Assembly (NCBI GenBank): GCA_028532985.1
Contig: JANCIK010000001.1
Location: forward strand, 1,364,001-1,428,000
Reading direction: 5' to 3'
Source of the DNA: Stropharia rugosoannulata
Taxonomy: Eukaryota > Basidiomycota > Agaricomycetes > Agaricales > Strophariaceae
Length of the DNA stretch: 64,000 nt
Below the pieces are notes generated by a model. That model searched no databases. It saw only the letters and a list, made by a program, of their open reading frames with translations, and was not told the DNA's origin. Positions 1 through 64,000 of this stretch are shown here, piece after piece. Positions within the stretch are counted from its first letter, which is position 1; every line of letters begins with the position of its first letter. The translations under genes were made by a program, and so were the position numbers.

Positions 1-1080
1 GTATCATTCGGCGGCTGTCTAGGTAATTATCGGTAACCTTCCAATAACCGTCAGTGCAAGGTTTGCGCGCGGTGCCAACTATCTCAGGTACTGCGCCACA
101 TACTTAACTTTGTGGAAGTACGTTTTTGTTACTGCGATTGCAGTCTTATCTTTCCCTGGCATCCATATGTGGATAAGTGGTACACCTACACTACTGAAGC
201 TTACTGTCAGGGACGAGTTCGCAAGCACTTGTTAAGTTGTTCAATACTGTCGCATAATCTACACTGAGTTGTACGCATATACACACAAGCCAAGAGGACT
301 TAGCTTCAAGTCAAGTGAATCTTAATTATGGTACATACTACCGGATTAATATCTTCGAGTAAGATCTAGTCTATTATAAGCAGTAGCCACCGAAAAGAGC
401 AGTCTTTCACTTTGGCAGCTTCTGGCAGCTTCCCCAATTTTTTTTATTTTAGCTCAGTACTGCTAAGCAATTGGCGGTGCGGCCTTTTGTGGCACACATA
501 TTTGTCATCATCGTTTGATCCTGGACATGCTAAATCATAACGCCAAGGCCGCCAGACGCATGGCTCTCTGGAAATTTTGTCGAGAAATGTATGCAGCGCA
601 CCAATCGCACACTACCGCACGCCAATCTTTCCAAGACCGACTAGCCACTGAACCCAGGCTTTCCCTGTCTAAGGCCATTGACTATGTGCGTGTTTTTTTT
701 CTCTCATCGCAGCAATAAACCGTTGCGCCGTGGTTTGCTCTCGTCCTATGGTCTAGACGATGTCAAGGCACATCAAGGCAACTCTTGACTTGTGCATCAT
801 CATTTGCCTAGTTTTCTTGCCTGAACTCCAAGCCTTCAGTGTCAAAGCTATCTCGACATATCTGCTTGAATTCAGATACAAATCATTCCACCTACATATC
901 ATTACATTGGCGGTTGATTTGATATGTTATCAGGAAAGTGGTAGCATGTGCTTCAAAAATTGTTGGCGTCCTCATGTGGCACGTCGTCCTTATGACCATA
1001 TAACCACAGAGGCGCTAATTGTACCTGTAGCTCTTTTCCTCACCTCCCCACTAACCTAAACTTCTGTTAGTGTCGGTGAA
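1..1080. other. No gene recognised upstream of CNT gene 1
   Basis: A short open frame on the plus strand (ATG at 527 to about 700) ends near a possible donor and is not linked to any family I know. The rest shows short unsupported frames. The last few hundred bases probably hold the promoter of the transporter gene that starts at 1081, but I see no clear TATA box. Confidence 0.4.
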
Positions 1081-3384
1081 ATGGCGTCCGCAGCTGAACA
1101 TGGCCAGACTGTAGTCAAGCGCACCCCATCTCAGTCATCCAGCTCGGCGACGAAGGAGAAGGGGGATCTTGTGGAGCCCGCGGTTTACCTTTCCAAGGAC
1201 TCGGAATCCGGCGTAGAACAAGTCCAGACATGTAAAAAATACGTTAAACCGGTCTTTCTTGGGGGTCTCGCGATCGTAATCTTGGGGTGGTGGATAAGTG
1301 CGACCATAATGGAAGCAACGCGACACAGATGGTACGTACCCTTTGTGCGTAATTTCTCTGATTTACGACTCTGACAATCATATCTTTAGGATCGTACAGA
1401 CTCTTTTTGCGTGGTTTTTCATTCTGTGAGTCGTTTTTACAGTACCGCAGTTAACGACCGATTTCTTATCGGAACCTTGAAGCCTCATTATATTCCAATT
1501 CGTCTCCAACTCCGTCATCACAAAACCTGTGGAAGCCATCTGGATTCCTTTAGTTCAGCGACCTTTCTTCGGCCTTAGTTATCGAGTGCGCATAGCCATC
1601 GGATGGCTTTGCCTCTTGGGTATTATATTTGGGTCGGCTTTTGGGTTCGAATTAAAAGATGTGAGTTCACATTGTGCAATTGTACACTCCAATTAATATT
1701 CGCCATAGGGTGCCCAATATGAGGATCGCGTTATTGCTATTGTCGGCATTCTTATTTTCCAGGTATCGTTGTGGCTCACCTCAAAGCACAGAAAGCATAT
1801 TCCATGGTGCAGTATATTACCATGAGTCTAGAATTACATATCACTCATTTATTTGAATTGTTGTAGGCCAACTGTCATTGTTGGACTGTTCCTTCAACAA
1901 GCCATTGCTCTTTTTGTTCTGAAATCCGGTGCTGGCTTTTCGATTTTTAAATGGATTGCCACCCTTGCCAATGATTTCCTTGCGCAATCGAGGGACGGTG
2001 CTGTCTTTTTCTTTGACGAACCAACCTACGAAAAAGGCTGGTTCTTTATTGGCGTTGTACGCATCCATTATTATCATTACTGGGCGTGGTTCACAATATG
2101 TCCCCATAGCTGGCCTCCATCATCTTCTTCATTGCATTCGTGGAGATGATGTACTACCTTGGAGTCATGCAATGGGTTATTGGAAAATTGTAAGTGCCCC
2201 GTTACACGGGGTTTGTTCACGCGCTGATATCTATAAGCGCTTGGCTCTTCTTAAACCTTTTGAATGTGTCAGGTGCAGAAGCCGTTGTCGCAGCGGCATC
2301 ACCTTGGGTAGGCCAAGGAGAGTCTGCATGTCTCGTACGCCCATATGTTGACTTGATGACTGAATCAGAGATTCGTACGTTCAGTTGATATTTTTAGTAA
2401 CATCTTCCCCGTTGCTGATATATTCTCGTAGATGTTTCTATGACCTCTGGTTTCTCCACGATCGCAGGGTCTGTTTTGGCAGCATACACGTTTCTGGGCA
2501 TACCCGCCACAACTCTTGTAACTTCTTCCGTCATGAGTATTCCTGCGTCGATATCAATCAGCAAAATGCGCATACCAGAAATGGACGAGCCTGTTACTCG
2601 CGGTGCCATCAGAGTCGATCGAGGAGAGACTGATGATAAAGATGCTCCTGTAGGCTTTCAGGACTAATATATCCACTGAGTCCTGACATAGCTATCATCT
2701 AGGCCAATGCTCTTCATGCATTTAGCAAAGGCGCTCTTTTCGGGTTGATCGTAGCCGGACAGATTCTGTAAGTCAACACATGACGTCTGATAAACCTCTT
2801 TCGACTGACTGGCAACCCAGGACGAATGTCTTGACAATTTTGTCTCTTGTCGCTATGTGAGTTTCTTTTTGTAGCGAGTCACGAAATGGGCGGTACCTGA
2901 TATTGCTTGTTTCTGTAGGATTGATGGTCTTCTTACGTGGATAGGCAAAGGATTTGGTATTCACCATCTCAAACTGGAGCTCATCATCGGTTACATCTTC
3001 TATCCCATCACGTTTTTCCTCGCCGTGCCCCGAAAAGAAATCCTCAAAGTTGCAAGGCTTCTCGCTAAAAAGCTTATCACTAATGAATTTGCTGCCTATA
3101 AGGACCTCATTGGCCAGAGGGCGGCTGGGGAGATCAGTGAACGCGCCTTTGCCATTACATCTTATGCTCTCTGTGGCTTCGCCAACCTTGGTTCATTGGG
3201 AATACAGATTGGTGTTCTCAGTGCTCTGGGACCGTCAAGGAGCAAGATCATTGCCAGCATCGCTCTGTCGGCGATGGTCTGCGGATTCTTTTCGACCCTC
3301 CAAACCGCCACCATTGTGTAAGTTGTGTATCTCCTTTTTTGGTAATTAAATTGACAAATTTGTTTCAGGGGTATGCTGTTGTAG
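1081..3384 (+). CDS. Concentrative nucleoside transporter (CNT/NupC family), copy 1
   Basis: Plasma-membrane symporter predicted to import nucleosides with a cation. The gene reads through about 12 exons: 1081-1331, 1390-1425, about 1482-1660, 1709-1806, 1867-2056, 2110-2189, 2238-2374, 2432-2649, 2703-2767, 2821-2856, 2919-3317 and 3370-3384, all with GT..AG borders. Diagnostic CNT features are the [13 protein letters not shown] stretch followed by GQGES in the 2238-2374 exon, then the [13 protein letters not shown] and [10 protein letters not shown] stretches in the 2432 exon, and the [15 protein letters not shown] segment near the C-terminus. The N-terminus is a polar cytosolic tail of about 60 residues, followed by the first membrane segment ([12 protein letters not shown]). 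Start chosen as the first ATG before this tail; the paralogue at 3655-6050 starts in the same way. Exon joins were inferred by eye with help from the paralogue. Substrate range (purine, pyrimidine or both) cannot be told. Confidence 0.88.
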
Positions 3385-3654
3385 AGAAGGGTTGATCGGT
3401 TGCTGTATACCATGCCCTAGCTTAATATTACGATATATTCTTCAGATAAACTTTCTGTGTATACATCTACGCTTACCAGTAGTAGCTTTTTGACTTCTAA
3501 TATGAACAATGAAGATCTGCATTTACGAGTACTTAACCACTCCTCAAATTCAAGGAGCTTCGTGGTTATCATACCCAGTTTATATTACATATAAGTGCAT
3601 GAAAATTTGATCTCATTCATGAAACTCGATACCGTGATTAAGGATGTGAAGCCA

Positions 3655-6050
3655 CTAGAGAAGCATGCCACTATGCGTGTAATGGTGAGATGCGAAATAA
3701 CGTGCTGAAATAGATGGCACGTACACAATCCCTGCCGTCTGGAGAGTGGACAGAAAGCCACAGACCATGGCAGAAAAAGCAATCCTAGCAATAACTTTGC
3801 TGCGCGAGGGGGCCAGTGCACTGAGGACTCCAATTTGAATTCCTAGAGAGCCAAGGTTGGCAAACCCGCAAAGGCCATAGGTGGTGATTGTATAAGCGCG
3901 CTGAGACAACGGATGGGCGCTTGTTTTCATAAAGGTTTGCAAGTCGGAATAGGCGGCAAACTCGTTGGCGATGAGCTTGGTCGCAAAGTATTCGGACACT
4001 GGTAACAGCTCTCCTCGGGGGACACCGAGGAAGAATGTAATAGGATAAAATACGTAGCGTAGGATGAGCTGAAGAGTAAGTTGATGGAATCCAAACCCTT
4101 GGCCTATCCATGTAAGGAGACCGTTGATCCTGCGTGGGGTGTATTTTCAGTATAACTAACGTTCGTCGGTAGGTTTGCTTTTTTGACTTACATAGCGACT
4201 AGGGACAGAACTGTCAAAACATTACACAGAATCTGCCCAGCGACAATTAGTCCGAACAATGCACCTTGACTGAATGCGTGTAAGGCATTTGCCTTGTTGA
4301 ACGTACTTCAAGTCAATGATATGTCGAAGTTTACATTTCCAAAACGCACCGGTTGTTCTTCAAGTCCGCGGTCTACGGTGACACGGCCGCGGGTGACCGG
4401 CTCTTCCAGTTCTGGAATACGGAGCTTGCTAATGGCCATTGAGGCCGGGATACTCATCACAGAAGAGGTGACGAGGTTCGTGGCAGGAACTCCTAGATTT
4501 ATATAAGCCGCTAACACGGATCCCGCAATCGTCGAAAATCCGGATGTCATAGTCAGATCTGGTGTACAATGATGTGAGTAAAAATCGACTGGTTTCATCT
4601 GGATGGCACGTAAGTAAAGACTTACGGAGCTCGGATTCAGTCATCACTGGATAAAGCGATTCAGTTACAACACCGATACTAATTTACAAGATACATACAG
4701 TCAACATAAGGCTTGACGAGACATGCCGATTCTCCTACGGATCAGCGACATGAGTCTACCATTACTGCATAAGAGAACAAATTATTTGAGTTCTCACCCT
4801 GTCCAATCCACGGTGAAGCTGCAGCTACAACTGCTTCTGCACCTGAGACGTTCATGATTTTGAAGAAGAACCAAGCGCTACGTTGTATTTCATTGAACGA
4901 CAAATTCGTAGATTCATGTTATTGCACTTACAAATGTTTGATAATCCACTGCATGACTCCAAGGTAATACATCATTTGGATAAACGCAATGAAGAAGATG
5001 ATTGAAGCAAGCTGGAAGAAAACTAGTCAGGTTGGGGATTTTTTTTGATTTTTTTTTTGATACAATGCGCTTACGGTATTGACAAAAAACCAATGTTTCA
5101 AGATGGTGTCTTCATCGAAGAAGAATTCCGCACCAACTAAGGCCTGGTTCAAGAAATCGCTAGCAAGCGTGGCAATCCATTTGAATATCGAAAAGCCAGC
5201 ACCAGACTTCAAAACGAATAATGCTATAACTTGCTGCAGGAAAAGGCCAACAATAACAGTGGGCCTGAGAGCGCTCAGAAACTCCATGTTTAATCAGTGC
5301 TCTAATAAAAACATACCAAGGTATGTGACTGCGATGTTTAGACGTTGCCCAAAAACAAAACTGGAAGACAAAGAGGCCGGCTATGTTGATGACACGATCC
5401 CCGTAGTTGGTGCCCTGTAAAAACCAGCATAAGCATAGGCTTAAATCAGAGCTACAGTATTAAGAGACGTACTGGTTGCAACTTGAAGCCAAAAGCAGAT
5501 CCGAAAACAATGCCTACCAGGCAAAGCCAACCAAATGCGAGTCGGGTCCTATACGGCAGCTTATTCCAAGGTTCTTGTACCGTAGGGATCCATACAGCTC
5601 CGATGGGGTCGGAAACGACTCTGTTTGGTATGAATCGGAACGCGATGATACTGTAGATTTGTACAGAAATTAATGGCAGCCTGACTTTTACAGCTCACAA
5701 TTCGGCTTACAGAATAAACGCCCAGGAGAACAGAGTCTGCACGATCCTATATCCATGCTATGGCTCTCAGAGAGTTTCGAGAGGGTGACGTAGACGTACC
5801 ATCTATGTCTGGTGTTCTTCAGAATTGTAGAGCTGATCCACCAACCAAGGATAGCGGCAGCCAGACCAGTAAGCAGAAATGGGCGAAGTTTTGCATAGAC
5901 TGGTGATCGTTGCTCTTTGTCGATGGAGTCACTGATTGCAACCTCTCCGTTTGGAGGGAAGCCTTTCTCGTCGTCCGAAACGGATCCCCTGCTCCTCTTT
6001 AGGGCCGACTGGTGTTCGGCATAAAGCTTTTCGACGCCGCTTGACTCCAT
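3655..6050 (-). CDS. Concentrative nucleoside transporter (CNT/NupC family), copy 2
   Basis: Paralogue of the gene at 1081-3384, on the opposite strand and converging on it, with about 270 bp between the stop codons. It starts at 6050 with a charged N-terminal tail and the same first membrane segment ([10 protein letters not shown], then TRHRW at the first splice site). Exon order matches copy 1. The [14 protein letters not shown] motif, GQG / ESACLV motif, [16 protein letters not shown] and SVMSIPAS stretches and the C-terminal [15 protein letters not shown] segment are all visible. One extra intron seems to split the GQG|ES motif. The tail after the last intron is only a few residues, ending at 3655, as in copy 1. 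The N-terminal tails and loops have diverged clearly while membrane helices are conserved, so this is an old tandem inversion, not a recent copy. Reading frames look open throughout. Confidence 0.87.
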
Positions 6051-8002
6051 GTTAGTGACAAGGGGACGGTGACCTATTAAGCGAGAGATGGGGTTGGGAT
6101 CCGCTGGAAGAACATGTTTTCTCTCTGCCTATATATATGTAAATACTTAGTTTAGCTCCTTCATGGAGTAGTGTGACAGAAAGAGAGCCGAGTGCCAAGG
6201 GCTCAAGAGTGTCGAAACGAACCATATGGTGTCCTTACTCTATAAATAGAACGATATCAATTATCAGTAAGGTACGGTACTACTCAAGTACTTCCGTTGT
6301 CGAACTCCTGGGAGGAGAGACGGCAAGCAGCGTCTAACAATACGTTAAGATTGACTAGATAACCTACACTTTTGTTGAATAGAGGTGTTGCATATCCTTT
6401 GAAGAACTGTCCTTAATCGGACATGAAAGGTGGCCGATGTGCTAGAATTCCAGACATACCCACTACACCGCTTCATTTCGGTTTACTTGTTACAGGCGTT
6501 CTAATGGCTCTCACATCAATTGTTGACAGGAGCTGCACAAGCTTCCAGTTGGCTACCATATGTATCCTTCATTCAAAGATAAGCTAAAATTAGATTCTAC
6601 TTTTCTGAAGCATTTGACGGAATGTACCTTAAACTTTATTGAAAGCCTCTGTGATCTCCTCACAGATAAACATTCAAACACAGGCAAGTGTGTGCACTCT
6701 GCTTTTGATTAAACATAACATTTTGCGTAAGACCAAGTCCCAGGCACTTTCTTGGTAAAAAGGAAACGCCGTGCCGGCGTTCCCATCAGAACCATCAGGT
6801 GTCTTTAGAAAATTCTGTAAGATCTTATAACCCGGTATAATTGCTATAATATGCAATAACTGGTACAATTTTACCAAAATACTGCACCATATATTATAAT
6901 GGTCTTGTCCTAATACCTTTAAGTATTATAATTGGAATAATTCACTTGTAGTACTGTTGACTTGTTATAAAGAAATATACTTGTAGTATACTTCTTTAAT
7001 TGAGTTACATGATCTAGTCAACTATGTGCATAACTTCCACTGGTATAACAAAGATCAATGGTTATAAAATTATGTCTCTAGTATACAGTCTTGTAATTTA
7101 GTTATCTGGTCCAGTCAACTGGATGCATAATTTACTTTGGTATCCCTAAGATAAATGGGTATAAGATTGTGTCTATAGTGCACAATCATGTAATTAAACT
7201 ACATAGTCTAGTCAACTAGACACATAATTTCCTTGGGTATATCAAAGATTAATGGGTATAAGACTATTTCTATAAAGCACATAAGTACATATATGCATAT
7301 TCAAAACCATTATCTGTCGTTTTTGAGGCAATTATCATTTATTGATAATGTAATGCACTTATATGTAGTGGATGTATAATAGTCTCACAAAATACAAGAG
7401 CTGTAAGTAAGCTTAGATCAGATATAAAAATATGCTTTATAACATTAAAAAAGACATTACAAGATACACTGATTGATTTTAGATAATGTATTTATATCAT
7501 GTAATAGTGGAAGACTATAACAATGTGTTTCCTTTACCCAAGCTTATACTGATAAAAGCCAATGATTTCTTCTTGTGATTCCTTTTTAACATTTTACATT
7601 TGGACAATGAAGTATTTGCAAGTGTATAATTGTAATTTTGCTGTAGAATCTATTAAAAACTATAACAAATCAAGTAATTTGCAAAGTACTATAGGCAGAA
7701 AATGGTATCTGTATTTGGGATAGTTCCAGTTATTTCTGAATATTAATCTACAGACTTGGGTAACATTTCTAATAACCAAAAAGAGTGTCGGAAGAGTGAG
7801 TTTGTGGTTAAAAGCATCATACTAAGAGATAAATAAGTAATTAGTAATTATCATCTTGATCAAGCAATAGTTTATGTGATTCATTGGTGTCATCAGACAC
7901 TGAAATGTACTGAGGAAAAATTTTTCTATCAAAAGTGTTTATTATTAGTTAATTTACTTTCACAATTCCACAGACCAGAATATTCCAAGCAATACAAGAG
8001 AC
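6051..8002. other. AT-rich intergenic spacer
   Basis: About 2 kb with low GC and only trivial frames. It holds an imperfect tandem repeat (separate entry). The first 150 bp are the likely promoter of CNT copy 2 (minus strand). I see no RNA gene or transposon termini. Confidence 0.5.
6982..7275. repeat. Imperfect tandem repeat, about 97 bp x 3
   Basis: Three consecutive units of roughly 97 bp share the anchors TAGTCAACT or CAGTCAACT, GCATAA (ACATAA in unit 3), GGTAT, AAAGAT-like and AATGG.TATAA in the same order (near 7017, 7114 and 7211). Units are visibly diverged from each other, so this is an old minisatellite-like array in the AT-rich spacer. Confidence 0.7.
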
Positions 8003-9500
8003 TCACTTTTTCCACCATTGCAAAAGCTCTTTAACACGGCGGGTTGAAGCTACACTGCGCTCTTCCTCAAAGTAGTCCACAATAAAGTTATAAAACTCAA
8101 CGAAGCTGAAGTTATTGTGGCTATGTGTCCATTGAGAGGCATCAGTAAGGTTTAATACAAGCTAAAACCAAAAATATCATTATAAGTTAATATACTAAGC
8201 AAATAAATTAAATAATTGAACTCACCATAACTGCAGCATATGCAATAGAACGACCAGTGACTTGCCCATTTATACCTAAAAGAGTTGATACAGAGGATTT
8301 TGTGGATCTGCTTGACTTTGAACACTTCCTCTGAGAATGGGGATGTCTTGTCTCAGGTTCTACCACATAATCGGCTGATGACAGGGAGGTAAAAATGGCA
8401 GCATAAACCTACAGTTTTGCCATTTGTAAAAATCTTGGTAGCAATGAGAAGTATGAACAAACCTGAACTAGCAAATTACTTCGGAGGAAACCCTCTTCAA
8501 TACGTCTGGGATTTGATGGTGGAACTGAGTATAAACACCTCAGATAGTAATTGGTATTGATGGCAAACCCTTCTTTTCCAGCTCTTATATTTGCTCTTAC
8601 TCTGTCAATTAGATTATCAGAATCATCAAGGGCTTCAGTCTGTGAGAAACTAGAATATACTCAAGATCATCCCAATTTAAGGTAACAGGACATAATAGTT
8701 GTCCACAGACATCATGTTGGATCCCTCGGTTCGATCAATCATTTTTGTGAAGAAGAACATCTGGTTTATACTGATTATTGAGGCGTGAGGCAATTTCAGC
8801 CTTGATACGGTTAACATCATCACTGCGAGCACTGTTGGCTCCATGTTGCAACTGCCCAGTAGCTTGAATATAAAGGACTCTGGCTAGGTTTAACTGGTGG
8901 AATAGACACATACTTCATTAATAAAGCTCAAAATGACTTCAATATCTTCATTTTTGATAGTTTGTTTGAGTGCTGGAACAAGATCCAAGATAATGGGCCA
9001 AGCAGCAGCAATACGTTTCCGGCTATTGAATATATATGACTTGGTTAGGACCACAGATATATATACAAGACTAAAAGATCTACAACCTTCGATCAAAGTC
9101 CATGTCTGGGCCTTCTGAGTTTTGTGCATCAACTTCATCAAGTACACTAGAGATCCCATCGAATAAAGTTGCTATGCGACGTATCCCGCGCCCTAATGTC
9201 ACTGTTGTCCTAGTATAGAAGCATCTGATATTGACCAAAACATAGATTTCAAAGCTGTACGCACCAGACTTTCCTAGAGCGTTTGTTGCTAGAACTTATC
9301 TGCTGTGACATAGCAGCCAGCTGGCGCTTTAATGTCTTGATTTGGTTTGCAGCCGTTGCATCGTGACCATTCTGAGTGTCTCCCAAATCACTGTCTGTAT
9401 TAGACAAGAATTCACTTGCTCCGTTTGGGCTAGTTGGCAGTAGTTGTTGATTGGGCACCCGAGAAGGATGTGTTTCTTGAGTGGCAGCATATTGAGACAT
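8003..9500 (-). CDS. DUF6698 domain protein
   Basis: Function unknown; DUF6698 proteins are abundant in Agaricomycetes and often sit near mobile elements. The start at 9500 opens with a polar low-complexity segment (about 50 residues) and then a short predicted coiled coil (IKTLKRQLAAMSQQI). The first donor is at about 9264. Later exons contain the family-like helix RKRIAAAWPIILDLVPALK (about 9025), the conserved-looking GANSARSDDVNRIKAEI segment (about 8830), and the C-terminal NFSFVEFYNFIVDYFEEE followed by VKELLQWWKK and a stop at 8003-8005. This WW near the C-terminus fits the family. Six or so introns of about 50 bp were inferred; intermediate joins near 8150-8650 are uncertain. No neighbour suggests a pathway. 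Confidence 0.7.
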
Positions 9501-10571
9501 TGGCCTAGCTAGGTTCTTACAATATCTCGGAAGTGTTCAAAATAAAACCTTTATATCTGGCTCCGATCCGTAGTATCGTAGCCGAACTGCAGCTGCTGCG
9601 AACTATGACTAGTACCGACTTAAATATTATGACTCAACGTACCACTACTAGAAGTTGATTTCATTTAAAAACAAAATGTTTCGGAAGTGCTGCGCTGTGT
9701 GGTAAATTGTGCGCTGCGGCTTCGGCGTGTCGCAGCTTTCAGCTGAAGCCAGAAAATGAATGCACTCAGGCTATTGAGATTTAATACAGGCCGGGTGCGA
9801 GTTTGACTCTGCGGTTACTAGTTTCAGGACGTGGCGCCATATTTGATGTTTCAAAACCTTCTGAACATAAACGGGGAGCTGATAGTCCTTAGTAGGAACG
9901 GCAGCCCCAATCGCAATCAATCGACTCGCAGAGGTTTGTTTCGTAGATATGCAAGTTTGAACTCTGAAGTCTCGACCGAGTCAGAGGGTAATTACTAAGT
10001 GAACATTTATGAATGAGGAGATTGCTTGAGCAAGCTAGTACACATACTACGAAAGCTTGCGTCCGAGTGGATATTGAGCCATACAAGCAAGTTTCCTGGA
10101 ATCCAGAGACATTACAGCGCTGCTCAAGTACCCGAGTCCGTACAGACTCGGAGCAGGCTTGAACAACTTGTTCAAACTTCAACTTACCTGGTCACTAACG
10201 ACGACAAATGTGATATCACTAGTAGGCCTTGCAGAAGCCTATCAATCGAGCTACACAGCACATCAGCTATCAGCGGAAATTGAGTCTGGTTGCTCACTGG
10301 GACTATTAATATTATCTTTGGGAGTTTCGACGTTCAGATATAGTGAAGCTTTTGTATCAAAGCCGGATTGCTCTCACTCTTTTTCTACAATCATGGATCT
10401 GGATGGTTCATGGGCAAGTAATTTCATACTAGTACCTGTCAACACGAGCAAAACTCTAAGAGAGTATATGATACTTAGTAGTAATAGCGAAGTGAAAGAA
10501 GAAAAGGTAGAAGATGAGAATATTACTAGTATAAAACAATGACTCAAGGGGTGCAATGTCAGTGCAATGCA
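9501..10571. other. Intergenic region
   Basis: About 1.07 kb between two minus-strand genes. It contains the presumed promoter of the DUF6698 gene and the 3' end of the next gene. Plus-strand frames at 10026-10542 lack family features and run with no codon pattern I trust. No repeats or RNA genes were recognised. Confidence 0.4.
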
Positions 10572-13255
10572 TTATTTACCAACCGATTCCAAGTAGTTAC
10601 TAGCGGCTTTCATAGTATTAGTGACTGTGCGCCGAAGAACAGAATGAGCTCTGATGATCTTTCGCCATTCGGAGGCAGTGCGAGGCTTTGCACCACCCGA
10701 CTCCAATTCCTTCAAATGGGTTAGATAGAAGTTTTCAAGTCGGTCATTCCAGGCAGGAAACGTGATCAGTTCTTCCCATAGGCTAGCCGTTGGCCACCAC
10801 GACATCACTGCTACCTGTACACCGACGCCTATGCACATGTTAGGTTAGCAAATCTCAGAATACTATTTTCATGATTTAACTTAGCGTGGAATTACTGACC
10901 TGTATACACTTTATACACGCCACAGATTATGTCTTTTTCAGATTCCTGTAGATTGTCGTCTATCCATCTTTGAGTATCACCCAGATTAAAGACTTGTCGG
11001 TTTGCATTCAAAGCTGCACCGGCTGTAGGTCCCGCCAAAACTTCACTAAAACTTACATTCAACTCTATTGATAACCGCCAAAGAATACCGCCTTCTTTGA
11101 GAGAGGCACGACCAATTCTGGGATTGCAAATTAGGCTACCACGTTCTTGTTTATACAGGTTATAATCTTCTGTGGTAAAACCACTAGAAGCTAGCCTTGT
11201 ACGAGGAATATAGCAAGTCAGCTGCTCACTACCTGTCAACATGCGCTCCGATGTCAACCTTAAAGTAAAAAACTTCACTCCCCTATTGAGAAGTTCAAAT
11301 GCCAATCGAGATTCGTTCCAATTTTCGTCTAGACGCACGATTAGGAGTGCCAACATGGCACCTTTCACGGCTAAAGACCAGGGTGCAATAGCACGGTTCC
11401 CAAGCTTCAAAACGAATAGCTCTCCGGGTAACCTCTGGATAAGGTTTAAGCGCCACGATTTCCCGACGAATTTGTGATTTGAACATGAAATGTCGTATAA
11501 CTCATTTCGAGGTGTCGAGTTTGATTGAGATAAATACTTGACAAAATCGATGGCGGCCTGGCCCGTGATAGACTCGAAGTAGCTATTGGGAATCGAAGGT
11601 GACCCACAGACGGTGCGCACATCATTTGATTCCTTTTCTATATCATATGTTGGCAGCCGTAGAGTAGACCTAGATGTAGGGTATGTAAACCCATGCAGAA
11701 GATACAAAGTGTTTTCCGGAGAATATGTTTCCGGATCATACATCTCTTCTTCGGGTGAAGACCTTGATACACTCTGGATATGCGGAGAATAAGCGGGAGG
11801 ATTATGCAACGGCATGAGTTGCTTCTGGGTGCTGGCGTTGTTGACCTGCTTAGACAGGCTTGTAGATCGACTTGTTATTTCATCATCAACATAGATCTGA
11901 GGGGTTGGAACAGATGAAACTGGGTTAGAGGAACTTGAAACAGACCTAGCGAAGGGGGTGCAGTTTGTAGGATCAAGGGTAGACGGCATGGATATAAAGT
12001 CATCTTCATCACTCCAGTCGTCCTCCTGTAATTCTTCAGCGGTCTTCGTCCCCATGGCTTCACAGCAGTCCCACTCGTTCGTCAATTTATCGTAGTACTT
12101 CTGCGCAGCACCATATGCAAGTAAGGTCTCATCATGATCTCTCTTATTGACAGCGACCCGTTTCCATTCCCCGTCTTCCATTTCCCAGACAAAAACCTTC
12201 TTGGGCATTTTGACAGGTTTGGCCCCAGTTCGTTCTAGTTGCCGGCTTTGCTTTTTTTCGATGAAGGTTTTCCAATAAGGCTCGACATTAGAGGATGGAC
12301 GAGAATTGGTAGTCGATGAAGGCTCCTTGACAAGGTAAGATTTTGCTACTTGCAGTAAGTGCGGAGGGGGCTTCCAACTGTTCCAAGCATTCGAAGAAAT
12401 GCAGAGGTGATACTCTTCTCTTTCCCCCCAGGGGTACCAAACAGGGATATTCCACCTCACGAAAAAATCAATGACGGGATGTTGGTATGTCTCCCCCATG
12501 ATTTTGACAAAAAGACCGGCTCGCGGAGAGGAGAAGGATGCCAGCTCTTGCCTGACCCCCGCAGCCACGTGGGGTTGGAAGAAGCGAAGTAGGCCATGTA
12601 TCCATTGGGGTACAGGTGTAAAACTGTCTTCACCGTCGCATGTTTGCGCAATAGCAATGGCGAAAGAGATCAATCCCATCCAGGCAGTGAACCACATTCG
12701 ACAACGCTTTTCAACGGCCCTGTATTGGCTTTTGTACTCATATACAGCATTGAAAGCAACTGTAGTCGAAATCACTTTGCTCATATCGGGGATACCATAT
12801 GCAGAGCAAAAATATTGGAAAATATCTTGCATTGTGTTTTCGACAAGTTTCCAACGGAGACAGTGAGGAGAATCAGCTTTAAAAGTTCCTTTTCGCGTCC
12901 TTGACCTAACCGGCTCAGAGTCCAGTTGATCAAAGGGAACGATGTTGAAGTTCGGCTGCTTGGGAGTGAAGGGGAGATAGGCCATCTCTGGAACCCACCA
13001 AAGTGGCTGTTGTATCTCAGCTGCGTCATCATTACTGGCGATTCGATTGAAAGGGTGACCGTTGTTGGACGGTAGTTGGGATACAATCGAACTGTTCGGC
13101 AAGTAAAATATGTCGCCCCCCAAGACAATTGCCTGGCCACGCGCAGTGTGAATTTCCTCCGGCCGGTCCAGTCGCTTTCTAATGGCCTTGTGATATTTTG
13201 AAGGTATGAAGTCCGCTTTTATGGAATCGAGTGGAGGCTGAAATGATGCTGCCAT
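10572..13255 (-). CDS. Large Agaricomycete protein of unknown function, about 870 aa
   Basis: Two exons. Exon 1 is a long open frame from ATG at 13255 to a donor near 10901. Intron 1 ends with a TAG acceptor near 10829. Exon 2 (about 85 codons) ends at 10572. The join reads VYTG|GVGVQV in frame. The N-terminal 35 residues begin MAASFQPPLDSIKADF. The middle has a WYPWG-type motif (NIPVWYPWGEREEYH), a KKQSRQ basic stretch, an acidic segment (EEDDWSDEDD misses no frame) and a Ser/Pro-rich linker before a more structured C-terminal third with LLIVRLDENWNESRLAFELL. I do not recognise a Pfam domain and give no function. The first 35 codons and the upstream 460 bp are repeated at 17515-17904 and 44808-45368 in front of an unrelated protein body, which is the oddest aspect of this gene. 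Confidence 0.7.
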
Positions 13256-13718
13256 AGACCTTAATCTACTTCAAAGGGTTCAGATGTTACTGCATAGTCA
13301 ACGTTACAGTATAAGCATAAATATAAGTGACTTACAAATTACAATGTGTGCAAGAATCAAAACACCAGAGTCTCTACCACAGCCTTTGGATTTTCAAGAT
13401 GATTGTAGCACAAACGGTGTCAACGACGCCCTAGAAACCCAAGGCACCAGACTCAGAACAACTTCCAGGTGACCTGGTAACCCAGAATCACTCTACAGTA
13501 AGGTGATGAGCAGTAAGATATGAGCGGTTTTGGAATTGCTGAAGTCAGGGGACAATAAATTCGGAGGCACTGATTCGGTGAGAGAGGAAGTGCCAACTTT
13601 GCGCTGAGCCCGAATGGCAGAAGCTAAGCAGAAGCGCATAACAATTATATAATCATTTGAAACCGGCCCGAAGAGTTCAGTCACTCGGAGCGCCCCAACT
13701 TCGGAGCCCACACCTCCA
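13147..13718. repeat. Duplicated gene-start module, copy 1
   Basis: First 35 codons of the 10572-13255 gene plus about 460 bp upstream. Near-identical sequence recurs at 17515-17904 (truncated) and 44808-45368. Similarity begins near the codons for RLD.PE.IH and ends near the CACACCTCCAG at about 13718. It includes the upstream frame that starts MLLHSQRYSISI in all three copies, which may be noise or a 5' leader. Confidence 0.8.
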
Positions 13719-14202
13719 GTGGATGTCCTTTTCTCGTAGACTGAGCTGCACGTCTTTCATGTCTAGTGGAGAGTATGTGCATTGATGCTATGAATCCAAT
13801 AGAAATGGCGAAGTTTGAGAAAGTGGTACCGTCTAAGAAGGCTTAGTTTTGGTCCGACTGGGACCGAAGAGTTATAAGCGTAGGATAGACTCGATACAAG
13901 GTTTTTAGTATTTAAATCCACTTTTTGGAGGGATTCAGGTGTACTGTGTGTACTCTTCTCAATGTCGGGTCGGCCTATCAATATGACTGACCAACTTCGA
14001 CTTCGACTTTGACGCAAGCCTAAATTGCTAAGCTCGAATCTGACAAGGCACTGGGGAATAAATAATGGTAGGTTGTAACCTCAGATTGCGGTCTACATGC
14101 GTGGTTGATGTTGATGTGAATTAATCTACACTTTTCTTGAGTATTAATGCCAAATATGAGAGGGAGGAGATCAAACAACTGAACGGAGAGGAGAGTGCGA
14201 TA
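13719..14202. other. Intergenic region
   Basis: About 480 bp between the promoter of the large gene and the 3' end of the interrupted gene. Nothing recognisable is seen. Confidence 0.35.
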
Positions 14203-17200
14203 CTACAGGAGAATAAGAAACAGTAAATAAAAGAAATATAGCAATGGGCTCGGGACGGTATTCGTAATAAGCCACACTGTCAGGCGACCAAAATTAAAAG
14301 AACATTCAAAATTACACAAGTCTGCAAAAAGTGAGGTATCAGCATCATGCGGAGAAAGAGTAGAGGGGGGGAAATGGACATACAGCTCGAGGAGCGTCTC
14401 AGTGCGGTTCAGCCCGCGCCCGCGCGTCGGTTGACACGAAACCGGTCGATGGGATGGAGCCACGCTCGCGCTGGGAGTGATAATATTGGTGGTGGAAGTA
14501 GTGGCAGGGGTGGTGGTGTTAGTGGTAGCAGTAGGCGCTTCAGCGTCGGCGTCTAAGGAATCTACGTCTGCGGTCGTCTCATTCGATGGAGTGCTGACAG
14601 GTGCTTTGTCTCTGCCCTTGTCTTTGGCCTTCTTTGGGGTGGTATTAGTGGTGGTGGAAGTAGTGGTGGCAGTCTTCTTGGAAGTAGCAGGGACCTCCAC
14701 CTTGGGAATGGCAACTCAAGTTATTGGGGGTAGCACTCGGCTTCTCCTGCGTCTTCGACTTGCCCTTCGTCTTGGTCAACACCTTTGCAACGGCGGGCGT
14801 GTTCCCGACCTGGGCCTTGCCCTTCGATCTCGTGACGCGGGGCTTGTTCGCATTCGCCTTGGGAAGCTCGGGTTCACCTTCGCTCTCAACCTCGGTCTCC
14901 GCGAGCTCAGTGGCAGCGTCGCTACACGCATCCGCACCAATAGTGTCGGCACCGAATGGATCAAGCAATACTCCATTATCATCGCGGCGGCTCGACAGAT
15001 AGTCCCAGCCGCTGTTGCCTGCAAGCACAAGCGCGGCATTCTCCTCCTGCTTTGCGCGCTCCCTCAGGAACGTCACGATCTCGGGGTACGTCCGGATGTT
15101 GTACGAGCTCAGTGGGGCCGGGTATTGTTTGTGGATCGCAGGGACCGCAAGGGCGTCATTGGTTGTCGACGGCTCAGGCTCGCGCGATGTAGAGGACAGG
15201 GAGACGAGAGGCAAGGGCGTGGACATTGCCGAGCCCCTGAAGAGGTTGCTTGTGATCGGTACGTCCGACATGTCGTCGGTGGGTGATGCAGACGCCGATA
15301 CTGTCGTCAAGTACATGCCCCCGCGGCCGAACCCATACTCCCTCCCCAGCAGCCTATGTAGAGCCCGTGAGTCCCCGTCCTGCTCTTTCATCTCCCTTGC
15401 AAATGCGACCGCAACGGGGCCCAGCGCGCCGGGGAGGAACTTGCCCCCCCACAGTAACGCTGCCGGCTCGGGCTCAACAGGGGTAAGCCTGCGTTTCTTC
15501 GTCGGGCTCTGTTCAGCATTCTGATTTTCCTTCTCCTCGCAGCGCTTGCTAGACGTCCTTCCCAGCCTGCTGGGGCCTACACGGGGAGTTTGAGGCTTAG
15601 AAGGTGGCCCACCCAGTGTAAGGGTGCGAAGTGTAACCAACCCGCCGCCCATCCTCCCAAATATATTTAGCTTCTCCCTTAACTCGTGCCCCTTCATCGC
15701 TCTGTCAGCATCCTGAGTGACAAGGCATGTCTTCTCCTGGTTGTACATCACACGGCAGCCCCATATGCGTGCCTTCTCCAACCGCTGAGAAAATAAGGGC
15801 AAAGGCCCTGCGAGGACTGCCATATCTTCCTTCTCCTTGTCGGTCAGTCCATCTGGACCGTTCCTATGGGTGCCGGGCTGCGCGTCCTCGGACTCATATG
15901 CTTGGAGGCGTGCCTGCAGCGTGCTAAAAGGCCGCCAGGGATATATGGGAAGCGCATCAAAAGCTTTAAGTGTAGCAAAGTCGATCGGGTCCCCTTCGCG
16001 CGCAGCTCACCTGGTTCTAGCCACCCAATATCGAGGAGACGACGGATGGTTCTGCCAGGCACTGGGCATGTCCGGGGCAGCTGGGAGAATAGGAAATCGG
16101 CCTCGGCGATGAGAGGTCTACTGCGTAGCTAGACTCGAAATCGCGAAACACAACACACACACACACCCAGCGGAGCGAGATCCTATCCCTTAGATCGAGC
16201 GAACGCCCTCAACTAAATGGCTAGTATAATCTTTGCTCTGCTCTGGTTCCCGTTCTGGGCGTGCGATGCACGCACCTCGTGTCCTCTAGTCTTTGTAACA
16301 GCAAGTAGGGCCTGCAAGTTCGTTTGTAAGGAGGGGTTTAATTCTAGTAAATCTCGGATAGAGCCCGGTTGCTAGTGGCGTACGCTAGGCAAAATGATGA
16401 ATGAAATAAATTGTTTTTAGCGAACGGCTTCGCTGCGCGCACTTCCGGGTCCGGTGACCTCGTGCGATGCGCGGACTCTCCAAAGTCCAACAATCCCAAG
16501 ACTCTCCAAAGTCTTTCACCCGGCGGTGCAGTCTCACAGTCTAAACACTACAGTGCGAGTTTCCGTACACAGTTGTACTGACTCCTCACTGAGCTCTCCA
16601 AATGACCCGGTGGCCAGAAGCTATCCAAAACTCCTATGATTCACAAACACTTCACAGTTAAGACCCTAACAAAAGCTAAACACAGCCCGCTGACGGCCTG
16701 GGACGGAACCCAGCACACAGATCTAGTGGGTAGACAATTGCTTAAATTCCTATAGACAAAGATACAGGTTTATATGCGATGCGCGCTTGTGTACTAATGA
16801 TACGGTAAAGTAAATACTAGCAACGCGCGGCCAAAGGTCCGCGCATCGCATCCGGGCTCCCCTTTAGTGTTCCAGCCCCTGGGCAGCCGCTGCGCGCATG
16901 TCGTTCGTTCCCTCGGGCTTTCGCGCGTCTTTTTGATGCGCGCCGCCACGGTCACATGATGTGTGGACTTAGGCCAATTCTGCCTTTGCGACGCGCGCAC
17001 ATGAGATGCGCGCACAGCCCTTCACACCGCCCTTGGTACTCGCTCAGCTGTACTCACACCGCACTTGGCTGGTGCTTAACCGTTCTACACACACCTAATT
17101 GCTCGCACAGATGGCCAAGCTATGCACTTTTAAAAACTTGTACAGTTCGCTGCCCAATCCTTCTCACAATAGGTGCGCGCAGGCGCTCGTAGTCATGATG

Positions 17201-17624
17201 CGCGCTGATAGCTATAGACTATGAGTCAGGCCCAACTCTAGTCTCTCTGTGTTCTCCCGCGCGCAGCTATCCCACTAACGGACCTTCTGACTGTTTACAC
17301 CGTAGCCAAAAGCAGCCCTGTCAGCGAGTGCGTCGACGGGTTCCATATCTCTATGGCGGGGTGTACAGTTTTAGTTGCTATTATAGCTGTGGTATTTGTT
17401 GAAACAGGAGCGGAGACTTTGTTCACCGCGAAATTCTTCGATGGCTCAAGTGCAAAATCGCGTACTTTGATAGGAGAGTGGTTCTTCTTCGTCTTCTTGT
17501 TGTCTGATGTATCTGGGTGAATCTTCTCCGGACAGTCCAGTCGCTTTCTAATGGCCTTGTGATATTTTGAAGGTATGAAGTCCGCTTTTATGGAATCGAG
17601 TGGAGGCTGAAATGATGCTGCCAT
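14203..17624 (-). pseudogene. Gene of unknown function split by a solo LTR
   Basis: The start ATG is at 17624 (MAASFQPPLDSIKADF, as in the neighbour gene). The N-terminal part runs to 17324, then a 1,214-bp LTR intervenes, and coding resumes at 16109. Removing the LTR and one copy of the GCGA target duplication restores a sensible frame through WNPVDALA|EADFLFSQLP into a segment with GRTIRRLLDIGWLEPG and then ALPIYPWRPF. The downstream body (15823 to about 14645) contains LPLFSQRLEKARIWGC, an ADRAMKGHELREKLNIFG stretch, a KKRR motif and a Ser/Thr/Lys-rich tail. Two further breaks are single-base losses in G runs (about 17340 and about 15995), the first absent from the copy at 44614. The C-terminal end is unclear; a Thr/Lys-rich frame reaches 14203. 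I do not recognise the family. It was inactivated at least by the LTR. Confidence 0.65.
16110..17323. mobile_element. Solo LTR A of the Gypsy element
   Basis: 1,214 bp, starts TGAGAGGTCTACTGCG and ends GCAGCCCTGTCA, so it has the TG..CA termini of LTRs. It is flanked on both sides by GCGA (16106-16109 and 17324-17327), a 4-bp target duplication. It is nearly identical to the LTR at 43398-44613, with three substitutions and a few one-base length differences that I can see, and more diverged from the one at 55083-56297. No internal retroelement sequence adjoins it, so it is a solo LTR as assembled. Confidence 0.88.
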
Positions 17625-17904
17625 AGACCTTAATCTACTTCAAAGGGTTCAGATGTTACTGCATAGTCAACGTTACAGTATAAGCATAAATATAAGTGAC
17701 TTACAAATTACAATGTGTGCAAGAATCAAAACACCAGAGTCTCTACCACAGCCTTTGGATTTTCAAGATGATTGTAGCACAAACGGTGTCAACGACGCCC
17801 TAGAAACCCAAGGCACCGGACTCAGAACAACTTCCAGGTGACCTGGTAACCCAGAATCACTCTACAGTAAGGTGATGAGCAGTAAGATATGAGCGGTTTT
17901 GGAA
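17515..17904. repeat. Duplicated gene-start module, copy 2 (truncated)
   Basis: Matches 13147-13718 and 44808-45368 but stops abruptly at 17904, after GAGCGGTTTTGGAA. The next base begins accessory-gene sequence of the Gypsy element. This is therefore a recombination or assembly breakpoint. Confidence 0.8.
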
Positions 17905-19798
17905 ACAATTCGGGTTCGCCCTCGAACAACACCTTCTTGCCTTCCCCATCGACGCGTCTTACCATGCGGGTACACGCGAACTCGTTCTTCTTCTTTCCTT
18001 GCTTGCTTTTGAGAATGACGACCCCGTGTTCGGTTGGGCGTCCTCCGACCCCATGCAGCGCACCGTGTGGTATACCGAGTCCGACCTTGAGCCGGTAAGT
18101 AGTCATTTCTTTTTGTGTTGCTGCGCTGCGCTCACTCTCTTCTAGCTACCATCTTATAAGCGCGCATTTCTCACCGCGTTCCCACCTTCTTGGTCCCCTG
18201 GAGGCGAGCCTGAGCCTCGCCTAGAGTATGCGCCGCTGGCGTCGACCAGCACCGATGTAGAGATGGGCGAGTCCACCGAAAGTGGAAGGATTATCGAAGT
18301 ACCGCCCGTCCCTCCCTCCGAAGAGCGGCACGCATCTCCTTCGCCAACCCCGCCTCCGCCTTCTCCCGACCCCATGCCCGTCGAGCCTCCTCCCGCCGTG
18401 CCTGCAAAACGCAAGCGGCGCGCAGCGCCTTCTCCAACCCCGCCTCCTCCATCTCCAGACCCCGTATCCCCTCGCGTTGACGATTCCGCACCTGCTGCGC
18501 CCTCCAAGCGCAAGCGCGCCGCGCTCGTCCCTATTTCGACTTTGCCTGTCCCTCCAGTTCCCCTCACCAAACGTCCGCGCAAAACCGCTGGTACTGGTAC
18601 TTGGTTTCCTCTTTTATCTTATCTGACACCTTTTAATTTTAATTTTATTTAGTGATTCAAGAGGCTGTAGCGGGGCCTTCCACCGTGCGCGCCTCTCCTC
18701 ACATTCCCCAGGTGCGCGCATCGTGTACAAAAGTCATTCCCTTAGAGGCCATTCCCAGCGGCCTCGAAGAGCTGCCACGCCTGAAGGGCGTCGATGCTTC
18801 TAAGTCCCAATATCGCTCGACGTACCCTATCTACAATCTTCTTCCGGGAGTCTACCATGCATCCCTGGCATTGGCTGGCCAGCCTCTGCCCGACGCCATA
18901 AGCATGGCCCAACTCCCACCTGAAGAAGCGCTGCGCGAGGCGATTATAGTTTGTCTCTTCGTCTTCTCCTCTTTAGCTTTTTATTTATTTATTATTTCCT
19001 TCCTTAGCCCGGCTTTACGTGCTCCCTTTGCGGACGCCCCCAGGACGAGTCTTCCGACTCTCCTTCCCTCAAGCATCTCTGTATCCTTCGCGGTCCTGGC
19101 AGGAAGTGCGCAAGTTGCCGCCTAGGGGGTCAGGGCCCCTGCCTGCATACCATGACCGGCGCTGAGCTCGACAGCGCACTAGAAGGTACCTCTGGTTGGT
19201 ACCGCACTTCTCCTCGTGGTGCGCGCATCTCCTTTGTTTTCTTTTCTTCTATTACTTATTCCTTTCTTTCTTTTCAGAATTACAGGCCTCTTTCGCCCGC
19301 CTTGACGCTTTCCGCCAGCAAGCGCACGCCGCAGAGGAAACCCGTCGAGGCCTTCAGCGCCTCTACTTCGCCGAACTTATCCAGCTTGTGCAGCTCGCGC
19401 AGGCTATGGCCGTGACTCTGCCGACCAACGTCATTATTGGCTCCCGCTTCACTGACTGCGAGACATTCAACGCCCTTCGATCTATGGACCTCGAACAGCT
19501 CTGCGCTTCCTATGATGCGCTCTGCCAACCATTGGACTCCCACCCTTCGATCGATTCCCTGCCCTCCTCTTCTTTCTACTGTCCCGACCACCCGCGTCAA
19601 GATCCTTCTTCTTTTGTCCCTGCCCCCCAGCCTTCTAAGGCTTCCAAAGTCCCGAAATCGACGTCCAAAGGCAAGGGTAAAGGCAAAGGAAAAGGCAAGG
19701 CTCCCGTCCGCTCCTACAAGTCCTCTCCCGTTGTTGTTAACGACTCGAGCCCTGAGGCCTCCGCTGAGGAAGAAGATGTCGTTAACATGGAGGCCTAA
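17905..19798 (+). CDS. Gypsy accessory protein 1: Pro-rich, zinc-binding-like, coiled coil (5' truncated)
   Basis: Spliced plus-strand gene antisense to gag-pol. Open coding starts at the breakpoint (17905), so the true N-terminus is missing. Introns fit at about 18092-18146, 18595-18652, 18948-19008 and 19185-19278. The protein has in order: a short globular segment ending VWYTESDLEP; a long Pro/Ser-rich region with repeated TPPPPSPDP and KRK basic clusters that resemble nuclear localisation signals; a conserved-looking LPRLKGVDASKSQYRSTYP segment; a Cys/His cluster (CSLCG..., HLCIL, CASCRLGGQGPC) like a treble-clef or zinc knuckle; a helical coiled-coil-like region (LDAFRQQAHAAEETRRGL); and a Lys/Gly tail with GKGKGKGKGK then an acidic end. 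Suggests a nuclear nucleic-acid or chromatin binding protein. Family not recognised by name. Confidence 0.68.
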
Positions 19799-20204
19799 GT
19801 CTTGCTGCGGGGCGCGCACTTTGGCGCTTGTTTTCTCTTCTTATATCTCCCTTTCTTGTGCTCTCCCTTACTGTTCTATCTAGCATATGTAGAATAGCTT
19901 TTGTCTAGTATTAATATGCTTTGAAATTATTTATCTTTTTCCTCCTTCCTGTGTGATCCTAAGTGCTTTATTTTCTGTAATATTTCCTGAGCGAGTACAA
20001 GTGCGATGCGCGCACATGAAAGATGCGCCCTTGCTTGTATGTGCCCATCACCTTCTGCTCCTGTCCTGAGTTCCTGATCTCTCTGCCCTATCTCCATAAG
20101 CTCCTAGATTTATCTCTGCTTAGCTAGGTCATCTTGGCTAGGTCATCTCTCCCCCCCACTATAAATTCAACTGTCCCCAGTTGACAGTTTCTTTACTGCC
20201 TTCC
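19799..20204. other. Spacer between accessory genes 1 and 2
   Basis: About 400 bp holding the 3' flank of accessory gene 1, a GATGCGCGCAC motif near 20003, and the promoter of accessory gene 2 with a TATA box. T-rich tracts follow the first stop codon. Confidence 0.5.
20160..20166 (+). promoter_or_regulatory. TATA box of accessory gene 2
   Basis: TATAAAT lies 39 bp before the ATG at 20205, after a C-rich run. Similar TATA boxes precede accessory genes 3 and 4, which supports independent transcription antisense to gag-pol. Confidence 0.55.
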
Positions 20205-20299
20205 ATGGCTCTCCGATATCAGCGCACCGCTGTCGCTCGCCAATTTACCGTGCTATTGAGGCAACTCGCCATTCATGCGGAGCTCGCAGAGGACTGCAT

Positions 20300-20420
20300 C
20301 AGGAAAAACACTTTTTTGAAAAAAGTCTTTTAATTTTTCAAAAAGACTTAAAAAGACTTAAAAAGACCCCAGGAGACCTGGGTCTCTAGGAGACTTAAAA
20401 AGCAAAGTCTCCAGGTATAA
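20300..20420. repeat. Left terminal region of the Plavaka element
   Basis: Terminal inverted repeat followed by AAAAGACTT repeats and a palindromic block (CCCAGGAGACCTGGG). The same order occurs at 39386-39505 and 47408-47527, marking all three as one mobilisation family. Confidence 0.8.
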
Positions 20421-21005
20421 AAGTTAAAAAGACATTAAAAAGACTTTATGAAGCAATAAAAGACAATAAAAAGTGTACTTTAAGACATCACAGTTCTTAA
20501 AAAAAAGCAAAAAAAAGTAATTTAAAGCGCTCTTGAAGCAATCAAAAGACATCAAGTGCTTCAAATAAAGTATAATAAAAGACCTTGCTAAACATTTAAA
20601 AGATATAAAAAAACCACATTAATACATTATCAGGCATATTTAAGGATCCTAAAAGATTCAAACAAGGTCTTTATATAGCATATTAATAGCTTTTGTAGAC
20701 ACTAAGAGAAACAAATAAACCCACTTAAAGATATAAAGGCACAACATAATGTCTTTTTTTTAAAAATATAAACATTTTTAGAGCTTTAGAAAGACCTAAA
20801 AGAGTACAAAAGAAGACTCTTGTGATATCTCATAGTATCTTTAAAATACTTCTCTATAGCACATTAGCAACCTTAGAAAGCTATTTAGAGATCTTATGAG
20901 ACTCTGCAATCGCTCAAAATAGTGTATTAAATGTCGCCTTTTATCTAAAATAAGTATACAGGGAATCAAAAGAACGATTATAAAAGAAGGCATTATAAAA
21001 GAAGG
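20421..21005. other. Subterminal AAAAGAC-rich DNA of the Plavaka element
   Basis: AT-rich, without coding frames, and packed with short AAAAGAC, AAAAGAT and GTCTTT words in both orientations. Such dense subterminal repeats are the usual transposase-binding region in CMC elements. Nothing else is seen. Confidence 0.5.
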
Positions 21006-22957
21006 CTAGATAATAGTATGAACTACAAATCCAGTGGTAATGCTGGCTCTGCCTCTGGTAGTACTGGTATAGTCGCATTCAAAGTTCAAATCAAAATCTG
21101 CTAAATCATCTGTTTCGTCATACCCAATAAACATATCTGACGAGCTATAAACATAATTAGTAAGGAAAAAACCAGCAAACAAATTAAACCTACCATAGCT
21201 GTTGGAAAGCATCTTGCCTCCACTTTAAAGCCCATCCACTAGACTTCTGCTCGAGAACCATCCAGTTACCCATATGGCGACTATATCTATAGCAATATGA
21301 TTAGTAGTGCAAGGTAATAAGTAATAGCAGAAGCACTGTACAAAACTCTAATAGTCGTTTCGTCAAAATTCTTCCGACTCTTTGTACCATGGCCTTCCTT
21401 GAGCTCTTGTAACGAATGCTCCATCTAAACCAATTGTGAGTAAGGATAGACTAGCGATAAAGTAACATTAATAGAAACATACAGCTGCTAAAGTAATCGC
21501 AAACATCGATGGTGGTAATGCCTTGTCTATTGCTAATTGCCGAGTAACCAGAGTCGTCGAACTATTTGCTCGTGTTGCAGTCTTGAACCACAACTCTTCA
21601 ATTATATGAAGCATCTTCTCTGACTTGAATGGCTGTCCTCCAGTCGTCTTGGCCTAATACTCCTATTAGTATGTTAAATTATGAAAAAATATTACTTACA
21701 GTTGTATCGACTTGATCGTACATGAACTTCGCCTTTTCCAGGAGCCAGGTGATAATTTCTTGATCTTTCTTCTTATTGATACCAAGCCCATATGCATTCT
21801 GGGTCGCACTTCGGGCAGCAGTAATTACCGAGCTCATGAATTGTGAACGAGCATAGGAGATCTAGTACTAGTCAAAATACTTAACCAAATGAAATAATAT
21901 AACTTGTACTCACATAGCGAATGACGAGTGGCTTTGTAGCTCTTTCCTTTGAAACCTGGATAACAAGGGGGGTATTATTGCCTTGCTTAGCAGCTTCACA
22001 GAAAGCTGTCCAGCAAGCATCGATTCGGTCTGGACCTACCCCAGCAGTCCAGAAGCTTGGGCTATACACCATGTTAAAGCGAAGATACTTCTTCGCCTCT
22101 ATAGCTGTATCCATAACATATGGTGGCAAACTATGCTTCGTCACCTTCTTTGAGTGCAAGGAAAACCCACTGTTCTGACTTTCCAAAAACGAAGCAGAAG
22201 TCTTAGAGGAGGTTGTTGACGATGGTGCAGAGCTCTTGAAAGAGGTTGCCACAGACTCCTGGGATCGCCGAGTCCCAAGCCTCTTCGATGACTATAGAAT
22301 ATTATTCAAGGTTAGTTCTATATTGAATAGCTACAAAGTGCTTACTTTATGCTCGGAATCCGATAAAATAATAATCTATATACGATAAGAAGAATAAGTA
22401 TAGCATATACCGATAGTACTAGTAGAGAACATACCTCATTTCTGGCCATAGGAATATCATTAACCCCATCGTCATGATCCTCTTCATTGCCTTCATTTTC
22501 CCCATCTTCCAAACTATCGTCAGTAGTATCCCCATCGTGCCTGTTAGTATTTGTCGCTTCGCCAAAAACCTGATTGCCTATGTCGAGTTCTTCCCTGTCG
22601 AGATTGTCAACTCTTGGTCGCTTAGCTGCTCTATTGCTGTCTTCTTCATTACCATCAGAGTCTTTTTCATTCTCGTTTTCCTCGCCCATAAGTCTTTTGT
22701 TGCGAGCAGTAATCTCTAGCCAAACCCATTAGTATCGTTTCAGCAAGGAGACAAATACATACCTTCTTCTTTCTCAGCCTCAGCTTGCTTTGAAGTACTC
22801 GCATGCTGCTTGAGTATCTGTTGTATCATGTCCTGAGGTATATCATTTATAGTTAAATTCTTTCCCTTGTTAGAAGCTCTTGGCTTCCTTTTCGATGCTG
22901 CCGACTTGCTGGAACCAGACTTCGCTTGGGAGGTAGTGCTTCTGGTGTTGGCCATAG
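21006..22957 (-). CDS. DUF6532 domain protein (Plavaka cargo)
   Basis: Starts at ATG 22957 (MANTRSTTSQAKSG), a Lys/Ser-rich N-terminus. Next comes an acidic region with an NLS-like RAAKRPR and long Glu/Asp runs (22689-22440). After two short exons a Ser/Thr-rich linker leads to the domain: KHSLPPYVMDTAIEAKKYL, RIDACWTAFCEAAK, a QFMSSVITAARSATQNAYGL segment, LLEKAKFMYDQ, MLHIIEELWF, then PPSMFAITLAA, SLQELKEG and a final MGNWM. This order of helices matches DUF6532 of Agaricomycetes, a family of unknown function often found beside transposons. About eight introns were inferred, all with GT..AG borders, and I see no internal break. The last exon (about 21150-21006) reads SSDMFIGYDETDDLADFD. It lies in the element downstream of the transposase gene and is likely nuclear. 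Confidence 0.68.
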
Positions 22958-23169
22958 GGATAGAAAACAAATAGAAAGCAGTATGAGTAAGCTTGCAAAA
23001 ATGAATGCTTATAAGCAGGAAGTAATTGCCAGGTGTATATTTTACGAAGGGAAAGACACGATACGAGCAACTATTTCCGGTCTGACTAAGCTGGAATGGC
23101 TTATATAATATAAAAAGATAGCGACTACCGAGTACAGCTCTACCATATAGTTTGGTATGCATATTTACT

Positions 23170-26100
23170 AGACCAGTTATTAATTAAAAGGATGTGCATC
23201 TATCAAGTATATTATCAGATGTCCATTCATTAGGCATTGGGGCAAGCTTGGGAAATACTGGAAATAGCATGCAACTTTGCCGAATATTTGAGACTGGAAT
23301 AATTGAGCACCAGGCTTGAGTACCTGTCGGATTGGCACCTGCTAAAGGTTCCATCTTTTTGATTAGATACATGTTACCATTAGAAACAGATGGCTGGGAT
23401 GGTATTGGTGAGTACCACTCAATATATGCTAATGGCGAAGTTGGCCAATTGTGAGGGGCATCTTGTTGCCCTAAGCGAGTATCAAAACCTTCGGAAGAGT
23501 AAAAATAACCTTTACTCTTCCTATTCTTGTGCCTTGATTAAAAGAATTAGAAGTGCTATAGCAACATATAATCTACATACCTATAAGCCCAGTTGACTCT
23601 GCTTTATCATTAACCATAGCTATAACAGTATCAAATTTTCCTAAACTGTTCTGTTGTGATATTGGAATAGCTTTCACTGAGTCTATTTCCCTGTATTATC
23701 GTCATCAAGACTGGTAGGACTAAAGCGAAGTATGTTGTAGACATCAACTCGTGTAAAGGGTAAAGTAGCCTCAGCTAAAGCTTGTTGCGATAAAGGCTGG
23801 GACCGGAGACCATTAATAAAGACCTTCAGTGAGTGAATAAAGCCACGAGCATTATGCTTCTCCTGGATTAGAGAAAGCATTCTTTTAGGATAATTGGGAT
23901 ATTTTGCAAGGGATTTGACTGATTTTGGTGGTTTATTTAATGGTGTATTCATTTGTAGATTTGCTTCAAAGCCAGTAACTTTTTCCTGTCGTGAAAGCCA
24001 AGTAACCATTTGAGGAAACTCATCCCGTTGATTACTTGCTCTCCAACCATCCTTTGCAAAGTCGATGTGTAGTCGTTCAAACATCTCAGTGTTATAGTTG
24101 TCTGTTGTCCCAAAGAGCTTGATAGAATCAACATAATGCAGCAAAGAGTGAAACTTGGGGATATTGAAGTTGTCTCGTACACCAACATTGAGAAAGTATG
24201 CTTTGTGTTGGTGAAACCGCTTCAGAGCATCGGTCAAATACTCTAAAGTAGTTGTATCATGGGTGGGATATTGGGCAATATAGATAAAGTCTAGCAGTGC
24301 TGTAATTGCCTGGGCAGCTTGAGTTGGAATACTTCCGACTAAGCAGCCTAGAAGAATTTTAGCCATGTTTTTCCGTTCAGGCCCAGTTACTTGAGAGAGA
24401 GATGTAAATCCATTTTTGAAGTGGCAAACTCCAAAGGAAGGTGGAAGACTTTGAATTCTCCGATCTAGCTCTCCTTTCTGTAAAAGCTTTCCACACCATG
24501 AGATTAGATGCTTTAGGACCCCTTGATAAAGCTGGTGTAATACATCAGGTGTTAATGACTGGTGAATGTCGGTCAGAGGAAAGTCTTCCCAAAAAGGCTT
24601 GAATACACTGCCTGCAACATTATGGGACATGCAATATTTATGAAACTGGTTCTGGTTGTCTCCCGAATAAAGTTTGGCCTCTTCAATGGTGGATTTTGTC
24701 CATCGCTGAGTTCTGAGCTCCGATAGTGCTTCATCTCCAAGATTATTGGCCTTTGCTTTGCATTTGACACAAGTCCCATATTTCGTACAAGAAACAAGAC
24801 ATTGTTCAGGATAGTCGGCAACATAGCAAGTAAGGATAGGAAAAACAAGACAAGTAGCACCATCAGAGCTTGCCATTTCTATGCCCTCATTTCCAGCTTT
24901 AATGAGAGGTTCTAAAACGATTTTCATCGATTCATGGAAAAGCCTTTGAACTCTAGATCGGTGTTCATTTTCACTCATTTGTGATCGGTTGATTTTGTCA
25001 ACTGAAAGGTAGGCTATAAGGATGGTAGCATGGGAAGAGGGCTTTCTTCTTGTTGCTTTAGGGATGTTTCCAATCGTAAGATAAACAGGATAGGCTGATT
25101 TTCCCCCTGAAAACTGGGTTAACTGGGTTTTGTCTGTAGCAATTATGACAGGAGCTAAAGTAGCTCCAACTGGAAGTCGGCTCTAAAGTGAAGTAAATAC
25201 AACTTGCTATATCAAGAATTGCAATTTGAATATAACATACCTGAAGAACACTCCACCATTGACCTGTCCACATTTCATTGAATATTCGCCCATCTTTACG
25301 AGGACTAGTATACACCTTCTTAGGCTTAAATTTCATCATAGGCGACAGATGGGGTCCTTCCAAAGAGACTCGATGGCTTGTATTGGATTACGATGCCGAA
25401 TAGTATATACTTCATTAGGTTTATCGGCAAATCTTAGTTTGCGAGTCTTCCATTCACCTGCTTTCTCGGGCATAGAGTCAAGTTTCTTGTGCAAACCCCG
25501 AATATTATGGTATGAGAGGCCAAGCTTTTCGACAACCTTGATAGTTTGAGTTAGTAAATACAATTGTATTAGTAGTATTGAACTTACCCCAGGAATTTTA
25601 AGTAATCGGTCAAATGCATTATGGCCTGGCCCATCGTTAACTGCCCATTGAGCTATTTTCCAATCTAGCTCTGAATGAAAGGGATGAAACTTGGGATCCA
25701 CTCCCTCTTGAAGCATATGAACATCACCATCGCCATCCAAAGTGTGGATATGTGGGTTACTGGTTGCTTGATATCAAAGAATTCTACCAGCAGTAGGATG
25801 CTCTTCTTCAATCCTTTCATCGTCATCATCATCATCTAGTAATCGCTTCATTGACAGCACTCTACTGCGATAAGCAGCAGTTTGAGGACCTGGGCCTGCC
25901 TCACCCTCCAAGTAGTCGTCAGGACCTGGAATAAGAGCAAACTCATCTACAATATTGTCGAATTCCTCATGAAAAAAGTCCTCAAGATCTTCGCCATCTA
26001 ATTCTTCGGGTGTTTGGTTACTAGCTTGCTGTCCAGTATTCAGGGCACTGCTAGCAATGTTGTCGTTGGATCCAAGGTCGTACTGTATTGGGGCATTTTC

Positions 26101-26250
26101 TTGTATCTCGTAGGTGTTTTCAGCATTCAAATCCTCTAGTTTTTCCTCCATATACCAGGAGCAAGATCGTGATGAGGTTAAATGGGCATTTACCCCACCC
26201 CAGGTTTTGAAAAATCTTTCGCATCCAGCAGGGCATTCAAAGTTGGGCAT
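23170..26250 (-). pseudogene. Plavaka transposase with C2H2 zinc finger
   Basis: Catalyses cut-and-paste of the element. ATG at 26250 opens MPNFECPAGCERFFKTWGG; C..C and a following HLTSS..C form a degenerate C2H2 finger. An acidic linker follows. The conserved core reads LDWKIAQWAVNDGPGHNAFDRLL, KLGLSYHNIRGLHK, SLWKDP, WTGQWWSVLQ, TDKTQLTQFSG, PVYLTIGNIP, DYPEQCLV, LTPDVLHQLYQGVLKHL, FHSLLHYVDSIKLFGTTDNYNTE and ERLHIDFAKDGWRASN. The C-terminal part holds LAYIEWYS and CMLFPVFPKLAP. Breaks: an in-frame TGA at 25774-25776, and likely one-base losses near 25350 (C run), 23685 (A run) and 23500 (C run). All three indels are in homopolymers. The core is otherwise well preserved, so this is a recent pseudogene or an intact gene damaged by sequence error. 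Confidence 0.82.
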
Positions 26251-26406
26251 TGCTTATCAGACTCCAAGAGAGATAGTGGGGGTTTTGGTACAACTCTCGG
26301 TTGCATTCTCACACATATATCTAAAGTACCAATTACAATTGTGCTATTAAAAGCTGTAAGCTCACGATTGCCAACCATATACACCAAATCGATTTAACAT
26401 ACCTAT

Positions 26407-27082
26407 TTATATAGTATATTTCCGTGAGTAAGCTAAGGTCTTCTTTGCATATCTGATCGTTTTTGCTAATAGAAGCTGCTTTTGTCGAAGCAATGCAAGA
26501 AGCTTTACTCTTTTATTGCTCTTATGGCGATAAATGGCTTCCAAAGCTTTTGACTTACGATACAATCGCCGATGGTACCGAAGTGTCGTTTGCTGCAGCT
26601 CAATACATTTGGCCTTTAGTCTTTTGTTGGCAGCTGGTCTGGGCCAATATGGCAATGTAAGCTAAATAGTATGAATAGTATATTAGCAATAGCAGTTTGG
26701 AGGCAGTTTGTATAAGTGCGATTTTGAAATAGTACATACCTGTTCATCCGAAAATTGGGGCCATCTATTATATTTCAAAGTATAAGCATTGTAATATTCA
26801 CTACGATCTGAGAAGTCTTCAGGATGGAGTATTGCATAATCCAATGACAGACAATGCTGGTAGGACTTAGTAGATTCGGAATAGACATAGAGAAATACAT
26901 ACTTGGGAAGAGTCGGAAGAGTCAATGTTCTCAGGAGCTGCATCATCGGAAGTAGCAGGAGCAAGCAAATACTATAAGTACTAGTAATTAGCAGGCTGTT
27001 TCGGGAATGGCAAGGTTATAGTAATTACTCTTTCTTGCTCATAGTAAACTGAGCTTTCAACCTCATCACTATTGGGAAGCAT
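26407..27082 (-). CDS. Small basic protein in the Plavaka element
   Basis: Four exons can be joined. ATG at 27082 begins MLPNSDEVESSVYYEQER. A second exon reads APATSDDAAPENIDSSDSSQ, a third HCLSLDYAILHPEDFSDR to WPQFSDEQ, and the last is strongly basic (LPYWPRPAANKRLKAK then many Arg/Lys/Leu) to the stop at 26407. It is about 160 residues. No domain recognised. It lies upstream of the transposase on the same strand, with the transposase start 157 bp beyond its end, so it could be separate or an upstream product of the same locus. Confidence 0.45.
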
Positions 27083-28544
27083 GAAATTTGGGGTTTCGAA
27101 AGCGAAGTCAAGTGAAAGGTCTCAAGCTGGTAAATAAATCATGTGATTATTGTTAATGATTCCGGGACTACAACAGGAAACTTTGGGCAGAGTTGTGAAT
27201 GTAATATTGATTGATTTGGTATGCAAAATACATGAAATGCATTTGCCATTTAACAAGTACTATTGAAAATTCTTATACAAAACAAGTTATATATTGACCC
27301 TAACAAGACTAGATACATATTATACAAAACATTGATAGGGCGCTTATGAAGATGATAATTCTGCTCGGAATAACGCGTTCAAGGGCTCGTTAGAAAGCTT
27401 GAATCAACATGAAGATGCTCCAAAAAACCGCGAGGCAATTGAGGAAGTTGTTCTTGACTTAGAGTAAAATTAGTCCAAGACAGGGAGATGGAGGAGGACA
27501 TGGCTACTCACAGGCATCCAGGAATCTCAAAATTTGTGTAAGGAACGCGTTCAAACCCCACATAGATGGTGAATAAACATGCCAAGTTGCGAAAGCCTTT
27601 GTTGAAAATTGAAGGAAGGAGATGATATTTAACTCTGCAGCAGTAGCCATATGGTCATTAAGGAGGTCGGATATTGATGGCTTATCGGCTGCCGAAACCT
27701 AGACGAATAGTCTATAACTATGTGTAGTAAAAGACTCTAAAAAGAATTAGGTAAAAATACGAACAGGAACCCAAGATATGAAGTACTTTACCTGGGGGAG
27801 GGAGGAGGAGGAGGAGCACATAAGTGATTTCGGGTTCCAGGCAATGATATGAAGCGTTTGAGGGCTCGTTGGAAAGCTACAATCAAGGTGAATTCAGCAT
27901 TGCAAGAATTGAAGAGATGGAAGACGAACCTATGTCAGAATCAATGGGATACCTCAAAACTCCGAAGTTGGACACAACTTTAGATGCAGGATGCTTGGTT
28001 GCTCCATAAGTTAAGCCGTCGTAGAGGCAGGTACCTAATGTAGTTCAGTAAGTGTTCCCAAAGTTTGAAGGACTCAGGACAGCTGGAAGCGCACCTATGA
28101 ATTAATCTGTCCCATCTAGAGGAAGGAGGACACCTGTATCGACATCGCCTTTATACCCACTAAATCGCGCAATGAATGGTACTGTTGGATAGGTATTAAT
28201 GACACGAATCAGGAAATGCTAAAATCATACTGTTTGGTTGGTTATTGGCAGATATATGACGAAAATTGTGTCCTAAGGGCACTTGACACCTATAAGATGG
28301 TACTTGTCTAGTACAGGATGGATTGGCATGATCTTGGAGATGGTTTGCAGAGGACTAAGATGTTCTTGAAGGTGCAAATGTGAGAAGAATGCTATATCCC
28401 CAGCCTACACCCTTTGCACTATGGTTATCTCCCAGACACTAGCAATCCACATCTTACTATGACTTAAGCAAGATTAAAACCCCACTATAGCCTGTAAGAA
28501 GTGTATTACCAATGTCTTTAGATCCACTAGCAGGAAAGGGTTGA
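27083..28544. other. Divergent intergenic region inside the Plavaka element
   Basis: About 1.46 kb between minus-strand and plus-strand gene blocks, so it probably holds both promoters. Two diverged copies of a segment (GGGCTCGTTAGAAAGCT near 27384 and GGGCTCGTTGGAAAGCT near 27863) recur with similar flanks. No coding frame stands out. Confidence 0.45.
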
Positions 28545-30324
28545 GTGGGCCCAAAGCCAGTAAAAGACAGAAACAGGACAGAAAGAGTAAGGGCAGTGGT
28601 GGTATTTGGCTGGTGTCGCTTACCTGATCGATGTTCAAGCTTGATCGCCAAATTTAATTCTTTATCTAATCTTCATCAGCAACCACCACATCGCCAGAAT
28701 GGCTCGCCTTCGAAGCCAGCCAAAGCTCGCATTGCCCAATCTACTGTTTCTACTATTTCCAAGAAAGACCTGGAATCCTTACTTCAGTTTCTAGAATCTG
28801 ACACTACTGCTCTTCGCTATCTCAAATCTAATAATAGAGCTGCCTTTGCAGCTTCTGCCAAAGCCTCTGAACTCGGTGCAGTCTATTTCTCTGGCAGCTC
28901 CTTTCCTAGCATATATGAAACAATCACATCTGCTCTTCCACCTCGCCATACACGCTTCCCTACTTTGTTTGCTGCCTATAAAGCTGGAAAAACTGCAGCA
29001 AAGTCGTATAAAAAGAGAAAATCCAACTTTACCAAAGCAACTAGACTTAACTGGACTAACAAGGATCGGGACGAGTTTCTTAAAGGCATCAAGAGGGTAA
29101 AGGTTCAGAAACTGGCTGAAAGCGACTACTACCCCCCCCCCTATGCATATCATCACCGAGAATCAGGAAATCATGGACAAATGGAGGGACCATTTTACAG
29201 TAGGCAAACAGGCCGATGCTAGGATTCCTCGAAAGCCATTACATCTGCTTGATCCTTCTAGACTTTCTTTGGACATTGGTCCCGATGAGAATGTGATTCT
29301 CGAAGACTCTGAAACTGGCGAAATTGTTGGGGTTGTTATTCGTGGCTTTTGCAAGCATAAGGGTGCTCTCAAATGGGCGAAGGATACTGCCGAGTTTCAG
29401 ACTGACATTCGCTGAAATCTTAGGGTATTCTTGTTTACTGTCTTTGTAACTTATACTAATATTTTTTATAGAAAGAAGATCCTGGGAAGCTTGTTCAGCT
29501 TGGTTGGTCTGCAGGTGCCAGAAGCCGATGCGAGTTTGGCTGGGTCCGAAACATCGTCGCATCAAAGAAGAAACTTTCGGACGATAAAAGGGTTGAGGCC
29601 AACATCGAGGGTTCCAATTTGTTTGCCTTTATATGGCAGCTTATGGAGAAACAGCTTCCTGAGGAGGTGACGACTGATATCAAGAACTTTTCAAAGGTGC
29701 TTAAAATTCCTTCAAACAATGGAGAAGGTAACAACTACCAGGAGTGCCATGAAGAATCATCGGTGAGGACAATGAAAGAAGGTGATTCGGAGGCTCCAAC
29801 TACCGATGTTACAAAGTATACTGTGTCTCTGCCCCATGAGTCATATGATTTCTTTGGTACTGGTCTTGCCCCACCAGGAGCTTTTATCACAAGAAATTAT
29901 TCAAGGTATATTTCTCTTGTCGCTATATCTCCATTTCTGATCATCCACTTTAACTTATAGGCATATGCATAAGGAAGGTCACCCCCACACATATGGAGCA
30001 ATGCTTACCCTGCATCGTTCCCATAACTGTGTGTCGTATGGAGGAAACTTCTTTCTTCCAGAATATGGGATTCGTATCCAGCAAGCAACGAACACTTGTA
30101 TTGTCTGGCAGCCTAAAAGGCTTCATGGAACAGGAGTCCCCAATGTTGATCCGACCACTGAAGACCCTGATTTCCAGCAGCTTGTCGCTGCTATCGTCAC
30201 TTCAAACACTTTAGCAGCAGCTTGGAGGAAGTATTGTGAGGGAAAGGTAAACCTAAAGGAGTTTGAGAATATGGTTGATGAAGTTGAAGCTGAGGGGCCT
30301 TTGAATCACGAAGGCGATAATTAG
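28545..30324 (+). CDS. 2OG-Fe(II) dioxygenase-like protein, fungal TET/JBP-like family
   Basis: The N-terminal part (28700-29130) is helical and Lys-rich with KDLESLLQFLES and a KKRKSNF basic run, perhaps DNA-binding. After a run of ten C at about 29132, where one C seems to be missing, the frame continues with MDKWRDHF, PLHLLDPSRLSLDI, a GEIVGVVIRGF segment typical of the family core start, then an intron at about 29420-29470. The next exon reads QLGWSAGARSRCEFGW to LAPPGAFITRNYSR. After an intron at 29906-29960 the catalytic segment follows: HKE (likely HxE metal pair), YGAML, a GGNFFLPEYGI strand and then VWQPKRLHGT with the distal His. The gene ends at 30324. The order H-x-E ... GG.F ... 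LHGT fits the double-stranded beta-helix oxygenases that oxidise 5-methylcytosine or related substrates; actual substrate unknown. The start is unclear: 28545 is not an ATG. Confidence 0.65.
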
Positions 30325-30719
30325 TAGACTAAAGCTCCTAGTCATTATTATTTACAAAGTACATTCTACTATTGTACTATGGTTGCGACGATACCCATTA
30401 TGTACTGGTATAGCGAAGTTGGGTAAATAATCAGGTGATCATTATAGTTACACAAACAGTAAATGTTTTTCGCTGTAGGCTTACTATATTCTGTGCTGTT
30501 TCAATCGACCCATACATTTCTTACAATGTCTACAACAACTTCTTGTCTTTCTATCAAAATGCCCATAGTAGCTAGTCGGCAAACCCACCAGGTGTATTTT
30601 GAACTGTTTTCTAAGTGTATGTTTATATGCCAGCTCAATATAAGCTTTACTGATCGTATCTGCTGCTATTAGTCGGAATACATAGTATTCACCTTATAGC
30701 TTATATGTTTTCATGGCTA

Positions 30720-31764
30720 TACATATTATCCTCAACACTGCAAGAGATTCAGGAGCTTATTGCTCCTGGATGGACGAAAAGTATGTTGTATTTATTTTGG
30801 ATTGTGATATACATTCTTATGTAGTGAAATGTAATAGTTCCCTTTGAGCTTCGGATATTATTTTAGAAGCTTTGTTTTGGGAGCTGCCTAGCTACAAGTC
30901 AGGAGGTGTCTTTCGGCAGTTGGGATATAAGGCTTGGTTAGCAAGCCGAAACACTATGCCTTCGCTGACATCACTGGACCAATATGCAACCCAGCTCCAA
31001 TTCTGTGAAGACTTTACTAGTTTCTACCGACAGCATCGCCTTTCCAGCTGCACCAATGCATTTGCTAACATTTGGGCATTGCAGTTCAATTCCCAGAGTC
31101 AACAACCAACAGAATACAATCGTGAAACTCTATGCGATTATGTTCTCCAATATGCAAGTAAAAGCCTTACAAATTCACTGTGGTGATGTTGCTTGGTTGG
31201 TTTCGGAGGTTTTGGATAAATGGGTCGATTCATTGGGTCCCCATTTAGTCAACCTTCAGGTTATATATGACTGTCGTATGCCAATACTACCGATACAGGT
31301 TAGTTGTATACTTCTATGTTACCCTATCTTTACTCATATTCTTTATATTAGGATAATCGTCTTGGACTATATCCATGGTGTTCTAGAGACTGGGCCTCTG
31401 CTTTAGGTCGTCTTTCATTTCTGAAATCGGTCATTATCTATACTCCTCGGTTGCTACATTACCATATGTACGACACCAATCCTAGTATGGGTTATATGAG
31501 GGACTTTGTTTCCTCACTTGTGTCTGTTGTTTGGTCGCGACAATGCCTCAACTGGAACGAGTCTACTTTCTGACAATCCAGGATAAGCATGAAAAGGACG
31601 ATCAAAGTTACAGTGATGGCATACAGTTTCTAGCAGAACGACAAGTATTAGATCAGAATACCCAGAGTTGGAATGGGTGGGTTTGCCGACCAATCAACTT
31701 GTATAATAGAGCCCGACAAGACCTGCATAGAAATGACCACCAGTTGCGACTTTTCTTTAGTTAG
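30720..31764 (+). CDS. Unknown Plavaka cargo gene, possibly F-box/LRR-like
   Basis: Exons read LYILSSTLQEIQELIAPGW (about 30720-30780), then EALFWELPSYKSGGVFRQLGYKAWL to the TEYNRETLC region (30870-31140), then a frame with VKALQIHCGDVAWLVSEVLDKW and LGPHLVNLQVIYDC, an intron at about 31300-31351, and DNRLGLYPWCSRDWASALGRLSFLKSVIIYTPRLL. The last part, reached after a probable one-base loss near 31530, is PQLERVYFLTIQDK to the stop at 31764. Leucine spacing of the LNLQ/FLKSV/LERVYF kind is reminiscent of LRR segments in fungal F-box proteins, but no F-box is clear. Treat the function as unknown. Confidence 0.42.
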
Positions 31765-32043
31765 TTTTTGTAATTAGATTAGAATTTACCCTATAGCTAT
31801 AGAATTTATGGTTTTACAGTGGAATGTACAAGTTTTATATGGTTATAAGAAAATGTACATAAAAAAGACTTGTAGAGACCTAAAGAGACCTACAGAGACC
31901 TACAAAGCTATACTTGGTTTAAGGCAAGGCTAAAAAGACTGCCGAAGACCTATCAAGCTATTTAAAGATATGATTGGGGCTTTAATTAAATCTAGTTTGA
32001 AACGATGGACTAAAAGTTACTAAAATGTCTTTAAATAGCTCTC

Positions 32044-32064
32044 GGCAAAAAAGTGATTTTCCTG
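32044..32064. repeat. Right terminal inverted repeat of the Plavaka element
   Basis: Reads GGCAAAAAAGTGATTTTCCTG, less one base shown here as the inverse of the left end. It is followed by AT and then the restored accessory gene 2 frame. The preceding 200 bp contain AAAGAC and GAGACCTA words similar to the left end. Confidence 0.75.
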
Positions 32065-32490
32065 ATGTGCAACAGCGGGCCTTTTCACTTTCCTCTACAG
32101 TCTGCTCAGTCCCTCGTGCGCGCACTGGTAAAGTCCTTATGTTCATGCAAGCGCTTCCTCTGCTGACGTTTTCCTCCAGGATCGCATTACACTGCCTTTG
32201 CGCTTTATCGATTTCAATCGCCAATTCCTGTCTTTAGTCATGACGATCGTGTTTTACGAAGGCCGCGCTCAGCGCAGATTCAGCGATGATCATTTCGATG
32301 CGCGCATGCTCAGCAACGCCGCTCTTCACATTCTCGATCGGTACAGCCATCTTGGCATGCCTTTTCACAATCTCCCACCCTCGGAACCAACAGGGACCGC
32401 CATTCTAGACGTAGATCCCGACGCTGCCCTTGTAGTAGATGATATTAGCTACGATTGAGCCCGTGCGCGGCTCTGATGGATCGTTTAGTG

Positions 32491-32498
32491 CTATATAT
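32491..32498 (+). promoter_or_regulatory. TATA box of accessory gene 3
   Basis: CTATATAT is found about 30 bp before the ATG at 32528 and just after the stop of accessory gene 2. Confidence 0.45.
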
Positions 32499-32527
32499 GA
32501 TCCTTCAAATGAATGTCTTTTATCATT

Positions 32528-33046
32528 ATGCCCTCCTTCGATACCGAAAGTAATCTCCTTCAACGCGCAAGGTCCGATCCTTCCTTCTTGCGCTTAGCTG
32601 CTCTACCCAAGCGGGCGCTAGCTGATATTCCGCTCGATGATCATGAGCGCGTCTGCTGCATCTACATAGGCGCCCTTCATTTTATTCTTGAGGCTGCGAC
32701 TGAACCGCTGCTTCCCATGACCATCTGCCTAGACATGATGCGTCACGTTCAAGACCATGCGGTGCGCGCATGTCCCCCTTCTCCAGCCTTTTCGTGCGCG
32801 GCTCTGACATCCTTGTAGCGGGCTCTGGCACTGACCGAAGCTACCTGTCACTCGCCTCGCATCTCGCACTTGTGCGCTCAGCTTCACTATAGCGAGCTCG
32901 TCCTGCGCTTGTGTGGTACTACTGATGCTGAGCGCTACGGCACCCTCCCTCACTCTGAACACTTCCAACAACTCCACTATGCCGCCCAGGTCTTTTACCA
33001 GGAGGAATTCTTTCCTGTGGGTCTTTCTCCTCGTGCGCTGCGCTGA
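32528..33046 (+). CDS. Gypsy accessory protein 3
   Basis: ATG at 32528 (MPSFDTESNLLQRARS). One intron: donor GTGCGCGCA at about 32762 and a TAG acceptor at about 32818. The joined frame reads HVQDHA|RALALTEATCHSP and ends at 33046 (GLSPRALR). The protein is about 154 residues, mostly helical, with a Cys/His-containing middle (VCCIYIGALHFIL; ATCHSPRISHLC). No family recognised. Like its neighbours it is plus-strand, antisense to gag-pol, and its splice donor overlaps the TGCGCGCA palindrome. Confidence 0.6.
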
Positions 33047-33568
33047 CCCTGACAATCACTTCTTAGGATGTTTAATTCCCGGACTGACATTTTGCTGTCT
33101 TTCCATTGATAACTATCTATAGTCATAGCTAGCATCTATTCCTTGGTACATGTGTCATGACCCTGTATTTGAAATAAGACTGTCGGGTAACATTGTTATG
33201 CATTTTCGGCATCAATCTCAAAGCGGACATCAATTTGCCAAACGGGGGAAAGACCTGCATCTCTTTTGATGCGCGCACCCTTTTGCTGCGATGCGCGCAC
33301 GATCCCCCCACCTCTTGTCGCTATATGGGCTCTTGTATTCAGGTCCCCTCTATCCCACTCAATCTCCGTGAATGTAACGTCAGACAGGTGTAGCCCTGTG
33401 CTATGCCCATCTGGACCTTTTGTTGAGTCCCTCTTTTCTTAACTCCTTGGGCCTGCTGCTCAGTCACCAGCTGCGCTCAGCGCTGATCATCCCAGTGAAT
33501 GCTATATAAGCGCTCGCCGTCCCTGTATGAGCGCATCGCATCTTATTCCTACTTTCTCAACCATCACT
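33047..33568. other. Spacer between accessory genes 3 and 4
   Basis: 520 bp with TGCGCGCA motifs near 33269 and 33291 and a TATA box at 33503. It contains no convincing coding frame. Confidence 0.45.
33503..33510 (+). promoter_or_regulatory. TATA box of accessory gene 4
   Basis: TATATAAG lies 59 bp before the ATG at 33569, a good distance for a TATA-driven start. Confidence 0.6.
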
Positions 33569-34883
33569 ATGGCTACTACTCATGCTCCTCTTTTCAATTT
33601 CACCAATGTCAAGCATCAGCTCTCGCTGATCCAGGACATTCGTGGGTTGGCCTCTGCTACTCCTGCGAATTATACTGGTAGCTTGGAGCTGCTTGCTGTC
33701 GATTTGGTGCGCGCACCGCGCGGTTCTTTTGTTGTATTTTACTGACTTCGTCTGGCACGATTGCAGAACCGCTGGCGCGACGCGCATGGCGGTATCACTC
33801 GCGTTATAAACAACAATGAAGCTGTCGAGATCCTCAATGAGACTCGCGCCATATATACGTCGCTCGAGGCTGACCACCACATTCGCTCCTTCTCCCCTGC
33901 CGCCAACGCATTTATCAACTTGCATGAACAAGTCCTCAAGGCCAAGGCTGCCGCTTCTCGTCAGCGCACCCATACCCCTACTGGACCGGTGCGCTCATCG
34001 TCCTCTCCTAACCCTTTCTATACTTAATCCCTTTTGGTGCGCGCAGCGCAACGTTCGCGTTCTTACACGTTCCGCAACTGCGGACCTTGAGACCGCCTCC
34101 GCGCCTGGAGGTACTACATCTCCTGACTCTGACGATGACAAGGTGTGGCTAACCTTCACTTCTTTACCAGACATCACTAACATGCAACTTTACATGCTCC
34201 TCAAAAAGATGGCCCTCGACGATAAAGTTGAAGCCGCGACTGAGGGAGGTCCTCCCAGCAGGCAGCATACACCTGAGCCGAGTCCTAACAAGAAGCGCGC
34301 CGCGCCTCCTGATACTCCTAAACAGGTGTGTGTTTGACCCGTCTCCGCTGCGCGCACTTAGATTCTTATAGAAATACCAGCGCGAGCGCGGAGACACTCC
34401 TGGTTACCGCTCTCGTCCCCTTGGTCAAGGCATGACTTATCGTCAGACCGAGCTTCGTCGCTCATTCCGTGACGCCGCCGCAGGTGAAGCCTCTCCTAAG
34501 AAAGCCAGGCTGGGCTCAGAGGGCGTTCCTACGTTCCCCGACTCTCCTTTTATTATGCAAGGTGCGCGCACCGCACCACTCTCTTACTAATCTTTTCTAA
34601 CCCTTCTTTCTCAGGCACTTCTCTCGTTTTGGACAATGACAAGGTCAATGCTTGCCTTGATGCCGCTGCTAACCTCCTCAAGGAACCCCTCAACACCGGT
34701 AATCCTTCCGAGCTAGTGACGCGCCGCCTCATTGGTGATTTACAAGCAGAGATCATTTGTGATCTCCACAAGGTCAATTTCATCCTCAAGCGCCGCGCGC
34801 TCCTCGTCGAGCAGCTTGTCATCTTGCAGCGCAGCCTCGACGTTACTGGCATTACTGCCACCGAGGACAAACCCGCCCAGTAG
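33569..34883 (+). CDS. Gypsy accessory protein 4
   Basis: Five exons. ATG at 33569 (MATTHAPLFNFTNVKHQ). Introns lie at about 33705-33765, 33988-34046, 34325-34371 and 34561-34613; most donors are GTGCGCGCA or GTGCGC. The protein (about 330 residues) starts with a helical segment (NEAVEILNETRAIYTSLE), passes through a Ser/Thr/Pro-rich region with the motif SPNKKRAAPPDTP, a basic segment (KYQRERGDTPGYRSRPLGQGMTYRQ is not a known motif) and a C-terminal helical bundle with VNACLDAAANLLKEPL and HKVNFILKRRALLVEQL. I recognise no domain. It ends about 125 bp from the integrase stop on the other strand, so the two genes converge. Confidence 0.62.
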
Positions 34884-35009
34884 ATAGCCTGGCTCAATGT
34901 GCGCTGCGCGCCTAAAAGGGTCGTCTGTAGCTAGCTCTCTTTGTATTCCCCATCTTCTTTACCCAATATATTATATTGTGGTCGCTTTCTTCCTACGATG
35001 CTCGCATCC

Positions 35010-36890
35010 CTAAGTGTCTTCTTCGCCCCAGTCATCATCGTCTTCTTCATCTTCTTCCACTGTAAGCGCACCGCTACCCGAGGGTACACCGGGCTCATCA
35101 AAGATATAATCTTTGGGAATAGCTGGCTCATAGTCCGGTGCCTCTAACATTTTAGCGAGGTTCTCCTTGGTCTGATCAATTATATCATCCAAGCCGCCCG
35201 GTAAGCGCAGCTGCCTTCGTGCAAAGTAGGGAATGAGGCGGAACGCCGCCACCTTATCCTTCAACACAGAGCCGTCCATTTCTGCCACTAAGTATGCTCC
35301 ACCGTCTTTCCGTGCGATAACGATGTAAGGCCCGTTCCACCGTGCGAGCATCTTACGGTTCAGACTGGATTCTATGCCCGAGTTCCTCATTAGCACTACA
35401 TCTCCTGGCTTAAACACATAGTCACGGATTTTAGCCGAGTGCTTCTTTTCAAATGCCCTGATTGCATCCCTTTTCGTCTTTGATACTCGTGCGCGCATCT
35501 CCTCTACTGTGTCGCGATGCTTGGCTAGTGCGCGCGCGCGATACCCTACTAACTCCTCCGTAGTCAGTACGCGATCTGGGAGTTTCACCAGCCAAGTCGC
35601 TTCTGCTATGTCAAATGGTAGTATGGGGTGCGCGCCCGTTACCATGAAGAATGGGGAACACCCGAATCCTCGTCGCACAGTGATACGATCCGCCCACAAC
35701 ACATGGTAGAAGAATCTACTCCAACGCTTATGCGCGCCTTCTGTCCCTCCACACGCTTTCCACAACATCTGTCTTATGTCCCAATGAGGACGCTCTATTT
35801 TTCCATTCGCTTGCGAGTTGTACGCGGAGATAGTAATCCCTGTAATCCCGTACTTCTTTTCTAAATACTTGAGCGCTGCGCGGAACGGTCCACCGTTATC
35901 TGTGATGATTTCTTGTAGACAGCCCCAACGGCAGATAATGTCCTCGAATATCCACTGCGCTATCGCACGGGCATTCTCTTTCTTTAATGGCCGTCCTTCC
36001 GCCCATGAGCTCAGCGCACATCTTCCGTGCACTATGTAATTATACCCATTGGAGGCCGGGGACATGTGCATAGTGTCCGCGTGTAGTTGCTGGAAGATAG
36101 ACGGCGTGTGTGTCTCGGTGCGCGGGATCTGGATGATCGTCTTCTGCCTTAACTGACAGACATGACATGTTTTCACATACCAGTAGACATCCCTTTCCAA
36201 CTCAGGCCACCAGAAGCGCTCAGCTAGCAGTTTGCGCGTAGCGTACGCTCCTCTGTGCCCTAAGCTGTCATGCGCTGAGCGCAGCATGCGTGTCCGCTGC
36301 GCCTGATCTATCACCAACTTATGCGCGTCATCTATGGATCTCCGGTACATTCGCCCATCCTTGTCTAAGAAGAAGTTACGAGCATTCCTCGTAAAGTTCT
36401 GATATTCTCGCTCCGTCATGCCTTTAGGCCTAGTGGTTGGATTCTGCAACCAGTAGCGTATCATCGGCAATTTCTCATCCATATCTTTTCCTGCAGACGT
36501 CCTGTTGCGCTCATCATACTCCTCATCCTCCAGATCCTCTATTCTGGAGTCGGGTATTGCGTGCGCTAGTATGAATTTCTCTAAGTACTCGCGCTGCGCG
36601 AGCGGCACACTCTCTTTCTGTATGAAGTCCCGCACGGCCCGCTTTTCCGCTTCCGTCTCTTTCCGTGCGCGCTCGAGCTCCTGCTGGAAACAGCCTATGG
36701 AGCGCGCTTCTGGTAACTTGCGCGCAGTGGGACCTTCAAACAACTCGTTGAGGAGTCCTGTATATAGATACCCTCCGCGATCATCGATCTGTTCCTTGAA
36801 TTCCTCAAAGTCCAGGGGATCTGGGTCATCTTCATAGACTTTCTCATATTCGAGCGGTCCCGCCTCCTGATCATCATCTTCTTGGTGCGC
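35010..36890 (-). CDS. Ty3/Gypsy integrase
   Basis: Inserts the cDNA into the host genome. The frame joins the RT-RNase H frame near 36890 through a one-base shift. Domains in order: an HHCC zinc-binding N-terminus (H..GHRGAYATRKLL then CHVCQ), a DDE core with D in LHADTMHM, D in ITDNGGPF and E in NSQANGKIERPHW, and a GPY/F module (LARWNGPYIVIA). No chromodomain is seen. The C-terminus ends in a long Asp/Glu run just before the stop at 35010. Because the only upstream connection is via a frame change, either programmed frameshifting, a lost base or pseudogenisation is possible. It is followed convergently by accessory gene 4. Confidence 0.88.
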   Translation of the reverse strand, partial: AHQEDDDQEAGPLEYEKVYEDDPDPLDFEEFKEQIDDRGGYLYTGLLNELFEGPTARKLPEARSIGCFQQELERARKETEAEKRAVRDFIQKESVPLAQREYLEKFILAHAIPDSRIEDLEDEEYDERNRTSAGKDMDEKLPMIRYWLQNPTTRPKGMTEREYQNFTRNARNFFLDKDGRMYRRSIDDAHKLVIDQAQRTRMLRSAHDSLGHRGAYATRKLLAERFWWPELERDVYWYVKTCHVCQLRQKTIIQIPRTETHTPSIFQQLHADTMHMSPASNGYNYIVHGRCALSSWAEGRPLKKENARAIAQWIFEDIICRWGCLQEIITDNGGPFRAALKYLEKKYGITGITISAYNSQANGKIERPHWDIRQMLWKACGGTEGAHKRWSRFFYHVLWADRITVRRGFGCSPFFMVTGAHPILPFDIAEATWLVKLPDRVLTTEELVGYRARALAKHRDTVEEMRARVSKTKRDAIRAFEKKHSAKIRDYVFKPGDVVLMRNSGIESSLNRKMLARWNGPYIVIARKDGGAYLVAEMDGSVLKDKVAAFRLIPYFARRQLRLPGGLDDIIDQTKENLAKMLEAPDYEPAIPKDYIFDEPGVPSGSGALTVEEDEEDDDDWGEEDT

Positions 36891-38941
36891 GTCGCCTCAT
36901 CTCCCGGTTGCCCTTCCCTACGTGATAAACCATCCGCACCAAAGGTTTTGCCCGCAACATGTTTCAACTGGAAGTGATACATAAGTATTTTATCTATCCA
37001 GCGATTAATAGTCGCATTAGGGCCCATGCCCGGATTATCCAACATGCCCTTCAAGTATTTGGCATCCGTTTCCACCACCAGCTTGCGCGCACCGATGAGC
37101 CAATAATAACAGGCTTGTAGCGCACGTAAGAGTCCGTACAACTCCCGTTTGGGCTGTGAGAAGCGCTGCTCGCGTTCCGTTAACAGTATTGATCCGAAGC
37201 GCGCATAGACCCTCTTCTTCGAATCTTGTGGGTCCTGCTGATAAATATAGAACCCTACTGCTCGCCACGATGTGTCAACAGCCAAAGTAATCGGCCCTGG
37301 CAATGTGTAGTCCAGTGGTTTCACGCAATGTGCGTTGCGCGCACCGTCTTTCAGCGAGTCCATGCTAGCTTGCTGAGCGGGCCCCCACTCAAAGGGCTCT
37401 TTCCCACGCAATAGCCGCTGTATGTGCTCTGCGCGCTTCGCATAGTCTGAGATGTAAATACGGAGCAGACCCATTGTACCCATGAATGCGCGCACATCAC
37501 TGATATTCTTGCATGGTCCCCAATTGAGAATCGCATGCACTTTATCAGGTGCTGGCTTGCGCCCTTCGTACGTGCACAAGTGCCCCACCACTACTATCTC
37601 AGTCGCGCACAGTATGGACTTCTTTCCACTAAATGTTCCTCCTGAGTACTTCATGCGCTGCACGATTCTGTTGACATTCAACATGTGTTCCCACACAAAT
37701 CTCCTTATTCCTTTATTCTCTGGTATCGTCTCGTATCCTCCTCCTTCTAACTCGTAGCGCGTTTTAGGTCCCCTAATAGGTACATCATCTATATAGGGCT
37801 CTGTAACTTCAGGTATTTCATCGCGTAGTATATATGCGACATCCTCATGAAAGATGGGCACGGAGTTTGTCCATCCCATAGGTAGGGTTACTAAGCGCAG
37901 CACACCGAACGGCGTCTGGAATGTAGTCAAGTCTCTAGAGGACTCAGCTAACAGCCGCTCATCGTACCCAACATACAAATCCAGGATGCCGCCACATGCG
38001 TGCCCCGCAAAGTGTTCCGCCAGACTCTCCGCTGCTGGAGGTAGTCCTGAATGTGCAATGGTTACCGCATTTAACGGTTCGAGACTGTGCACAATTCTGA
38101 ACGAGACCCCGTCTTTCTTAGTTACTGTAAACCAGCGCGACCGGTACGATGAGCTCGAGGGTTCATACGTGCCTGCGCGAATCTTGGTGGCGATGAATTC
38201 ACATACGCACTCATACATCCCAGGTGGTATCGGAATGTTCTTCAATACCCAAGGCGTGTGCTCTACAGTAGGAATATCTACTGGAGGGAAGAAGTCCGTA
38301 TGGAATCTACCCTTCTCTGTGTCATCCCACGCGAACGCCTCGTTCTGCTGCATGAAAACTTGATGCACCAACTTGCGCTCCTCGGGCCACAGGAAATCCC
38401 CTTCATGCACTTTGTCAATCCCTTCCATGCGCTCAGCGGTGTACCGACCTGTAGGTACGAAGTCTGGCAGATGTGGTGACAATTGCGGCATGTCCTTTAG
38501 TGGGTCTCCTTTTATCTCCCTCACTATTCTAAACTTCTCTGGTAAATCTTGATAGACGGGCCTGACTTTCTCAGCCACTGGCTTATACTTCTTTCCTGCG
38601 AGCACCGTAACGGTTGTGGCATTCTTGCCAGTCAAGCGCTTATGCGTTACTCCTTGTTTCTTACTAGGGACCTGTTCCTCGTGCGATGCGCGGAACTGCC
38701 CTCTAGGCCCTCCCTTGACTACTTCCTCTTTGCGCCATTCGCGCTGCTGAAAATACTTGTATATTCTTTCTTTTTCATCATCCTCCATCTTAGCTTCATG
38801 TACTGCTTGAGCCATGTATACATCCCTGAGCTCAGCGCTCCCAAACCGCTTCTTATTCTTTGGTAGCGCGTACCCCGCTATCTCTATTTTCCCCGTGCGA
38901 TCATCTCTATCAAACATCAACGCGACCTCTCCTTGACGCAT
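36885..38941 (-). CDS. Ty3/Gypsy reverse transcriptase and RNase H
   Basis: Copies element RNA into DNA. The ATG at 38941 overlaps the protease stop. The N-terminal 190 residues are a linker with basic and acidic stretches. RT motifs follow: WFTVTKKDG, FRIVHSLEPLN, a FQTPFGVLRLVTLPMGWTNS segment and the catalytic TEPYIDDVPI (YIDD), then FSGKKSIL and VVVGHLCTYEGRKP. RNase H has TLAVDTSWRAVGFYI, a QPKRELYGLLRAL segment, LVVETDAKYLKGML and a C-terminal FGADGLSRR. The frame stays open to 36695, but after about 36890 the sensible reading switches to the integrase frame. All catalytic residues that I can check are present, so the RT itself looks functional. Confidence 0.9.
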
Positions 38942-39381
38942 CAAATCATCGAGGATTGAAAATCCTGATCTGCGCTAGGGTTTTCCGTTGTGCCAGGGTC
39001 CTGCAATTTAGGTTCGCGTTGCACAATCTTGGGACCGCACCCTCGGTTATAGGTGGGTACTACCAGCTTGCGCTGTGTGTTGGGATCAGTGAGCGTAAGC
39101 TCAACCGTCCCATCGCCGCGCGTCTTCACATTGCTCTCCGTGAGGATCTCGAACGGCCGGCCCAAGAGTACCTCGTAAGCCGCTGGGCTGATGACATGCA
39201 CTTGTAAATACACTGTCAGTCCGTTAAACACAAATGGTACGTTGCGCGCTAAGCCCTTGGTGGATTCCACCTGCTTATTCGCGCTCTGCATCCGTATAGT
39301 GAAGTCCGGGTCCCAACTAAGTCCTAAGCACTCCGCGGTGTCCTGTGCCATTGACACAATCTGCGACCCACTGTCGAGCAC
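38941..39381 (-). CDS. Ty3/Gypsy aspartic protease region
   Basis: Opens at the MITE boundary and reads LDSGSQIVSMA, the DSG active site of retropepsins, then VYLQVHVISPAAYEVLLGRPFEIL, which is the flap and the hydrophobic-hydrophobic-Gly (LLGRP) motif. A basic segment (RKLVVPTYNRGCGPK) and a linker lead to the stop at 38941, overlapping the RT start. The upstream part of the polyprotein is separated by the 1,036-bp transposon at 39386-40421. The N-terminal limit used here is not a true start codon. Confidence 0.8.
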   Translation of the reverse strand: MLDSGSQIVSMAQDTAECLGLSWDPDFTIRMQSANKQVESTKGLARNVPFVFNGLTVYLQVHVISPAAYEVLLGRPFEILTESNVKTRGDGTVELTLTDPNTQRKLVVPTYNRGCGPKIVQREPKLQDPGTTENPSADQDFQSSMI

Positions 39382-39385
39382 TGAT

Positions 39386-40421
39386 CAGGAAAAAGACTTT
39401 TTTGAAAAAAGTCTTTTAAATTTTTAAAAAGACTTAAAAAGACTTAAAAAGACCCCAGGAGACCTGGGTCTCTAGGAGACTTTTAAAGCAAAGTCTCCAG
39501 GTATCAAACTTTTAAAGACTTTTTTATGTCTCTGGGAGTCTCTTTAATGTCTTTTTATGTGTTCATAATGTCTCTAGATGTCTCTAAATGTCTTTTAATG
39601 TTACATTTTTGCTTTATAAAAACATTAAAAACATGACCTCATCTTAGCCAAATCACTACTACTTAGATTAGATTGTATTTGTCAGTAGGTAATTGGGTAT
39701 ATTTAAATGTACTTAAGATTTGTCATGAAGTAACTATATTAGTCAGCACCTTACATAAACATACAATGGCAAATAAACCATCACATTAACTTGGGGACAA
39801 TGGGAAGAGGAACTTATGTTGTGGAAATAATTTGCATTTGCCAGGAATTGAACCAACAGCTTCATGCATGACTTAAAACCAGCATACTTTCCCCTACACC
39901 ATGTGCCTGTGTATATAGACTCACTGCAGGTCAAATATGATGGTAATGCTCTAGACTACATTAATTTATTACATCACAAGTCATTGAATTTAGTCATGTT
40001 CAGATGTATTTTATATAAGATTTACAATGTAGATTACAAGTAATAGTTGACAATAGCTATTCATAAGTCAATTTTTTCCTAGGTTCTTATGTCTTTAAAT
40101 GTCTTTTTGAGTCTTTTTGTAGCTTTTTAATACACTTTATGAGACATTTTTAAAATCTTTTAGAGACATAAAAAGATTTATACAATTACATCAATACATT
40201 TAAATACTTAGAAAATTTGAAAGACTTTAAAAGACATAAAAAGACCTAAAAAGACATTGGAAGAATTACAAATTTCCCTAAAGTCTCTAGGAGACCTTTA
40301 AAAGTATAAAAAAGACATAAAATTCACCAAAAGACATGTTGATGTCTCAAAAAGACACTAAATTTCCCAAGAGACACATAGATGTCTCAAAAAGTCTCTT
40401 TTCAAAAAAGTGGTTTTCCTG
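39386..40421. mobile_element. Non-autonomous Plavaka-related transposon, copy 1 (1,036 bp)
   Basis: Starts CAGGAAAAAGACTTTTTTG and ends AAAAGTGGTTTTCCTG, bounded by AT on each side. Both ends match the 11.7-kb Plavaka element at 20300-32064, and its left 120 bp are nearly the same. The inside has no coding capacity, many AAAAGAC/GTCTTT words, and a Pol III-like bipartite promoter (separate entry). It interrupts the gag-pol between ORF 2 and the protease, so this retroelement copy cannot make an intact Gag-Pol. It is nearly identical to the copy at 47408-48456. Confidence 0.85.
39844..39901 (-). ncRNA. tRNA-like Pol III promoter (A and B boxes) in the 1-kb transposon
   Basis: On the minus strand an A box TGGTGTAGGGG (39891-39901) fits TRGYNNANNNG, and a B box GGTTCAATTCC (39844-39854) fits GGTTCRANNCC, with 36 nt between them. 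This is typical tRNA spacing. The T-arm and acceptor do not pair well, so it looks like a decayed tRNA or tRNA-derived SINE body, not a working tRNA. The same pair occurs at 47878-47935. Confidence 0.5.
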
Positions 40422-40423
40422 AT

Positions 40424-41264
40424 GCAACGTCTCCGCGTGTCCCTTGCCGTTGATGAGCGGAAATACCGCCTTTAGATGGTGCGATTCGCGCGCCACAATA
40501 AGTCCCTTAGGCTTTTCGCCTGGCTGCAGAGTCGAGACGTACTGCTCGTACGGGTCTTCCATGATGATGGTCCCCGGTTGCAGTCCGCTGCGCTCATCTG
40601 AGCAAGTAAGGAAAGTGGCCACTGGTAGCTCATCCATTTGCATAAACTCCTCTTCCTCTTCTTCCTCTGCTAGCCGCGTGATAGCTTCATCTACCTCGCG
40701 CTCTTCTTCATCGTAGTCTAATTGTAGTACGCGCATCGTGTTTAAATCCAATGGTACCTTTCTTGATACTATGCGCTCAACGAACTTTCTTCTGAAACCT
40801 GCAGTCGATATGCCTAACAACTGGCCCTGCGTGATCTCAATTGTCTGATTTTCTAAGTGTTTGAGGACGGCGTCAGCCTGCGCTTCATCTTCGATAGGTG
40901 CGCGCAGCTTATAGGCCGGCTTCCTCTTCTCTACTACAGGTATGGGCTCCTCCCTGACCTTAGGTTTTACTTTCTCTGGTACGCGCAGCGGGGGTACCAT
41001 TACATATGGCACTGCTGCTGGTCGTGCACTAGGCCCAGCTTTTGCAGGAACCTCAAACACTACTTTCTTCTTTACTGGTGCGCTGCGCGCACCTGGCTCC
41101 TCCACTACTTCTCGCAACTCATCTTCCTCCTCATCACTCGCGTCCTCAACTGATGCTCTGGGTATATTCTTGATTGGTAACTTCTTGTTTGCGCCCTCCG
41201 GGTTCTTGGGTTTATCAGAGCCGCTACGCATAACTCTGCCCGCGTTTCCCTTCATCAGACTCAA
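40424..41264 (-). CDS. Gypsy ORF 2 between gag and protease
   Basis: Opens as a new frame directly at the gag stop codon (41261-41264), suggesting frameshift translation; the first ATG is at 41255. It is cut at its 3' end by the 1-kb transposon at 40421. The N-terminus is basic, then comes a Pro/Val-rich linker and a helical region QADAVLKHLENQTIEITQG with LLGISTAGFRRKFVERI, an acidic run of Glu, and a terminal ESHHLKAVFPLINGKGHAETLH which is normally followed by the DSG protease. So this is the upstream part of the protease-bearing pol. With the transposon removed, an in-frame join to the DSG segment would also need one base change. Confidence 0.75.
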
Positions 41265-43213
41265 TCGAAACCCTGACTGAGCGCAGCGTCGCGTTCGGCT
41301 TTCATAGTCGCTATTAGCTGACGCTGTTCCTCTATCACTTCCTCAGGCGTCTTCGCTGATGCGCGCTCCTTCAGAAATGCCTTCTTACTTTCCAACTCTT
41401 GTTGAAGCGCGCGTATCTGCTCCTCATAGGTCTCGTCCAAGGAACTGGCTGGTTGGTACATCTGCGAGTATACCATGCTAGGAGGCATACCCATGTATGA
41501 AGGGTGGACAGGTGCCATATACGCTTGCTGCGCGGGCTGCCCGTTCTTCTTATGCCATTCGTCAACGCGCTCTTTAATTGCGCGCGAAGGGTCCCAGGGT
41601 ATCGACGACCCGTCAGGTAGCTGTAAGCGCCCCGCCTCTGTGATGACAATCCTTCCAGCTGACAAGTCTTGCTGCCGTACGATGCACTCAGCAACCACAT
41701 GTCCCGTCTGCTTGCAGTAGAAGCAACGGGGCTCCGGGCGTTGTTGGTATTGGAAAGGCCTAGGCGGCGGTCCACCGAAACCCGGTGCGCTCATGGGCAT
41801 CATGGGGGCTACTGGTTGTACAGGCACCGACATCGGTGCGGCGCGCGCAGCCATGACATTTCGAATAATGTCCTCTAATTCCTTCTTACTCGACTCCTTC
41901 GACTTCGCCACCGTCTTCTCTACTAACAATAAGGTATCCTTGAAGGAGGCGACGAACCCTTTCAGGTCCTCAATCTCTCCGCGCAGCGAACCAACATCCG
42001 CGGCCTCAGTCTTGATGGCGGGCACCGGCATAAGTCCATCAGTGCTCTCGCGCCCTAGGCTCAGCGTAGTGCTTGGGTTCTTGGTGCGTGCCATTTGTTC
42101 CGCCATCTCGGCTACTTGTTTGAGAGGGTACATGTCCTCGGTGCGCGCTTCTACCGTCATCCCAGTAGGTGCGGTGAACTGTATATTGCGCTCAGTCAAG
42201 AACTTGTCGAACGATGCGCGCGTCGTGTAATCAATGTCCAGTTTATTAAACAATCGATCCCTGAACCCCGCAGTGAGACTATTGGTGAAGTAAGTCACCA
42301 AGGTATGATTCGCAAGCAGGGTAGGCGCCTTCGTGAGCTTAGCGGCCTCGGCCAAGAATGCGTGCTTGAAGTCCAGCAACACCTGGAGGTCTTCCTCCAA
42401 GATGCGCTGATTCTCCTTGCAGAGCTTCTTGAGCCACGCGATGGACCCTGTCTGAATGCTGATCACCTCCGGGTACTTGTTGAGAATCATTTTCTTGAGC
42501 TCTGCGTACCCTTGGGTATCATAACCTGGTAAATTCTTCCACTCCTCCGCCGTCTGCATGGGTACATATTTGATTACATATCCTCTCTTCTCATCGTCCT
42601 CCGTCACCTCCGCGCGCTTAAACCAATCCTCCAGGTCCTCGAAGTACCGCGGCAGCTCATCACGCTCTGCAGCAGGATCGAAGCTCGGCGCGCCGCGCGC
42701 ACCGCGTACTGGCATGGACATGTCCTTAGGCATAGTTTCTGATTCTCGTGGGGGTGTATTTCGTTCGCTTTCTGAGAGATCTGACAAGTCTCCTTCAAAT
42801 ATATCTCTCGCTACGCGCTCTGCTTCACTTTCGCTATTTTCCGCCGTGCGCTGCGCGGATGTCTTAGCAGTCCCAAATACTTCCGAGAATGGAGGAGGGG
42901 TGTCTTGGGTAGCTTGGCTATCAGAAGTACCGAATGGGGCGGTTTCAAGGGTAATATCACCGTCCACTAATTGGCCTTCTGATTCAATGCCAGATGGTGG
43001 TCCCCAAAATCCACTAGTCCCTACTCTTAGTTCCGAGTCGCTTTCGGTGAGCGCACCTGGGATGCGCTGCGCTAATCCCTGGGTATCGATATGCAACTGC
43101 GCTTCCTCCCTTGCTCTTTTCTTTGCTTTTCTATCTCGCGTTGGTGTAATTACCAACGGCTCTACCAGCTCAGCGTCTTTCTTGCTCCTCGTGGTTCTCT
43201 CGCGTGAAGGCAC
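41261..43213 (-). CDS. Ty3/Gypsy Gag
   Basis: Forms the virus-like particle. The frame is open upstream of 43213 (that codon is GTG and not an obvious start), and codons for KRGKFPAPSSLAEPEEA precede it, so the true start may be further upstream. Features: an Arg/Lys-rich N-terminus, an acidic linker, the capsid core (LPRYFEDLEDWFKRAEV to VTYFTNSLTAGFRDRL), and a CCHC zinc knuckle CFYCKQTGHVVAEC near 41720, followed by a Pro/Gln-rich tail and a terminal coiled-coil-like segment (EEQIRALQQELESKKAFL). About 650 residues is large but usual for fungal Gypsy Gag. No internal stop. Confidence 0.85.
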   Translation of the reverse strand: MPSRERTTRSKKDAELVEPLVITPTRDRKAKKRAREEAQLHIDTQGLAQRIPGALTESDSELRVGTSGFWGPPSGIESEGQLVDGDITLETAPFGTSDSQATQDTPPPFSEVFGTAKTSAQRTAENSESEAERVARDIFEGDLSDLSESERNTPPRESETMPKDMSMPVRGARGAPSFDPAAERDELPRYFEDLEDWFKRAEVTEDDEKRGYVIKYVPMQTAEEWKNLPGYDTQGYAELKKMILNKYPEVISIQTGSIAWLKKLCKENQRILEEDLQVLLDFKHAFLAEAAKLTKAPTLLANHTLVTYFTNSLTAGFRDRLFNKLDIDYTTRASFDKFLTERNIQFTAPTGMTVEARTEDMYPLKQVAEMAEQMARTKNPSTTLSLGRESTDGLMPVPAIKTEAADVGSLRGEIEDLKGFVASFKDTLLLVEKTVAKSKESSKKELEDIIRNVMAARAAPMSVPVQPVAPMMPMSAPGFGGPPPRPFQYQQRPEPRCFYCKQTGHVVAECIVRQQDLSAGRIVITEAGRLQLPDGSSIPWDPSRAIKERVDEWHKKNGQPAQQAYMAPVHPSYMGMPPSMVYSQMYQPASSLDETYEEQIRALQQELESKKAFLKERASAKTPEEVIEEQRQLIATMKAERDAALSQGFD

Positions 43214-43376
43214 CGTTCCAAAAGATGATCTGGCTTCTTCTGGCTCGGCGAGCGATGAAGGCGCAGGAAATTTGCCTCGCTTGTTACTTGTCCCCGTTTT
43301 ATTTGAAATTTTTGTAATTTATTGTAATAGGCGCAAGCCGTAGTTCCTGAAACACTAAATGAGATTTCTGAACCTT

Positions 43377-43395
43377 CCCCTCGCGGTGGGCTCCA
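43377..43395 (-). other. Primer binding site of the Gypsy element
   Basis: Two bases inside the left border of the 43398-44613 LTR, the minus strand reads TGGAGCCCACCGCGAGGGG. It begins with TGG, so it is the complement of a tRNA 3' CCA end, which is the expected position of a primer binding site after the 5' LTR. The tRNA species is not identified. Confidence 0.6.
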
Positions 43396-43397
43396 GA

Positions 43398-44613
43398 TGA
43401 GAGGTCTACTGCGTAGCTAGACTCGAAATCGCGAAACACAACACACACACACACCCAGCGGAGCGAGATCCTATCCCTTAGATCGAGCGAACGCCCTCAA
43501 CTAAATGGCTAGTATAATCTTTGCTCTGCTCTGGTTCCCGTTCTGGGCGTGCGATGCACGCACCTCGTGTCCTCTAGTCTTTGTAACAGCAAGTAGGGCC
43601 TGCAAGTTCGTTTGTAAGGAGGGGTTTAATTCTAGTAAATCTCGGATAGAGCCCGGTTGCTAGTGGCGTACGCTAGGCAAAATGATGAATGAAATAAATT
43701 GTTTTTAGCGAACGGCTTCGCTGCGCGCACTTCCGGGTCCGGTGACCTCGTGCGATGCGCGGACTCTCCAAAGTCCAACAATCCCAAGACTCTCCAAAGT
43801 CTTTCACCCGGCGGTGCAGTCTCACAGTCTAAACACTACAGTGCGAGTTTCCGTACACAGTTGTACTGACTCCTCACTGAGCTCTCCAAATGACCCGGTG
43901 GCCAGAAGCTATCCAAAACTCCTATGATTCACAAACACTTCACAGTTAAGACCCTAACAAAAGCTAAACACAGCCCGCTGACGGCCTGGGACGGAACCCA
44001 GCACACAGATCTAGTGGGTAGACAATTGCTTAAATTCCTATAGACAAAGATACAGGTTTATATGCGATGCGCGCTTGTGTACTAATGATACGGTAAAGTA
44101 AATACTAGCAACGCGCGGCCAAAGGTCCGCGCATTGCATCCGGGCTCCCCTTTAGTGTTCCAGCCCCTGGGCAGCCGCTGCACGCATGTCGTTCGTTCCC
44201 TCGGGCTTTCGCGCGTCTTTTTGATGCGCGCCGCCACGGTCACATGATGTGTGGACTTAGGCCAATTCTGCCTTTGCGACGCGCGCACATGAGATGCGCG
44301 CACAGCCCTTCACACCGCCCTTGGTACTCGCTCAGCTGTACTCACACCGCACTTGGCTGGTGCTTAACCGTTCTACACACACCTAATTGCTCGCACAGAT
44401 GGCCAAGCTATGCACTTTTAAAAACTTGTACAGTTCGCTGCCCAATCCTTCTCACAATAGGTGCGCACAGGCGCTCGTAGTCATGATGCGCGCTGATAGC
44501 TATAGACTATGAGTCAGGCCCAACTCTAGTCTCTCTGTGTTCTCCCGCGCGCAGCTATCCCACTAACGGACCTTCTGACTGTTTACACCCGTAGCCAAAA
44601 AGCAGCCCTGTCA
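43398..44613 (-). mobile_element. 5' LTR B of the Gypsy element
   Basis: 1,216 bp with TG..CA ends, directly followed on the minus strand by the primer binding site and gag. It is the 5' LTR of the element whose internal part runs down to 17905. Right flank is GCGA (44614-44617), the same target site as the solo LTR A at 16110. The expected 3' LTR is not seen in a normal position at the far end. Confidence 0.88.
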
Positions 44614-44915
44614 GCGAGTGCGTCGACGGGGTTCCATATCTCTATGGCGGGGTGTACAGTTTTAGTTGCTATTATAGCTGTGGTATTTGTTGAAACAGGA
44701 GCGGAGACTTTGTTCACCGCGAAATTCTTCGATGGCTCAAGTGCAAAATCGCGTACTTTGATAGGAGAGTGGTTCTTCTTCGTCTTCTTGTTGTCTGATG
44801 TATCTGGGTGAATCTTCTCCGGACAGTCCAGTCGCTTTCTAATGGCCTTGTGATATTTTGAAGGTATGAAGTCCGCTTTTATGGAATCGAGTGGAGGCTG
44901 AAATGATGCTGCCAT
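44614..44915 (-). pseudogene. 5' fragment of the LTR-split gene (second copy)
   Basis: The start codon at 44915 is followed by the same MAASFQPPLD N-terminus as the gene at 17624. It runs to WNPVDALA and is cut by the LTR at 44613. This copy has four G in the run that has only three at 17340, so its frame stays open to the LTR. The remainder of the gene is missing here and matches what lies left of the solo LTR at 16109. Unknown family. Confidence 0.7.
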
Positions 44916-45368
44916 AGACCTTAATCTACTTCAAAGGGTTCAGATGTTACTGCATAGTCAACGTTACAGTATAAGCATAAATATAAGTGACTTACAAATT
45001 ACAATGTGTGCAAGAATCAAAACACCAGAGTCTCTACCACAGCCTTTGGATTTTCAAGATGATTGTAGCACAAACGGTGTCAACGACGCCCTAGAAACCC
45101 AAGGCACCAGACTCAGAACAACTTCCAGGTGACCTGGTAACCCAGAATCACTCTACAGTAAGGTGATGAGCAGTAAGATATGAGCGGTTTTGGAATTGCT
45201 GAAGTCGGGGGACAATAAATTCGGAGGCGCTGATTCGGTGAGAGAGGAAGTGCCAACTTTGCGCTGAGCCCGAATGGCAGAAGCTAAGCAGAAGCACATA
45301 ACAATTATATAATCATTTGAAACCGGCCAGAAGAGTTCAGTCACTCCGAGGAGCCCACACCTCCAGTC
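44808..45368. repeat. Duplicated gene-start module, copy 3
   Basis: Near-identical to 13147-13718, ending at the same CACACCTCCAG with an 8-10 bp gap shortly before. It is the promoter and first codons of the LTR-split gene. Confidence 0.8.
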
Positions 45369-46619
45369 TTTCCAACGGTACTAACCTAACTTCTCACAAC
45401 ATGGTGACCGAGTGCCATACTTGGACATCTTTGCGTTTGAATCAAGTGAAATACACACTTACGAGTTGATGAGATATTTGCTTGACTTTCTGACCTTCGG
45501 GGAAATATCACTGTAGTGTACCTTGGTGACATCGTTGACTTTGAAGAAGTTGCTCTTTAATACTTTCACTCTGTGTCTCAAACTCTGTACCAACTTTATT
45601 GACACTTTAACTTTGGTATTTTTTGGCTACTTTAATATAAGAACTTTGTACTGTCTTTTACTACTCAGGAGTATCTTTACTTTTATGTTAGCAGTGACTT
45701 TGACTTTGAAAATGTAACTTCAATATCTACTATTAGTCACACCTGTTACAGCCAGATACATGCGGCTGGTTGTTGCCGTGGTCAGGACCTCGAGGACCTC
45801 TGGTTCTTTTTATCACGGAGATACTTATGCCTATGGCTGTTCTCGTGTGCCTAGTAAATCTTCAAGTGATAACGAGGGGCCAAGGGAATTTGGACTCAAC
45901 TTTGTGCGTGGTGTCAATGAGTGCAAGGTGCGTGCTGTCGCATCAAAAGCCTGCTGGCCATCTGCGCCGGCACGGCGCATGGAGGTGCACTTTAGGCGCC
46001 CGTGTTATTGGTACTACCACTGATCCCTGCATAACAGTAGGTAGTGGTGGCCGTGTGCTACAGTACCCCAGATGTTGGCAAGCCATTAACTGCAAGTGCA
46101 CTACACAAACTCGACGCAGAGTGTTATAAGTCATAGAGCAGTAACAGCTTGCGTGACCCAAGCGTGACCGCGCACATACTACCGTTGTAGTGCCCCTCGT
46201 TAACCTTGCGGATCCCCAATGTAGATCAGGACTGGGACCAGACTTCGCCAAACTTTTCAAGCACGCTGTTAGCTTGTTCTGCTTTGGTTCTGCTTGCAGG
46301 CTACAGGCTACCCGTCAACACAATGATAAGACAACCAAAAGACTTCAATACCCCAATCTTAGTGTTACATACAACAAATATGTATTCTGTTAAATAAAAG
46401 TAAAGTTCATGAACGCGACTGCATAACAGCTATTGACGACTGCTTCATACCGTCCGAGAATAACAACCTCGCAACTAGAATAACAACTAAATTAACAAGC
46501 ACAAGTTAAGCATAATAAGTATAGCAGGAGCAACTTAGCGCAAGGAGAAAAAAGGACGAGACGAACTGGATAAGTTTATGAGAATGTCCTTGAATACTAA
46601 CGGTCTTGTTATAACAATT
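45369..46619. other. Intergenic region
   Basis: About 1.25 kb. A stretch at 45510-45720 is rich in degenerate ACTTTGAC-type words. Frames near 45760-46260 look random. No RNA gene or terminus is recognised. Confidence 0.35.
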
Positions 46620-48769
46620 TTACGCCTTCGTTTCCTTCATGTTGCTGTCATTATTCTCCAAGACAAAGCGTGCATCAGAGTTCGCCCAAGGCCTATATCT
46701 TGATTCGCGTTCAATTTTTGAATGTTGCGCCTGATGAGCATACATAAACGAGGCAGCAAAGCGGGTACTGCCTGGAAGGCGATTGTCAAGTGTGAAAAGA
46801 TCAATATTACGATCATCAGACCCCCTGCATTCTTCTTTCAGAATAGATATTCTTGCTTCGATATCACGTAGAGCTGCGCTATCCCCTTGGTACAAATGTA
46901 GAAGAGGAACCACTTTGCGCATCCAGTAGTCGAGGTCAAGCATTGTGGCAGATTGACGGAGAGAAGCTGCACTTCTAGCATCTGAAGCGGAGGCAAAAAA
47001 CTCTTCCAAGGTCTCAATGGGACACTGAGCAAGGAAAGCACGGAGCTGGTAAGTAATAGTTTAGTTGTTTGTCATCCGCATATATAGGTGGAGCTTACAG
47101 CAGCGGGATCTTCCAGATGGCGTTCTTGGACAAATTTTTGGTGTGCTGAGAGTGCTGCAGTTGCATCTTCCGAGAGTTTCGAGGTAAGGCATAAAGGATC
47201 ACCGTCATAATGTTCTTCGTCGCTCCTAGAGGCGTAATCGTAATAATCATCCTGTCGAGAAATGGTGTTGTCATTAAGGGAGCAGAAAAATGAAATACAA
47301 CTCGTACACGTACATGTGTGTCAGATTTTGCCAGTGGCTCATCATTGTCAGTTATAGGGGAGGCAGCAAGCCAAACACCCTCATCTTCGCTAGTGGAACT
47401 CGAGCATCAGGAAAAAGACTTTTTTGAAAAAAGTCTTTTAATTTTTTAAAAAGACTTAAAAAGACTCAAAAAGACCCCAGGAGACCTGGGTCTCTAAGAG
47501 ACTTTTAAAGCAAAGTCTCCAGGTATCAAACTTTTAAAGACTTTTTTATGTCTCTGGGAGTCTCTTTAATGTCTTTTTATGTGTTCATAATGTCTCTAGA
47601 TATCTCTAAATGTCTTTTAATGTTACATTTTTGCTTTATAAAAACATTAAAAACATGACCTCATCTTAGCCAAATCACTACTACATAGATTAGATTGAAT
47701 TTGTAAGTGTATTGGTAAGTAGGTAATTAGGTATATTTAAATGTACTTTAGATTTGTCATGAAGTAATTATATTAGTCAGCACATTACATAGACATACAA
47801 TGGCAAATAAACCATCACATTAACTTGGGTACAATGGGAAGAGGAACTTATGTTGTGGAAATAATTTGCATTTGCCAGGAATTGAACCAACAGCTTCATG
47901 CATGACTTAAAACCAGCATACTTCCCCCTACACCATGTGCCTGTGTATATAGACTCACTGCAGGTCAAATATGATGGTAATGCTCTAGACTACATTAATT
48001 TATTACATCACAAGTCATTGAATTTAGTCATGTTCAGATGTATTTTATATAAGATTTACAATGTAGATTACAAGTATTAGTTGACAATAGCTATTCATAA
48101 GTCAATTTTTTCCCAGCTCTTTATGTCTTTAAATGTCTTTTTGAGTCTTTTTGTAGCTTTTTAATACACTTTATGAGACATTTTTAAAATCTTTTAGAGA
48201 CATAAAAAGATTTATACAATTACATCAATACATTTAAATACCTAAAAAAAATTGAAAGACTTTAAAAGACATAAAAAGACCTAAAAAGACATTGGAAGAA
48301 TTACAAATTTCCCTAAAGTCTCTAGGAGACCTTTAAAAGTATAAAAAAGACATAAAATTCACCAAAAGACATATTGATGTCTCAAAAAGACACTAAATTT
48401 TCCAAGAGACATATAGATGTCTCAAAAAGTCTCTTTTCCAAAAAGTGGTTTTCCTGATGAGATGCTTGCAGACCAAGCGTGAATACGATCTGCAGAACCA
48501 AGTTGCTGGAATGTAGATGAGGGTGGATCAATGGGTGCGATGACACTCGTTGAGTCTTTCATCTGGCTAGCTGAAGATTCTGAGGTAATGGGACTGGGAT
48601 TACAATCTGTGAAAGTGCTGAGTCCTTCTACATGTAAAAGATTTGTGTCCTTGGAATCTGCCGAAGGAGTAAAATAGACATGGTGATCATGAGAGTAGGG
48701 TTGAGGCATTACTGTGGATTGACTGTGGATGGTAACAAGCACTTTGAGACACTGGGAAATGGGAGTCAA
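46620..48769 (-). pseudogene. Unknown gene split by the second 1-kb transposon
   Basis: The start is near 48769. The first exon (Ser/Thr-rich) ends SADRIHAWSASIS at 48457, where the transposon inserts. Excision with one AT copy gives SASIS|CSSSTSEDEGVW in frame. Two introns then follow (about 47313-47248 and 47098-47049). The second last exon reads YDYASRSDEEHYDGDPL with a helical AALSAHQKFVQERHL; the last exon reads LRAFLAQCPIETLEEFF, SLRQSATMLDLDYWMRKVV and DIEARISILKEEC to the stop at 46620. It is about 330 residues and not recognised as a family. The clean excision supports a recent insertion. Confidence 0.6.
47408..48456. mobile_element. Non-autonomous Plavaka-related transposon, copy 2 (1,049 bp)
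   Basis: Same termini and internal order as the copy at 39386-40421, with AT on both sides as the target duplication. It has an extra short insertion (about 10 bp near 47700) compared with copy 1 and carries the same A box (47925-47935) and B box (47878-47888) on the minus strand. Low divergence between the copies points to recent mobilisation in trans by an active transposase. Confidence 0.85.
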
Positions 48770-49920
48770 ATGTAAGTTACTAGGTTCACCTTCACAAATA
48801 ACACGTAATCATGGGAAAGCTGGTGAAAGCGCCACTGAGTCCTCCGCTCACCGCCGGAGCCAAAGATATCTCCCGCCTGCATTCTCAGTACTGTGACATC
48901 AATGGTAAATATAAATGGCGATTTGTTTACATGTGTAGTGAACTTCGCAGTAGACTTTCAGAGGTGCCTGTAGATATTTGTACAAGCCCCGTCACTGCGC
49001 GGTGTTTCAGAGTAGTACTTTATAAGAATTGGGTGTCAGGCCGTGTCATGCAACTCCAAGACAACATATCATAATCTCTAGTTGCATTGTTGTAATTAAT
49101 GACTAGTAGTCTTATTGCTGCTAACTTGTCGGGTTAGAGTCAGACGGCTAGAGTTGGTCGGTTATACCTGGTGCACAGTTCAAGCACAGTTTGAGAATTT
49201 CCGATAGACTGACGAGTCAGTCTTGACTCACCACTACGGAACGGCCCGGTCAGTTGGCCTATTTGCCCCGAACCTCCCACAAGTTGATTTTTGATGTGTG
49301 ACCATCAACCCGGAATCATTTTATTATATCCGGTTAACGCTACTATTCCCAAGGAACTGCGCAAATTTCACACCCTCTTTGGACTTTGGGACTCCCACAT
49401 ATGGGTCTGCATGCAAGTTACGATGAGACCTGTTCAACTCGTCTTCAATTTGGGTGCTCAGTCATCTTTTCCAAAATAGACCTGCAAATACATGTTTGTT
49501 AGTAGATAGTACTAGTACCACTTACTATACAAGTCCAGGGGAATTATTTTTACTGTTTGAATCAAACAGTGATAGTTTGAAGTTGAATGATCATCATAGG
49601 GTCATGATCAATATCCGAGCTGGCATCGGCAGTTTCTCACTCATCGGAGTCAGAAGATTCAAGAAAAGTGAAGTATAGAAATGCATCCAAGAGTCGAAGG
49701 TGTAAGAATACTGGCCTACCCTGGGCTTGCTCGCTCAGAGTAAGGACTCTGTCCAGTGCGAATATTTCCACGCTAGCCGCAGCAGCGAGGCATCATGTCT
49801 CACCATACTGACAATGTTAGCAACAGTTCAACTTCGTCCCATTTGCGTCCAGTTCAATTATTAATAGTGAAGTAAATTTGCCGCTTGCAATACTAGCAAC
49901 AAGCACATGCCACCTTCAAA
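48770..49920. other. Intergenic region
   Basis: About 1.15 kb between divergent genes. It contains no convincing frame; the frame at 48811-49074 has no domain and no intron signs. Confidence 0.35.
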
Positions 49921-52060
49921 ATGACATGCTCATGGGGAGAATCTCACCTAGCAAAGGCGACATATAAATGTAAGTTTGGAGAATGCACGGAGGCCACCGC
50001 CGCCACTCAACCGGAGGGCTCCCTCACATTTGAACTGCCACTCAACATGCCGGACTCGGACTCCAAAGAAACTGACTCGGACACGTCTGACCAGGCGATG
50101 ATATCAAAGCTAATGCCGCCACTACCCTTTTTAATCAATAACTTGGCGGATCACTATAAACGGTATCCCTTCATAGAGCAGGCCAGAGACAGAGTCGATG
50201 TTTCGGCATCCACGGCCGCCATTGGCACCTTCCCAGAATTGGGAGCTGGACAACTCATATCTTTCGATACTATAAGACTTCAAATTCCATCAATAAACGT
50301 AGACGAAAATTTGTCCAGCAACGGCAGTCAAGGCGATGCGTCGCCTTCGCCCTCAGCCAGTCGAAATCAGCTAGGTCGATCCAGTAAGACTGAAGTTGCC
50401 CGTTCTATGACGGCGCACAACTTGCGCAGGACAAATGATATAAAATCGTCTTTCCTTCTAATGTTTAGACGCCAGGTGGGTTTTTTTTTGCCGCGGAGTC
50501 GTGCCAATATTGACATGATGAAACATATTTGACCTTCCTTGGGTGTTCGTTACGACTTTTAGGATGAAATAGATTTGGCAATGGCCCCAGGAAGCAACTA
50601 TGACTTGCGCCTCAAGTCCATGATGTTCTATTTAGAAAGTGTGAGGAATAATTGGGGGGGATTTGCACGGAATAAGTTCGCCCAAGAGTCGAACATCGAC
50701 GGCATGTGGGTCCTAAAGCAGAATTCCTTCGGCAGTGCCAGACAAGCGCTATCGTTCGCCACCTTACACTTGTTCACGCATTACCTGTTCCGTTACTGAA
50801 CGTTGTTTTTGTTATGGCGGGGCGATGCTGTTTGGAACATCTCGGTATGGATAATGAGTCCTTGACATGTTTGAATTGAAGCTAACTCGGCATTTCACTA
50901 TGTACTAGATCATGGTCGGCACCATGATTCGAAGCTTGTTGGACAATGATCCTGCCTATGGGGTCTTGTGGAAACGTGTTGAATCCTCGTCGCTTGCGTC
51001 AAATCTTGTTCCTGGTTTGAAAACCAGTGGCGTGCGCTTCACGTCCGCTTCAAGCCTCAAAGACGACGATCCCTTCTTTGTTTATGTCAAGAATGATCTG
51101 ACACAATGTGTAAGTCTTCCAGTTTCATTGGGTTACTATCATAAGTTTTGATTGTTTGCTTACCGGCCTTCATGTTTTGCATCGCAGTTCAACGAGCTCC
51201 AGGACGACTTTGTGTCCACCATGTTCACTACCGCCAGAGAAGAGTATTTCCGGAAACAGTTGAGTATGTCGCATAAGGAAGAGGTATATCTCGACATCAG
51301 TGAGCTGGGGTATAGCGACGATCCAGAGAGGAAGTACAAGATCGTCGGCCTGTACTACTTGAAGAAGAAGTACGCGGAGAAACATAACACCGCAGCCACA
51401 GTAGCAGGATTAAGTTCCAAAGTCAAAGCGCGCCTCATCGGTTTCTACGTTTCTCCACTTGTCGAGGCTTTATTTCGTTGCGCGGCCGAATATTGGGGGG
51501 TTGATAGCTTATACAACACCAATAGGAGCTCGGCGGCATTGACTGCTCAGGTGTTGACGATGCCAATCGCAGTGGTGAGTAATTGAAACTGAGGATAAAC
51601 ACTCGACTTACCAGCTTCTGATATATCATGACACCATGTACAGGCAGATGTTGTTCTCGCTAGCCTAGCTGGAATGCCCGAAGGTATTGCTGCAGTGCGA
51701 GAGCCAGTTTCTTTGAAGAAAAGCCTTGTCGAGGCTTGTCAGCTGCATTCCCAAGTCCTAGCAAAAATTGTCGGAGAATCTCGACCGCCAGCGCCAGATA
51801 CCGGGAGAGCACAACCGTCTGTGATATATAAATTCTTGGACACTGTCTTGAAGACCTTGCAACTCCCTTCTACCACAACACTTCCAGCACCACCTCTAGC
51901 CGAATTGTCACCCAGAGAGCTTCGTTTTTACTTCGAATCTTTGAAGCATTTTGGGACTGCCACCCAGATTGAGGGAGATAAATTGACCGACGTATTTGAC
52001 AATGATGATATCATGCAGGAGCCGCAGCATGCAAGTCTGCAGAGTAACCGCAGAAGCTGA
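49921..52060 (+). CDS. Unknown basidiomycete protein, about 590 aa
   Basis: ATG at 49921 opens a Cys-containing N-terminus and a long polar region (ending FRRQ at about 50475). Introns are at about 50476-50562, 50800-50910, 51108-51187 and 51577-51642. Later exons read YDLRLKSMMFYLESVRNNWGGFARNKF, IMVGTMIRSLLDND, FNELQDDFVSTMFTTAREEYFRKQL, ERKYKIVGLYYLKKKYAEKHNTAA and VSPLVEALFRCAAEYWGV, then a tail with PRELRFYFESLKHFG and a stop at 52060. It is mostly alpha-helical. No domain recognised; it may be an expanded lineage-specific family. Joins were made by eye. Confidence 0.55.
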
Positions 52061-52611
52061 TTGAGTCACATCCACCAGTGGCAGCCCAAATCGGTCGATA
52101 GCCTGGACTAGCCTGGAGCACCTCCGAAGCATTGTACGTCTCATGGGTTGCAGTCACTGCAGTGGTCATTATTATTACCCTCTCAATCATCTCACGTATC
52201 CTTATGATTTGGATTGTATATGATTTTTTTTGACAAATAAAATGATGGTTTGTTATTGAATTGTAACAGTTACTTTGCAGTTACTACAGGAATTTGCTCT
52301 ATTCTCCGAGCACAAGTTGAAGATCTTGTCAGAACCTTAGCTACAAAAGGAAGTGAAGAGTCAGGCGGCGTAGACTGCAGCACGGCCGCAGTTTTGATAC
52401 GACAGTACTAGTACCATCATAACTCAATGCCCGAAGCTTAGGCGACTACGCCTGTAGGTCTAATACATAGATGCGGAGTTGGCCCACAGAAGTACCACAC
52501 TTCACCAAAGAGTGCGATGCATGGCTGCGGGATCCGTTGCAGCGGCTCTAGCATATATATAGCATTGCATCTAAACGGCATGAAACTTCAACAGGGAATC
52601 GTCACTTCATT

Positions 52612-53541
52612 ATGCCGATCACTTCATCGCAATGGAATGATAACTACGATTCTAATAGGGAGAAGGGGCCAATGCCAACCACTGCATTGTCGAGTGTCAT
52701 AACCAAGTTTCCACCGCTTCACCCCCGAGCGAGAAAGAGAACTAATGGATACTATATGCTTCCGCGCTCACCACTGTCCCCAAGCCCAAACTCAGCGAGC
52801 GAAAATGATGAAAACATCCTGAATAACGGCGGACGGTATATAGGACGATCATATGGCAAGAATTTGGCACAAAAAACTGCGGGTGAGTCTCTGATATCAA
52901 CCTCAACCTTCCTAAGCTAGATCCGGGACAGTAGTTTCGAACCTGGCAATTGAACCTTTCCAATTGAATGCTCTGTCGCATATACAGAAAGTGGGCGGTA
53001 TCGATGTAAATATGGCATCACGTTTCAACCCTTCGCTGGAATACAAGACGTCATTTTCGCAATTATTAAGCCTTGACTGGCTGCCTGTGTACGGGCTACC
53101 CAGAGATCAGTTCTGGAAGTTGTTTAGGAGGTGTCAGGTTTGTCTAAATTTCATGACGACAAGAACAGTGCCCTATCACAAATGTCCAGGTAAATGTGTT
53201 GGTAGTAATTGTTGCCATTTGAGTTTGAGTTAACTCTTGTGTTAATGTCAGGACTTGTCGATATATTCAGCCCAAATACGAAGGCTGGTCAAGTGTCCAT
53301 AAGGTTGCTCGATGCCCACGACCCCGACAATGCCGCAGGTATTCCAAAAGAGATTTTCGAGGAAATATTTTATGTCTGTGAACAATGCGGACGCTACATG
53401 ACCAAGAGAGTTGCCGAAAGCCATCATGATGACGATCCTGCTGACGATTCCGACGATAACGAAGGTGGCAGCTTTCCAGCCACTCCGAAGCGCTGCATTG
53501 TCCTACAACAGCCTAGCTCTGACAATGGTATGAGGAAATAA
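52612..53541 (+). CDS. Small protein with two Cys/His finger-like motifs
   Basis: ATG at 52612 gives a polar N-terminus with PSPNSASENDEN. After an intron near 52882-52935 it reads VSNLAIEPFQLNALSHIQKVG and RDQFWKLFRRCQVCLNFMTTR with a VPYHKCPG end: CxxC plus H.C. After a second intron near 53190-53251 it reads LVDIFSPNTKAGQVSIRLLD, then CEQCGRYMTKRVAESHHDDD (CxxC plus HH), then an acidic/Ser tail to the stop at 53541. The two matching CxxC..H clusters suggest paired zinc sites. No named family. Confidence 0.5.
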
Positions 53542-54755
53542 GGAAGAGAGAACGAATCAATGTGCGGTAAAGACATCCAGTTTCATAGTGTCCGCCCTCC
53601 TACCCAAGGGTAATTCTAATGGGAAGACCATTGGCCGGATGAACATTCAGAACTGATGTACTGCGCTCTGCTGGTAGCACTGAGAATGAGTAACAAAGAA
53701 TCCATACTTAAATGTACCCGATGTAGAAGGCAATCAATTATGTTTGAGATCATATGTCTTGAAACTTTCTGAAGCTGTTCTTTTACTACTCAGTGAGAAA
53801 GGATTAACGTTGAGAATGAGTACTAGTATGTAGAACTCACCGTCATTGCAAAACTGAGCCTGAGGTACGTCAAGCCCGAGCATCCGACTTTCAGTCTATT
53901 TGAGTGTACCATGGACTCCAAGGATACATAGACAATTAAGACCGGTTGTATTTTGGAAACCCAAAATACTTGCCCTGCGTGTTGGCTGATTCTGAGTGGT
54001 TAACAATTCTTGGCTCGAGTGCGCAGTCCAAAATTATGATAATTTAATCGGAGTTTGAAAAGCCTTAAGGGACGGTCACCAGCAAGTTGGGTGTAACTTC
54101 CAAGTGATGTCTTGGGTCTCCAAGACATTACACTATGCTCCCCTCAAATATTCCTGGGTATCTAGAATATTTTATTCCTCTTCGTTTTCTTTTGGAGCCG
54201 CAAAACTTTCCGCCAGTATCACCAGCGTAATCGCATCAGGAGAATATATCTTCCATTCTCAATCCATTCTTAATGAACATGAACAGCGGCTCGTACATTT
54301 CTAGCAGCTCGTCGACCACGAACTCAACCACTGAAGTAGCAGTACAGCAATGTAACAGAACCCCTCCGCGACTACCTCTAGTACAGTAAAGACATAACTG
54401 GTTCCAGGTTACCAAGCTACTTCTACCAATCAGCCGACTCGTATTTAGCTTCGTTCCGTGAAGCGAAGCCACCTCTGGCCCTCATTACCTCGAGAACTCG
54501 AAGATACAATCAAGCTCCTACTCTAGAGGGCTTTGCTTCCTACTGGATTATACGCCACAACGGAGTATTTGCTATGAACTTCTTTCCCCGTCGCAGGTAT
54601 GAACTTCTTTCCCCGTCGCAGGCACCTTTCAGGCTGGAATAGTAGACACGACTTCGACCATATGTAATTCATTTTCAGACAACTAAACAATTTCGTGTAC
54701 CCCGAAAAGAATGATTGAATGATGCAGCAGACGCAATTACTCCGTGCATAGGCAG
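53542..54755. other. Intergenic region
   Basis: About 1.2 kb without a recognised gene. It holds an exact tandem duplication of 25 bp at 54573-54622 (TATGAACTTC start, TCGCAGG end). Confidence 0.4.
54573..54622. repeat. Exact tandem duplication, 2 x 25 bp
   Basis: 54573-54597 and 54598-54622 are identical. Such a perfect duplication looks recent, perhaps replication slippage. Confidence 0.8.
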
Positions 54756-57699
54756 TTAGCAAGATGGCCAATATTTGACGGCGCACGATACTGTGTATTT
54801 CTTGATGGTTTCGCAGTCCAGTTTATTTTTCAAACCAGATTGAAGCAGTTGAACTGTGTTGTGTTCCAGGATAATCGATCCTTTCACCACCCATGGGGTA
54901 GTGAGGAGTAACTGCCATACAATCTTTAATAAGCAACTCCTAAAGCCAAAGCCAACTGGCATCTACCTTGTCCCCAACACGAATTGACTTAAGATCGAAG
55001 CCATCCGGAAAGGGCGCTTGGACGCGCGCATCGACGATAGTAGTTCCATCGGACAGAAAAAAGTCTGCTTTACCAATCACGTTGTGAGGTCTACTGCGTA
55101 GCTAGACTCGAAATCGCGAAACACAACACACACACACACCCAGCGGAGCGAGATCCTATCCCTTAGATCGAGCGAACGCCCTCAACTAAATGGTAGTATA
55201 ATCTATGCTCTGCTCTGGTTCCCGTTCTGGGCGTGCGATGCGCGCACCTCGTGTCCTCTAGTCTTTGTAATAGCAAGTAGTGCCTGCAAGTTCGTTTGTA
55301 AGGAGGGGTTTAATTCTAGTAAATCTCGGATAGAGCCCGGTTGCTAGTGGCGTGCGCAAAGCAAAATGATAAATGAAATAAGTTGTTTTTAGCGAACGGC
55401 TTCGCTGCGCGCACTTCCGGGTCCGGTGACCTCGTGCGATGCGCGGACTCTCCAAAGTCCAACAATCCCAAGACTCTCCAAAGTCTTTCACCCGGCGGTG
55501 CAGTCTCACAGTCTAAACACTACAGTGCGAGTTTCCGTACACGGTTGTACTGACTCCTCACTGAGCTCTCCAAATGACCCGGTGGCCAGAAGCTATCCAA
55601 AACTCCTATGAATCACAAACACTTCACAGTTAAAACCCTAACAAAAGCTAAACACAGCCCGCTGACAGCCTGGGACAGAACCCAGCACACAGATCTAGTG
55701 GGTAGACAATTGCTTAAATTACTATAGACAAGGATACAGGTTTATATGCGATGCGCGCATGTGTACTAATAATAAGGTAAAGTAAATACTAGCAATGCGC
55801 GGCCAAAGGTCCGCACATCGCATCCGGGCTTCCCTTCGAGTGTCCTGATCCCTTGGCATTCGCTGCGCGCATGTCGTTCATTCCCTCGGGCTTTTGCACG
55901 TCTTTTGATGCGCGCCGCCACGGTCACATGATGTGTGGACTTAGACAAATTCTGCCTTTGCGATGCGCGCATATGAGATACGCACACAGCCCTTCACACC
56001 GCCTTTGGTATCTGCTCAGCTGTACTCACACCGCTCTTTGCTGGTGCTTAACCGTTCTACGCTTTCCTGATCGCTCGCACAGACGGCCAAACTATGCACT
56101 CTAGACTGTGCAGCTCGCTGACCAATCCTTCTCGCGATACGGTGTGTGCAGGCGCTTGTAGTCATGATGCTCGCGCGCTGATAGCTATAGACTATGAGGC
56201 AGGCTCAACTCTAGTCTCTCTGTGTTTCCCGCGCGCAGCTATCCCACTAACGGACCTTCTAACTGTTTACACCCGTAGCCAAAAAGCAGCCCTGTCAACG
56301 TCTCCGCATTCTTTGTAGGAGACTTGCATGACCTGCACCAATATCATATTGGGATTTTCGAGACGCTCGCAATCCGGCAGTATTGGCCATTCTTCGTCGA
56401 ACCCAGTTCCACGAATCGTTGACACCGCAAGGTCAGATGAAATTATTTCTTCATACATCGAACACTGTAGATTCTCGCCGAATTGTTTCTCGTCAACAGA
56501 TATATCCCTATAGCGTTGAGCTACCCATTGCTAGTGAAGTCTATAAAATCAATATTACCGTTGCGCTGGAGCAGAGCTATTTACCTGGTTGATATTAGGA
56601 CAAGGGAACCTTGCTGCTACCCATTGCAGCAGGGCGATCGGGAATGTTATATCTAACGAAATTATTATTGTTCTTTGTGCATACGCCTGTTCGGCCAAGG
56701 CCCACTTTTCCTCTTCTGATAAATGGGACTGGAGCTCCCCATCCGACCAATACATTGAGCTCCTTCAATCAACGTCGATTTCTGGATTGGAGTGGTAGTT
56801 AGTTTCTCCCGGTGAGTGTCCTGCTTTTATAGAAATGGATCAAAGCTCAAACAATTATGTCCTAACATGTTAGGATAGTATTTGCATAAATGTACTGCGG
56901 ACCGATTGTCGAACTGCGAATTTCGTAGCTGAAACGCCTGCGTGGCAACCACCCAATATTACGGTAGCCCATCTCACTGCACCAGCGCAAACGGTCCGAT
57001 AGACACTGAATTGCCAGAAGAATAAATTGTCTATACTTCATTGTGTAATATTCAATCCCTGCCAAGTTGGACTGTGTAGACACTTTGCTAACCTGTATAT
57101 ATTATTGGAGAAGAAGCAGTCAAATAATGACAATACGCTTTCTAACGCTCTTCTAGCTGTAATTGTGCTCATGCTACGGTGGTCTATCTACTCGTGATGA
57201 GTTGGGGATGAATTATAGTAACTTGGCACTTTGCCGTTCAAGAAGAATTGCTCCCTGTTCAATGAAGGGTTTGTATAAAAGCAGCTGGTTGCGGGCCTCA
57301 GTTGTCTGTTTTCAACACACGTGAAACTTGACTTACCTTTCGGCCTACTTGAAGATGTTCGGCGGCTAAGCCAGCTTGGAATGGAGCATGACTATGTGCA
57401 TTGACAGTTTTATTGCCGTCTGAGACAATTAGTCTGACTGTCTGAGGAGCCCCTTCGCCGTTTGTTTCAATGGAAGCATCCAAAACCTGGACCAACAAGC
57501 CTTTACCAGTCTCCACGCGATCACGGTTAAGGGGCAATGACCATCCTTCCACACCAAACCCGCCTCCCTGTACCATTGAGTCGGCGAGGTCGGAACCCAA
57601 TAACTGCCATCGCATCGACTGTAGCAGATTGGTGCAGTTGATTAGCCCCCCTTGGGTTTTGACAGTGGCTAGTGTTTCTTCGTCGCTCAAATGCCACAA
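54756..57699 (-). pseudogene. Gene with tandem OB-fold-like domains, split by solo LTR C
   Basis: Coding starts near 57699 (MWHLSDEETLATVK). The first domain (57500-57340) reads LLVQVLDASI, then VRLIVSDGNKTVNAH and APFQAG, ending EHLQVGRK. A second, similar domain begins at about 56370 with MILVQVMQVSYKEC, is interrupted by the LTR, and continues at 55082 with ADFFLSDGTTIVDAR, QAPFPDGF and SIRVGDK. The shared L-V-Q-V...SDG..V.A...APF pattern matches the RPA1 N-terminal OB-fold type, so a single-stranded DNA-binding or related role is possible but unproven. Intermediate exons (56755-56590) are weakly defined. The LTR insertion and poor 3' end make it a likely pseudogene. Confidence 0.45.
55083..56297. 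mobile_element. Solo LTR C of the Gypsy family
   Basis: 1,215 bp, flanked by ACGT on both sides (55079-55082 and 56298-56301), a 4-bp target duplication. It shares the TG..CA ends and full length with LTRs A and B but differs at many more sites, so it is an older insertion. No internal retroelement sequence is nearby, so recombination between LTRs has removed it. Confidence 0.85.
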
Positions 57700-58443
57700 A
57701 TAGCACTCCCAAAGCCATTGCTAATAAACGGTGCTTTACTTCGTAACAAATACGATGATTCCTTTTATTAGGTACTTACGTAGTCGATGCGAGTTTGCGA
57801 AGCAAGGGACTCTGCCCATTCCTGCGCAGAGGACCAACCAAACAGCATTTCCGCCTTCGTTTCGTACGAAAATAGCTCGCTGTTCATTATTCCCGAAGAA
57901 GGGGGGAGACACAAGCGGATTTGTAAATACTCGGAGAAGTTAGCCACGCCCCCACTGAAGTCGGTCTCTGAAGGTTTTTGTAAGTTAAAACTCGCTTATG
58001 CTATCATTTCGTCACTAAGGCTTAACGCTAGCTTTTACTAGTGCGACGCAGTCAGGCATGGAAGTTGTGCTACGCACAGTCCGGCGAATGACTCTACCGT
58101 GCTGTTTCTCTAGTTCAGTAACTATATCTTCTACGGAGGCGCGAATGCACCCGCGGAAATGTGCCCTTAAGAGTCAATGAGTCTTGATGCCATTGGTTCG
58201 TCAATCGTACCTTCCGCAGCTGACTGCGACGTTGCTGATGACAAAACCGCAGGATGATATGGCGGCCGAAGCTGCATCAAGCGTAGCTGCGTAATAACTA
58301 ACAGAATGTGTTAGCATCCTCGAGGGGTTACATGAATATAGCTTCGCATTTTCGAAAAACTGGTATGATTTACACTCGCTATTCCTTGTAATTTTCTCAT
58401 TCAGAACAGAAGAAGGTCACGAATCGCATCTTTTCTAAATCTA
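57700..58443. other. Intergenic region
   Basis: About 740 bp between the OB-fold-like gene (minus) and the transposase gene (plus), which are divergent. It would include both promoters. I see no clear inverted repeat matching the one downstream of the transposase. Confidence 0.35.
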
Positions 58444-61400
58444 ATGCCACAGGAGTTCTCTTGTGTTCCTACATGTGGAAAATCGTTTCAAAAACCTGGT
58501 TCGTTATCCAAGCACAAGCACGGTTGCACACTTGCACTGGCCAGTCGAAAAAAAACATTACTTGACTATCAGACATCTGGAGGTGAATATACTGTGTCCC
58601 ATCACAGGCCTCGGCGTTTTGCCGTACGTTTTCTATAACGTTGATTGCGCCTGGACAGGCTGCTACTAATCCCTGTTTATTTCAGTCTCTCCTACCCTCC
58701 AAACATGCTTCAGATCAGAATATAGGTCATATATCACCTTCCAGTTCTACAGCTATGTCTAGATCGGATCAGTGCGCTATCAGTGAAGAAGCTCTGGCCC
58801 CTTTACCGCCATCATTACCCACACACCTTCAGACAAGACTTCATAGACGAATTCCTTCCCGATTTGCAGACATACCACCAGAACCGCTTGCTCCTACAAC
58901 TGAAACAGAATTCCAAGATCATGAAGCTACCCCGCGAGTCTCACTGATCGCTCAAAATCCATTGGTGACCAGAGCAAATCAATTTGGACTCTACAGAGAA
59001 TATGAGTCGAGGCCAAGTTATGATCCATCTGGCCAGCTATCAGTGGAAGATATGACGATTACATGTGATGTAATAACCTCGGAAAGTAGCCCCAGTGCAA
59101 TCGAAAATCGCCCATCATATTGGCCCTTCGCCAATGTTACCATCTGGCGAACACTCTCCTGGATGAACAATGGCATTACTACAAAATCGGAGTCAGAAAT
59201 TACATCCTTTGTAAAGAACATCATTCAACAACCCGATTTCGACCCGCAGCACTTCAACGGCTTTGATGCTCATCGAGAAAATACTCGTTTCGACAAGGCT
59301 ATAGCCAATGCCGACAGCATCAAGAGCCAATTTATTGAGTCATCAGTGGATATACTAGTTCCATCAGGCCGTGCTAGTGTTCAGCCCCGGTCTTTTACAG
59401 TGACAGGCCTCATGTACCGCAATCTTACAGCCACAATCATTGAAGCGTTTCAGGACCCCTTATCTCATATGTTGCACTATTCGCCTTTTAAACTTTTTCA
59501 CCAATCTGCACTCACGGGCGAAGCTCAGCGCGTTTACGGTGAATTGTTTACTTCAGCAATATTTCTGGCTGAGCACGAAAAACTACAAAAATACGGAAAA
59601 CTCGCTCCCGAAGATGCCCACTGTAAGCGTGAAAAAGCATTGGCGGCGCTCATGTTCTCATCAGATGCAACTCATCTGACAAATTTCGGAAACGCTAAGG
59701 CATGGCCTATCTACTTAATGCTTGGAAACCTTTCCAAGTATATTAGGTGTAAACGAAAGTCGGGAGCTATGCACCATTTAGCTTACATGCCATTGGTACT
59801 TTTTTTCTTCTCTTTTCCTGCAAGATATTCACAACAACGTTAGCTTCCCGACTCATTTTGCAATATGGTCTCAAGCTTCCATGCTAAATGGCGGACCCAA
59901 AAGAAAGATATATTGGGGCACTGTCGACGGGAGTTGATTCACGCAATCTGGAGAAAAATTCTCGATGATGAATTTATACATGCCTATCATTATGGAATTG
60001 TTATCAGGTGCAGAGATGGTGTAGAGAGAAGAATATACCCCCGTTTTTTCACGTACTCGGCTGATTATCCGGAAAAGTAAGTCAGTGTTTTATATCAATA
60101 CCCCTCTTTTGACGCCTACCACAGAGTTTTATTAGCAACTGTTCGGGCTAAAGGTCTATGCCCTTGCCCAAGATGCTTAATTCCCAAGTCACGTCTGGAT
60201 CATCTAGGAATGCGGCGAGACAGTAGAGCAAGGCTTTCACATGCCCGTCAATACATGGCCTCAAACGTGGATGCCGCTCGTGACGCTATATATCGCTCAG
60301 CGCTTGCAATTTGTAGCAAAGTTGTGGAAAATTTGCTGAAATCGATCTCAGCTGTTCCTACCGTTGTAAGGCATCTTTATTGACCTGTAAGCTGCGTCTG
60401 ACGCCTCTTAGAACGCCTTTGTAGATCGCTTGGGCCTTGAATTCAATCTGTCGAACATGCTTGTTCCTGACTTCATGCATGAATTTGAGCTTGGCGTTTG
60501 GAAAGATCTATTCACACATTTAATCCGCCTGCTATATTCTGCAGGAAAGGGCAACAATGATTGTGTGATAGAGCTAGATAAACGGTGCCTACTTTTGAAT
60601 AAGTATTTATCTATCAGATTTTTAACCCTATTCTCAGGTACCGTGAAATCGGGCCGTTCGGAAGGGATACCATCCGCAAGTTCTCCAATAATGTCTCTGA
60701 GATGAAAAAACTTGCAGCTCGGGACTTTGAAGACATTTTGCAGGTCAGCGGGCATTTCTAGCCGAAATATATTAGCTAATTTGTTTTTTTTTAAGTGTGC
60801 AATTCCCGCCTTTGAAGGGCTTTTTAGTGCCAAACATCATAATGAACGTCTCAGGAAACTGCTTTATCGCACCGCTGAGCTTCATAGCTACCTCAAGCTA
60901 CGCTTGCACACCGATTCAACCTTGAAGCGAACCGAGCAGTTAATTATTGAGTACGGCATAATTATGCGAGAGTTTCGCGATACGATGTGTGCACAATTTG
61001 ACACAATGGAACTACCAAGGGAAAAGATGGCCCGCTCCCGTAAACGCTCAGCAAAGGATTCGACGTCTGGTAGTCAGACGGCATCTAATCAAAAGAAAAA
61101 GTTCAACATCTGTACCCCAAAATTCCATGCCCTTGGAGATTATGTTTCTTATATACGTGCATATGGCACAACCGACTCATACTCGACGCAACTGGTTTGT
61201 ATTTTACTACTTTGCAAAGATAGTTCTGCTGTTCACACTTTATGTTAGGGCGAAGTTGCACATGCACCCATCAAAAAAGCATATGCTATGTCTAACAAGA
61301 GGAATGCACTGAAACAAATGAGTAATAGATATATGCGGCAGCAAGTTACAAAAAGCCAAGAACAAAAAGAATATGATGAAGCCAGTAGACCGGAATATCT

Positions 61401-62460
61401 GTTAGACCGATATGTTATCTCGCATGCACGCAACGATCCCATAAATATCTTTACATTTGTGCAAGATGGTGATCCCGCGAAAAAGGTAACACTATCTGCT
61501 GTCTCTCTCCTTTCTCTTATTTTCAATACACGCCGCAGGATTTCATTCCAAAGTTACAAGATCATCTGTTTAGTCGGATGGTTGGTCTTGCCTTTGATGG
61601 GGATGATTCTGATCAATTTACCAATGAAGATCGCAACACAATACGATTGCGAAATTCAACAATCTACAGGCATCACACAGCAAGAATAAACTACACCACA
61701 TATGATATACACCGTGACTCCGATACTATCAACCCTAAAAGCCGCCCATATGTAATGCTGGCTTCTCCCGATACGACAACTAATGCAGTTGATCCATTTT
61801 GGTATGCTCAAGTTCTGGGGATATTTCACGCCGATGTGCAATGCAGTGCGCCTCAATCCTCCACTCAGCTCTCTTGGCAACAGATGGATTTCCTCTGGGT
61901 TTGATGGCTTGGTTCTGAACCAGGAGCCACACATGGACGTGAAGTTGCCAGACTGCCTATATTAGGGTATGTTCCTGAACAGGACGAACTTGCTTTCGGA
62001 TTCTTGGATCCAGGTCTCATCATCAGAGGTTGTCATTTAATACCAATGTTCAGTAATGGACGTACAACTTCTCTATTAGCTACTCAACACCAAACGGAGG
62101 CTCGACCGAGTGGGGATACGACAGATTGGCTCAATTACTACGTCGGAATGTAAGAATGCAATTTCATGTCCAGGTGCATTACAGCTACTTATAATACACA
62201 CACCCAGCTTTGTTGATCGCGATATGTTTATGCGGTTCTCTGGTACTGGCATTGGTCATGTCAACAGGACATCTGTCCTCTCGGACAATACAGGCAACGA
62301 CAGCATGAATATGACTACTTCTGACTCTGATGACTCTGATGGCTCCGAAGGAAGTGTTCACACTGAATCCTCTGATTCATGCGAGTCGGAGGAGGAGGAA
62401 CTCGAGACCGAAGAAGAGTTGGTTGATGATATGTCCGATGGAGAGTTCGACGAACTGTAG
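58444..62460 (+). CDS. Second Plavaka-like transposase (CMC superfamily)
   Basis: ATG at 58444 opens MPQEFSCVPTCGKSF and continues SLSKHKHGC, a C2H2-like finger. Exons then cover the core: WPFANVTIWRTLSWMN, RSFTVTGLMYRNLTATI, FSSDATHLTNFGNAKAWP, IYLMLGNLSKYIRC, LPDSFCNMVSS, a CPCPRC motif, MLVPDFMHEFELGVWKDL, then YREIGPFGRDTIRKFSNNV, KKLAARDFEDILQCAIPAFEG, FNICTPKFHALGDYVSYI and GTTDSYSTQ. The C-terminus reads LGYVPEQDELAFGFLDP, IRGCHLIPMFSNGRTTSLL and FVDRDMFMRFSGTGIGH, and a Ser/Glu-rich acidic tail. About nine introns were inferred. Apart from the first join (about 58590-58675), which I could not make in frame, no break is visible. It belongs to a different lineage from the one at 23170-26250. 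Confidence 0.8.
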
Positions 62461-63162
62461 ATGGTGCCGGAATTTGTTTACCTATATGTCTTCAGGGATG
62501 AGGCAATGCCTTATAATACATCATTGAGATACTTAACATCAGTCAACAGCGGCGATCATCAACTTGCTTGTCTCAGACTCCCTTCTCATTATCTCCAAAC
62601 GGCGCACGGTCTGGCATACTGTCACGTAGTCAGACGACTTGACTGGGGAGGATTCGAGGAGGAGCAAAGCTGTATCCTGAATTACATGTTCTGTGGGTCG
62701 TTGCATAGTCGGAGCAAATACTAGCGGACGCAGACACCTTCACCGCTGAAGTTAAGCTTGGGAAAGACGCCTCCCTACTTGCATACGCTGCCAGGCATAT
62801 ATTAAGTTCGCATACAGCTACTTCGGAAGGTCGCGCGGTGCTATCTTGTGAATACCTTGTTCTCGTCCTTGTCGCCGGATTCTTCTTCGCACCAGAGTGT
62901 ACTGGTTGCTGATCTGCGTGCATCCGACAAATATGTCTCAGAGTCGGTGGAAGACACTGCGCCTATTGCCGAACCCCTTCGACTCGCACCCTCTTAGCGA
63001 TTACTCCTCTGATCAAATGTACGACATGGACTGCGAGGAAGACTGGGAAAATATGAAATGCTTGCCGTGATTTGCCGACGCAGTAGCGCTCCTCAGAGCT
63101 CCATCAGTCAACGTCTTTGCCTTCTCTGACAGCCAACCCCCCCCGCCTGGAAGTCGGTCGCC
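62461..63162. other. Intergenic region after the transposase
   Basis: About 700 bp with only short frames. A frame at about 62933-63070 gives an acidic peptide that may be an upstream exon of the next gene, with low support. Transposon right end was not found. Confidence 0.3.
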
Positions 63163-63934
63163 ATGCCCAGCGGCAAGATTGGCATCAACCTCGTCGAGAA
63201 GGTTCAGCCTCTGTCACTGGCTCTGGTGCCCGAAGAACAGACAGATAGCTGGGACAACGACTTCGAAGAGGGGATCTCATTTACCAATACGCATGATAGA
63301 CTTTGTCGTGACACAAGCAATTAATTTGTTCTGGAAATCAGCTTTGGAGAGAGTCCCCTCGGAAGAGGATCGCAATGAGATGGAGGACAATGTACAGACG
63401 ATTCGCCCCACCCGCAGCCCGGCACATAACACTGTTCCCCTTGCGCAGCCACCATCCCAAGAAATTCAACCTATCGTCGAGGCAGCAACAGAAAAAAATG
63501 AAGCTCTAGTTCAGGAAAAAGTAGCAGACTTCAGGGTACGCACACTTTCCAGTGTTCTTCCTCAAACTTTAACTTCAACTTATCTTAAACCTCAGATGAA
63601 AAACTCAATGAGGCATGGCCTCTTTCATCCTGACGACATCAAGACTATTGGTCTTGCTGCCGCTGCTGGGCCTGCCCCAATGTCCGCCCCTTTACCTGGG
63701 CTCACACGCAAGTCCTTGCGGCCGCTGATAAGCCCTCTGAACTCGCAGCAGGGCAAGGCAGGCTCTCTTTCCTGTGCACCAGGTAGTGGGTCGGGATCAT
63801 TTGGCCGGGAAAGAGGACACAGAGCCAGGCTGAGTTCGGAAAGTACGCGGACATTGCTTAACGTCATGGCCATCCGCGACACGCCAACAATGGAAACAAA
63901 GATGAAAGTCATCCGAATTCTCCTTGTGTCCTAG
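63163..63934 (+). CDS. Byr4/Bfa1-like fragment, possibly degraded
   Basis: ATG at 63163 reads PSGKIGINLVEKVQPLSLAL and then SWDNDFEEGISF, which resembles the WD.DFE motif of Byr4/Bfa1, a GAP-complex component controlling septation and mitotic exit at the spindle pole. A second exon (from about 63350) reads ERVPSEEDRNEMEDNVQ and EIQPIVE, followed by an intron (63537-63597) and MKNSMRHGLFHPDDIKTIGL with a Pro/Ala/Ser linker. The end near 63934 looks frame-shifted relative to what I would expect, so the gene may be incomplete or a pseudogene. Assignment is from memory of motif style only. Confidence 0.35.
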
Positions 63935-64000
63935 TCCGATATCCATGTGCGTATGCTTTGGGTACTAGGAAGGTTGTGTGACGTAAGATATCTTAATTGC

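Follow-up and report, generated by a model that had tools for sequence, protein, structure and literature searches.

Positions 20297–32067 of the window (the whole 64,000-nucleotide stretch of DNA from Stropharia rugosoannulata that was analysed) are a single multi-copy DNA transposon of the PlavakaB type that moves by cut-and-paste. Besides its transposase, the element carries a DUF6532 gene and a gene for a protein that, judging from its sequence, is likely a divergent HxE-type (PE-type) member of the Tet-like 2OG-Fe(II) enzymes. The best explanation, held at a probability of roughly 60%, is a PlavakaB-type transposon with a DUF6532 helper and an HxE Tet-like oxygenase that would act transiently and in trans on 5-methylcytosine. 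Elements of this kind have been in print since December 2025, and the present one adds another member to them. Its features are as follows.

20295..20296, no strand: target site duplication TG, left
20297..32067, no strand: whole element with PlavakaB-type ends, 11771 bp, five genes
20297..20318, plus strand: 22-bp left terminal inverted repeat with a single difference to the right arm
20320..20377, plus strand: left subterminal 10-bp repeats (AAAAAGACTT units), repeat families D1-D3
21006..22955, minus strand: DUF6532 gene, 8 exons, modelled at 497 aa, with an open frame in the window copy
23140..26250, minus strand: Plavaka transposase gene, weak N-terminal C2H2 match, broken in the window copy
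26250-25588, 25536-25241 and 25182-23681, minus strand: modelled transposase exons, the 3′ part to about 23140 being placed by eye from database relatives
26407..27082, minus strand: small basic protein gene, 164-aa model
28699..30324, plus strand: probable Tet-like 2OG-Fe(II) oxygenase gene, three exons, broken in the window copy
28699-29424, 29472-29905 and 29961-30324, plus strand: oxygenase exons
29968..29976, plus strand: HxE motif (codons H-K-E), proposed Fe(II) ligands
30124..30126, plus strand: codon for the distal His (in LHGT) of the proposed Fe(II) triad
about 30705..31764, plus strand: right-hand gene with an uncertain start codon, modelled at 317 aa in a sibling copy; the window copy has a frameshift
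31862..31909, plus strand: right subterminal 10-bp repeats in the same orientation as the left set, repeat families D1-D3
32046..32067, minus strand: right terminal inverted repeat, 22 bp
32068..32069, no strand: target site duplication TG, right

The inverted ends of the element read CATCAGG..CCTGATG. A pattern derived from them has six sites in the window at up to three mismatches, compared to a mean of 0.01 in shuffles; two of these form the termini of the transposon, and the other four come from two short elements. The first-pass annotation had placed the element at 20300..32064, and its bounding by inverted repeats stands, with the exact ends corrected to 20297 and 32067. The host genome holds 26 left/right end pairs, which leaves one left and two right ends unpaired (the pairing used 27 of 42, 28 of 31, 33 of 33, and 24 of 32 matches from four genome searches and left out second pieces and 140-base or diverged matches). 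The oxygenase lies inside all 26 pairs and the transposase inside 23, which answers in the affirmative whether other copies with these ends carry the oxygenase. CATCA..TGATG termini are present in all 12 copies that were read, and equal 2-bp flanks in 11 of the 12 fully read copies, the exception being C11_1337. Ten of the 11 sibling copies are 98.8–99.7% identical to the window copy, which points to a recent spread of the element. Together with the Pfam matches, the end pairs bear out the earlier view of a single Plavaka element that holds both a DUF6532 gene and what is probably a Tet-like oxygenase, and the two additional genes of unknown nature that it had listed are those at 26407-27082 and about 30705-31764. 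Neither of them matches a family above cut-off in a Pfam search. An F-box/LRR identity of the right-hand gene, suggested by eye, was rejected as it has no Pfam support.

The transposase clearly matches PF18759 (Plavaka; E=2.4e-86, 290 bits, cut-off 26.3), and Plavaka transposase relatives are found in the protein database, which includes fungal proteins. Its sequence, read by eye, contains C(2)C and H(3-4)H motifs that precede the last catalytic E, an arrangement described as a PlavakaB feature (PMC12730594). CVKC, HSLLH, and NTEMFE are seen in the window open reading frame 23683-25182 on unaligned inspection by eye. The window copy is broken in this gene, in the oxygenase, and in the right-hand gene; in the copy C12_2461, the 507-aa oxygenase is open together with the 823 residues of the transposase that were read.

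The left gene clearly belongs to the DUF6532 family (PF20149), which has no assigned function; residues 248-424 of the spliced model match with E=5.6e-20 and a score of 72.5 bits (cut-off 24). Outside this element family, 22 of the 45 DUF6532 loci have a Plavaka transposase within 10 kb, where 2.3 are expected (135 of 135 Plavaka rows, 70 of 70 DUF6532 rows, and 88 KDZ loci that were merged by hand from 123 rows, with approximate sizes for C3, C4, C5, and C15). On this count, DUF6532 looks like a standard companion of Plavaka. The link was not found in the literature searched.

The oxygenase gene had been placed at 29140-30324; its 3′ end is retained, and the gene extends further upstream to 28699. 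Of 12 copies, 4 have a frame that is open over its full length and 8 a broken one; the product is 507 aa long in two of the open sibling copies and 511 aa in one open copy that lacks the transposase. The copies have been methylated, as follows from a strong decay signature: their CpG sites decay much more rapidly than the remaining C/G sites, with a summed CpG:non-CpG ratio of 26.5 for 55 pairs among 11 copies (C10_927 dropped). One control pair from another Plavaka family gives a ratio of 5.5 (only over a 3.0-kb shared stretch, the absence of the oxygenase being taken from one search), and 28 pairs of eight KDZ loci range from 0.9 to 20.3, with high values for young pairs only and with KDZ families that are themselves TET-linked. 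These controls show neither higher nor lower decay due to the oxygenase. The proposal that the enzyme helps the element to escape DNA methylation is thereby narrowed: some help is possible, but lasting escape is not supported, given the CpG decay that the copies carry. Non-CpG changes in the oxygenase comprise 13 altering and 8 silent ones, compared to an expected ratio of about 2.6:1, and hence give no selection signal; for the transposase, the non-CpG counts are 9 altering changes, one of them a stop, and 11 silent ones, and the DUF6532 row was dropped from this comparison because it ran beyond the frame end.

The few open frames, the missing selection signal, and the heavy CpG decay would all fit an oxygenase that is chance cargo, useless to the element and retained only through the youth of the copies. 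This explanation is nevertheless unlikely, since the gene is present in every end pair and was kept in three copies that lost the transposase; these share one deletion junction, and each has its own 2-bp duplication. A decayed and diverged oxygenase relic elsewhere in the genome (L035), along with a Suillus discolor relative of 35% identity, points to long persistence. TET genes have also been captured in parallel by many transposon lineages (PMC12730594), which likewise speaks against a mere passenger.

The identification as a Tet-like oxygenase is based on matches to PF20515 ("Tet-like") in both the oxygenase and the Suillus relative, and on the HxE...H motif. The matches are sub-threshold: the oxygenase gives E=0.0011 and 0.00045 (best stretch at profile positions 17-107) and the relative E=0.01 (best stretch 143-208); the scores of 19.4, 20.7, and 16.3 bits all lie under the curated cut-off of 27. 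The relative (P0122) is the single one recovered from the protein database with oxygenase residues 100-480. A search with the whole oxygenase returned no relatives, a miss that is attributed to sensitivity, as the shorter query recovered the Suillus protein. PF20515 found nothing over six frames of the genome and equally nothing in 14 control genomes, which renders that search uninformative, and NCBIfam gave a chance-level match only.

A canonical TET (PF12851, HxD, AG type) is ruled out. The oxygenase has no match to PF12851 (canonical TET/JBP) at E up to 1, and hhalign against 11 canonical TET exons from this genome gives a probability of 0.3% and a score of 16.6, where 60 shuffles reach up to 24.8. 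The canonical exons match PF12851 and carry HRD in most of the 11 that were read, whereas the oxygenase of the element carries HKE. The replacement of Asp by Glu in the metal motif and the lack of detected similarity to the canonical TETs of the same genome leave room for a different chemistry, in which the HxE enzyme does not demethylate 5-methylcytosine but produces a different modified base or has RNA or protein as its substrate. Kojima 2025 (PMC12730594) keeps such an option open and names CMD1 and JBP, but also describes HxE, the hallmark of the PE type, as likely to work like HxD. As the only relevant family matches are Tet-like, a different chemistry is judged improbable, slightly more so than chance cargo. 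That the protein is not Tet-like at all, with the motif and weak Pfam matches arising by chance, is very improbable: the matches are indeed sub-threshold, the hhalign comparison is without signal, two AlphaFold2 runs yielded no usable model (mean pLDDT 33.8 and 30.7) and so no support for a double-stranded beta-helix fold, and PDB sequence searches gave one chance-level ribosomal match for the oxygenase (E=1.5) and none for the relative, but out of 24736 Pfam models the two homologues match one and the same, with their best stretches in different parts of it, and they conserve the HxE and the distal His (HKE and LHGT in the oxygenase, HSE and VHGT in the relative).

Kojima (2025, PMC12730594) has described PlavakaB elements that carry TET genes, have CATCA..TGATG termini, make duplications of 2-3 bp, and encode oxygenases with HxE (PE type), with families known in Agaricus bisporus and Gymnopus confluens. 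They share the ends, the 2-3 bp duplication, the Plavaka transposase, and the HxE Tet-like oxygenase with the present element. A possible difference is the DUF6532 gene carried here; the term "DUF6532" has no occurrence in the main text of that paper. The same paper notes that the Plavaka link had already been reported; an association of Plavaka with TET/JBP was reported by Iyer et al. 2014, as cited in PMC12730594 and PMC8290104, and the likeness conveyed by these citing papers is a Plavaka transposase near a TET/JBP gene. The suggestion that the pairing of Plavaka and oxygenase is a distinct association therefore falls, since published TET+ Plavaka families have ends of this type, which also rules out its novelty. 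KDZ elements with canonical TET/JBP (CcTET-like, AG type) are likewise transposon-borne carriers of a Tet gene but have an unrelated transposase. In this genome, 27 of 32 Tet_JBP matches have a KDZ transposase within 10 kb (counted over 56 of 135 Plavaka rows and the 88 KDZ loci).

In the preferred explanation of a transposon with a helper and a transiently acting oxygenase, the transposase would recognize the CATCAGG ends, and probably the subterminal AAGAC repeats, and would insert the element with a 2-bp duplication, consistent with the ends, duplications, and copies observed. The DUF6532 protein, a companion common to many other Plavaka elements, would most likely help transposition or the expression of the genes of the element. 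The oxygenase would most likely oxidize 5-methylcytosine on DNA in trans, supplied from the few open copies. Its effect would be limited in time, with promoters transcribed or ends cut before methylation returns, and it would not keep copies methylation-free in the long term.

A broader reading, tentative and short of an even chance, takes Plavaka as a two-protein machine of transposase and DUF6532 with varying silencing-related cargo. Here, the cargo would be the HxE oxygenase acting in trans on a modified base, and such cargo could outlive the transposase, as suggested by the three copies that kept the oxygenase after its loss. If this holds, DUF6532 would gain its first assigned role, that of a transposon-encoded helper; the link to Plavaka in any case offers a concrete hypothesis for this family. 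The strong CpG decay indicates that a Tet-like gene aboard does not protect the element from long-term methylation damage, which limits the usual story of an escape from silencing. With a young, many-copy TET+ Plavaka family, some copies of which are open, beside many KDZ-linked canonical TETs, two kinds of transposon-borne oxygenases can be compared in one nucleus.

The host genome of Stropharia rugosoannulata (47.97 Mb in 20 contigs) is the source of the window (C1:1364001-1428000), in which a Plavaka element is located between terminal inverted ends, CATCAGGAAAAACACTTTTTTG and, inverted, CATCAGGAAAATCACTTTTTTG, that have one mismatch in their 22 bases.

Element and its two unassigned genes (window coordinates)
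20297-32067: whole element, 11771 bp
26407-27082: small gene
~30705-31764: right-hand gene

The window copy is flanked by TG on either side, and AAGAC-type 10-base repeats lie immediately internal to each end in identical orientation. The gene content proposed by the first-pass annotation, a Plavaka transposase, a DUF6532 protein and two unassigned genes within one element, holds: the transposase matches PF18759 (E = 2.4e-86), and the left gene, with eight exons and 497 amino acids, matches PF20149 (DUF6532, E = 5.6e-20). A C2H2 match at the N terminus of the transposase is weak and under the cut-off (E = 0.032). Neither the small nor the right-hand gene has an above-cut-off family in Pfam. 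All exon borders are those of our predicted, transcript-free models.

The window harbors further mobile sequence. Two short elements of about 1.05 kb (39383-40424 and 47405-48459) are 96% identical to each other with near-identical ends, and their similarity to the 11771-bp element is confined to roughly 137 bases at its start and 35 at its end; the second is flanked by AG/AG, and the first, partly within a retroelement-like ORF (40347-41342), has no matching flanks. At least 12 more left-end matches, of 140 bases, occur elsewhere in the host genome. Another Plavaka-like transposase fragment, diverged and interrupted by stops, lies at 58587-59843 (+; Plavaka match 59379-60083). Large ORFs at 35010-43318 (-) resemble a Gypsy-type retroelement, with zinc knuckle, reverse transcriptase and integrase-like stretches recognized by eye.

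Four DNA queries (each of the two ends, the oxygenase and the transposase) were searched against the host genome, with all counts being lower bounds, and matches were joined into pairs by contig, strand and distance. At least 27 left and 28 right ends form 26 pairs, leaving one left and two right ends unpaired. As anticipated, further copies with matching ends carry the oxygenase, which lies inside all 26 pairs; the transposase lies inside 23. The window copy and 11 siblings, twelve copies together, were read from end to end, and the remaining 14 are known by search coordinates. The outermost 30 bases are identical in all twelve on the left and in eleven on the right, where sibling C8_446 differs by one inner base. 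Matching 2-bp flanks, at differing sites, surround eleven copies, the flanks of C11_1337 being unequal. Identity to the window copy is 98.8-99.7% for ten siblings and 94.2% for C10_927, which has extra sequence in the same alignment. We regard the family as a real, recently active TET-carrying PlavakaB. Two inverted pairs lie close together on one contig each (C9:218036-230137 with 230295-242384; C7:349046-360754 with 381521-389547), reflecting recent inverted duplication, nearby insertion or an assembly artefact.

The three-exon, 507-residue oxygenase model is open from start to stop in four of the twelve copies (507, 507, 511 and 492 residues), the shortest missing 15 residues directly downstream of its HxE motif. 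It is broken in the other eight, including the window copy. There, two one-base frameshifts and a premature stop interrupt this gene, one frameshift and a premature stop interrupt the transposase, and the right-hand gene is frameshifted. Some frameshifts fall within single-base runs and may stem from errors of assembly. C12_2461 has an open oxygenase, and its transposase is open over the 823 residues read.

Three copies (C7_381, C8_446 and C2_187) have a deletion of about 3.7 kb (near 23197-26887) with a common junction, which takes out almost the entire transposase gene along with some of the small gene and leaves the oxygenase in place; the 511-residue open frame belongs to one of these copies, C8_446. 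They occupy three insertion sites with three distinct duplications, and may have been mobilized in trans. Gene conversion or repeated deletion is a possible origin of the shared deletion, because C7_381 is otherwise near-identical to the transposase-bearing C7_349.

The sole relevant Pfam match of the oxygenase is PF20515 ("Tet-like 2OG-Fe(II) oxygenase superfamily"). The full-length protein matches it at E = 0.0011 and a segment of 300 residues at E = 0.00045, both under the 27-bit cut-off; the single exon ORFs do not match PF20515. The whole protein retrieved zero matches from the protein database, and residues 100-480 retrieved one, a partial 346-residue protein from Suillus discolor (35-37% identity, E = 1.8e-56). 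This relative matches PF20515 at E = 0.01, with its best stretch at model positions 143-208 versus 17-107 for the oxygenase. Both proteins have an HxE motif (HKE in the oxygenase, HSE in the relative), the hallmark of PE-type TET/JBP enzymes (PMC12730594, accessible text), and a distal histidine (LHGT and VHGT, respectively). Compared as profiles, the oxygenase and 11 canonical TET exons from the host genome showed no similarity (score 16.6; 60 shuffles reached up to 24.8), neither protein has a meaningful match in the PDB, and two fold predictions of the oxygenase gave no confident model, which counts against a Tet-like reading. Overall, the oxygenase is a likely, though unproven, member of the Tet-like group. 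A diverged, stop-riddled relic of an oxygenase homolog lies at C11:1898500-1902500 (36% identity over the best 90-residue stretch).

A Plavaka-oxygenase link, it was suggested, would be a distinct association, but TET-carrying PlavakaB elements are in print (Kojima 2025, PMC12730594). According to the accessible text of that paper, the PE type, with HxE instead of HxD, is encoded by five transposon lineages, Plavaka included; A. bisporus and Gymnopus confluens are the sources of TET-carrying Plavaka, all of which are PlavakaB, end in 5'-CATCA..TGATG-3' and duplicate 2 or 3 bp; and the association had already been implied in previous work. The same text places the Agaricomycotina PE type in one family of one order, Agaricales. 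Since Suillus discolor belongs to Boletales, its protein, known here as protein alone, would widen that range. The host genome also has 32 matches to canonical Tet_JBP (PF12851), 31 of them above cut-off; a KDZ transposase is located within 10 kb of 27 of the 32, and one or more of the 56 Plavaka matches used within that distance of two, so the host genome contains both canonical KDZ-linked TETs and the HxE enzyme carried by Plavaka.

Across the twelve copies, 274 of 689 CpG positions vary solely by C>T or G>A, and 141 of 4108 non-CpG C/G positions show transitions; counting a position as CpG when any copy has CG favors seeing change, though hardly tenfold. Such CpG-biased transitions are the mark of deaminated 5-methylcytosine. 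The premature-stop codon of the window-copy oxygenase reads CGA in six of the twelve copies and CAA in three, and that of the transposase reads CGA in all eight other copies having the site. Since their CpG positions carry this mark, the copies have been methylated, and a lasting escape from DNA methylation is not supported. The controls, which are weak, do not indicate that the family decays less or more than other elements. A temporary or trans effect of the oxygenase against methylation is possible, and its anti-silencing role is put forward as a hypothesis.

DUF6532 was also counted beside Plavaka transposases across the host genome, excluding the TET-carrying family and using a distance of 10 kb. 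A Plavaka transposase adjoins 22 of 45 DUF6532 loci, and the remaining 23 have none within that distance. Random placement gave a mean of 2.29 and a maximum of 7 (2000 trials) versus the 22 seen, and rotation a mean of 1.34 and a maximum of 10 versus 21 (contig C15 omitted). For comparison, two of 88 loci of the also abundant KDZ transposases lie within 10 kb of a Plavaka transposase. Many of the near DUF6532-Plavaka pairs are divergent, with a spacing of 3.3-4.4 kb. One such element (locus L042) holds a transposase and DUF6532, shares about 6.5 kb with a second locus (L043) and terminates on one side in CCTGATG; its opposite end was not found, and no oxygenase is among the matches listed there. 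In the accessible literature, DUF6532 appears within a Pfam-domain list for Ganoderma. DUF6532 loci adjoin Plavaka transposases far above chance, and DUF6532 as a Plavaka companion is the most useful new lead from this analysis.
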